From NCBI GenBank assembly GCA_012798065.1, contig JAAZNW010000052.1, positions 1 to 37,992 of the forward strand: a DNA stretch of 37,992 bases, read 5' to 3'. The notes under the pieces were generated by a model. That model was given only the letters and a program-made list of their open reading frames with translations, had not been told where the DNA came from and ran no database searches. Of the stretch, positions 1-37,992 are shown piece after piece (position 1 is the first letter of the stretch; the number at the start of each line of letters is the position of its first letter). The DNA comes from Chloroflexota bacterium (GTDB lineage Bacteria; Chloroflexota; Anaerolineae; Anaerolineales; Anaerolineaceae). Position numbers and translations under genes: made by a program.

Positions 1-34
1 AGATAATAAAATTCTTTTGGGATACAATGTATGC

Positions 35-98
35 GCATCGAGGCTTCTCTCCTTTTGTTTGGTTTGTCACCCTTAAGGATGACCTCGATGCTCTTTTT
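35..98 (+). terminator. Terminator-like hairpin at window start
   Basis: Two 9-base arms at 35-43 and 83-91 are perfectly complementary and are followed within two bases by six T residues (94-99 region). The loop is long (39 nt) and contains smaller self-complementary pieces. It would end a transcript entering from the left, but the gene it belongs to is outside the window. The long loop makes this a moderate call. Confidence 0.4.
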
Positions 99-234
99 TG
101 TCTAGCCTTTTTGTCTCATATGTATCTGAACTTATTCAATATTAACCAGCCAATTTTCATCTGTTATTTTATAAAATCATTCATACCATAAAGCCCACTT
201 CACCATCCACCCTGTGTATTCTCCTGGAATTTCA

Positions 235-265
235 TTGCAACGCTACCGCGGTTCAAGCGTATACT
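235..265 (+). promoter_or_regulatory. Possible sigma-70 promoter for the small Lys-rich ORF
   Basis: A TTGCAA box at 235-240 and a TATACT box at 260-265 are separated by 19 bases, slightly longer than ideal. They lie about 55 bases upstream of the ATG at 321. The remainder of 99-320 shows no other gene or repeat that I can support. Confidence 0.3.
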
Positions 266-320
266 CATGGTATAGATGATAAAATCGTTTCGAAAATCAC
301 AGCAATAAGGAGAAGAAAAG

Positions 321-434
321 ATGGGAGAGGTAGGCAAGAAAGACAAGGGCAAAAAAGAACAAAAGAAAAAACCGAAGTTAAATATCAAGGAAAAGAGAAA
401 ACAGAAACAGGAGAAAAAGAGCGGTACCGCTTAA
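321..434 (+). CDS. Small lysine-rich protein, 37 aa, unknown function
   Basis: The ORF runs from ATG 321 to TAA 434 and is preceded by a good AAGGAG Shine-Dalgarno sequence about 10 bases upstream. The product has 37 residues, of which 15 are Lys, with Gly, Glu and Gln making up most of the rest. It has no hydrophobic segment and is almost certainly unstructured and nucleic-acid-binding or ribosome-associated by charge, though that is inference. I recall similar tiny Lys-rich ORFs being annotated as hypothetical in many bacteria, but cannot name a family. The strong ribosome binding site is the main argument that it is real. The following 435-598 holds no recognisable gene. Confidence 0.55.
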   Translation: MGEVGKKDKGKKEQKKKPKLNIKEKRKQKQEKKSGTA

Positions 435-598
435 TGAACTTAAGCGCAGCGCTGGCTTTTAACCTGCTTTGCGGGCAACTCAATCATCTGGTAATTCCGG
501 TCATCCTCATGGCTGGAGTAGTATTCCGTTGCCTGATATTCCTGCACGATTCTTGAATCAGTCCCCATCCGTTTTTCACCCGCTTAACTGACCGGCTT

Positions 599-1750
599 AT
601 GATGAAGACCCATATCCGTAACGCCATCCTGCTGACCCCTCAGCAACGAATGGAACATACCGTTCTCACTCTGAGCGGTGGGGTTATCGAGAAACTGACC
701 CCGGAGGAGGAATTCTCATTTGAGCCCGGGAATACGCTCGACGCGAAGGGCTGTTATGTCGCGCCGGGGTTCATTGACTTACATTTTCATGGCGCCATGG
801 GGGTTGATACAATGGACGCAGTAGCTGCGGGTATGGTGACCGCATCAGCGTATTGCTCTCAACACGGCGTAACCACTTTTTACCCCACCACCTGGAGCGC
901 CAGCCAGGCAGAAATTACACGTGTGATCAACTGTGTGAAGGAGTGCGCCAGTCACTTACCCGGCGCGCGTGTTGGCGGGGTTCACCTGGAAGGTCCCTAC
1001 ATCAACCCACGCAGGCGGGGAGCGCAGTCACTCTCTTTTATCCGTAAACCAGACGCGCGTGAGTACCTGCCCTGGCTGGAGTCCGGTATGGTCAGCATTC
1101 TCACCTGCGCGCCAGAAGTGGAAGGTGGCGAAGCGTTGATTCGGAACGCGGTGCGGTTGGGGGCGCGTGTGGCCATCGGGCATTCCAGCGCCAGCTACGA
1201 GCAGGTGAAAGCCGCCGCGAACCTCGGCGCGACGCAGGCAGCTCACCTGTTCAACGGTATGGATGGACTGCATCACCGCCACCCAGGCACAGCCGGAGGT
1301 ATTCTGGATGATGACCGTTTGCTGGCGCAGGTGATTTGTGATGGCGTTCATCTTCACCCCGCGGTAGTGAGGCTTGTTCTCAAAGCCAAATCACCTTCCC
1401 GCATCGCGTTGATCACGGATTCCATCAGGGGAGCAGGGCGCGCTGACGCAAAGTATGAGGGTAACGGGCAGTTCATCCAGGTGAAAGACGGGGTCGCCCG
1501 TGATGCTGAGGGTCACCTGTCCGGCAGTACAATCTCTATGGACTTGGCGCTGCGCAGCCTGATCGCCTTCACGGGCTGTGATTTGCTGGAGGCTTTGGTG
1601 ATGGTTACCAGCGCCCCGGCGGAAGAGATGGGCTTAGGCGCGAAAAAAGGAAGGTTGGCGCCGGGTTATGACGCGGACCTGGTTTTCTTGCAAAAAGACT
1701 TAACGGTTGCCGCGACGATGGTCTCGGGCGCTTTCGTTTACCAGTGCTGA
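599..1750 (+). CDS. nagA: N-acetylglucosamine-6-phosphate deacetylase (NagA-like)
   Basis: This 383-aa protein of the amidohydrolase superfamily has the expected NagA length. It would remove acetate from GlcNAc-6-phosphate in the cytoplasm during amino-sugar recycling. Visible motifs are the strand-1 metal-site region HFHG (residues 62-65), the HLEGPY loop carrying the metal-binding Glu, GHSSA and AAHLFNGM with the two metal/substrate His residues, and the TDS segment with the catalytic Asp. ATG 599 and ATG 602 are adjacent. Neither has a clear Shine-Dalgarno, so the start is uncertain by a codon. It stands alone: the neighbouring inositol operon converges on it across a shared terminator, and no nagB or transporter is adjacent. 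Confidence 0.9.
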   Translation: MMKTHIRNAILLTPQQRMEHTVLTLSGGVIEKLTPEEEFSFEPGNTLDAKGCYVAPGFIDLHFHGAMGVDTMDAVAAGMVTASAYCSQHGVTTFYPTTWSASQAEITRVINCVKECASHLPGARVGGVHLEGPYINPRRRGAQSLSFIRKPDAREYLPWLESGMVSILTCAPEVEGGEALIRNAVRLGARVAIGHSSASYEQVKAAANLGATQAAHLFNGMDGLHHRHPGTAGGILDDDRLLAQVICDGVHLHPAVVRLVLKAKSPSRIALITDSIRGAGRADAKYEGNGQFIQVKDGVARDAEGHLSGSTISMDLALRSLIAFTGCDLLEALVMVTSAPAEEMGLGAKKGRLAPGYDADLVFLQKDLTVAATMVSGAFVYQC

Positions 1751-1796
1751 ACAACAATCAATACACCCGCAAGATAGGCGGCGGGAAGACATCCTC

Positions 1797-1827
1797 AACC
1801 CCGGGAGGTAGCAGACCTCCCGGGGTT
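1797..1827. terminator. Strong bidirectional terminator between nagA and iolG
   Basis: A perfect 13-bp stem (1797-1809 with 1815-1827) closes a 5-base loop and is GC-rich at the tip. The plus-strand side is followed by ATTTTA, and the minus-strand side by a mixed, not T-rich, sequence. It sits in the 89-base gap between convergent genes and would end both the nagA transcript and the inositol operon. Confidence 0.85.
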
Positions 1828-1839
1828 ATTTTATGCCTG

Positions 1840-2862
1840 CTATTCGATCTCCGATAGTTTGACCGGTCGGTTTTCCAACATCGAGCGGGTGGCTGCCATG
1901 GCAATGACCACCGGTTTGCGCCCATCGAACACGTTCACCGGGGTCGGGTTGCCCTCGCGGATAGCGTTAATAAAATCGCGCATTTCCGCCACGAACGATT
2001 CCATGTAGCGCTCCAGGAAGAAATAGAGTGGTTTTTCTGAAACCACACCATCCGCATTGCTGTACACGCTGGAGTTGGGGGTATTGTTGGCAGTAGCGGC
2101 CATGCCACCAGAACCAAAAACTTCCGCGCGCTGGTCGTAACCATAAACCGCTTTGCGGCTGTTATCAATCGTGCCGATGGCGCCGTTGGCAAACTTGAGC
2201 GTGATAACAGCGGTATCGATATCACCCGCCGCGCCAATAGCCGGGTCGACCCTCACCTCGCCGATCGCATACACTTCTTCTACCTCGCTGCCGGAGAGAA
2301 AACGCGCCATGTCAAAATCATGAATGGTCATATCCAGGAACATGCCGCCGGAGAGCTTCACGTACTCCGCTGGAGGGGGGGCCGGGTCGCGGCTGGTGAT
2401 ACGCAGGATATGCAGGTCGCCGATTTTGCCTGTTTGAACCAGGTCGTGCAGCTTTTTAAAGTTGGGGTCAAATCGGCGATTGAAGCCAATTTGGCATTGT
2501 ACCCCCGCCTTACTGACCGCGTTGATGGCTTTATCGATCCTATCCAGGCTGTGGTCTACCGGCTTCTCGCAAAACACGTGCTTGCCGGCATTGGCAGCGG
2601 CGATGATGAGATCAGCGTGGGTGTCGGTAGAAGAGCACACCGCCACTGCATCTATGTCCTTGTCTTCGATGATCTTTCGATAATCTGAAAAAGCGTTGGC
2701 GACGTGCAGCTTCTCCGCCAGCGCCTGAGCCGCCTGCTGGTTTATATCAGCAATCGCGGAAACGACCACGCCAGGGATGCGCGTGGCCAGGTTTTCAGCG
2801 TGAATTTTTCCGATGCGCCCGGCGCCAATGACCCCTACTCGAATTACCTTTTGATTGCTCAT
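1840..2862 (-). CDS. iolG: Inositol 2-dehydrogenase (IolG), Gfo/Idh/MocA family
   Basis: This 340-aa NAD-dependent oxidoreductase would oxidise myo-inositol to 2-keto-myo-inositol (scyllo-inosose), the first catabolic step. The Rossmann motif GAGRIG is at residues 13-18 and the family EKP motif at 99-101, giving catalytic Lys100. Asp177 and His181 reproduce the Asp-x3-His catalytic pair of characterised IolG enzymes. The C-terminal region has the IolG-typical GDIDTAV and RKAVYGYDQR stretches. ATG 2862 follows an AAGGAGA site at good spacing. It is the last gene of the operon, directly before the strong terminator and 12 bases after iolE. A paralogue lies two genes upstream. Confidence 0.9.
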   Translation of the reverse strand: MSNQKVIRVGVIGAGRIGKIHAENLATRIPGVVVSAIADINQQAAQALAEKLHVANAFSDYRKIIEDKDIDAVAVCSSTDTHADLIIAAANAGKHVFCEKPVDHSLDRIDKAINAVSKAGVQCQIGFNRRFDPNFKKLHDLVQTGKIGDLHILRITSRDPAPPPAEYVKLSGGMFLDMTIHDFDMARFLSGSEVEEVYAIGEVRVDPAIGAAGDIDTAVITLKFANGAIGTIDNSRKAVYGYDQRAEVFGSGGMAATANNTPNSSVYSNADGVVSEKPLYFFLERYMESFVAEMRDFINAIREGNPTPVNVFDGRKPVVIAMAATRSMLENRPVKLSEIE

Positions 2863-2874
2863 TCTTCTCCTTGA

Positions 2875-3777
2875 TCAATTGAACCCGATGGATTTGAGGT
2901 ATTCACGATTTCTAAGCGCTGATTCGTAGGGACTGCCCATGCCGGGTAACACATCCTGTTCCACCACGATCCAGCCTTCAAATCCCTGCCGTTCCAGCTC
3001 AGCCTTCACCGCCGGGAAGTCAACCGCGCCTTTGCCCAGTTCGCAAAAAACACCTTGCTCGACGGACTTAAAATAATCCCACCCCAGCGCGCGTGATCGT
3101 TCAGCAATACCGGGATGGCAATCCTTAAAGTGCATGTGCCATACCCTGCCAGCGTTTTCTTGTAAAAAAGTCAGCGGGTCACCACCGCCGAATTGATAAT
3201 GACCGGTATCCAGGCAAAGCCCAACCAGTTGTGGGTCTGTGAGCCTTAGCAGCGAGTCAATCTCAGCCGGGGTCTCAACGTATCCGCCGCAGTGATGATG
3301 AAAGACCAACCGCAACCCAGTCTCTCTTTTGACAGCATCTGCGACCTTCTCAGTGCCTTCAGCAAACACCTGCCATTCAGCATCGCTGAGCCCCATCTCA
3401 GGGGTCACACGTCCAGCATTGCGTGTGCGCTCCGGCACCTTGCCATTGTCATCCGCCAGCACGATGAAAGGGGAACTGCCTTCCACCGCCGCCAGCAGCC
3501 TGGCAACCTTTAAGGCGCTTTCAATGCCTTGAGGGTGGTTGGTGGCGTCTTTAAGCGCCACCGGTACAAATGCGCCCAGAAGCACCAGCTCACGTTTTTT
3601 CAACTCTTCTTTTAATTTTCCAGGCTCTGTCGGCATAAAACCCCAGTCACCCAGTTCAGTACCGGCGTAACCGGAGCGCTGCATTTCATCGAGCACGAGT
3701 TCATAACCGGCAGCTTTACCCTGCAGGTCGAATTCCAGTGCTCCCCAGCTGCATGGCGCGTTTGCTATTCTGATCAT
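2875..3777 (-). CDS. iolE: Inosose dehydratase-like sugar isomerase (IolE-type)
   Basis: This 300-aa TIM-barrel protein of the xylose-isomerase-like/AP-endonuclease-2 superfamily is the usual length of IolE, which dehydrates 2-keto-myo-inositol to 3D-trihydroxycyclohexane-1,2-dione. Visible features are the N-terminal APCSWG motif typical of IolE-like proteins, a His cluster at 160-162, CLDTGH (Asp190, His193), HMHFKD near 214-219 and VVEQD (Glu273), which supply the metal site. The start ATG has a GGAGG site. Being flanked by two IolG-type dehydrogenases with IolD and IolB upstream makes IolE the best assignment. An epimerase role (IolI-type) is the alternative. Confidence 0.82.
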   Translation of the reverse strand: MIRIANAPCSWGALEFDLQGKAAGYELVLDEMQRSGYAGTELGDWGFMPTEPGKLKEELKKRELVLLGAFVPVALKDATNHPQGIESALKVARLLAAVEGSSPFIVLADDNGKVPERTRNAGRVTPEMGLSDAEWQVFAEGTEKVADAVKRETGLRLVFHHHCGGYVETPAEIDSLLRLTDPQLVGLCLDTGHYQFGGGDPLTFLQENAGRVWHMHFKDCHPGIAERSRALGWDYFKSVEQGVFCELGKGAVDFPAVKAELERQGFEGWIVVEQDVLPGMGSPYESALRNREYLKSIGFN

Positions 3778-3803
3778 ACTTCCTCCAAAAAAGATAAGGT
3801 GAA

Positions 3804-4820
3804 TTACAGGTCCACTTCACGCACCTGCACCGGGCGTCCTTCATCCAAGGAAAGGGTAGCGGCAATGCCAATAGCGGTAGCCGCGCGCGCGTCTTCCCCG
3901 GTAACCTCGGGCGGTGTGTCTTCCAGAATGTGCTTCACGAACACCCGTACCTGCTCGGCGTAGGCTGAACCAAAACGCTCCATAAAGTACGGCACTGTAT
4001 CGTGCATGACCCCTGCGCGGGTCAGCACCAGGGTCGGGGTTTGTTGCAGGTAACCGATCCAAAGGCTGCCATCTGTGCCCAGTACCTCCGTGCGGATGTC
4101 GTAACCATACACGGCGTTGCGGCTTAAATCGATGTTTCCAATCGCATCATTGGTAAAGCGCAGGTTGATGACGACATTGTCGATATCCCCCACCTCTTTA
4201 AGCTCTGGAAAAGCCAGGCAGGCGCCTTCGCTGTGCACACGGGCGACTTCGCTGTCCATCAGCCAGCGTGCTAAATCGAAATCGTGCACGCCCATATCCA
4301 GGATCAACCCGCCGCTATTCTCACGTTTGGCGAACTCCAGGCTGGTGCGTTTGGGGTCGCGGCTGGTGGATTTGAACATCACCGGTTTGCCGATGACGCC
4401 ATCGAGAATTTTTTGTTTCGCCGCAGCGTAAGGGGCGTCAAAGCGGCGCATAAAGCCCATCTGCAGCTTAACCCCAGCCTGCCTGACCGCTTTCAGCGCT
4501 TCGTCGCATCGCTGAAGGTTCTGTGAAAGCGGTTTTTCGCTAAAGATATGCTTGCCCGCCTGCGCCGCGGCGGCGATCACTTCGGCGTGCGTACCGGTGG
4601 GAGACGCCACAACAACAGCCTCGACCTCCTGGCTGCCCAACAGGTCGCGATAATCCTGGTAAGTGGAAGGGATGTGGTAACGATCCGCCACCTCGGCGAG
4701 CGCTGCGCGGTCAGGATCAGCCACTGCAACCAGGTCCACTTCGGATACGGAGAACGCCAGCGTGCTGGCATAAACCCTGCCCATTCTCCCTGCGCCGATC
4801 AATCCTATCTTCACCGCCAT
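3804..4820 (-). CDS. Second inositol dehydrogenase-like Gfo/Idh/MocA oxidoreductase
   Basis: A 338-aa paralogue of the iolG product from the same operon. It has GAGRMG at residues 9-14, EKP with Lys96, and the Asp175/His179 pair in the same Asp-x3-His spacing, so it should be catalytically competent. It also keeps GDIDNVV and RNAVYGYD stretches. It probably handles another inositol stereoisomer (scyllo- or D-chiro-inositol, as IolX/IolW do elsewhere) or interconverts isomers with IolG. Substrate cannot be read from sequence. The start is ATG with a GAGGTGAA site. It lies between iolE and iolD with short gaps of 26 and 30 bases, consistent with one transcript. Confidence 0.85.
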   Translation of the reverse strand: MAVKIGLIGAGRMGRVYASTLAFSVSEVDLVAVADPDRAALAEVADRYHIPSTYQDYRDLLGSQEVEAVVVASPTGTHAEVIAAAAQAGKHIFSEKPLSQNLQRCDEALKAVRQAGVKLQMGFMRRFDAPYAAAKQKILDGVIGKPVMFKSTSRDPKRTSLEFAKRENSGGLILDMGVHDFDLARWLMDSEVARVHSEGACLAFPELKEVGDIDNVVINLRFTNDAIGNIDLSRNAVYGYDIRTEVLGTDGSLWIGYLQQTPTLVLTRAGVMHDTVPYFMERFGSAYAEQVRVFVKHILEDTPPEVTGEDARAATAIGIAATLSLDEGRPVQVREVDL

Positions 4821-4850
4821 CGTTCACCTCGCGCTTTATCTATCTCCATA

Positions 4851-6716
4851 TCAAAGGAAATATTTCTCGTCTTTCAGGTGCGCTTCGTAATCTTTACGCG
4901 CCGCCTGAACCTCAGGCATGGTTGATACTTCTGCCACAGCCACGTCCCACCAGGATTCGTAACCCGGTACTCTCACCTCGCGGTCGGCTTTAATGACAAT
5001 CACCGAGGTATGGTCAAGTGACCTGGTATGTGCGAGAACTTTACGAAAGTCCTCGATGGAGCCAGGCGTAAATACTTCAGCGCCCAGGCTGGCGGCGTTG
5101 GCAGCAAAATCCACCTCCAGCGCAGGGCCATTAAGCTGACCGGTTTGCGGGTCGCGTTTCCTAAAACGAGTTCCGAAGCCGGAGCTGCCCAAAGAGGCGC
5201 TCAAACCGCCAATCGACCCAAAACCAGCGTTATCGACCACGATGATGGTTACCTTCAAACCCTCCTGCGCAGCGGTGAGGATCTCGGTGGGATTCATCAG
5301 GTAGGTACCGTCGCCCACCCACACGTACACCTCGCGCTCAGGCGCTGCCAGCTTCACACCCAGCGAGGCAGGAATTTCATATCCCATGCAGGAGTAACCA
5401 TACTCCATATGATAGGAGTTGGGTGTGCGCGCACGCCACAACTTGTGCAGGTCGCCGGGTTGGCTGCCCGCGGCTGACATCATCACATCGCTGTCGGCAA
5501 TTGTTTCCCAGATGGCGCCAATGATCTCGCTCTGAGCGGGTAAAGGCTGGTGGCGGAGATGATACAGGCGGTCGGTTTCAACTTCCCATTCGTGTTTGAG
5601 TTCGCGAATGCGGGTAGCGTAATCGGCTGATACCTGGTAGTCAGCGAGAGCCGAGGTCAATTCTTCCAGCGTCGCACGCGCGTCTGCGGTGAGTGCCAAC
5701 CCTGAATGCTTAAAAGCGTCCATCTCAAACAGGTTGATATTGATGAAGCGCACCGCGGGATTCTGAAAGGCGGTTTTACTGGCAGTGGTGAAATCGGAGT
5801 ATCGTGTGCCAATGCCAATCACCAGGTCGGCGCCATGCGCGATGCGGTTAGCAGGCAACGTGCCAGTGGCACCGATCGCGCCCAGGCACTGGGGGTGGTC
5901 GTAAGCCAGTGAACCCTTGCCCGCCTGAGTCTCTCCCACGGGAATGCCGGTTTGCCTGGCAAAGGCGTCAAGCGCCTGGCTGGCGCCGCTGAACAGCACC
6001 CCACCGCCGGCGACGATCAATGGCTGTTTGGACGAACGGATCATTTCAACCGCGCGTTTTAAAAGCGCGCGGTCTGCCAGCGGTCGAGCGACCATCCAAA
6101 CACGTTTGCGGAAGAATTCAAGCGGGTAGTCGTAGGCTTCAGCCTGCACATCCTGCGGCAGCGAGAGCGTCACCGCCCCGGTATCCGCAGGGGAGGTGAG
6201 CACGCGCAGGGCTTCAGGCAAAGAGGTGAGCAGTTGGTCAGGGCGGGTGATGCGGTCCCAGTAACGCGATACAGGTTTGAAGCAATCATTTACGCTAATA
6301 TCCTGCGTGTTAGGAGATTCCAACTGTTGCAGCACTGGCGCCACGTTACGGCGCGCAAAAATATCTCCGGGCAGCAGCAGCACAGGCAGGCGGTTGATGG
6401 TAGCCAACGCCGCCCCGGTGACCATGTTGGTGGCGCCAGGACCAATGGACGATGTACAGGCGAAGGTTCGCAGGCGGTTGTGCATTTTGGTAAAACCGCT
6501 GGCGATATGCACAGCGGATTGTTCGTTGCGTACCATGATGTAGCGAAAATCAGGGTTTTCTTGCAGCGCCTGGCCGATACCCGCCACGTTGCCATGACCA
6601 AAGATACCCAGCATACCAGCAAAGAAAGGGGTTTCAATTCCATCCCGCTCGATATACTGGTTCTTAAGGAAGCGGACAAGGGCTTGCGCCATTGTAAGTC
6701 GGATGGTGGAGGTCAT
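4851..6716 (-). CDS. iolD: ThDP-dependent trihydroxycyclohexanedione hydrolase (IolD)
   Basis: This 621-aa thiamine-diphosphate enzyme opens the ring of 3D-(3,5/4)-trihydroxycyclohexane-1,2-dione to give 5-deoxy-glucuronate. The length and the long N-terminal region starting near MAQALVRFL match IolD rather than acetolactate synthase. The activating Glu is Glu65 in VRNEQSA, and the C-terminal ThDP/Mg motif starts at GDG near residue 470 and runs to the NAGFGS segment. The IolD-typical CTSSIGPGATNMVTGAA segment is present. The start has an AAAGGAGAG site. The gap to the transaldolase-family gene upstream is only 18 bases. Confidence 0.93.
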   Translation of the reverse strand: MTSTIRLTMAQALVRFLKNQYIERDGIETPFFAGMLGIFGHGNVAGIGQALQENPDFRYIMVRNEQSAVHIASGFTKMHNRLRTFACTSSIGPGATNMVTGAALATINRLPVLLLPGDIFARRNVAPVLQQLESPNTQDISVNDCFKPVSRYWDRITRPDQLLTSLPEALRVLTSPADTGAVTLSLPQDVQAEAYDYPLEFFRKRVWMVARPLADRALLKRAVEMIRSSKQPLIVAGGGVLFSGASQALDAFARQTGIPVGETQAGKGSLAYDHPQCLGAIGATGTLPANRIAHGADLVIGIGTRYSDFTTASKTAFQNPAVRFININLFEMDAFKHSGLALTADARATLEELTSALADYQVSADYATRIRELKHEWEVETDRLYHLRHQPLPAQSEIIGAIWETIADSDVMMSAAGSQPGDLHKLWRARTPNSYHMEYGYSCMGYEIPASLGVKLAAPEREVYVWVGDGTYLMNPTEILTAAQEGLKVTIIVVDNAGFGSIGGLSASLGSSGFGTRFRKRDPQTGQLNGPALEVDFAANAASLGAEVFTPGSIEDFRKVLAHTRSLDHTSVIVIKADREVRVPGYESWWDVAVAEVSTMPEVQAARKDYEAHLKDEKYFL

Positions 6717-6734
6717 TTCTCTCCTTTCAACGGG

Positions 6735-7814
6735 TTACAGGTCGGGGTTGGGGAGCATGAAATCGCGTACCACTCCCTGCAGTTCATGGTAAGAACTGAT
6801 AAATCCGCGCAAGGTTCTCACGGTGGCACCATAGGTGTCAAATTGCGCTACTGTCATACCATCCGGTTCGTATGCCTTGCGGAATTCAGGTATTTTGCTG
6901 AGCAGCGCCTTAACGATGATGGGGTCGACCGGGTCTGCCATGCGCGGACGAACTTCGATGTCGCTGGCGTTAATCTTGAGCTGCCATTCATAAGGGATGG
7001 TGAGGATGACATCGCCACCAATGAACTCAGACCAGTGTCCCAGGTGGCGGTAAGCTGCTGCCAGCAGCCTGGGGCGGTACCCCTTTTCCTTGTAAATTTC
7101 GTAAGCGCGTTTAAAGCAGGCGATGCCCGCCCAATCGAGGAAAGCAGGGTCAATATCAACCGCGTTCTTTTTGGCCGCTACCTTCACCCAGTCATCCGTG
7201 CGCCCCACCATAATGGTGCAGACGGGCGACATCTCAGCGATGGATTTCCCTTCAGCGCTGCGCCGCTCAAGCCCCCGTTCCATGGCTTGCGCCACCGCCA
7301 AAGCCTGAGAAACGCTAAAACACACGGTGGCGTTGATGGATACCCCGTGGTAAGTGGCTTCTTCTATTGCTTTTACACCGGCGCTGGTAACCGGGGCTTT
7401 CACCTGCATATTCGGTGCCAGGGTGGCAAAGTGAATGGCATGCTCGGCAATGCCCCTGGCGTTGCGGTAAAGCTGCGGGTTGGTCTGAATGGAAAGCCGG
7501 CCTTTCTTCCCTCGCTCACGGTCAAAGGCGGGCTTAAGCAACCCGGCTCCGCGCACAGCCATTTCCTCGATCAATTTCCAGGTGATCTCCACCTCAGACC
7601 AGATCGGGTTTTCCGCAATGATCTGATGAATACGCTCTTCCCACAGGTTCATTTCCTTTTTAAGCACATTGGCCACGATTGTGGGGTTGGTAGTGGCACC
7701 AACCGCGCCGTGTTCAACCGCGTAAGTTAATTCTTCTATGGAACAGGAGTCATTCCAGTAATCGGTGGGGGTCGTTGAGACTGTCTCGTGCAATTTGCTC
7801 TTATAGGTGGTCAT
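6735..7814 (-). CDS. Transaldolase-family Schiff-base aldolase in the inositol operon
   Basis: A 359-aa transaldolase-like protein. By alignment to E. coli TalB from memory, Asp22, Asn43 (in TTNPT), Lys139 (QVKAP, Schiff-base Lys), Asn161/Thr163 and Ser167 occupy family positions. The catalytic Glu of transaldolases (TalB Glu96) appears replaced by Gln110 (SIQTNP). Gln is what fructose-6-phosphate aldolase has there, which points to aldol cleavage or an altered acceptor step. It lies between iolB and iolD, where iolC/iolJ would be expected to complete the pathway. The inferred role is cleavage of 2-deoxy-5-keto-gluconate to malonate semialdehyde plus a dihydroxyacetone unit. Canonical pentose-phosphate transaldolase is the alternative. 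The start ATG has an AAAGGAG site. Confidence 0.8.
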   Translation of the reverse strand: MTTYKSKLHETVSTTPTDYWNDSCSIEELTYAVEHGAVGATTNPTIVANVLKKEMNLWEERIHQIIAENPIWSEVEITWKLIEEMAVRGAGLLKPAFDRERGKKGRLSIQTNPQLYRNARGIAEHAIHFATLAPNMQVKAPVTSAGVKAIEEATYHGVSINATVCFSVSQALAVAQAMERGLERRSAEGKSIAEMSPVCTIMVGRTDDWVKVAAKKNAVDIDPAFLDWAGIACFKRAYEIYKEKGYRPRLLAAAYRHLGHWSEFIGGDVILTIPYEWQLKINASDIEVRPRMADPVDPIIVKALLSKIPEFRKAYEPDGMTVAQFDTYGATVRTLRGFISSYHELQGVVRDFMLPNPDL

Positions 7815-7825
7815 TTTTCACTCCT

Positions 7826-8704
7826 TTACTTGTAGTTCATGGATAATTGGACAAGCGGCAGGCGCGGATCCTTGCTCTTCCAGGTGTCTTTGATCCAGGC
7901 GTATGCCGGGTCGTCGCTGCTGGCAAGAGACTGGTCTGAGCCCGCGAGAATGTTCAGGTAGTAAGCCGTGTAACCGTGGGCAGCCACCACGGGGTGATAT
8001 CCCTCGGGTGATAAGACGAGGTGGTCATTTTGCACCAGCATAATTTCGTCGATGCGGCGGTCATCTGTGTAACAGCGCTGGTAAGCGTAACCTTCAGGTT
8101 TATCGATTTTGTAAAAATAAATTTCTTCCAGGTCAGCCTCCAGCAGCCGGCCATTTTCATCCACGCGACGCACATCGTGCTTGTGCGGTGGGTAAGAGCT
8201 CCAGTTGCCAGATGGCGTGTAAACCTCTACCACCACCAGGCGCTCACACGGAAAACCCGGAAGAATCATCTGGTTGATCTGGCGTGAAGCGTTCTCGCCG
8301 CCGCGCAGTTCAACTTTCACCTCTTCAGGGCTGACCAACCGCGCCGGAAAATCTTTTGTAGCGGCAGCCCAGCCGCAGGCGAAATCGACCGCACCGTAAG
8401 CGGCCGTAACGGTGAAATCGGTATCGCGGGATAGGTAAAGGGTGGTAGGCATGCCATGAAACACATCTGTCCGGCTGCCAATGGATCGCCACGCTCCGCG
8501 GTTCGAGTGCACATCAAGCGTTCCGCCAAGGATGACCAGCGCCAGTTCGTTGTTTTCAGTATTAAAATGCCATTCCTCGCCTTGTTTAAGCCTGACAGCG
8601 CAGAAAGACAAATGTTCCCAGCCAACGCTTTTCGGGGTCACCCGGATATACTCTGCACGGGTGAGATCTGGTTTAACCAGTAAAGAAGATTCGGTAGATT
8701 TCAC
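7826..8704 (-). CDS. iolB: 5-deoxy-glucuronate isomerase (IolB)
   Basis: This 292-aa bicupin protein converts 5-deoxy-glucuronate to 2-deoxy-5-keto-gluconate. The diagnostic IolB segment GNWSSYPPHKHD is present in the C-terminal cupin, along with YFYKIDKPEGYAYQR and a late GYHPVVAAHGY motif that supplies further metal ligands. Length is slightly above the usual 270. The start is GTG at 8704. Its AAAGGAG site overlaps the end of the lacI-type gene, and the two genes are separated by three bases, so they are translationally linked. Its product is the proposed substrate of the neighbouring transaldolase-family enzyme. Confidence 0.93.
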   Translation of the reverse strand: MKSTESSLLVKPDLTRAEYIRVTPKSVGWEHLSFCAVRLKQGEEWHFNTENNELALVILGGTLDVHSNRGAWRSIGSRTDVFHGMPTTLYLSRDTDFTVTAAYGAVDFACGWAAATKDFPARLVSPEEVKVELRGGENASRQINQMILPGFPCERLVVVEVYTPSGNWSSYPPHKHDVRRVDENGRLLEADLEEIYFYKIDKPEGYAYQRCYTDDRRIDEIMLVQNDHLVLSPEGYHPVVAAHGYTAYYLNILAGSDQSLASSDDPAYAWIKDTWKSKDPRLPLVQLSMNYK

Positions 8705-8707
8705 TTT

Positions 8708-9736
8708 TTACTCCTTTGCAAATTGAGCGGTCGATTTTCTTACCAGCAATTCACCGCGCATCATCTTATTGAGAGGTTTTCTGCGCGACTGTGATGAAGC
8801 ATTGGAGCTGATAAGTTCCAACAACATGCTGGCGGCCTCATCACCTATCGAGCGTTTGGGCTGGTCGAAGGTGGTTAAAGCGGGAGTGGTGTAGGCTGAA
8901 TAGGGGATGTTATCAAAACCAGCGATGGAAATATCTTCAGGGACCCGCAGCCCATTTTGTCGCAACACGCTCAGCGCGCCGACTGCCATGAGGTCGTTAA
9001 AGCAGAATACGGCTGAAAAGGGAACACCGGCGCCGAGGAGGGCGGTCATACCGGCCGCGCCGTTTTCAATTTCACCACCAGGTTGGTGGGTAATCCAGTT
9101 TTCTGCCACCGTAAAACCCGATGACTCGCATTCAGCCTTTAATCCCTGTAAGCGGTTATCGTTGATGCGCGGAGCGCAGGCGTTTCCCAGATAAGCGATG
9201 CGTCGGTGGCCGAGGTCAAGCAGGTGGCGCGTGACCTGCCTGGCGCCATATTCATCATCGTGCGAAATCGAGTATTTTTGCGAACGCGCAGACTGGTTAT
9301 TGATGACCACTGCCGGGATTCCATACTGGTTAAGCAGGTTGAGATTGCTGCGCTCAACCGGTACCGAACCAATGATGACCCCGTCCACCCGATGTTCACT
9401 GAAGGCTTGAACAATCTCTTTTTCTTTTTGTGGGTCGAGAGAAGACGAGGCAATGAAAATGCTGTATCCGCTATTTCTGATGGCGTCTTCAATGCCCTGG
9501 ATGATCTCGCCAAAATAGGGATTGTCAATGCGGCTGACCAGCACCCCTAACACCCCGGAACGCCTGGTTTTAAGCCCCCGGGCAGCGGCACTGGGCAGGT
9601 AGCCCAGGTCTCCGGCGATATTCCGGATCATGGCGGCGGTTTTGGGCGGGATGACAGGGTTGCCATTGAGCGCCCGCGAGACTGTGGTGTGTGAAACGCC
9701 AGCGACCTTTGCAATATCTTTTATCGTGACACCCAT
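8708..9736 (-). CDS. LacI-family transcriptional regulator of the inositol operon
   Basis: A 342-aa LacI/GalR-type repressor. The N-terminal helix-turn-helix and hinge are clear (TIKDIAKVAGVSHTTVSRAL near residues 4-23, then a PSAAARGLKT hinge near 53), followed by a periplasmic-binding-protein-like ligand domain to the end. It is the first gene of the inositol operon, and its promoter overlaps a 12-bp palindrome at the predicted transcription start, so autoregulation and inducer control by an inositol derivative are likely. It probably also controls the divergent cluster through repeats in the shared intergenic region. The start ATG 9736 is preceded by a GGAG site. Confidence 0.92.
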   Translation of the reverse strand: MGVTIKDIAKVAGVSHTTVSRALNGNPVIPPKTAAMIRNIAGDLGYLPSAAARGLKTRRSGVLGVLVSRIDNPYFGEIIQGIEDAIRNSGYSIFIASSSLDPQKEKEIVQAFSEHRVDGVIIGSVPVERSNLNLLNQYGIPAVVINNQSARSQKYSISHDDEYGARQVTRHLLDLGHRRIAYLGNACAPRINDNRLQGLKAECESSGFTVAENWITHQPGGEIENGAAGMTALLGAGVPFSAVFCFNDLMAVGALSVLRQNGLRVPEDISIAGFDNIPYSAYTTPALTTFDQPKRSIGDEAASMLLELISSNASSQSRRKPLNKMMRGELLVRKSTAQFAKE

Positions 9737-9750
9737 AACACTCCATTAGC

Positions 9751-9762
9751 GCACACGTGTGC
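9751..9762. promoter_or_regulatory. 12-bp palindromic operator at the inositol-operon start site
   Basis: GCACACGTGTGC is a perfect palindrome with a central CG, the usual symmetry of LacI-family operators. It lies just downstream of the minus-strand -10 box and covers the predicted +1 (about 9762), an ideal repression position for the LacI-type gene that follows. Confidence 0.6.
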
Positions 9763-9768
9763 ATAAAC

Positions 9769-9797
9769 ATCATAGCAAATTGCCTTATGAATGTCAA
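9769..9797 (-). promoter_or_regulatory. Sigma-70 promoter of the inositol operon
   Basis: Read on the minus strand, a perfect TTGACA (9797-9792) is followed after exactly 17 bases by TATGAT (9774-9769), one mismatch from consensus. It faces the LacI-type gene, with about 26 bases between the predicted start and ATG 9736. This is the strongest promoter sequence in the window. Confidence 0.8.
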
Positions 9798-9805
9798 CTT
9801 AAAAA

Positions 9806-9825
9806 ATGTAAGAATACTTGCAAAA
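9806..9825. promoter_or_regulatory. Operator-like repeat copy 1 (ATGTAAG-N6-TGCAAAA)
   Basis: The 20-base unit ATGTAAG-N6-TGCAAAA occurs here and again at 9852-9871. Inside it is an imperfect dyad TGTAAG-N4-CTTGCA (5 of 6 positions match). This copy overlaps the -35 box of the rightward promoter and lies just upstream of the leftward -35 box, so a bound regulator could influence both directions. Confidence 0.5.
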
Positions 9826-9846
9826 TTAATTTAAATGTTGTATTAT
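9818..9846 (+). promoter_or_regulatory. Sigma-70 promoter of the rightward HAD/PGM cluster
   Basis: TTGCAA at 9818-9823 and TATTAT at 9841-9846 are 17 bases apart. The predicted start is near 9853, inside the second operator-like repeat. About 120 bases of leader separate it from the first gene; I see no riboswitch or gene in that leader. Confidence 0.6.
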
Positions 9847-9851
9847 CATAC

Positions 9852-9871
9852 ATGTAAGTAATCCTGCAAAA
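9852..9871. promoter_or_regulatory. Operator-like repeat copy 2
   Basis: Second copy of the ATGTAAG-N6-TGCAAAA unit, 46 bases after the first. It sits over the predicted transcription start of the rightward promoter, a classical repression position. Its inner dyad (TGTAAG-N4-CCTGCA) is weaker than in copy 1. Confidence 0.5.
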
Positions 9872-9971
9872 AACATTGAAATGTTAGGCCAGCAATGCAT
9901 TTCGCCTGAGCCTCACCGCCCTGGACACGCCTGAACTTCTATAAGAATCGACCTCGTGAAAGGATATGGAT

Positions 9972-10715
9972 ATGAACCCTGACATCGAAGCCATCTTTCT
10001 GGACGTAGGCAATACGTTACGCATCGTGCTGGAAGAGCCTGATTTCCAACAGAACGCCATGCAGGAGTTAATGCGCCTGGTTGGAACGCTAGAATCCCAG
10101 GAAGCCTTCTTTGAAAAACTGGAGACCCGCTGGAAAGCTTACCGTAAAGCCTCCAAGGCGTCTTTGCTGGAATCGCCCGAGGAAATTTTATGGACAAAAC
10201 ATCTGCTGCCCGACTACCCGGCGGAAAAGATAGCCCCCCTGCACGGCAGGCTAACGCGCCTTTGGCGCGACCGGGATGGACGGCGCGTTCCGCGGCACGA
10301 CGCCAAAGAGACCATCATTGAGCTGCACCGCCGGGGTTACCTGCTGGGCATTATCGCCAACACCATCACTGAAACGGAGATTCCCGATTGGATGGAAGCG
10401 GATGGTGTGACCCAGTATTTCAAAACCGTCATCCTTTCCTCCAAAGTGGGCATTCGCAAACCAGACCCCGAAATCTATTGGATGGCAGCGCGCCAAATTG
10501 GCGTGGAACCCGCCAAATGCGCCTACCTGGGCGACAACCCGGTGCGCGATGTGGAAGGAACGCGCGCGGCCGGGTTCGGCATGATGATCCTTTTCGATGA
10601 ACCCGCCACACTGGCAAAAGAACCACCCACGGGTGAGCACACTCCCGATTACACCATCAAAGAGATCAGGGAACTATTAGATATCTTCCCGCCGCGAAAC
10701 CGCCAGGTGAATTAA
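9972..10715 (+). CDS. HAD-superfamily hydrolase 1 (D-x-G-x-T variant)
   Basis: About 247 aa. The HAD motif I reads FLDVGNTL near residues 9-16, with nucleophile Asp but Gly at the +2 position where most HAD phosphatases have the acid/base Asp. Motif II is the IIANT strand, motif III Lys is in RKPDP, and motif IV is YLGDNPVRD. A helical cap lies between motifs I and II, with a W/Y-R-K and LWTKHLLPDYP signature shared with the other HAD genes here. ATG 9972 is preferred over ATG 9966 because the AAAGGA site is only one base from the latter. It is the first gene of the rightward operon. The substrate is unknown. Confidence 0.85.
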   Translation: MNPDIEAIFLDVGNTLRIVLEEPDFQQNAMQELMRLVGTLESQEAFFEKLETRWKAYRKASKASLLESPEEILWTKHLLPDYPAEKIAPLHGRLTRLWRDRDGRRVPRHDAKETIIELHRRGYLLGIIANTITETEIPDWMEADGVTQYFKTVILSSKVGIRKPDPEIYWMAARQIGVEPAKCAYLGDNPVRDVEGTRAAGFGMMILFDEPATLAKEPPTGEHTPDYTIKEIRELLDIFPPRNRQVN

Positions 10716-10724
10716 AGCACCCAC

Positions 10725-11459
10725 ATGGATATCGACGCCATTTTTCTCGACATCGGCAACACCTTACGGATATTGATGAAAGAAGAGCCGTATCGTGAAG
10801 AAGCGCGTCAGAAAATTGCTGCGCTGGTTGGCACAAGCCAACCGCCGCAATCGTTCAGCGAGGAGCTGGATCGGCGTTACAAGGAATACCGCAAGTGGGC
10901 TTTTGAACACCTGGTTGAGGCTTCAGAAGAAGAATTGTGGACGCGCTGGCTGGTGCCTGAGTTCCCGGCCCAACACATCGCGCCACTGGCGCACGAACTC
11001 ACCTACCAGTTCCGCCAATCCATGGGGCGGCGGGTGATGGCGGATGGCTGCACGGAAGTCATTCATGAATTGCACAGCCGCGGTTACACGCTGGGAATCA
11101 TCAGCAATGTCATCACTACCAGCGAGATTCCCGATTGGCTCGCCGCTGAGAATCTTTCGCGGTATTTCAAATCCGTCCTTCTCTCCTCTACCTTCGGGCG
11201 GCGTAAACCAGATCCATCCATCTATCTGGAAGCCGCCCGAAGGGCTGAAGTTGCACCAGCAAAATGCGCCTACGTGGGCGACAATTTCTCTCGTGATGTA
11301 GCTGGAACCAGGGCAGCCGGCTTTGGCATGGTGATCATCCTGCCAGACCCGGCGGAAAAAGACCTCAGGGTTGCGCCGGAGCAACAACCAGATCTGGTGA
11401 TTCACAGCCTGTGGGACTTGCTGGATCACTTTCCGCCCAGAAATGGACACCAGGAGTAA
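10725..11459 (+). CDS. HAD-superfamily hydrolase 2 (D-x-G-x-T variant)
   Basis: A 244-aa close paralogue of the preceding gene, clearly a tandem duplication. Motif I is FLDIGNTL with Asp9 and Gly11, the cap has YRKW and LWTRWLVPEFP, motif III is RRKPDPS and motif IV YVGDNFSRD. All but the second motif I Asp are intact. It starts 9 bases after its paralogue with no strong ribosome binding site, suggesting translational coupling. The next gene begins two bases after its stop codon. Confidence 0.85.
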   Translation: MDIDAIFLDIGNTLRILMKEEPYREEARQKIAALVGTSQPPQSFSEELDRRYKEYRKWAFEHLVEASEEELWTRWLVPEFPAQHIAPLAHELTYQFRQSMGRRVMADGCTEVIHELHSRGYTLGIISNVITTSEIPDWLAAENLSRYFKSVLLSSTFGRRKPDPSIYLEAARRAEVAPAKCAYVGDNFSRDVAGTRAAGFGMVIILPDPAEKDLRVAPEQQPDLVIHSLWDLLDHFPPRNGHQE

Positions 11460-11461
11460 AT

Positions 11462-13069
11462 ATGCCGAAATCAGCAGGTATTTCACTCGAAAACACAAAT
11501 CGCGCCAGAGGAAGTGCGGCGCTGGCAAAAACGGTGAAGGACCTGTACGAGCGGGGGCAAACCGATTACAACATGGAGCCGATCATCCTGCAAGACGCGG
11601 CAGGAAATGCGGTCGGTCGGATCAAAGATGGCGATGCGGTGGTCTTCTGCTGCCGCCGTGGAGAGCGTGAAATCCAACTGACCGAAGCCTTTACTGACCC
11701 CCAGCTGAACCAATTCCCGCGTGAGGTGTTCACCCATCTCCCCTTTGTGATTCTCACTCTGTATCATGACAAGTTTAAAGACCTGCCGGTGGCGTTCGCG
11801 CCTTCAAAAGTCCAGGCGACCCTGGGCGAGGTAGTGAGCCAGGCGGGTTTTTCACAGGTGCGCATTGCTGAATCAGAAAAATTCGCCCACGTGACCTTTT
11901 TTTTGAACGGCGGCAACAACCAGCCATACCCACAAGAAGAAGATATCCGTATACCTTCTTTGAAAGGCGTTCCTTTTGATCAATACCCGGAATTAAGCCT
12001 GGAGAAGGTTGCACAGGCTGTCATAGAAGCCATTCACAGGGGGACAGGCCTGGTGGTGACCAATTTTGCGAATGGGGATGTCATCGGGCACACTTCCAAT
12101 AAAGCAGCGAAGATCGCCTGCGCGCAGTTTGTAGACCGGCACCTGCGCGAAGTGGTAGAAAAGGCTAACGCGGCGGGTTATGTGGTCATCATCACCGCGG
12201 ACCACGGCAACCTGGAAGTGTTGGAAAACGCGGACGGTTCAGCGCATGTTTCTCACACCACCAACCCGGTCTCTTGTCTGATCATCGATCCGGCAGCCGC
12301 GGAGACGGTCACCCCGCGTGAGGGCAAGCTGGCGGACATCGCTCCGACAGTGTTGAGCATCCTGCGGGTAACCCCGCCGGCGCAAATGACAGGAAAGAAC
12401 CTGGCGCCGGAGCATGACTTTGGGGTTGACCGTAAAGTCTTGCTGGTCATCCTGGACGGTTGGGGAATCAGCGGCGTTCCTGAGAACGATCCAATTGCTA
12501 TGGCGGAGACGCCTTTCTGGGATAGCCTGCTGGCGCGTTACCAGCATTCGCTCCTGGAGGCCTCAGGTGAAGCCGTGGGGCTGAAAGCCGGCAAAGCAGG
12601 AAACTCAGAAGCTGGACACATCAACATTGGCGCCGGCAGGGTCGTTTTGCAGGATGATGTGCGCCTGGATAGGGCGATGCAGGATGGCTCTTTCTACACC
12701 AACGAGGTCATCTGTGACGTCATTGAAGGCGTAAAAGCGCGCGGGAAGAACCTCCACCTCATCGGGCTTTTGACTGAAAAAAGCTCGCACGGCTCCATGG
12801 AATACCCCCTGGCGGTTTTGAAAATGGCCAAAGACGCCGGCTTGCAGCATGTTTTCCTGCATATGATATTGGATGGACGCAGCACTGAGCCCGGAAGCGC
12901 GCCCGCGCTTTTGAAGAAACTGGAAGATTTAATGAATGAAATCGGCGTCGGGCAGATCGTCACGGGTATTGGACGCGGTATCGCCCTCGACCGCGACGGT
13001 AATTACAATAAGACGCAAATCGCCTACGACGCGCTGGTCTATGGAAAAGGCAGGGGAGCCGGTAAATGA
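11462..13069 (+). CDS. Circularly permuted iPGM-type phosphoglycerate mutase
   Basis: A 535-aa protein made of both halves of cofactor-independent phosphoglycerate mutase in reversed order. Residues ~20-315 match the normal C-terminal part: R66-x2-R69 (the FRPDR position), SEKFAHVTFF (Lys140), NFANGDVIGH (Asp206, His210), ADHGN (Asp247, His248), HTTNPV (His265), DIAPTVL. Residues ~325-530 match the normal N-terminal part: LVILDGWG (Asp332), GNSEAGH (nucleophile Ser382), LDGR (Arg473), GRGIALDRD (Arg505, Arg511), YDALVYGKG. Metal-site spacings equal the family's (332 to 382 = 50; 206 to 247 = 41; 247 to 265 = 18). Ser474 replaces the usual substrate-binding Asp after Arg. ATG 11462 has an AGGAG site. 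A 3-/2-phosphoglycerate or other phosphomutase role is inferred. Confidence 0.9.
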   Translation: MPKSAGISLENTNRARGSAALAKTVKDLYERGQTDYNMEPIILQDAAGNAVGRIKDGDAVVFCCRRGEREIQLTEAFTDPQLNQFPREVFTHLPFVILTLYHDKFKDLPVAFAPSKVQATLGEVVSQAGFSQVRIAESEKFAHVTFFLNGGNNQPYPQEEDIRIPSLKGVPFDQYPELSLEKVAQAVIEAIHRGTGLVVTNFANGDVIGHTSNKAAKIACAQFVDRHLREVVEKANAAGYVVIITADHGNLEVLENADGSAHVSHTTNPVSCLIIDPAAAETVTPREGKLADIAPTVLSILRVTPPAQMTGKNLAPEHDFGVDRKVLLVILDGWGISGVPENDPIAMAETPFWDSLLARYQHSLLEASGEAVGLKAGKAGNSEAGHINIGAGRVVLQDDVRLDRAMQDGSFYTNEVICDVIEGVKARGKNLHLIGLLTEKSSHGSMEYPLAVLKMAKDAGLQHVFLHMILDGRSTEPGSAPALLKKLEDLMNEIGVGQIVTGIGRGIALDRDGNYNKTQIAYDALVYGKGRGAGK

Positions 13070-14271
13070 ACTACGAATTCCTCAAGAAACTGATCCAACC
13101 GGCGGATACCAAAATCGTTATGCTCATCATGGATGGGCTAGGAGGGCTACCTAAAGAACCCGGCGGTAAAACTGAACTGGAAACAGCTCATACCCCTCAT
13201 ATGGATGCCCTGGCTGCTCGGTCGGCATTGGGCTTTTCCAGCCCTGCGGGGGCGGGCATCGCAGTGGGCAGCGGGCCTGGGCACCTGGCCATCTTCGGTT
13301 TTGACCCGATAGAGCACGAGATTGGCCGCGGCGCGCTGGAAGCCTTAGGGGTTGATATTGACCTGGGGGCGGAAGATATCGCTGCCCGCGGCAACTTCTG
13401 CAAGGTGGACGCTAATGGCATATTAACAGACCGAAGAGCGGGCCGGCTCGCAACTCCTGAAGCCTTCAGGCTGGCAAAGATGCTAAACAGCATCGCCATC
13501 GACGGCGTTCAGATACAGGTTGAGCCAATCAAAGAACATCGTTTCGCGCTGGTCATGCGGGGCGAGGGTTTGGCGGCGAAGATTTCAGACACCGACCCGT
13601 TGGTGGAGGGCGTTGCTCCCAGGCAAGCGGTTGCGCTGGACCAGGCCTCTGAAAAAGCCGCGCGGTTGGTCAATACGTACATCCAAAAAGCGCGAGAAAC
13701 ACTCCGTTTTGAAGAACCGGCAAATATGGTGCTTTTACGCGGGTTTGACAAACTGCCTGTGCTTCCTCAGTACGGGGAGCTTTTCAAGTTGCGTGCTGCT
13801 TCTATAGCGGTGAACGGCATGTATAAAGGCGTTTCCAGGCTGGTAGGCATGCAGGTATTACCGGTGGACGGCGTAACCATCGAGGATGAATTTTCAACGC
13901 TGGAGATGTTTTGGGAGCAGTTTGATTTCTTTTACCTGCACATCAAACAAACCGATACCCATGGCGAAGATGGAGACTTCGACCGTAAGGTCAAGGAGAT
14001 CGAGCGCGTGGATGCCCAGATCCAGCGCATGCTCAACCTTCAACCGGATGTGGTGCTGATTACCGGCGACCATTCTTCCCCGGCGATCCTGCGGTCGCAC
14101 AGCTGGCACCCTGTTCCAGCCCTGTTGTACGGCAAATATGTTCGCGAAGATGGGATTGCTGAATTTGGCGAAAGAGCCTGCGCGCGCGGCAGCCTGGGCG
14201 TACTGCCGGCTACAGATTTTTTGCCGCTGCTGCTGGCAAACGCTGGCAGAGTCGCCAAATACGGAGCGTGA
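13066..14271 (+). CDS. apgM: Archaeal-type cofactor-independent phosphoglycerate mutase (ApgM)
   Basis: A 401-aa member of the ApgM branch of the alkaline-phosphatase superfamily, distantly related to iPGM. Features are VMLIMDGLGG (metal Asp23), GIAVGSGPGHLAIFGF with nucleophile Ser69, an Asp-x2-His-type metal segment (KQTDTHGEDGDFD near residues 295-307), ITGDHSSP and HSWHPVP. Length is normal for the family. It overlaps the stop codon of the permuted iPGM gene by ATGA, so the two are translationally coupled. Two unrelated-sequence phosphoglycerate-mutase-like enzymes made from one coupled message are redundant for glycolysis, so at least one may act on another phosphate ester. Confidence 0.88.
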   Translation: MNYEFLKKLIQPADTKIVMLIMDGLGGLPKEPGGKTELETAHTPHMDALAARSALGFSSPAGAGIAVGSGPGHLAIFGFDPIEHEIGRGALEALGVDIDLGAEDIAARGNFCKVDANGILTDRRAGRLATPEAFRLAKMLNSIAIDGVQIQVEPIKEHRFALVMRGEGLAAKISDTDPLVEGVAPRQAVALDQASEKAARLVNTYIQKARETLRFEEPANMVLLRGFDKLPVLPQYGELFKLRAASIAVNGMYKGVSRLVGMQVLPVDGVTIEDEFSTLEMFWEQFDFFYLHIKQTDTHGEDGDFDRKVKEIERVDAQIQRMLNLQPDVVLITGDHSSPAILRSHSWHPVPALLYGKYVREDGIAEFGERACARGSLGVLPATDFLPLLLANAGRVAKYGA

Positions 14272-14274
14272 TCT

Positions 14275-15186
14275 ATGGAAGACCAAACTATCACTTCTGA
14301 TCAAGTAGCGCTTCAATCAAACTCAAAAGAGATGGATTTTGCACGGCTTATCAGTGAACAATATCAAACGCTCACCAAGAGCGAGAAAATGATCGCCAAC
14401 TTTTTACGTAAGAACCAGGAGGAGAGCGCGTTCCTTTCAGCGGGTGAGATCGCCAGACGCCTGGATTTGAGCGAAGCGACGCTGGTGCGTTTCGCGCGCA
14501 CCCTTGGCTTTAACAGTTACCCGGCGATGCGCTCTTTGCTGCAAGAAAACTTCCGCCAGCGCGTCACCCACTCCGCCCGCTTACGCGGTAGGTTGGATGA
14601 GATGCGCCAGAATGGCGGCATTTTTGAACGCGTAACCGCTACGGAGATCGACTATCTCACCCAGGCGCTGAATTCGATAGACCGCGATCAGTTCAACAAG
14701 GCTGTGGAGCTGATCAAAACAAATGAGAAGGTCTATGTGTTTGGCGTTGGACCCTCGATCACGCTGGTAGACCTGATGGAAATCAGGCTGCGCCGTTTTG
14801 GCAAAGAAGTGGTTCCGCTCAAAGCGTATGGGCGGGAAGTTGTCGACTTCATGTTGGCCATGAAACCCGGTGACCTGGTTTTTGTCATTTGTTTCTTTGA
14901 CCAAAACCCCACGCTGCACCTGGTGCTGGATTACAGCCGCAAGGTTGGCGCCACGGTGATTATGTTGACGGACACGCTGGAGACCATTCTGGGAGACTCG
15001 GCAGATGTGATTTTGAGCGCGCGTCGTGGACCGGTTGGGGCGTTCCACTCGCTGGTGGTGCCCATGACGGTGATCAACGCGCTGCTGCTTTCAGTTGCCA
15101 GTTTAGACCAGGAGCGGATTATGCCAGCACTGGATAAATTGGATTCCCTGCGCGGTCAGCTGAAGGAATTAAACCGGGCAGGATGA
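14275..15186 (+). CDS. RpiR-family regulator with sugar-phosphate-binding SIS domain
   Basis: This 303-aa protein has an N-terminal RpiR helix-turn-helix domain (about residues 22-98, with LSAGEIARRLDLSEATLVRFARTLGF-type motif) and a C-terminal SIS domain (about 140-270, containing VYVFGVGPS). SIS domains of RpiR regulators bind phosphorylated sugars, so the effector is probably an intermediate or imported substrate of this cluster. It lies three bases after apgM and just upstream of the ABC importer genes, making the importer its likely target. Start ATG 14275. Confidence 0.92.
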   Translation: MEDQTITSDQVALQSNSKEMDFARLISEQYQTLTKSEKMIANFLRKNQEESAFLSAGEIARRLDLSEATLVRFARTLGFNSYPAMRSLLQENFRQRVTHSARLRGRLDEMRQNGGIFERVTATEIDYLTQALNSIDRDQFNKAVELIKTNEKVYVFGVGPSITLVDLMEIRLRRFGKEVVPLKAYGREVVDFMLAMKPGDLVFVICFFDQNPTLHLVLDYSRKVGATVIMLTDTLETILGDSADVILSARRGPVGAFHSLVVPMTVINALLLSVASLDQERIMPALDKLDSLRGQLKELNRAG

Positions 15187-15264
15187 TTCGTTTGTGTGAA
15201 TCTTACGGCATGATTCATGTTCAACACTTGATGAAGAAAGGAAATCAACACAAGGTGCAAGCTG

Positions 15265-17100
15265 ATGACAGTAACATCAATTGAACCAAAGGACAACAAG
15301 GAAAAGTGGCTGGCTCGCCTGCGTCGCTTTTTCCGCTGGTTGACCTCGCCGCATGTGGTTCTTTCCATCATCATGGTTGCGGTGATGTTCTACCTGGTCA
15401 TCATACCGCTTTATCGCATGGTCGTCACTACTATCACGGTAGCGGATGTTGACCTGAGGGCGATCAGAGGTGCTGAAGTAGGCGACTTTACCTGGTATCA
15501 CTGGGTGAGAATGCTCACAGGCAAGATCGGCAAACTGATGACTTATCAACCAGCGATGCATAGCATAGTGGTTGCCCTGGGAGCAACCTTCCTGGCGTTA
15601 GCGGTTGGCGGGTTGATGGCGTGGCTGGTGTGCCGCACAGATATCCCGGGACGCGATACCATACATATGCTGGCGCAGGTGCCCTATATCATGCCTTCGT
15701 GGACCATCGCGATGGCCTGGCTGGTGCTCTTTAAGAACCAGAAATCAGGGGGCACCATGGGGCTGCTGGAATTTATTACTGGCGCGCCCACACCAGACTG
15801 GTTGGCGTATGGCCCAATTCCCATCATTGTGAGCAGCGGGTTGCATTACTACACCTTCTTTTTCCTGTTCATCGCGGCGGCGCTCCTGTCGATTGATTCA
15901 TCGCTTGAAGAAGCGGGCGAGCTGGCGGGAGCGGGGCGCTGGCGCATTATGCGGAAAATTACCTTCCCGCTGGTTATCCCTGCTATCGCATCAGGTTTCA
16001 TTATGACCTTTTCGAAGGCCATGGGCACCTTTGGCGGACCGAACGTCCTGGGGGTGCCTGTCCGTTATTACACCCTTTCGACCATGTTGAGATCCAATTC
16101 TTCCATCGGCAACTATGGCGACGCCTTTGTGACCGCCATTGTGCTGATCTTGTTTGCCATGGTCACCGTGATGTTAAATCAAAAGATCGTGGGCACGCGA
16201 AAAAGTTATGAAACGATCGGTGGTCGTGGGTTTATGTCGAAGAAGACCAAGTTGAGAAATTTTAAGCCAATTATCGTCGCTATCGTGGTCATCTTTCAGT
16301 TCATTATCGCTGTGTTGCCCTTGGTGCTGCTGGTCTACAGCACATTCATGCTGAGAGATGGAAAATGGACGCTGGACAACTTCACTCTCGCTCACTGGAT
16401 TGGAAAGGGCGATCTCTCGATCAACAGCGGTGAACCGGGCATCCTGCTCAATCACAAGGTTTGGTTGGGTGCCTGGAACTCCGTTCGTTTGTCCATCCTT
16501 ACCGCCCTCTTCACCGCGCTTTTTGGAGTGGTGTTAGGGTACGCGATTGTCAAAGGGCGCGGAACCTGGCTTTCGAAAATCGTGGAACAGATGTCCTTTA
16601 TCCCTTACGTCATCCCGGGCATCGCTTTTGGCGCGGTATACATCGCCATGTTCACCAAACCTGTTGGCCCCATCCCGGCGCTGTACGGCACCTTCGCGTT
16701 GTTGGTGGTGGTTTCGGTAGCCAAGCACCTGCCTTTCTCAGCGCGCAGCGGTGTTTCTGCCATGATGCAGGTGAGCAAAGAACTGGAAGAGGCAGCAATG
16801 CTGGCTGGTGCGTCTCCCTGGAGGCGTTTCGCGCGCATCGTCTTTCCGCTCACCAGCACCGGTTTTGTTTCTGGTTTTCTACTGACATTCATCACCACGA
16901 TGCGCGAACTCTCTCTCATTATCCTGCTGGTCACCCCCACCACAGCAGTGCTGGCGAGCATGACCATGCGGTACATTGAAAATGGCAACGACCAACAGGC
17001 GAATGCCGTCATTATCTTGTTGATCGTGCTGGTACTGATCGGCAACTTTATTATTAGCCGCTTCCGTGGCGGCAGTCTGAAAAAAGGGCTGGGACTGTAA
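15265..17100 (+). CDS. Fused ABC importer permease (Fe3+/aminoethylphosphonate/sugar-phosphate class)
   Basis: A 611-aa membrane protein with two tandem BPD permease domains of roughly six membrane segments each. The two ATPase-contacting EAA loops are visible near residues 213 (EEAGELAGAGRWRIM) and 507 (EEAAMLAGASPWRRF). This fused layout is typical of FbpB-like and PhnV-like permeases. Members of this class import ferric iron, 2-aminoethylphosphonate or, in AfuB, hexose phosphates. In this setting a phosphorylated organic substrate is the better guess. The start ATG is preceded by a weak AAGGTG site, and the 78-base gap from rpiR shows no terminator. Confidence 0.9.
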   Translation: MTVTSIEPKDNKEKWLARLRRFFRWLTSPHVVLSIIMVAVMFYLVIIPLYRMVVTTITVADVDLRAIRGAEVGDFTWYHWVRMLTGKIGKLMTYQPAMHSIVVALGATFLALAVGGLMAWLVCRTDIPGRDTIHMLAQVPYIMPSWTIAMAWLVLFKNQKSGGTMGLLEFITGAPTPDWLAYGPIPIIVSSGLHYYTFFFLFIAAALLSIDSSLEEAGELAGAGRWRIMRKITFPLVIPAIASGFIMTFSKAMGTFGGPNVLGVPVRYYTLSTMLRSNSSIGNYGDAFVTAIVLILFAMVTVMLNQKIVGTRKSYETIGGRGFMSKKTKLRNFKPIIVAIVVIFQFIIAVLPLVLLVYSTFMLRDGKWTLDNFTLAHWIGKGDLSINSGEPGILLNHKVWLGAWNSVRLSILTALFTALFGVVLGYAIVKGRGTWLSKIVEQMSFIPYVIPGIAFGAVYIAMFTKPVGPIPALYGTFALLVVVSVAKHLPFSARSGVSAMMQVSKELEEAAMLAGASPWRRFARIVFPLTSTGFVSGFLLTFITTMRELSLIILLVTPTTAVLASMTMRYIENGNDQQANAVIILLIVLVLIGNFIISRFRGGSLKKGLGL

Positions 17101-17112
17101 AGAGGAGAAGAA

Positions 17113-18198
17113 ATGGATACCCCAATCGTCATTAATAACCTCACCAAGAAGTTTGGCGATGTCATCGCCGTCAATAATGTTTCATTGCGTATTGAACCTC
17201 ACACATTTTTAACGCTGCTCGGTCCTTCTGGCTGCGGTAAAACCACCCTGCTGCGCTGTATTTCCGGTCTTGAAGACCCGGATGAGGGCGAGATATATAT
17301 TGGTGATACGCTTATCTATTCTCATGCGAAAGGGATATCTGTGCCGCCCGGGCAGCGGGAACTGGGAATGGTCTTTCAGAACTACGCTTTGTGGCCGCAC
17401 ATGACGGTGTATAAAAACATGACCTTCGCTTTGGAAATTCAGAAACTGCCCAAGGCTGAAATGGACAAGCGCGTGAAAGAATCACTTGAAGAGGTGAAGA
17501 TGAGCGGGTATGAAAACCGCTACCCGCGTGAGATGAGCGGCGGTCAACAGCAGCGTATTGCGCTGGCGCGTATGCTGGCTTACCGCCCGAAGGTCTTTTT
17601 GATGGATGAACCTCTTTCCAATCTGGACGCTCGTTTGCGTATGGACATGCGCACCGAGCTGAAACGCCTGCACCATATTTCAGACGCCACCACCGTGTAC
17701 GTGACACATGACCAACTGGAAGCCATGACCATGTCCACCAACATCGCCGTCATGAAAGAAGGGGTCATTCAACAAATGGACACGCCAGACATGATCTATC
17801 ATTACCCCGCCAACCTGTTTGTGGCTGATTTTATCGGTAACCCGAAGATCAACCTTCTGAAAGGCTGGGTTTCGAGTGAGGATGTGGTTGACCTGGGTAA
17901 GTTCAACATCCCCGCGTATACACACAGAAAGACCGGTGATGTGGTGGCAGCTTTCCGCCCGGAGGACATCACTATCCACACTGAGCCGGTTGAAGGTGGG
18001 GTGGAATTCAGCGCTTACTCTGTACAACCATCCGGTGCCGATACCACGATCATCGCGCACAAAGGCGATACCGAGATCATTGTCAAAGAAATGGGTGTCA
18101 GTAAGATTGCCATGGACCAGAAGATCTGGTTGACCTTTAATAAAGAGGCCATTAACCTTTATGATAAGGCGACAGAAAAATTGATAACAGGTTCGTGA
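17113..18198 (+). CDS. ABC importer ATP-binding protein
   Basis: This 361-aa ATPase powers the adjacent permease. Walker A GPSGCGKT is at residues 37-44, followed by a Q-loop (VFQNYALWPH), signature MSGGQQQR, Walker B VFLMDEP, D-loop SNLDAR and H-loop VTHDQ. The C-terminal third is a TOBE-type regulatory domain typical of FbpC/UgpC-like proteins. An AGAGGAG site lies 5 bases before ATG. It starts 12 bases after the permease stop codon. Confidence 0.93.
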   Translation: MDTPIVINNLTKKFGDVIAVNNVSLRIEPHTFLTLLGPSGCGKTTLLRCISGLEDPDEGEIYIGDTLIYSHAKGISVPPGQRELGMVFQNYALWPHMTVYKNMTFALEIQKLPKAEMDKRVKESLEEVKMSGYENRYPREMSGGQQQRIALARMLAYRPKVFLMDEPLSNLDARLRMDMRTELKRLHHISDATTVYVTHDQLEAMTMSTNIAVMKEGVIQQMDTPDMIYHYPANLFVADFIGNPKINLLKGWVSSEDVVDLGKFNIPAYTHRKTGDVVAAFRPEDITIHTEPVEGGVEFSAYSVQPSGADTTIIAHKGDTEIIVKEMGVSKIAMDQKIWLTFNKEAINLYDKATEKLITGS

Positions 18199-18226
18199 AT
18201 TAATGTCAGGTGAAATAAAAAAAGGA

Positions 18227-18236
18227 GGAGGTGATC
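18227..18236 (+). promoter_or_regulatory. Extended anti-SD complement upstream of the binding-protein gene
   Basis: GGAGGTGATC, a ten-base perfect complement of the bacterial 16S rRNA 3' end, lies 64 bases before the ATG of the binding-protein gene, which has its own AAGGAGGAAGG site. In between, a six-codon GTG frame (18250-18270) abuts a ten-codon ATG frame (18271-18303) whose TGA overlaps the real ATG. This looks like a ribosome standby site or mini-ORF relay that raises binding-protein synthesis, which is inference. Confidence 0.4.
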
Positions 18237-18299
18237 GTATCGTCTTTTGGTGTCGTTTTCTGTCTGTTGAATGTTCAAAATAAACAAGGAGGAAGGTCA

Positions 18300-19532
18300 A
18301 TGAAAGCAGTAATTCGAATTGCAACACTTGTATTGTTGGTTAGCTTCCTGGCGGCCTGCGCGAAACCTACTGCGGCTCCCGTGGTTGAACCGCCGGTGGT
18401 TGAAGAACCCGTCGTAACGGAAGCCCCTGTGGTGGAGGAATTGACAGCCCAACAGCAGTGGTTGAAAGACAACCAGCTTGGCGAATACTACACCGACGAA
18501 CAGGACTGGGCGGCCATAGAGGCGGCGGCGATTGCAGAAGGTGAAGTGCTGGTGTACGCGAACACATCCAAAATTGAAAAATCGGCAAAAGCCTTCATGG
18601 AAAAATACCCCGGGATCAATGTGCAGGCGTTTGACCTGGGCGGAGATGATGTGCTGCTAAAAACGGTAGAAGAACAGAAGGCTGGCGCCTTCACTGGTGA
18701 CGTGTGGTCAAGCAGCGGTGGGGCTGAATTGGTTGGGAATGTGTTGCCTAAGGGTTATGTATGGCGATTTATCCCCTCCACTGTTGCGGATAGGATTCCA
18801 GAGCAATATACTCATCCTCTCTTGATGGCACGATTGGGCACCGCCGTGTTCGCGTACAACTCAGAATTAAACGATACATGCCCCATCACCAACATCTGGG
18901 AGCTCACACAACCTGAATGGAAGAACAAGTTCTTCATTGAAGACCCGATCAACGATGCTTCAACACTCAGCAAACTCCTCACCCTGGTAAGTCATTCTGA
19001 AGAAATGGCCGCAGCCTATGTTGAGCTGTATGGCACCGAGCCAGTTCTGGAAGAGGATACTCCTGACGCGGGTTGGCTGTGGCTGAAAAAATTCGCTCAG
19101 AATGGACCAATCCCGCAGCCAGGCGGCGATGAGGTGGATGAGGCGTTCGCTACTCCTGGAATGAAAGAAAGCTATATGGCCATCACTTCCTACTCCAACA
19201 TGGCCGATGTGATGGAAGGCAACCTGGTATTTGAACCCTGTTGGGGAATCAAACCCATCCTTGGTATTCAGAGCCAGAGTTACCTGGGCATCATCAACCA
19301 GGCGCCCCACCCCAACGCGGCCAAACTTTGGATCGCCTGGCAGGTGAGCGAAGAAGGCCGCAAACCCTGGGCGAAATTCGGAACTTACTTCACAGATTCC
19401 ACTTATGAAGTTCCTGAAGGGCAAAAACCGCTATCTGAGATGATGGCAGTGACCTGGTTCATTGACGAACAATTCGCCTACGATCACATGATCGAAGCCC
19501 GCGACTTCTACTTAATCAATCTGGCAGAGTAA
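18300..19532 (+). CDS. ABC importer substrate-binding lipoprotein
   Basis: A 410-aa extracellular solute-binding protein family 1 member. The N-terminus is a lipoprotein signal with LAAC lipobox, acylated Cys20. Residues ~24-48 are a Pro/Val/Glu-rich linker of near-repeats that tethers the domain to the membrane. The mature domain from ~70 resembles FbpA/AfuA-type proteins (GEVLVYANTSKIEKSAKAF near the start). ATG 18300 follows an AAGGAGGAAGG site; the in-frame GTG 18231 would bury the signal sequence and is rejected. It is the third gene of the transporter, placed last. Substrate is unresolved: iron, aminoethylphosphonate or sugar/polyol phosphate. Confidence 0.9.
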   Translation: MKAVIRIATLVLLVSFLAACAKPTAAPVVEPPVVEEPVVTEAPVVEELTAQQQWLKDNQLGEYYTDEQDWAAIEAAAIAEGEVLVYANTSKIEKSAKAFMEKYPGINVQAFDLGGDDVLLKTVEEQKAGAFTGDVWSSSGGAELVGNVLPKGYVWRFIPSTVADRIPEQYTHPLLMARLGTAVFAYNSELNDTCPITNIWELTQPEWKNKFFIEDPINDASTLSKLLTLVSHSEEMAAAYVELYGTEPVLEEDTPDAGWLWLKKFAQNGPIPQPGGDEVDEAFATPGMKESYMAITSYSNMADVMEGNLVFEPCWGIKPILGIQSQSYLGIINQAPHPNAAKLWIAWQVSEEGRKPWAKFGTYFTDSTYEVPEGQKPLSEMMAVTWFIDEQFAYDHMIEARDFYLINLAE

Positions 19533-19545
19533 CACACCTATCCTT

Positions 19546-19588
19546 GTTCCACGGCACGGACCTTCGCTTACAGGTCCGTGCCTGGAAC
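19546..19588 (+). terminator. Strong stem-loop after the binding-protein gene
   Basis: A perfect 11-bp stem (19553-19563 with 19572-19582) with an 8-base loop is extended by a further 6 bp (19546-19551 with 19583-19588) across a one-base bulge. No T tract follows, so it is either a partial terminator or an mRNA-stabilising hairpin that protects the importer message from 3' decay. It separates the importer from the HAD fusion genes. Confidence 0.6.
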
Positions 19589-19675
19589 CTGGGCGTAGAA
19601 AGAAAATTCAAACTGGAAGAACAGTACCCTTTCCTGAACTCGGGAAGGTGACATAACCACACCCTGGAGAGTGTT

Positions 19676-21106
19676 ATGGCGCTGAGAACCATGCTTTTTG
19701 ATGTCGGCGGAACGCTTGAAACCTACAGTTGTAGCAGAGAATTACGAATTAAAAATACCGCCGTCTTCAGAAATTTTTTGAAAGAGAATGGCATTATTCT
19801 CCCGTATAGCGATGAGCAACTATACGAAGTGATCTCGAGCGGTATAAGCGCCTACCGCAAGTGGAGCATCGCGTCGATGATTGAGCTCAGCACGGAGGAA
19901 ATCTGGTCACAATACGTTTTCAGGGGACACCCGGTTGACCAGGAAAAGCTTAATCGGATTTCTGAGCAATTATCCTGTCTTTATGAACTGAATTATTACG
20001 TGCGTGAAATGCGGCCGGAAGTTCCCGCGGTTTTGGCTGAAATTAAAAAGATGGGCTTCCGAATCGGCTGCATCAGCAACACGCAAAGCCTCACCCAGGT
20101 TCCAGCAACGCTGGAAAAATACGGCATCAGCCAATATTTTGACCCGGTTGTGCTTTCCTCAAAGTATGGCAGGCGTAAACCTGACCCCGCGATTTTTTAT
20201 CATGCGGCGCGGTTGGCGAACTCCCCTACCGGCGCCTGTGGGTACGTGGGGGATAAAATCAATCGAGATGTACTGGGCGCAAAAAAAGCAGGTTTCAAAC
20301 TCGCCATCCAGGTGCGGCATGAATTCGATGACGGTGAAGTCGATGAAGGAGCAGAGCCAGACGCAATTATTGAGAACATCGCCGACCTGCTTCCATTGTT
20401 AGAAGCCTCGATTCGTGAAAACCGTTCTATCAGCCGGGAAGATGAGCGCTCGCGGATAAAGGCGGTATTTTTTGATGCCGGAGATATTTTATACTACCGC
20501 CCACAGCGTGATAAATACTTAAATGAATTCTTATCTGGTCATCAACTAAACCCTGTGCCAGGTTTTGAGGATGAGCGTAAAAGGATTAAGGATCTGGCTT
20601 TTTCTGGTCAGATGAGGCGGCACGACTATTACCGTGAACTGATCCAGCTATATGGTATTACCGATGAGCAGGCTATTGAACAGGGCATGGAAGCCCTCAG
20701 CCGTGATGACGACACAGTGGCCATCTTTGATGGCGTTCCTGAAACGGTTCACACGCTGAAAGAAAGAGGGTTTATTCTGGGAATCATCACCGATACAGCC
20801 ATGCCGATAACCCGCAAACTCAACTGGTTTGAAAAACACGGTTTCGGCCGGGTTTGGGACGTGGTGATCAGCTCTAAGGAAATGGGGGTGCGCAAACCCT
20901 CCCCCAGTATGTATGAAGAAGCCCTCCAACAAACCGGTATCCGCTCTCAAGAAGCGGTATTTGTGGGGCATAAAACCCACGAACTTGAAGGCGCCAGGGC
21001 TGTAGGGTTAAAGACCATCGCCTTTAATTATGACCCAGATGCGCCGGCTGATTATTACATTGAACATTTTCAAGACCTGCTGAAGGTGCCTTTATTGGCG
21101 AACTAA
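19676..21106 (+). CDS. Tandem HAD-HAD fusion protein, second domain degenerate
   Basis: A 476-aa fusion of two HAD domains. Domain 1 (about 1-245): motif I LFDVGGTL with Asp9/Gly11, YRKW cap signature, SNT, RRKPDP, YVGDKINRD, all intact except the Gly at +2. Domain 2 (about 260-470): motif I FFDAGDIL with Asp267/Gly269 but Ile at the Thr position, TDT motif II, RKPSP motif III, and motif IV changed to VGHKTHE, with His432 and Glu436 in place of the metal-binding Asp residues. The second domain is therefore probably not an active phosphatase and may be regulatory. Start ATG 19676 has a GGAGAG site. Confidence 0.85.
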   Translation: MALRTMLFDVGGTLETYSCSRELRIKNTAVFRNFLKENGIILPYSDEQLYEVISSGISAYRKWSIASMIELSTEEIWSQYVFRGHPVDQEKLNRISEQLSCLYELNYYVREMRPEVPAVLAEIKKMGFRIGCISNTQSLTQVPATLEKYGISQYFDPVVLSSKYGRRKPDPAIFYHAARLANSPTGACGYVGDKINRDVLGAKKAGFKLAIQVRHEFDDGEVDEGAEPDAIIENIADLLPLLEASIRENRSISREDERSRIKAVFFDAGDILYYRPQRDKYLNEFLSGHQLNPVPGFEDERKRIKDLAFSGQMRRHDYYRELIQLYGITDEQAIEQGMEALSRDDDTVAIFDGVPETVHTLKERGFILGIITDTAMPITRKLNWFEKHGFGRVWDVVISSKEMGVRKPSPSMYEEALQQTGIRSQEAVFVGHKTHELEGARAVGLKTIAFNYDPDAPADYYIEHFQDLLKVPLLAN

Positions 21107-21132
21107 TCCATAACGAATGAATAAGGAAACGA

Positions 21133-22845
21133 ATGCAAAGAAAAGTAAAAGCGATCTTTTTTGATATCGGCGGAACATTACGCGTGACACACCCTGAAGA
21201 GGGCAGGGATATGTCAAAGATTCAGGCTTTAATGAGCCTGATCGGAGAAAAGTCAGACCCTTTGGACTTTGTCGCTCGTGTGCATAAAGGTGAAAAAGCC
21301 TACCGACGCTGGTGTAAACCAAATTACATTGAACTGTCGGAGGCAGAATTATGGACACGGTTTTTATTGCCAGAATACCCGGCGCCATTTATCCGTGAAA
21401 ACGCTATTACCATCAACCAATTCTGGCGTGAATCAAAGCCAAAATACGTGCTTCCGGATATGGTGGAGACCATGCGGGAGCTCTCCAAGCGGGGCTACAG
21501 GCTTGGGCTTATCAGCAACACCACCTCCTCTGTAGAGGGTTACCAGCTGCTGGAAGAAACCGGGTTGACCAGGCTTTTCAGCAGCGTAATTCTTTCAGCG
21601 GAGTTCGGCAGGCGAAAACCTCACCCTTCCCTCTTCATCGAAGCCGCGCGGAGGGCAGGCGTGAGAGCGGATGAATGCGCCTATGTGGGTGACCGCCCTT
21701 CGCGCGACCTTATTGGAGCGCGCCAATCCGCCTACGCCGAAGTGGTCATCATCAATAGCGCGGGTTACAGCCCGGATGAGTATGACCCGGATGATTATGA
21801 CCCAGAGAAAGATACTCATCTCACCTTGCGCCCTGATCATTGGATCAAACGCCTTTCGGAACTCCTGGAGATCTACAAGCCCATAAAGACCGCTGCACAG
21901 GAGAACCCACAAAAGGAATCGGAGTATAAACTTTTCGATGTGGCGCTCTCGACCATGTGGCACGTTGGTCAAGCGGCATCTTTTAATGAAACCTTTGAGC
22001 TTGTGCGAACGATCGGCATCTCACGGTTTGAATTCAATCACCAGGTCACTCCACAGCTGCTGGCAACGTTTGACTGCAACCGCAATTACATCAGCACGGT
22101 GCACGACCCCTGCCCGGCGCCGCGTGATTTAAGAGCCCTGAAAAATGACGACATTTTAATCTCGAGCCTGAATGAAGCGCGCCGGGGGCAAGCAGTCGAC
22201 CTGGTTAAACGCACGCTTGACCTGGCGGTTTCGCTGGGGTCGCGCTCCATGGTGTTGCACACGGGCTCGTTGCAGTGTGATCGTGCGCGCGACCGCCGGC
22301 TGCGCCAGATGTATGAGGAGGGGCAGCGTGGTTCTGAGGAGTTCTGCCAGCTAAGAGAAGAGATGATTGCCCACCGCGCGCAATACGCGCCAGCGCATTT
22401 AGACGCGGTCAAGAGGAGTATCGCTGAGATTATCACCTTCGCGAAAGGCAGCGGCGTGAACATCGGCATTGAGAACCGCTATCGTTATTATGACCTGCCG
22501 CTTCCAAGTGAAATGCAGGAGATCTTAGATTTATGCCATGAGTCCTGGTTCGGTTTTCAACTGGATACTGGGCATGCGCACGCGCTCGAAACCCTGGGTT
22601 TATGTGAAAAAGGAGTGTGGCTGCAGCGATTTCACAACCGTATCATCGGAGTTCACCTGCACGATGTGGCTGGGATAACCGACCACCAGGTGCCCGGCAG
22701 GGGGGATGTCGATTTTACCGCTGTCGGCAGGTTTATTCCGCCGAATTGCCAGCGGTCGCTTGAAATCAGCGCTTCAGCGACAGTGCAGGAAATAAGCGCC
22801 TGCCTGGAATATCTGGAAAAATGCTCCTGCATCACCAGTTTTTAA
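21133..22845 (+). CDS. HAD - TIM-barrel isomerase fusion 1
   Basis: A 570-aa two-domain protein. Residues 1-250 are a HAD domain: FFDIGGTL (Asp11/Gly13), YRRW and LWTRFLLPEYP cap signature, SNT, RRKPHPS, YVGDRPSRD. An Asp-rich insert lies near 214-229. Residues ~265-570 are a xylose-isomerase-like TIM barrel with candidate metal ligands His324, His376, Glu447 (IGIENR), Asp478/His481 (LDTGH), His508/His510 (VHLHD) and Glu544. The pairing suggests sequential isomerisation and phosphate handling of one sugar or polyol phosphate. The start has an AAGGAA site. It is a paralogue of the next gene. Confidence 0.85.
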   Translation: MQRKVKAIFFDIGGTLRVTHPEEGRDMSKIQALMSLIGEKSDPLDFVARVHKGEKAYRRWCKPNYIELSEAELWTRFLLPEYPAPFIRENAITINQFWRESKPKYVLPDMVETMRELSKRGYRLGLISNTTSSVEGYQLLEETGLTRLFSSVILSAEFGRRKPHPSLFIEAARRAGVRADECAYVGDRPSRDLIGARQSAYAEVVIINSAGYSPDEYDPDDYDPEKDTHLTLRPDHWIKRLSELLEIYKPIKTAAQENPQKESEYKLFDVALSTMWHVGQAASFNETFELVRTIGISRFEFNHQVTPQLLATFDCNRNYISTVHDPCPAPRDLRALKNDDILISSLNEARRGQAVDLVKRTLDLAVSLGSRSMVLHTGSLQCDRARDRRLRQMYEEGQRGSEEFCQLREEMIAHRAQYAPAHLDAVKRSIAEIITFAKGSGVNIGIENRYRYYDLPLPSEMQEILDLCHESWFGFQLDTGHAHALETLGLCEKGVWLQRFHNRIIGVHLHDVAGITDHQVPGRGDVDFTAVGRFIPPNCQRSLEISASATVQEISACLEYLEKCSCITSF

Positions 22846-22873
22846 CTTAACGGTAAGAAAGGATACGTTCTTT

Positions 22874-24541
22874 TTGAATACGAACATCAAAGCAGTCTTT
22901 TTTGACATCGGCGGCACGCTGGTGGAAAAGACAACAACTCACGAACGCAACACCGCTGATCTCATGGAAATGATCCGGCTGCTTGAGCTTGACTGTACTA
23001 AAGAGGAATTTTTAGCCATGGTCAGCCGGGGAGAAGCGCGTTACAAGGATTGGCGCGGCCTGAGTCTTCAGGCGCTACTAGTTGCAGAAAAATGGGCGAG
23101 ATTCTTGCTCGCTGAACTGGATTATGAATTTGTGTTTCAGCGAGGCGAACGGCTGCAGCAGTTGTGGAGCGCGTCTAAGGGCAGTAAATCTATCCGCGCT
23201 TACGCTCCTCTGGTGCTGCACGAACTTAAAAACCGCGGATACCTGCTCGGCACCATCAGCCATTCCACACCCAGGTATCTGGATAATTCCTCCCTGGCGG
23301 ACCTGTTCAAGGTTAAGGTACACGCCCCGCAATTTGGCATGAAAAAACCGCACCCCTCGCTTTTTGTGGATGCCGCCCGGCAGTGCGGTCTTTCGCCGCG
23401 TCAATGCGCCTACGTGGGAGATAATTCATGGCGCGATGTGGTTGGGCCGCGCGAAGCGGGATACGAAATGGTGATCTTCTTACGCAATGGCGGCGGAGAT
23501 CCGGGTCCTGCTGCGGAAATGATGCAGCCTGACCTGGTCATTTCTGACCTGCGTGAAATTCTGGATTATCTGCCGCAGCGGGTGGAAACTGAGCCCCTGC
23601 AGCCACTCGCTGAACCGCGGGAGGTGCTGTACGACGCAGCGCTGTCTACGATGTGGTGGAAGAAGGAAGAACTTTCCGCCGAAGCGTTCTTTACCCGTGG
23701 AAGGAGGATCGGATTTGCCCGCTTTGAGCTGAATCACCAAATCCCGCCTGCTTTGCTGGAAAAAATCGATCACCAGCGCTTTTCTATCGGTTCACTGCAT
23801 GACCCCTGCCCCGCCCTGGTTCCGGCAAAAAAGCTGGAACAAACCGACGTTCAAATCACTTCACTGGATGAAACTTTACGCCAAAAGGGAGTGGATGTGC
23901 TGAAGCGCACCATTGAACAGGCTTGCCGCATGCGCGCCAGGCTGGTGGTGGTGCACCCGGGCAGGACCACAGGCGATCATTCATTGGATGACCAGTTGCG
24001 CGACCTGTTCAGGGAGGGGAAGAAGGGCAGCCTGGAATACGAGCAATTGAAACAAAGCGTCATCGCCAACCGGGCAGAGAGGGCAGCGCCGCATCTGCAA
24101 CAATGTTTGGAAAGCCTGCGTGAAATCACCCGTTTCGCTGACGGCAGCGGAGTGATGATCGGGCTGGAGAATCGTTTTCATTATTACGAATTGCCTGTTT
24201 TCGAAGAGATGAGTAAAATCATGGACGAATTTACGCAGCCGTGGCTTGGCTGGCAATTCGATGTAGGGCACCTGCAGGTTCACCACCAGTTGGGGTTGAT
24301 GTCTTTCACTGGCTGGCTGGAAAGGTTCAGTAGTCGAATTGTGGGCGTTCATTTACACGATGTCATTGGCATCAAAGACCACCAGGCGCCTGGTTGTGGA
24401 GAAGTGGATTATGAGCTGGTGGCCAGGTACCTGCCCGCAGGTTGTTACCGCACGCTTGAGGTGGATCCATCTGTGCCTGAAGAGGAACTGGTCAGAGGTT
24501 TAAGGTTATTATCTCAGTCTGGTTGCATCCATAAAATCTGA
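22874..24541 (+). CDS. HAD - TIM-barrel isomerase fusion 2
   Basis: A 555-aa paralogue of the preceding fusion with the same domain order. The HAD part has FFDIGGTL (Asp11/Gly13), KKPHPS and YVGDNSWRD; its cap signature is more diverged (YKDW, KWARFLLAEL). The TIM-barrel part (from ~252) keeps SLHDPCPA, VVHPG, IGLENR, FDVGHL and VHLHD, with LEVD near the end, so its metal site also looks intact. The start is TTG 22874 with an AAGAAAGGA site; no nearby ATG fits. The pair is a tandem duplication that has diverged considerably, arguing for different substrates or steps. Confidence 0.85.
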   Translation: MNTNIKAVFFDIGGTLVEKTTTHERNTADLMEMIRLLELDCTKEEFLAMVSRGEARYKDWRGLSLQALLVAEKWARFLLAELDYEFVFQRGERLQQLWSASKGSKSIRAYAPLVLHELKNRGYLLGTISHSTPRYLDNSSLADLFKVKVHAPQFGMKKPHPSLFVDAARQCGLSPRQCAYVGDNSWRDVVGPREAGYEMVIFLRNGGGDPGPAAEMMQPDLVISDLREILDYLPQRVETEPLQPLAEPREVLYDAALSTMWWKKEELSAEAFFTRGRRIGFARFELNHQIPPALLEKIDHQRFSIGSLHDPCPALVPAKKLEQTDVQITSLDETLRQKGVDVLKRTIEQACRMRARLVVVHPGRTTGDHSLDDQLRDLFREGKKGSLEYEQLKQSVIANRAERAAPHLQQCLESLREITRFADGSGVMIGLENRFHYYELPVFEEMSKIMDEFTQPWLGWQFDVGHLQVHHQLGLMSFTGWLERFSSRIVGVHLHDVIGIKDHQAPGCGEVDYELVARYLPAGCYRTLEVDPSVPEEELVRGLRLLSQSGCIHKI

Positions 24542-24559
24542 ATTACTCCAGGAGGATCA

Positions 24560-25180
24560 GTGTTAAAAATCTTTAAGAAACGCCGTAACGTTTTTATTCA
24601 CCTGATGCACGAGCAGGCCACCCTCACGCTGCAGGGGATGGACCTGCTGAAGGATTACCTCTCTTACCCGGCCAAACAACTGGCAGACGAGCTGACAATG
24701 AAAGAAAAAGAGGCGGATGAATGCCGGCGTATTCTTATTGATGAATTGAACCGCACATTTATCACCCCCTTTGATCGAGAAGATATTTTTTCGCTTTCGC
24801 GTGCCATTGATGACATCATCGATTATGCATACAGTACCATGACAGAAATTGTCATCCTCAAGGTTGACCCCACGGAATTCATGGTGCGCATTTGCTCCTT
24901 GCTGCGTGATGCCGCGTACGAGCTGATGATGGCTGTGGAACAATTACAGGATCACCCGGCAGTGGCAGCTGAACACGCGCAGCGCGCCAAAGCGCTCGAA
25001 AACCGTGTCGAAACGGTGTACCGTGAAGCGTTAGCAGATATGTTCCAGAAGGCGGACGATGTTAAAGGGCTGGTAAGGATAATGAAGCTTCGCGAAGTTT
25101 ACCGCCACCTTAGCAACGCAGCTGACCGCGGTGACGAAGCCGCAAATGTAATCGCAGATATCATCGTTAAGACGACATAA
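24560..25180 (+). CDS. DUF47 / PhoU-like Pit accessory protein
   Basis: A 206-aa all-helical DUF47-family protein, related to PhoU and typically paired with PiT phosphate permeases whose activity it is thought to modulate from the cytoplasmic side. Typical features are the acidic/aromatic segment ITPFDREDIFSLSRAIDDIIDYAYS near residues 68-92 and the C-terminal VYRHLSNAADRGDEAANVI segment. The start is GTG 24560 with an AGGAGGA site. It begins 18 bases after the HAD-TIM fusion stop codon and ends 4 bases before the permease gene. Confidence 0.9.
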   Translation: MLKIFKKRRNVFIHLMHEQATLTLQGMDLLKDYLSYPAKQLADELTMKEKEADECRRILIDELNRTFITPFDREDIFSLSRAIDDIIDYAYSTMTEIVILKVDPTEFMVRICSLLRDAAYELMMAVEQLQDHPAVAAEHAQRAKALENRVETVYREALADMFQKADDVKGLVRIMKLREVYRHLSNAADRGDEAANVIADIIVKTT

Positions 25181-25184
25181 AAAC

Positions 25185-26189
25185 ATGTCCTTCACCCTTA
25201 TACTTTTAGTTGGGTTAGCCGTAATTTTTAATTTTCTTAATGGAGTTCACGACTCTGCAAACATAGTGGCAACAGCCATCTCATCGCGGGCCATGGCTCC
25301 ACGGACGGCGCTTATTGTGGTGGCGATCGCAGAATTCTGCGGCCCTTTCATTTTCGGCGTTGCGGTTGCCAATACGATCGGGAACGGTGTTGTCGCATCC
25401 GATCAGATCAATTCGCAGGTGATCATTGCGGCATTAATCAGCGCGATCGTGTGGAATATCTTAACCTGGGTACTGGGTATCCCCAGCAGCTCCATGCACG
25501 CGTTAATTGGCGGCTTGATCGGCGCTGTGGTGGCGGGCGCAGGCTTTATGGCGATCAAACTGGATGGTGTGATCAAGGTATTGATCTCGCTATTCGCTTC
25601 TCCGATCATTGGTTTTTTTGCGGGGATTTTGATCGCCAACCTGATTTTTCTCCTTTCGTGGAAGAGTTCCCCAAAAATCAATGGGGTTTTCAAAAAGCTG
25701 CAAATCATCACCTCGTTGGGGTTGGCGTTGAGCCATGGCACCAATGACGCGCAGAAAACCATGGGCATCATCACTTTAGGTTTGCTCATCAGCGGCATGA
25801 TCCCAAGTTTTCACGTGCCGTTTTGGGTGATTTTTGTTTGCGCCCTCTCGATGGCAATAGGCATCTCCCTGGGAGGATGGCAATTGATCCGAACCCTGGG
25901 GTCCAGGTTCTATAAGATACGCCCTGTGCACGGGTTCGCCTCTCAGTTTGCTTCTACCGCGGTCATCCTCTCCGCCTCTCTATTGGGCGCCCCGGTGAGC
26001 ACCACCCAGGTGGTCAGCACAGCCATTATGGGGGTGGGCGCCGCGGAACGGGTGAGCAAAGTGCGTTGGGGAGTGGCCATCAATATCGGTTTTGCCTGGT
26101 TGTACACCATCCCTTTGACCGCGCTCCTGGCGGCTGGTATTTATGCTTTCATGAAATTTATTCTTCCCATGATTACTCAACTTTTATAA
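25185..26189 (+). CDS. pit: PiT-family inorganic phosphate permease
   Basis: This 334-aa membrane protein has about ten hydrophobic segments. The two PiT signature repeats are present: FLNGVHDSANIVATAISS near residues 17-34 and LSHGTNDAQKTMG near 184-196, both carrying the conserved Asp. It exchanges phosphate with H+ or Na+ across the cytoplasmic membrane. Its place directly after DUF47 is standard. Its place at the end of a cluster full of phosphate-ester enzymes is suggestive: it could take up or release phosphate freed by the HAD enzymes. Confidence 0.92.
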   Translation: MSFTLILLVGLAVIFNFLNGVHDSANIVATAISSRAMAPRTALIVVAIAEFCGPFIFGVAVANTIGNGVVASDQINSQVIIAALISAIVWNILTWVLGIPSSSMHALIGGLIGAVVAGAGFMAIKLDGVIKVLISLFASPIIGFFAGILIANLIFLLSWKSSPKINGVFKKLQIITSLGLALSHGTNDAQKTMGIITLGLLISGMIPSFHVPFWVIFVCALSMAIGISLGGWQLIRTLGSRFYKIRPVHGFASQFASTAVILSASLLGAPVSTTQVVSTAIMGVGAAERVSKVRWGVAINIGFAWLYTIPLTALLAAGIYAFMKFILPMITQLL

Positions 26190-26198
26190 GAGGTACAG

Positions 26199-27095
26199 AT
26201 GACAGAAACAAGTACAAAGTACGATGCGATTTTTGTGGGCAACTACACGAAAGATACCATTATCACGCCTGAAGGTACGCGTTACGCGGATGGCGGCGGG
26301 ATGAACTATGCCGCGCACGCTGCCAGCGCCCTGGGGCTGAAGGCTGCGGTGGTAACCCGCCTGGCAAAAGAAGATGAGCATGTGGTCAACGAGATACGCG
26401 CTCACGGTATTGATTGTTACCCGGTCTATTCTCCATCTTCCACCCTTATGACGCTGGAGTACAAGACCAGCGATGTGGATAAACGCAGCCTTTATGTAAA
26501 GGCAACTGCGGGGACGATCCGCGCGGCTGATTTGTCAGGGTTGGCAGCCCGCGCCATCGTGGTGAGCCCCAGCCTGCGCGGCGAGGTGGAAGCGGACTTT
26601 TTTGAAACACAGCGGAAACGGCAGGGGGTGTTGCTATCAGCGGATGTGCAGGGGTTTGTGCGGGTGTTGCGCGGCGAGTCGCTGGTGTACGAACCCTGGC
26701 CGGATATGGAACGCGTACTGCGCCAGCTGGATGTTCTCAAGACCGACGCGGTTGAAGCGGCCTACCTGACCGGCGAACAGGATATCGAAAATGCAGCGCG
26801 CCGTTTCGCTTCGCTGGGCGCGAAAGAAATATTGCTTTCTCACAGCGAAGGTATTCTCGTGCACGCCGAGGGCAAATTCTATCATTACCTCTTTCACGCA
26901 AACTCGATGAGCGGGCGCAGCGGCAGGGGCGACACCTGCGTGGGTTCATACGTCGCGAAACGGCTAACGCTACCTCCGTATGAAGCCGGTAAATGGTCAG
27001 CCGCGACCACCAGCCTTAAGATCGAGCGGTTGGGAGTGTTCAACCGCAGCGTGGCTGAGGTAGAGGAGTTTATTTCACGCCATTATGCTGATTGA
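26199..27095 (+). CDS. PfkB-family kinase, possibly inositol kinase-like
   Basis: A 298-aa ribokinase/PfkB-family protein. It has an N-terminal VGNYTKDT motif, a Gly-rich DGGGMNYAAH substrate loop near residue 31, and the C-terminal GRGDTC motif with catalytic-base Asp245. From memory, the SADVQGFVRV and VLKTDAVEA segments resemble the plant myo-inositol kinase branch more than ribokinase or fructokinase, which would fit the inositol genes nearby. That assignment is tentative. The start has a GAGGT site, 10 bases after pit. Its end overlaps the next gene by 11 bases. Confidence 0.82.
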   Translation: MTETSTKYDAIFVGNYTKDTIITPEGTRYADGGGMNYAAHAASALGLKAAVVTRLAKEDEHVVNEIRAHGIDCYPVYSPSSTLMTLEYKTSDVDKRSLYVKATAGTIRAADLSGLAARAIVVSPSLRGEVEADFFETQRKRQGVLLSADVQGFVRVLRGESLVYEPWPDMERVLRQLDVLKTDAVEAAYLTGEQDIENAARRFASLGAKEILLSHSEGILVHAEGKFYHYLFHANSMSGRSGRGDTCVGSYVAKRLTLPPYEAGKWSAATTSLKIERLGVFNRSVAEVEEFISRHYAD

Positions 27096-27963
27096 CCCGC
27101 TGCAGCGCCGTGAAAAGATCCAGGCGGACCTGCTTAAAGCCAGGTCGGGGTATGAGGTTTTATGGCAGCAGGTGACCGGCGATTGGCGCAGCGCAGAAAA
27201 AGGCTGCCATGGCTGGTTGACGTACTCAGCCAACTACCTTTTTTCTTTCGACGGTTTAAAGTGGGGATTGGATACCTACGCAATGCCCGCGCGTATTCAG
27301 GGGATGCGCTCGCCAGAGTACCGGGCAGATCTGGCGCCCCTTTCGCTGATGGTGCTGACGCACGCTCATCGCGACCATCTGGACACGAACCTCATCCAGG
27401 CACTCATCAATTCCGAGGTCCAGTGGGTCATCCCCGAGCATGTGCAGGAGGTGCTGCGCGGGATGGGGGCGCTGCCTGGAAAAAACGTCATCACCCCTGT
27501 GCCCGGGCAGCCCATTCAAAAGGGAGCGCTGCGTTTACTACCCTTTGAATCACTCCACCTGCATGGCGTTTATGGTGTGCCCGAGACCGGCTACCTGGTG
27601 GAATACCAAAATCAACGCTGGTTGTTTCCAGGGGATGTGCGCGTTTACGATAACAGCAGGTTACCTGATTTCGGCAGGCTGGATGGCGTAGTCGCGCATC
27701 TGTGGCTGGGGAAAGCCTGCGCGATGGATGGGGAACCCCCTTTCCTTGACGCTTTTTGTCAATTTTTCTCGAGATTGGGTGCTGAACAATTGTTCATTAC
27801 CCATCTGAATGAATTTGGCAGAGATGAAAATGAGCTTTGGTCTGAAGACCATTTTTATCTGGTAAAAACCAATTTGAAAAAGCGCGCGCCAGGTTTGAAA
27901 GTGCAAAAATTTTTAATGGGAGACAGGATGATATTTAACCCATCCGCCCATAGAATGGAGTAG
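27085..27963 (+). CDS. Metallo-beta-lactamase-fold hydrolase
   Basis: A 292-aa protein with the MBL metal motif THAHRDHLD at residues 92-100, then a His near 189 (SLHLHG), GDVR with the bridging Asp, and a late FITHLNE His. This matches UlaG-type lactonase-like proteins better than beta-lactamases, so a lactone or phosphoester substrate from sugar or polyol metabolism is plausible. It overlaps the PfkB kinase gene by 11 bases and lies 8 bases before the next kinase gene, so the three form one translational unit. Confidence 0.8.
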   Translation: MLIDPLQRREKIQADLLKARSGYEVLWQQVTGDWRSAEKGCHGWLTYSANYLFSFDGLKWGLDTYAMPARIQGMRSPEYRADLAPLSLMVLTHAHRDHLDTNLIQALINSEVQWVIPEHVQEVLRGMGALPGKNVITPVPGQPIQKGALRLLPFESLHLHGVYGVPETGYLVEYQNQRWLFPGDVRVYDNSRLPDFGRLDGVVAHLWLGKACAMDGEPPFLDAFCQFFSRLGAEQLFITHLNEFGRDENELWSEDHFYLVKTNLKKRAPGLKVQKFLMGDRMIFNPSAHRME

Positions 27964-27971
27964 AAAACGCC

Positions 27972-29171
27972 ATGAAAGAGACCAAAGTGTTAGACAATAA
28001 GGATATTTTTTGCCATGAGCTGCAGTTAAAGATGAACCAGCTGGCGCCAGTTTGCGCCAAAATGGAGCCTTACGAGTTCCGCTATTCCCTTAACAATATC
28101 ACGCCAGAAGAAGGAAGCTGGGCATCTGTTTTGCTGGAAACGCCTGAAACCATCGAGGGGTGGATCAGCTCGGCGGAATTTTTTGAAAGTATTCAGATCA
28201 AACCACGGGTCGAAGGCGCGATTGTACTGGACGCGACCATCACGCGTTTAACCCAAATGCTGTTCGTTGGGTTGGTGACCGGTGATTACGCAACCGATTG
28301 GGTGCACAAATGGTTTTATTTTGATCCACGCAGTTTTAATTTTTACGCTCGTTCGTTCTATCTTACCGATGAAATACGCCATCACCTTGGCGGTGCTCCT
28401 TACCGCGCCTTCGAGCAGAAGCAGGCTGCCTTTGAACTGGCACACGAAGTTGGCTACCAGGAGTTTAAGGCAGCCAACGAAGAGATAGACCGGGCTTACA
28501 TCGAAACCATTCTGGCATTGGTAGAAAAAAAAGGCACGCCAATCATGCTGGCAATTGCTGGTCCGACCGCGGCGGGAAAAACAGAGATCGTTGAGCGCCT
28601 GAGCGCACGATTCGCGGAGCGATCGCAAAAGATCGCGGCTATTGAGCTGGATAACTTCCTGCTGGATCGTGATTATCGCGAAGAGCACAATATCGGCTCT
28701 TTTGGGGCTCGCGCGCTGCATTTTGGTTTATTGAGGAGTTGCGTCAGAGATATTCTCAATAACAAAACCATTTTCACCCCGCGTTACAACTTTATCGATG
28801 GCACATCCAGTCACGATCTGGATGGACAACGAAAGCCGCATGGTAAACCAGTGCAGGTTGACCCCGCCGACATTGTATTTATCGAAGGGAACTCACCTTT
28901 CTTGCTTCCGGGTATGGCTGAACTGGTGGGAATTAAATGCGTATATCTGACGGATGACCCCGTGCGTCTCAAGCGTAAATGGCGCCGTGACATTGATTAC
29001 CGCAAGAAATACGACCCGTATTATCTGCGCAACCGGTTTTTCAAGGAACAGCCCCCCATGGCGGCTAAAAATTATCAGCCCCAACTGGCGCTGTGCGATA
29101 TCTTTGTGGATACAACGCACGCTGCTCTGTGGGTAACCCCTGAAACCAGAGCATTGTTATCGCCCAGCTGA
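27972..29171 (+). CDS. P-loop kinase (uridine kinase/phosphoribulokinase-like) with N-terminal extension
   Basis: A 399-aa protein. Residues ~188-390 form a uridine-kinase/PRK-like domain: Walker A GPTAAGKT at 197-204, a LDNFLLDRDY segment near 226-235 (the DDFY-like substrate loop), FIEGN as the Walker B-like strand, and a basic LKRKWRRDIDYRKK lid. Residues 1-185 form a mixed domain I cannot assign; homology to the N-terminal domain of bacterial uridine-kinase-like proteins that fuse a TGS-like or cyclase-like fold is not obvious. The phosphoryl acceptor is unknown. It is the last gene before a 440-base non-coding gap. The Shine-Dalgarno is weak, implying coupling to the MBL gene. Confidence 0.75.
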   Translation: MKETKVLDNKDIFCHELQLKMNQLAPVCAKMEPYEFRYSLNNITPEEGSWASVLLETPETIEGWISSAEFFESIQIKPRVEGAIVLDATITRLTQMLFVGLVTGDYATDWVHKWFYFDPRSFNFYARSFYLTDEIRHHLGGAPYRAFEQKQAAFELAHEVGYQEFKAANEEIDRAYIETILALVEKKGTPIMLAIAGPTAAGKTEIVERLSARFAERSQKIAAIELDNFLLDRDYREEHNIGSFGARALHFGLLRSCVRDILNNKTIFTPRYNFIDGTSSHDLDGQRKPHGKPVQVDPADIVFIEGNSPFLLPGMAELVGIKCVYLTDDPVRLKRKWRRDIDYRKKYDPYYLRNRFFKEQPPMAAKNYQPQLALCDIFVDTTHAALWVTPETRALLSPS

Positions 29172-29223
29172 AAACCTGCCGTTCCCCGAGTGTGAGGTTG
29201 TGATAAAGAATGGCGTCTTTCGA

Positions 29224-29276
29224 GGAACCGTCGAAACATGCCCGTTTGAGCGGCTCCCGCTCAATGTATCGGTTCC
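29224..29276. other. Nested stem-loop structure in the 29172-29611 gap
   Basis: An outer 7-bp stem (29224-29230 with 29270-29276) encloses a perfect 8-bp stem with a 3-base loop (29246-29253 with 29257-29264). There is no T tract. It may be a transcript end structure for the kinase gene or a small structured RNA. The remainder of 29172-29611 holds no gene I can support, only the promoter described separately. Confidence 0.4.
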
Positions 29277-29472
29277 GTGAGGTTTACTCGCCTGCGCCAG
29301 GCACTTGAACCGCCAGGTTAGCTAGAACAGACATCGACGATTGGGCGCAAAAAAAAAGAACTTATTGAACACGAAACGCGGCGTCACCGAAGAAACCAGG
29401 CCTTGATTCAAGCCAGACCACAAAATGGAAGCAGCCTGAGCCTGCGTGTTTTACCAGTTCTTCGGGGATTCA

Positions 29473-29500
29473 TTGACTATTGTGGCCATAAGTGTACAAT
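29473..29500 (+). promoter_or_regulatory. Sigma-70 promoter for the M20 hydrolase gene
   Basis: TTGACT at 29473-29478 and TACAAT at 29495-29500 are 16 bases apart, close to consensus. The predicted start is about 105 bases before ATG 29612. The leader includes a GC-rich inverted pair (GCAGGC near 29515 and GCCTGC near 29543). Confidence 0.6.
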
Positions 29501-29611
29501 AAAAGGCGAGCCGGGCAGGCGCGCTGAACAGGTCTTCAGGCAGCCTGCTCACTGTGAAAGATAAGGTTAACCGGTCTAAGCGGGTCGAAATCGCTTCTGT
29601 GAGAGGAGAAA

Positions 29612-30829
29612 ATGAACATTCAAGCGGAGATTAAGCAACGGGTTGCAGTCAGGCGACAGGACATCATCCAGTTTATGCGCGATATTTGTGCCATCCCTTC
29701 GATGGAGTCAATGATCGGCCCGGTCGGTGAGCGTATCCAGCAGGAGATGCGTACGCTGGGGTACGACGAGGCTCGGTTTGACTTGATGGGCAACACGATT
29801 GGGCGCATCGGCAATGGCCCCAAAGTGCTGGTGTATGATTCACACATCGACACCGTGGGTGTTGGCGACAAGGAAACCTGGCCCTGGGACCCCTTTGTCG
29901 GCAAGGTGGAAGAAGGCGTGCTTTACGCTCGTGGCGCCTGTGATGAGAAGGGCAGCACCCCCGGCATGATCTATGGTTTGTCTATTGCCCGCGACCTGGG
30001 CCTTTTAAAGTATTACACGGTCTATTATTTTGGCAACATGGAAGAGTGGTGCGATGGAATCGCCCCCAACGCCTTTGTTGATGTCGACCCAAAGGTACGC
30101 CCTGACTTTGTGGTTATCGGTGAACCCACGCGGATGAACGTGTATCGCGGACACAAAGGGCGCATTGAGCTCAAAGTGACCGCTTCAGGCCGCTCAGCGC
30201 ACGCCGCCGTGCACTACCTCGGCGATAATGCGGTTTACAAAATGATTTCCATCATTAATTCAATCCGAGAGCTCGACCGGCGTTTTCGCTTTGGCATGGG
30301 GTCACACCCGGTTTTGGGTCACGCGTCCGTCGTCGTCACAGACGCAGCGGTGCGCACGAATTCATTGAACGCGGTGCCCGATCAATTCACGATTTTCCTT
30401 GACCGACGCATCACATTGAACGAATCGCATGATGAGGTGATCGACCTGATCAAAGGATTGATCCCAGATTATTTGCGGGATGAGATCAAAGTGGAAGAGC
30501 TGTACTACGACACGCCATCTTATACCGGGTTTGTGTTTCCGCTGCCCAAGTATTTCCCGGCATGGCTCGCGGAAGAAAAGCATCCGCTGGTGCGAGCAGG
30601 TCAGGGAACAATTGAAGACCTGTGGGGTGAACCCCGGCCGCTTGGCACCTGGGAATTTTCAACCAACGGGACTTACTGGGCAGGAAAAGCCGGGATTCCC
30701 TCCATTGGTTTCGGCCCCGGTGATGAAAAAGATGCGCATTCTCCCACGGAACACGTATCGCTGGACGATGTGGTAACCGCCACCGAGTTCTACGCGTACC
30801 TGCCGTATAAACTTCAACAACGTGCCTGA
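29612..30829 (+). CDS. M20-family metallohydrolase, YgeY-like
   Basis: A 405-aa cytoplasmic dipeptidase/deacylase of the M20 ArgE/DapE superfamily. It shows YDSHIDTVG (metal His78, Asp80), ARGACDEKG (Asp111), NMEEW (catalytic Glu144 and metal Glu145), GEPT, and the C-terminal AHSPTEH metal His. A dimerisation insert near 185-290 is present (GHKGRIELKVTASGRSAHAA). The overall style matches YgeY, which is linked in some bacteria to selenium-dependent purine/hydantoin metabolism, but none of those genes is nearby. The start ATG has a GAGAGGAG site. It stands as a single-gene unit between a promoter and a terminator. Confidence 0.85.
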   Translation: MNIQAEIKQRVAVRRQDIIQFMRDICAIPSMESMIGPVGERIQQEMRTLGYDEARFDLMGNTIGRIGNGPKVLVYDSHIDTVGVGDKETWPWDPFVGKVEEGVLYARGACDEKGSTPGMIYGLSIARDLGLLKYYTVYYFGNMEEWCDGIAPNAFVDVDPKVRPDFVVIGEPTRMNVYRGHKGRIELKVTASGRSAHAAVHYLGDNAVYKMISIINSIRELDRRFRFGMGSHPVLGHASVVVTDAAVRTNSLNAVPDQFTIFLDRRITLNESHDEVIDLIKGLIPDYLRDEIKVEELYYDTPSYTGFVFPLPKYFPAWLAEEKHPLVRAGQGTIEDLWGEPRPLGTWEFSTNGTYWAGKAGIPSIGFGPGDEKDAHSPTEHVSLDDVVTATEFYAYLPYKLQQRA

Positions 30830-30867
30830 GCCAGCCTTCCCAACGGATAATCAAGCACGATTCTCAC

Positions 30868-30902
30868 CTGCCCGGGTTCCCTTTCCGGGCAGTGTCTTTT
30901 CT
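30868..30902 (+). terminator. Rho-independent terminator after the M20 hydrolase gene
   Basis: A perfect 8-bp GC-rich stem (30868-30875 with 30885-30892) with a 9-base loop is followed by TGTCTTTTCT. It lies 39 bases after the stop codon. Confidence 0.75.
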
Positions 30903-31020
30903 ACCAGGCTCACCTCGCTATTCGAATGAGGAGATGTTTCAATCTGTAGTATAGTAAATGAAAGTCAACCGTTTACCAGGTCATGGCCGCGAGACCCGCT
31001 GTGGTAGGAAGGAGATTCAC

Positions 31021-32922
31021 ATGTCCAGAAAACCATCCCTGAAGCAAAGAATTCAATACCATACAGATAACCTGATGGCGCGCGGACCACAAGCCATGAT
31101 CGGTTTGTTGGGGGTGTTCTCCCTCATCATCATTCTCTTATCCGCGTTCGTCGTTACCATTGGCGGGAGAATCTTCTTTCCGGAGGGAGTTGATAATCTA
31201 TCGTTCATTGAAGCCTTCTGGTTGAGCCTGGTGCGAACCCTTGACCCGGGCACCATGGGAGCAGACGAGGGGTGGGGATTCCGCCTGATCATGCTGATCC
31301 TCCCTACCCTTGGCGGGGTGTTCATCATCAGCACCTTGATCGGCGTCCTCAGTAACATGATCCAGAACAAGATTGAGGATTTGCGTAAAGGTCGCTCGCT
31401 GGTATTGGAAGAAAACCACACCATCATCCTGGGCTGGTCTTCACAGGTGTTTACGATTCTGTCAGAGCTTGTTGAGGCGAATCTGAACCAGGTCAACCCT
31501 TCTATCGCCATTCTGGCCATGAAAGAGAAGGTGGAGATGGAGGATGAAATTCGTTCTCGCCTGCGCGACACCAAAAACACGCGCATCATTTGTCGCAGCG
31601 GCTCGCCCATCGACCCCGCGGCGCTGGAGCTGGTTCGACCGCAGCACGCGCGTTCGATTATCGTGATCCCCCCTGAAGACCAGGACCCCGATAATTTTGT
31701 GATAAAAACGGTTCTGGCAATCACCAATAACCCCCATCGTCGCGCAGAAGCCTACATTATTGTTACCCAGATACGGGATGAAAAAAACCTGCAGGTGGTT
31801 CAAATGCTCGGAAAAAAAGACCGGGTATGCGCGCTGTTGGCGCGGGACATTATCGCCAGGGTGACCGCGCAGACTTCCCGTCAATCAGGTCTATCCATTG
31901 TCTACACCGAGCTGTTCAATTTTTCGGGCGATGAGATTTACTTCAAGGAGGAAAAAGCGCTTACAGGTAAACGCTACCGCGATGCGCTGACCAGTTACGC
32001 GACCTCATCGGTGATCGGGTTATTCAAAGCAGACGCAACAACCGTCCAGCTGAATCCGCCAATGGACTCGCTTATCCAGCCGGGTGACCAACTAATTTGT
32101 ATCTCTGCCGATGACGACACTATCCTTTACAGCGCGAGCCCTGATACTCCTGCAATTGAGAGCATCCAGTCAGCACCTCAGCCCATATCGGTGAAAAAGG
32201 AGCGTCTTTTGCTGCTGGGCTGGAATGATTATGGAGCCACCATCCTGCGGGAATTGGATAATTATGTTGGGTATGGGTCGCAGATAACCATCGTGGCGGA
32301 CGAGACCTTTCAAGAAAAGGTGAGTACCTGCACGCGCCTGAAGAACCAAACGATCGAATTCCACGCGGGAGATACCACGAACCGCAGCCTGCTGGATGAA
32401 CTGAAGGTCGAAGACTATGACCATGTGATCGTGCTCGCTGATACCTCTTTAGATTTTCAGGAGGCTGATGCGCGAACACTGGTGACACTGCTCCATCTGC
32501 GGGATATTTCTTTGCAAGACGAAACCCCATTTTCGATTGTCAGTGAAATGCTGGATCTACGCAACCGCGAACTAGCCACAGTTACCAAGGTAGATGACTT
32601 CATTGTGAGCACCCACTTGATTTCGTTGATAATCGCTCAGCTCTCTGAAAACATCCATCTGATGCCGGTGTTCACTGATATGCTCAATGAAAAGGGGGCT
32701 GAGATTTACTTAAAACCGGTTGAAGAGTACATCAAAACCGGAGTAGAGGTGAATTTTTACACGGTGGTGGAAGCCGCGGCGCGAAGGAATGAAACCGCCA
32801 TTGGCTACCGCAGTGCTTCAGCCGATGAAAAATCCGATTCGTATGGTGTGCATATCAACCCGGATAAATCGGCGGTCATTACCTTTAACCCCGGGGACAA
32901 GGTGATTGTCTTTGCCGAGTAG
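31021..32922 (+). CDS. CASTOR/POLLUX/SYM8-type ion channel with RCK domains
   Basis: A 633-aa potassium-channel-like protein. TM1 is about residues 24-46, a pore helix and filter-like TLDPGTMG segment follow at 62-80, and TM2 is about 88-110. Two cytoplasmic RCK/TrkA-N-like Rossmann domains begin at HTIILGWS (133) and RLLLLGWNDYG (about 400). This layout and the middle region match the CASTOR/POLLUX family, named for plant symbiosis channels, of which bacterial members are uncharacterised. ATG 31021 has an AAGGAGA site and is preferred over the in-frame ATG 30958, which lacks one. A TATAGT at 30950-30955 could be its -10 box. Confidence 0.85.
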   Translation: MSRKPSLKQRIQYHTDNLMARGPQAMIGLLGVFSLIIILLSAFVVTIGGRIFFPEGVDNLSFIEAFWLSLVRTLDPGTMGADEGWGFRLIMLILPTLGGVFIISTLIGVLSNMIQNKIEDLRKGRSLVLEENHTIILGWSSQVFTILSELVEANLNQVNPSIAILAMKEKVEMEDEIRSRLRDTKNTRIICRSGSPIDPAALELVRPQHARSIIVIPPEDQDPDNFVIKTVLAITNNPHRRAEAYIIVTQIRDEKNLQVVQMLGKKDRVCALLARDIIARVTAQTSRQSGLSIVYTELFNFSGDEIYFKEEKALTGKRYRDALTSYATSSVIGLFKADATTVQLNPPMDSLIQPGDQLICISADDDTILYSASPDTPAIESIQSAPQPISVKKERLLLLGWNDYGATILRELDNYVGYGSQITIVADETFQEKVSTCTRLKNQTIEFHAGDTTNRSLLDELKVEDYDHVIVLADTSLDFQEADARTLVTLLHLRDISLQDETPFSIVSEMLDLRNRELATVTKVDDFIVSTHLISLIIAQLSENIHLMPVFTDMLNEKGAEIYLKPVEEYIKTGVEVNFYTVVEAAARRNETAIGYRSASADEKSDSYGVHINPDKSAVITFNPGDKVIVFAE

Positions 32923-33259
32923 AAAGCGATTTTTTCAGTTTCTTTTTTTTGCGTGATGGATTGCCCGGCGTGATAGGAGCTGCTGCTCGCGGGAAAACAG
33001 CGTGAACCCGCAAACCGCCGCCCAGCCCGCAATGACGGTTATTTCGCGCAAACCCTTGAGGTAAAGTGGACGCAGGCAGCAGTGGCGTTTACAGCGCCGC
33101 TCTGCGCGGGCATTCAGAATTCTGGAATTCAAACTTTCGAATACCATCGGAGCATCAAAGGCAAACCAGCGTTTAGCCAGACGGGTTTTACCTGGCGCGT
33201 CATTGCGCTTGCCGTACTGGTAATAGCTTCTCTTTATAAGAACATCTTGCGAATTTGGC
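32923..33259. other. Intergenic stretch without a supported gene
   Basis: About 340 bases between the channel gene and the aldolase promoter. There is a T-rich tract near 32932-32950. Frames are open on both strands (33082-33306 plus, 32935-33345 minus) but neither has a ribosome binding site or recognisable protein motif. The minus-strand frame is rich in Arg, Cys and His and the plus-strand frame ends in a hydrophobic stretch. It could be a degenerate or repeated intergenic element, which cannot be tested from one window. Confidence 0.4.
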
Positions 33260-33288
33260 TTTACATTCTCACGGCTGTTCTTTATACT
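33260..33288 (+). promoter_or_regulatory. Sigma-70 promoter of the class II aldolase gene
   Basis: TTTACA at 33260-33265 and TATACT at 33283-33288 are 17 bases apart, a near-consensus promoter. The predicted start is about 25 bases before ATG 33319, which has a GGAGG site. Confidence 0.7.
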
Positions 33289-33318
33289 GGGCGTATTCCG
33301 GGATAATGGAGGCGTTAA

Positions 33319-33984
33319 ATGGCTGATTTTATTGAGTATCGCCAATTGATTGTGAAGACCGCCGTGGAGCTGGTCAACAAGGGGTATTTGAGCGCCACTG
33401 GCGGAAATATTTCAGTGCGCATCCCGTCACACCAGGCGCTGGCGGTCACACCCTCCAACCTGGATTACCTGCATATGGAGGTCAGCGATGTTTGCGTGCT
33501 CGATCTCGACCTTAAACCGCTTGCAGGTGAGCGCAAGCCCTCCATTGAAAGCGCCATGCACGCCGCGATCTATAAAACTCGACCGGATGTGAACGCCATC
33601 TTGCACACGCACCAGGCTTACCCCAGCGCGCTGGCGCTGATCGGAAAACCAATCCCCGCGCTGTTTGATGAACAGGTTCGCTTTCTTGGGCGCGAAGTCA
33701 ACATCATCCCTTACCAGCCATCGGGTTCCGGGTTGTTGGTGGAGGCGGTAGTGAAACACGTGAACGACCATCACAACGCTTACCTCATGGCCAACCATGG
33801 CGCGTTGGTTTTCGGTGAGGATATGATCCGCGCCGTGGGAAATGTGGCAGTGCTGGATAAGTGCGCGCTGGCGTATCTATTGACCCTGTGCGCCGGCGAA
33901 AAGGCCAGCCGCATCCCCGATGCAGCGAGAGAAACCCTTTTTACCCAGTTACGCAAGGACCAGGAAAAGTACGGGTTGGATTGA
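33319..33984 (+). CDS. Class II aldolase/adducin family protein (FucA-like)
   Basis: This 221-aa zinc-dependent aldolase resembles L-fuculose-phosphate aldolase and L-ribulose-phosphate epimerase. It has SATGGNISVR near residues 25-34 for phosphate binding, KPSIES with catalytic Glu77, LHTHQAY with zinc His96 and His98, and MANHGAL with the third zinc His. Length is normal. Cleavage of a sugar phosphate to DHAP or glycolaldehyde phosphate plus an aldehyde is the family reaction; substrate is not determinable. It has its own promoter and a perfect terminator, so it is a single-gene unit, possibly serving the polyol-phosphate pathway proposed for the rest of the window. Confidence 0.87.
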   Translation: MADFIEYRQLIVKTAVELVNKGYLSATGGNISVRIPSHQALAVTPSNLDYLHMEVSDVCVLDLDLKPLAGERKPSIESAMHAAIYKTRPDVNAILHTHQAYPSALALIGKPIPALFDEQVRFLGREVNIIPYQPSGSGLLVEAVVKHVNDHHNAYLMANHGALVFGEDMIRAVGNVAVLDKCALAYLLTLCAGEKASRIPDAARETLFTQLRKDQEKYGLD

Positions 33985-34014
33985 GCACGGTGAGTAAAGA
34001 CAATCATTAATCGG

Positions 34015-34049
34015 ATCAAAAAAACCTCCCTCTGGGAGGTTTTTTTGAT
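34015..34049. terminator. Perfect bidirectional terminator between aldolase gene and rplL
   Basis: A flawless 16-bp stem (34015-34030 with 34034-34049) with a 3-base loop has seven A residues on one side and seven T residues on the other. It therefore functions as a rho-independent terminator in both directions, ending the aldolase transcript and the ribosomal protein operon. Confidence 0.95.
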
Positions 34050-34064
34050 GTTTTTCAAGTCAAG

Positions 34065-34442
34065 CTAGGCGAGCTCAACCACGCCGCCAGCGGCTTCGAT
34101 CTTGGCTTTGGCGTCAGTAGCGGCTTCTTTGCCCACTCCACTGAGCACCTTGGAGCCAGCGGTCTCAGCCATATTTTTGGCTTCCACCAGGCCCAGGTTG
34201 GTGAGGGCGCGGATGACTTTGATGACCTCGATTTTCTTCGGGCCAGCGTCCTTGAGGACAACGTCAAACTCGGTCTTTTCCTCTTCAGGTTCAGCGGCGG
34301 CGGCCACAGCGGGTCCGGCGGCAACAGCCACAGGCGCGGCGGCGGAAACGCCCCACTTCTCTTCCAGCATTTTTACCAGCTCGGCAGCTTCCAAAACGGT
34401 CAGACCGCTCAACTGCTCAACAAGTTTTTCCATATCAGCCAT
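34065..34442 (-). CDS. rplL: 50S ribosomal protein L7/L12
   Basis: A 125-aa acidic stalk protein that recruits translation factors. It has an N-terminal dimerisation segment ([25 protein letters not shown]), an Ala-rich hinge near residues 34-52 and the conserved C-terminal factor-binding domain ([21 protein letters not shown]). It is the last gene of the operon; ATG has a GAAGGAG site. Confidence 0.98.
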
Positions 34443-34514
34443 TTCTATTACTCCTTCGTTTGATTGTTTCGTGTTTATCGGGCAATTCGTTTACCCGGAG
34501 GTTAAGCCACTCGA

Positions 34515-35042
34515 TCAGGCAGCGACAGGCGCTTTTTCTGAGTAGGCTTTGACGACAGCCGCCATTGAACGGGCGGGCTCTGCCAGCGTGCGTACAAGCT
34601 TGGTTGCGGGGGCGGAAATCACACCCAACAGTGTCGCCTGCATCACTGGCAGCGGCGGTAGATCTGCCAGGGCTTTCACCTGGGTTTCCGAAATAATGAC
34701 TTTCCCCAGGAAACCGCCTTTCACTTTGCGGGTCTCATTTCCTTTGATAAAATCAGCGAATATTTTCGCCAGCGCCGGGGGGTCATTGAAGGCAAAACCA
34801 ACGAGAGAAGTGCCTTCGAAAAATTCCGGAACAGTGTACCCACCAGACTGCAACGCGCGTACAAAGAGCGTGTTCTTTACCAGGTGGACTTCACTTCCTG
34901 CTTCGCGGGCTTTGGCGCGCAGCGCATCCACTTCCTTCATTTTTAGGCCAACATACTCCAGCACGAACATTGCCTTGCTTTCTTCCAGCCATTTTTCATA
35001 TTGGGCAGTCATTTCGCCCTTCTGCTTCTTTGTAAAGGCCAA
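34515..35042 (-). CDS. rplJ: 50S ribosomal protein L10
   Basis: This 175-aa protein anchors the L7/L12 dimers on the ribosome through its C-terminal helix. The N-terminal region KKQKGEMTAQYEKWLEESKA and VEYVGL-like FVLEYVGLKMKEVDALR are typical. The start is TTG 35042, preceded by AAGGAGG; no ATG is available upstream. It follows a long structured leader, the usual target of L10 autogenous control. Confidence 0.96.
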   Translation of the reverse strand: MAFTKKQKGEMTAQYEKWLEESKAMFVLEYVGLKMKEVDALRAKAREAGSEVHLVKNTLFVRALQSGGYTVPEFFEGTSLVGFAFNDPPALAKIFADFIKGNETRKVKGGFLGKVIISETQVKALADLPPLPVMQATLLGVISAPATKLVRTLAEPARSMAAVVKAYSEKAPVAA

Positions 35043-35235
35043 TGAAAAATACCTCCTTCCTTATAAAAATAAATCAGTCTTTGTCCGGTTCTTGCCGCAC
35101 AAAGACTGATTCCAATCCCCCTCAGGGGAGGGTTGTCGGGATTCAATCTTCACCTCGGCAGGATATTGAGTCTTTGCAGACACCGGCTATCTTTGGTGAG
35201 CGCTGGAACTCCTTCCAGCGGAGGATATTATAACA
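35043..35235 (-). promoter_or_regulatory. rplJL leader with attenuator-like hairpin
   Basis: The 193-base gap before rplJ matches the position of the L10 leader, where the L10-L7/L12 complex binds its own message. Just upstream of the rplJ Shine-Dalgarno a perfect 13-bp hairpin (35099-35111 with 35072-35084) is followed on the minus strand by a U-rich stretch (TTTATTTTTAT), so it could act as an attenuator. A second structured part lies nearer rplA. Confidence 0.7.
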
Positions 35236-35955
35236 CTATTTTTCGAGTGCGATGTTCATCGCCTGCAACGGGTCCACCTTAACTCCAGGACCCATAGTAG
35301 CGGCGACAGTCACTTTCTTTACATATGAACCCTTGGCGCCAGCTGGTTTTGCCTTTTTGATCGCTTCCATCAGCGCGGCGAAGTTTTCATAGAGCTTCGT
35401 GGTATCAAACGAAGCCTTACCAATGGGCACGTGGATATTGGCGGTCTTGTCAAGTCGGAATTCAACGCGGCCGGCTTTGGCCTCATTGATCACGCGCGGC
35501 AGGTCATCCGCCAAACAGACTGTGCCCGCCTTGGGGTTCGGCATCAATGAACGCGGGCCGAGCACGCGCCCCAAACGACCCACCTTACCCATCATTTCAG
35601 GGGTGGCAATGGCCACATCAAAATCAGTCCAACCAGCGGCGATCTTATTGATCATCTCGTCGCTATCTGCCACATAATCCGCCCCGGCTTCCTGGGCTTT
35701 GGTGGCGGCTTCGCCCTGAGCGAAGACCAGTACACGAACGGTTTTCCCCAGCCCATGCGGCAGGACACAAACATCGCGAACCTGCTGGTCAGCCTGGCGC
35801 GGGTCTAACCCCATGCGTAAATGAACTTCAATGGTGGAATCGAACTTGGTATAAGCTGTTTCTTTTGCCAAGGCAACTGCTTCAAGTGGAGCGTAGGTCT
35901 GCTCTTTATTGACCCTGGTAAGTGCCTCCAGGTATTTCTTACCGTGTTTCGCCAT
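35236..35955 (-). CDS. rplA: 50S ribosomal protein L1
   Basis: This 239-aa two-domain rRNA-binding protein forms the ribosomal L1 stalk and usually represses its own operon. Conserved segments are [27 protein letters not shown] near the start and PNPKAGTV and [14 protein letters not shown] later. ATG 35955 has a GAAGGAG site at ideal spacing; the longer in-frame start seven codons upstream is rejected. Confidence 0.97.
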
Positions 35956-35965
35956 TTCTTCTCCT

Positions 35966-35998
35966 TCGTGGTGCAAACGGGTGTTTCAACACCCTCCC
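35966..35998 (-). promoter_or_regulatory. Leader hairpin upstream of rplA, shared motif copy 1
   Basis: On the minus strand the short rplK-rplA gap contains TGGGAGGGTGT, then ACACCCGTT, forming a GGGTGT/ACACCC hairpin just before the Shine-Dalgarno. A near-identical arrangement precedes rplK. Confidence 0.45.
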
Positions 35999-36004
35999 AC
36001 CTAG

Positions 36005-36433
36005 TTAATTCTCTACAATGGTGATGCCCATGTTGCGGGCGGTGCCTTCAATCTGCCGCATGGCTCCTTCGACGTCCAGCGCGTTCATATCTTTCATCTT
36101 AATTTCAGCGATCTCGCGTAACTGGGCGCGGGTGATCTTGCCTACCTTCTCGCGGTTGGGCGCCTTTGAGCCGATGGGTACGCCTGCCGCTTTTTTCAGC
36201 AGCTCCGAAGCCGGGGGTGATTTTAAGATGAATGTGAATGAGCCGTCTGTGAAAACGGTGATTTCTGCAGGGATGATTTCGCCCACCTGGTTCTGCGTGC
36301 GGGCGTTATATTCCTTGCAGAATGCCATAATATTAATCCCGTGCCCGGCGAGGGCGGGACCAATAGGGGGTGCAGGGTTGGCTTTGCCAGCCTGAATCTG
36401 CAAACGTACGATTGCTTTTAATTTCTTCGACAC
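36005..36433 (-). CDS. rplK: 50S ribosomal protein L11
   Basis: A 142-aa component of the GTPase-associated centre. It has the N-terminal KLQIQAGKA-type segment ([27 protein letters not shown]) and the C-terminal rRNA-binding KMKDMNA and GTARNMGI segments. The start is GTG 36433 with an AAGGAG site. It is full length and in canonical order between nusG and rplA. Confidence 0.98.
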
Positions 36434-36448
36434 TTTTTTTCTCCTTGG

Positions 36449-36482
36449 TGGTTATAACGGGTGATATTTGGGACACCCTCCC
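36449..36482 (-). promoter_or_regulatory. Leader hairpin upstream of rplK, shared motif copy 2
   Basis: The nusG-rplK gap carries TGGGAGGGTGT followed by TCACCCGTT, giving a GGGTG/CACCC stem just before the rplK Shine-Dalgarno, parallel to the copy before rplA. A separate 6-bp hairpin (36488-36493 with 36498-36503) follows the nusG stop codon on its 3' side. Confidence 0.45.
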
Positions 36483-36504
36483 ACAAACAGGTCAGCAGAC
36501 CTGG

Positions 36505-37200
36505 TTATGCCTTCTCCACCTGCAAAAAATCCAGCTCCACAGGGGTTTCGCGGCCAAAAAAGTTCACCATCACGCGAACCTTGGTCTTTTCCATATCGAT
36601 CTCTGAAACGATACCGCGGAAATCGTTGAACGGTCCATCCACAATACGCACGCGTTCACCAATCTTGAAGGTTACCTTCACCATTGGCGCTTCGGCTTCC
36701 ATGCGGCGGAGAATCTGCTGCACTTCTTCAGGGCGCAGCGGGGTGGGGTCGTTGCCCATCCCCACGAAGCCAGTGACGCCAGGCGTGTTGCGCACCACAT
36801 ACCAGGATTCTTCGGTCAAGATCATATTGACAAGCACATAACCCGGGAAAACATGGCGTTCCACTGTTCGGCGTTTGCCTTCTCTTACTTCAATTTCTTC
36901 CTGGGTAGGTATGACCACATCAAAGATCTTATCCTTCATCCCCATCGACTCGATGCGCTGTTCCAGGTTGTAACGTACTTTGTTTTCATAACCTGAATAG
37001 CAGTGCACCACAAACCAGGCGCGTTCCTGCGAACCATCCGTTGTGAGGTCGCCCGGTCGTTCTTCGTCTTTGACCTGGCTGGAAGGGGGTAGTTCTTCAG
37101 GGACGGCAGGTTGAGATGCGTCTAATTCACCCGAAGGGCTTAATTCTTCAGGCAGGTTTTCGTCCAGCTCATCCTGGTTGAAATCGTCCTGCGTGTCCAT
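36505..37200 (-). CDS. nusG: Transcription termination/antitermination factor NusG
   Basis: A 231-aa NusG. The NGN domain starts at about residue 60 (RAWFVVHCYSGYENKVRYNL) with the conserved FPGYVLVNM and TPGVTGFVG segments, and the C-terminal KOW domain has GERVRIVDGPF and FGRETPVELDF. The first ~58 residues form an acidic, Pro/Glu-rich tail absent in E. coli NusG and probably unstructured. ATG 37200 is preferred to the in-frame TTG 37209. It binds RNA polymerase and, in many bacteria, Rho or S10. Confidence 0.95.
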   Translation of the reverse strand: MDTQDDFNQDELDENLPEELSPSGELDASQPAVPEELPPSSQVKDEERPGDLTTDGSQERAWFVVHCYSGYENKVRYNLEQRIESMGMKDKIFDVVIPTQEEIEVREGKRRTVERHVFPGYVLVNMILTEESWYVVRNTPGVTGFVGMGNDPTPLRPEEVQQILRRMEAEAPMVKVTFKIGERVRIVDGPFNDFRGIVSEIDMEKTKVRVMVNFFGRETPVELDFLQVEKA

Positions 37201-37232
37201 AAACACCAAACCTTAATGTGCCCAGGATAGGG

Positions 37233-37445
37233 TTATCCCAGCACCAAACCGACAAGTTTTGTAAACATAAAATCCAAACCGCCCAGGACAGCGCCCATGA
37301 TGACCATTACCAGAAGCACGATCTTGGTCAGGCGCCAGGCTTCACGCGGGGTAGGCCAGGTCACTTTGCGCAGTTCACCAACCGTCTCGCGCCACCAGCG
37401 CTTGAAACGATTTTCTTTCTTGACCTTCTGATTCTTATCCGCCAT
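37233..37445 (-). CDS. secE: Preprotein translocase subunit SecE
   Basis: A 70-aa single-span SecE. The amphipathic segment FKRWWRETVGELRKVTWPTPREAW with the conserved WPT motif precedes one hydrophobic membrane segment at the C-terminus. ATG 37445 has an AAGGAG site. The single-membrane form and its place before nusG are standard. Confidence 0.93.
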   Translation of the reverse strand: MADKNQKVKKENRFKRWWRETVGELRKVTWPTPREAWRLTKIVLLVMVIMGAVLGGLDFMFTKLVGLVLG

Positions 37446-37507
37446 GACCAACTCCTTCTTTTCAGGGTAAAACGCCGCCATCACGACGGCGGTTACGTCT
37501 CACTTTT

Positions 37508-37583
37508 TGGCAGGCCAGGCAGGAATCGAACCCGCAACCTCCTGTTTTGGAGACAGGCACTCTGCCAATTGAGCTACTGGCCT
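37508..37583 (-). tRNA. tRNA-Trp (anticodon CCA)
   Basis: A 76-base cloverleaf. The acceptor arms are 37577-37583 with 37512-37518, a GCTC D-stem follows, and the anticodon stem CCTGT/ACAGG has loop CTCCAAA with anticodon CCA. The TTCGATT T-loop is intact, and the 3' CCA is genome-encoded (37508-37510). It sits between rpmG and secE, a common arrangement. Confidence 0.97.
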
Positions 37584-37623
37584 GTACAGGCAGGGCGGAA
37601 ATCCGCCCTGCCGAATTACAGCG

Positions 37624-37794
37624 CTATTTCGTCTCGCGGTGCAGCGTGTGTTTTTTACACCGCGGGCAGTACTTCTTTAATTCCATCCGGGTCGGATCGT
37701 TACGGCGATTCTTTTCGGATGTGTAGTTGCGTTCTTTACAATCATCGCACGCGAACGTAATTACCGGTCTGATATCTTTCTTTTTTGAAGCCAT
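37624..37794 (-). CDS. rpmG: 50S ribosomal protein L33 (zinc-binding form)
   Basis: A 56-aa L33 too short for many ORF callers. Two Cys pairs, CDDC (16-19) and CPRC (43-46), give the zinc-ribbon form. The RPVITFAC start and the YTSEKNRRN segment are typical. The stop is TAG and the start ATG 37794. Confidence 0.95.
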
Positions 37795-37844
37795 ATTTCA
37801 CTCTTGCAGCCGACTTTGACCGGCTGACGCTCCTTCTATTTCGA

Positions 37845-37992
37845 TTAAGCGATGATTTTTGTGATCCTGCCGGCGCCAACCGTCAGTCCACCTTCACGAA
37901 TCGCGAACGTTGACCCCTGCTCCAGCGCCACCGGGATGATCAATTCGCATTCCATCGTAACGTTGTCTCCCGGCATCACCATCTCTACCCCT
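37845..37992 (-). CDS. tuf: Elongation factor Tu, C-terminal fragment cut by the window edge
   Basis: The last 48 codons of EF-Tu are visible, from [18 protein letters not shown] to the C-terminal [13 protein letters not shown] and stop codon at 37845-37847. The rest of the gene continues beyond 37992. Its position before rpmG, tRNA-Trp, secE and nusG is canonical. Confidence 0.97.

Follow-up and report, generated by a model that had tools for sequence, protein, structure and literature searches.

Closest described systems

Among described enzymes, the ordinary cofactor-independent phosphoglycerate mutases (iPGM/GpmI; TIGR01307; structures 1ejj, 1o98, and 5kgn) stand closest to the protein reported here, a circularly permuted paralog that we call cp-iPGM. 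Relative to iPGM, cp-iPGM has its halves swapped and Asp154 (numbered as in ordinary iPGM) replaced; the branch to which it belongs, group A, carries KSSHG for GGVHS and RRGER for FRxDR, and its gene lies in a context of phosphatase, transport, and inositol genes. The archaeal-type phosphoglycerate mutase (aPGM; TIGR00306) is likewise a member of the alkaline phosphatase superfamily, and an aPGM gene adjoins that of cp-iPGM in the window, i.e., the whole stretch of 37,992 nucleotides of Chloroflexota DNA that was analyzed. However, aPGM has the ordinary order, is shorter, and contains a different insert domain (PF10143), and aPGM models match cp-iPGM weakly over one short stretch. Against phosphopentomutase (DeoB; PF01676), cp-iPGM scores low, at no more than 35 bits with DeoB models and 44 bits with PRK12383. 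To our knowledge, no permutation has been described in phosphopentomutase.

PGM3 belongs to a superfamily unrelated to that of iPGM. For the human protein and its orthologs (alpha-D-phosphohexomutases), passages of PMC5570346 describe a naturally occurring circular permutation in which the active site keeps its position; PGM3 is also a permuted phosphomutase, but its shift involves about 60 residues within domain 1 and not half the protein. The string "permut" does not occur in the accessible parts of two papers on iPGM evolution and variants (PMC2964296 and PMC12077085). Open-access matches for circular permutation together with phosphoglycerate mutase, available as excerpts, dealt with glutathione synthetase, Rossmann-like folds, human PGM3, and GH70 enzymes, with no permuted iPGM among them, and combining circular permutation with the alkaline phosphatase superfamily gave a match on SGNH hydrolases, as a listing entry. 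No open-access match for a circularly permuted iPGM was obtained.

Excerpts of PMC7618129 on phytate breakdown by Mitsuokella report that Ins(2)P accumulates as an intermediate, and they name a phytase and an inositol transporter for inositol-phosphate degradation; under the reading proposed below, the overall task would be the same, leading from inositol phosphate through inositol to an inositol gene cluster. The words "mutase" and "haloacid" are absent from the available main text of that paper, as is "mutase" from the main text of PMC12482443. The literature searched gave no match for an inositol phosphate mutase and, among the matches listed, no title on such a system.

Gene structure and swapped domain order

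The cp-iPGM gene and its parts are located as follows.

11462..13069, + strand: cp-iPGM (circularly permuted iPGM paralog), 535 amino acids, one uninterrupted frame of 535 codons
11531..12403, + strand: cp-iPGM residues 24-314, equivalent to ordinary iPGM 219-508 (phmmer to 1ejj)
12404..12433, + strand: cp-iPGM residues 315-324, linker between the old C and N termini (gap between the two phmmer stretches)
12434..13051, + strand: cp-iPGM residues 325-530, equivalent to ordinary iPGM 5-210 (phmmer to 1ejj)

The best match of cp-iPGM among PDB chains in phmmer was the iPGM of Bacillus stearothermophilus, found as two stretches in swapped order, and the swapped halves were seen in Pfam and NCBIfam matches too. 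We take residues 24-314 to be the second half of domain B followed by the C-terminal part of domain A, and residues 325-530, within which the nucleophile Ser382 lies, to be the N-terminal part of domain A followed by the first half of domain B. In a structure search against the PDB (VIA second look), the iPGM rows each spanned one half of cp-iPGM. The N-half-to-C-half order of iPGM is not that of cp-iPGM. The iPGM equivalog model TIGR01307 was nevertheless passed, with a total of 490 bits against a cut-off of 330.65 as two swapped stretches, whereas the second iPGM model, NF003897, was not reached (385 versus 862 bits). Pfam at an E value of 0.001 gave PF01676, the metalloenzyme branch of the alkaline phosphatase superfamily (203.6 bits; gathering score, 24.3), and PF06415 only, with no phytase or inositol-monophosphatase family. 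Since the TIGR01307 cut-off is passed, automatic naming would probably yield a glycolytic phosphoglycerate mutase (PGM), despite the lost Asp154 and the different context.

On these alignments, the protein is a true paralog of cofactor-independent phosphoglycerate mutase in circularly permuted form. The permutation claimed in the preliminary description is thus borne out and reaches a whole multi-phylum family, and the alignment to 1ejj places the break in domain B and the linker where that description had put them; its remark that no permutation was known in the iPGM family agrees with the open-access literature, mostly excerpts, to which our search was limited. A textbook glycolytic enzyme has here been circularly permuted in nature, and the permuted form is found in several phyla.

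Remodeled substrate side around an intact catalytic center

Residues were compared in 86 group A rows, 11 rows of a second permuted subfamily (group B), and 17 rows of ordinary enzymes. The metal ligands and the serine nucleophile were present throughout: equivalents of Asp12, Ser62, Asp403, His407, Asp444, His445, and His462 are kept in 86/86 A, 11/11 B, and 17/17 ordinary rows, and so are those of Arg153, Arg261, Arg264, Lys336, and His123. Arg185 and Arg191 are likewise kept, apart from a gap in one ordinary row. The retained arginines presumably bind phosphoglycerate in ordinary iPGM.

The position of Asp154 departs from this pattern, being Asp in all 17 ordinary rows, Ser in all 86 of group A, and Gly in all 11 of group B, so that this residue is lost in 97/97 permuted proteins. 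Asp154 presumably participates in catalysis in ordinary iPGM; the literature searched made no mention of its role. The GGVHS loop of most ordinary enzymes is replaced by KSSHG in group A (Lys in 84 rows and Arg in 2) and by YSSHG in group B, and FRxDR becomes RRGER in group A. At 15 positions, the residue conserved among ordinary enzymes has given way in group A to a different, invariant one, and many of these positions lie in active-site motifs or adjoin active-site residues. Because its pocket has gained Arg65 and Lys440 and lost Asp154, we infer a more anionic substrate for group A than for ordinary iPGM, and the missing Asp154 would tip the balance to hydrolysis or to another acceptor.

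Gene neighborhood in the window and across loci

The genes surrounding that of cp-iPGM in the window are listed below.

1840..2862, - strand: IolG (TIGR04380, 487 bits; cut-off, 355)
2875..3777, - strand: IolE-like (TIGR04379, 205 bits, below the cut-off of 290)
3804..4820, - strand: IolG, second copy (TIGR04380, 384 bits; cut-off, 355)
4851..6716, - strand: IolD (TIGR04377, 910 bits; cut-off, 715)
6735..7814, - strand: transaldolase-like protein (PRK03343, 123 bits, below the cut-off of 367)
7826..8704, - strand: IolB (TIGR04378, 330 bits; cut-off, 205)
8708..9736, - strand: LacI-type regulator, divergent from HAD1 (label by reading)
9966..10715, + strand: HAD1, phosphatase-like, conserved partner (profile matches and homologs across loci)
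10725..11459, + strand: HAD2, phosphatase-like, ending 2 bases before cp-iPGM
13066..14271, + strand: aPGM, 4-base overlap with cp-iPGM (NF003160, 553 bits; cut-off, 468)
14275..15186, + strand: RpiR-type regulator (HTH_6 and SIS)
15265..17100, + strand: ABC permease (nearest NCBIfam model PhnU2, below cut-off)
17113..18198, + strand: ABC ATPase (nearest models UgpC and PhnT2, below cut-offs)
18231..19532, + strand: probable solute-binding protein of the same ABC transporter, start codon uncertain (weak Pfam SBP, below cut-off; no NCBIfam match)
19676..21106, + strand: tandem HAD-HAD protein (two Pfam HAD stretches)
21133..22845, + strand: HAD fused to a xylose-isomerase-like TIM barrel (Pfam)
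22874..24541, + strand: second HAD plus TIM-barrel-like protein (label by reading)
24560..25180, + strand: DUF47/PhoU_div protein (Pfam)
25185..26189, + strand: Pit-type phosphate transporter, PHO4 (Pfam)
26199..27095, + strand: PfkB-family kinase (Pfam)
27085..27963, + strand: metallo-beta-lactamase-fold protein (Pfam)
27972..29171, + strand: phosphoribulokinase/uridine-kinase-domain protein (Pfam)

An AGGAG precedes the ATG of cp-iPGM, and the 2-base gap behind HAD2 together with the 4-base overlap with aPGM led us to read cp-iPGM as a member of an operon. The HAD-HAD and HAD plus xylose-isomerase-like TIM-barrel fusions at 19676-24541 are an unusual domain pairing; in three other loci (L166, L167, and L168), the TIM-barrel-like genes are separate, as judged by similarity. 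Pfam gave no match for the N-terminal region of the protein at 27972-29171, and homologs of this protein sometimes occur twice near cp-iPGM.

Conservation of neighbors was assessed by clustering genes called by codon score within 6-kb flanks of 80 loci, a procedure that misses some genes. HAD phosphatase genes of one cluster occurred in 76/80 loci; tblastn additionally recovered a HAD at L046 and L069, where the called cluster lacked one, and left only L038 and L111 without a match. In 45 of the 56 loci outside Chloroflexota, HAD1 was 56-66% identical to that of the window over more than 180 amino acids, as high as the identity of cp-iPGM itself. Homologs of the LacI regulator were found in 53/80 loci and those of the PfkB kinase in 36/80, none of the latter in Chloroflexota within the 6-kb flanks, while aPGM (19/80) and the phosphoribulokinase/uridine-kinase-domain protein (15/80) were seen in Chloroflexota exclusively. 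Membrane proteins named by reading as H+-pyrophosphatase and as MgtC were each present in 20/80 loci.

A Levilinea isolate has genes matching the ABC importer, RpiR, HAD-fusion, DUF47, and Pit set of the window, so that the Pit phosphate transporter is found in both, and its inositol genes lie before HAD1 on the same strand. In eight loci (L081, L082, L085, L096, L097, L098, L108, and L110), a split transketolase pair follows cp-iPGM, after IolG if present, and an iron-type alcohol dehydrogenase follows the pair in 5/8, with a fragment in two more; these assignments are by clustering, with families scanned in L098 only. Group B was considered as part of the same gene module and rejected, since a search for a HAD/ABC array in its 12 regions revealed none.

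Linkage to inositol catabolism

The position of IolG (inositol dehydrogenase) was surveyed in 50 carriers drawn from the best 80 of 195 relatives, a set biased to close relatives of the query. Left out of these 80 were L032-L034, L057, L058, L069-L072, L074, L075, L083-L085, L087-L090, L092, L094-L097, L099, L101, L102, L104, L105, L107, and L108. Among those omitted, L032-L034, L105, and L108 do have inositol genes in their vicinity. IolG scored over the cut-off in 34/50 carriers and was missing at that level in 16/50. It lay within 25 kb of cp-iPGM on the same contig in 15/50 carriers, compared with 0.66 expected under uniform placement, and within 5 kb in 7/50, compared with 0.16 expected; contig ends make these counts lower bounds, and the relatedness of the rows makes their P values too small. 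Within the 6-kb flanks, IolG was found in 9/80 loci and not in 71/80, many of these flanks being incomplete. Thus, cp-iPGM is linked to inositol catabolism in a manner that is not universal.

IolG was present in 16/29 Bacillota and Spirochaetota carriers versus 10/195 Oscillospirales noncarriers (Fisher P = 1.8 × 10−10), where the control is a single order, the carriers come from several, and the rows are not phylogenetically independent. Within Oscillospirales, IolG was found in 11/197 genomes and cp-iPGM in 2/197, one of the two with IolG. Of the Chloroflexota carriers, 18/21 had IolG (phyla by record title; the Oscillospirales control does not apply to them). IolD exceeded its cut-off in 70/298 genomes of the class but in only 1/9 of those with group A (G000); a strict inositol-only reading based on IolD was rejected on this count, which spoke against a link until IolG, IolM, and IolN were scored.

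The adjoining inositol genes belong to different routes. The first, IolB/D/G, is that of the window and, by similarity, of L180 and Levilinea. A second was found at L178, with IolM (519 bits; cut-off, 450), IolN (305 bits; cut-off, 245), an adjoining IolG gene, and a mannonate oxidoreductase (377 bits; cut-off, 281); L179, L181, and L184 resemble L178 as far as the initial residues of their genes show. In Clostridia, the run comprises HADs, cp-iPGM, IolG, type II GAPDH, a PGK-like gene, malate racemase, IolE, a further gene, and IolD. This is a composite of two rumen Clostridia genomes, G397 (L100; IolG, GAPDH, racemase, and IolE scanned) and G399 (L106 and L187; PGK-like gene and IolD scanned). 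IolG scored 449 and 450 bits in the two genomes, and downstream on the same strand lay IolE in G397 (402 bits; cut-off, 290) and IolD in G399 (906 bits; cut-off, 715). Type II GAPDH, the PGK-like gene, and a LarAH6 malate racemase sit between IolG and IolE in L100, L106 (= L186, L187), and partly L110, and this run may constitute a novel inositol route that includes substrate-level phosphorylation.

Proposed function of group A cp-iPGM

We propose, as the somewhat likelier reading, that group A cp-iPGM is an intracellular inositol-phosphate-processing enzyme acting through a phosphoserine at residue 382. The main reason is that routes sharing mainly inositol adjoin one and the same enzyme in separate lineages. 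According to this proposal, new termini would have arisen midway through domain B in a single permutation, with a short linker bridging the old ends. With the order read from sequence and the fold predicted, domain A would thereby run without a break, and the two ends of the chain would together make up domain B. This arrangement puts the cap domain at the ends of the chain and may have aided the taking of a new substrate. The permuted enzyme has lost Asp154 and its substrate-side motifs are altered, but it retains the two-metal/serine site for phosphoryl transfer and the basic residues on the substrate side. Group A would have become part of a module that also contains several HAD phosphatases and, at many loci, genes for an ABC importer, a PfkB kinase, and phosphate handling. 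The module would import an inositol phosphate, probably derived from phytate, strip its phosphates inside the cell, and hand free inositol to the adjoining inositol pathway. In it, cp-iPGM would most likely transfer a phosphate from the inositol phosphate to Ser382 and from there to another ring hydroxyl, as a mutase, or to water, as a phosphatase. The Ins(2)P of Mitsuokella is the kind of intermediate with which a mutase or a special phosphatase would help.

Several observations keep this function a proposal only modestly favored: IolG does not exceed its cut-off in 16 of the 50 carriers and is not seen in 71 of the 80 flanks, many of them incomplete, IolD exceeds its cut-off in a single one of the nine group A class genomes, the arginines are kept and allow a small phospho-acid substrate, and group B is without a HAD, ABC, or inositol-type context. 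Moreover, the adjoining aPGM in Chloroflexota could indicate phosphoglycerate chemistry, and cp-iPGM matches no known phytase family. A more specific and more doubtful version holds that group A cp-iPGM might be an inositol-phosphate phosphomutase, moving a phosphate out of reach of the HADs (e.g., the axial 2-phosphate left after phytate breakdown) to another ring position via phosphoserine-382, and at once the founding member of an intracellular system for inositol-phosphate import and stepwise dephosphorylation common to anaerobic Chloroflexota, gut Clostridia, and spirochetes; its circular permutation would also be the first natural case described for iPGMs. If the inositol-phosphate reading is true, these genes would represent a phytate-phosphorus route for anaerobes of the gut, rumen, and digesters, and the HAD and mutase genes are open to direct assay.

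Alternatively, the substrate of cp-iPGM, as a permuted phosphatase or mutase, could be a different small organophosphate (a sugar-acid phosphate, phosphoglycerate, or glycerophosphate) imported by the PhnU2/UgpC-like transporter, with inositol genes alongside as sugar-type catabolic genes cluster. The nearest transporter models are for phosphonate and glycerophosphate uptake, all below cut-off, and this explanation accords as well with the retained basic residues, whose role in the substrate site we assume, with the aPGM in 19 Chloroflexota loci, and with the carriers lacking IolG. It is unlikely, however, in that genes of different inositol routes adjoin cp-iPGM in separate lineages and do so much more often than uniform placement would predict.

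Other phosphoglycerate mutases in carrier genomes

All 22 of the 22 class genomes checked that carry group A or B also have another PGM gene. Each gave an aPGM match, over the cut-off in 20 and partial in the other two, and a dPGM was found in one (G000), whose sole aPGM is the one next to cp-iPGM. The genome of the window carries a cofactor-dependent PGM (402 bits) on another contig. Among seven genomes reached through loci, six (those of L060, L086, L068, L111, L109, and L078) contain an ordinary-order iPGM homolog, and in the seventh, Levilinea (G063), there are two metalloenzyme genes about as long as an aPGM gene, one of which adjoins cp-iPGM. Because a second aPGM lies elsewhere in the genomes G068, G137, and G301, the aPGM copy in the cp-iPGM operon may be specialized, too.

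These data bear on the possibility that cp-iPGM is an ordinary glycolytic iPGM, permuted by chance and retained as a spare PGM. Its TIGR01307 total and its intact nucleophile, metal ligands, and basic residues are what such an enzyme would have, but the loss of Asp154 in every permuted protein aligned, the other PGM in the genomes checked, and the conserved position among HAD phosphatases make this quite improbable, and cp-iPGM is probably not a glycolytic phosphoglycerate mutase. Of the earlier characterization as an apparently active iPGM, the part concerning an intact metal/serine site therefore stands at the sequence level, whereas glycolytic PGM activity is improbable in view of the missing Asp154, the remodeled substrate-side motifs, and the other mutases just listed; the accompanying hint of an altered substrate is supported.

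Distribution and origin of the permuted copies

Relatives were collected from a species-genome collection by a scan seeded with exact peptides, which gave 195, the best 80 of which were kept as loci. The permuted order was found as a single colinear match in 80/80 kept loci, whose record titles name Chloroflexota, Bacillota, and one Sphaerochaetaceae MAG, with species and strain names on three (L039, L060, and L086). The window genome is a draft of 147 contigs; an assembly or annotation artefact fusing two half genes, raised at the outset as a join error, is nonetheless ruled out for practical purposes, since the 80 loci from other records share the order, the frame is uninterrupted, and a second permuted subfamily exists.

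In a set of 61 genomes, comprising that of the window and 60 close to it, a full-length permuted copy is present in seven besides the window's own, one (G004) has a permuted copy divided between two contigs, and three (G021, G031, and G045) have ordinary-order copies. An alignment search of 298 class genomes yielded three score groups: group A, the window's branch, in 9/298 (866-937 bits); group B in 13/298 (471-541 bits), likewise as single colinear matches; and 41/298 with 208-281 bits, where matches span one half at a time and the four looked at (L170-L173) have the ordinary order. Of the 13 group B genomes, 12 regions were taken (without G120) and 11 aligned (without L165, whose frame did not pass the filter).

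In a midpoint-rooted tree of 49 rows, with ordinary enzymes reordered and 21 of the 86 group A rows used, each of groups A and B was set apart by a branch of its own (100/100 for both), and a further branch (100/99) divided A plus B from the 17 ordinary iPGMs. Given this shared branch, a single permutation event for both groups is the simplest reading. The sampled Bacillota and spirochete copies nest within the Chloroflexota part of group A (100/99), which suggests lateral transfer of group A copies, and gut Flexilinea-type copies (L078 and L109) are interspersed with them. Plasmid-borne spread was rejected: 44 plasmid records match, all with less than 60% identity, ten listed matched in two pieces, and the four plasmid loci looked at (L142-L145) have the ordinary order.

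One genome (G375, that of L053) contains two cp-iPGM copies, at C102 and C8. The group B loci L154-L164 have Gly at the Asp154 position and LGRRG in place of LDGRD, with neighbors that are not constant; in L155, L157, and L159, the adjoining gene was read as a histidine phosphatase.
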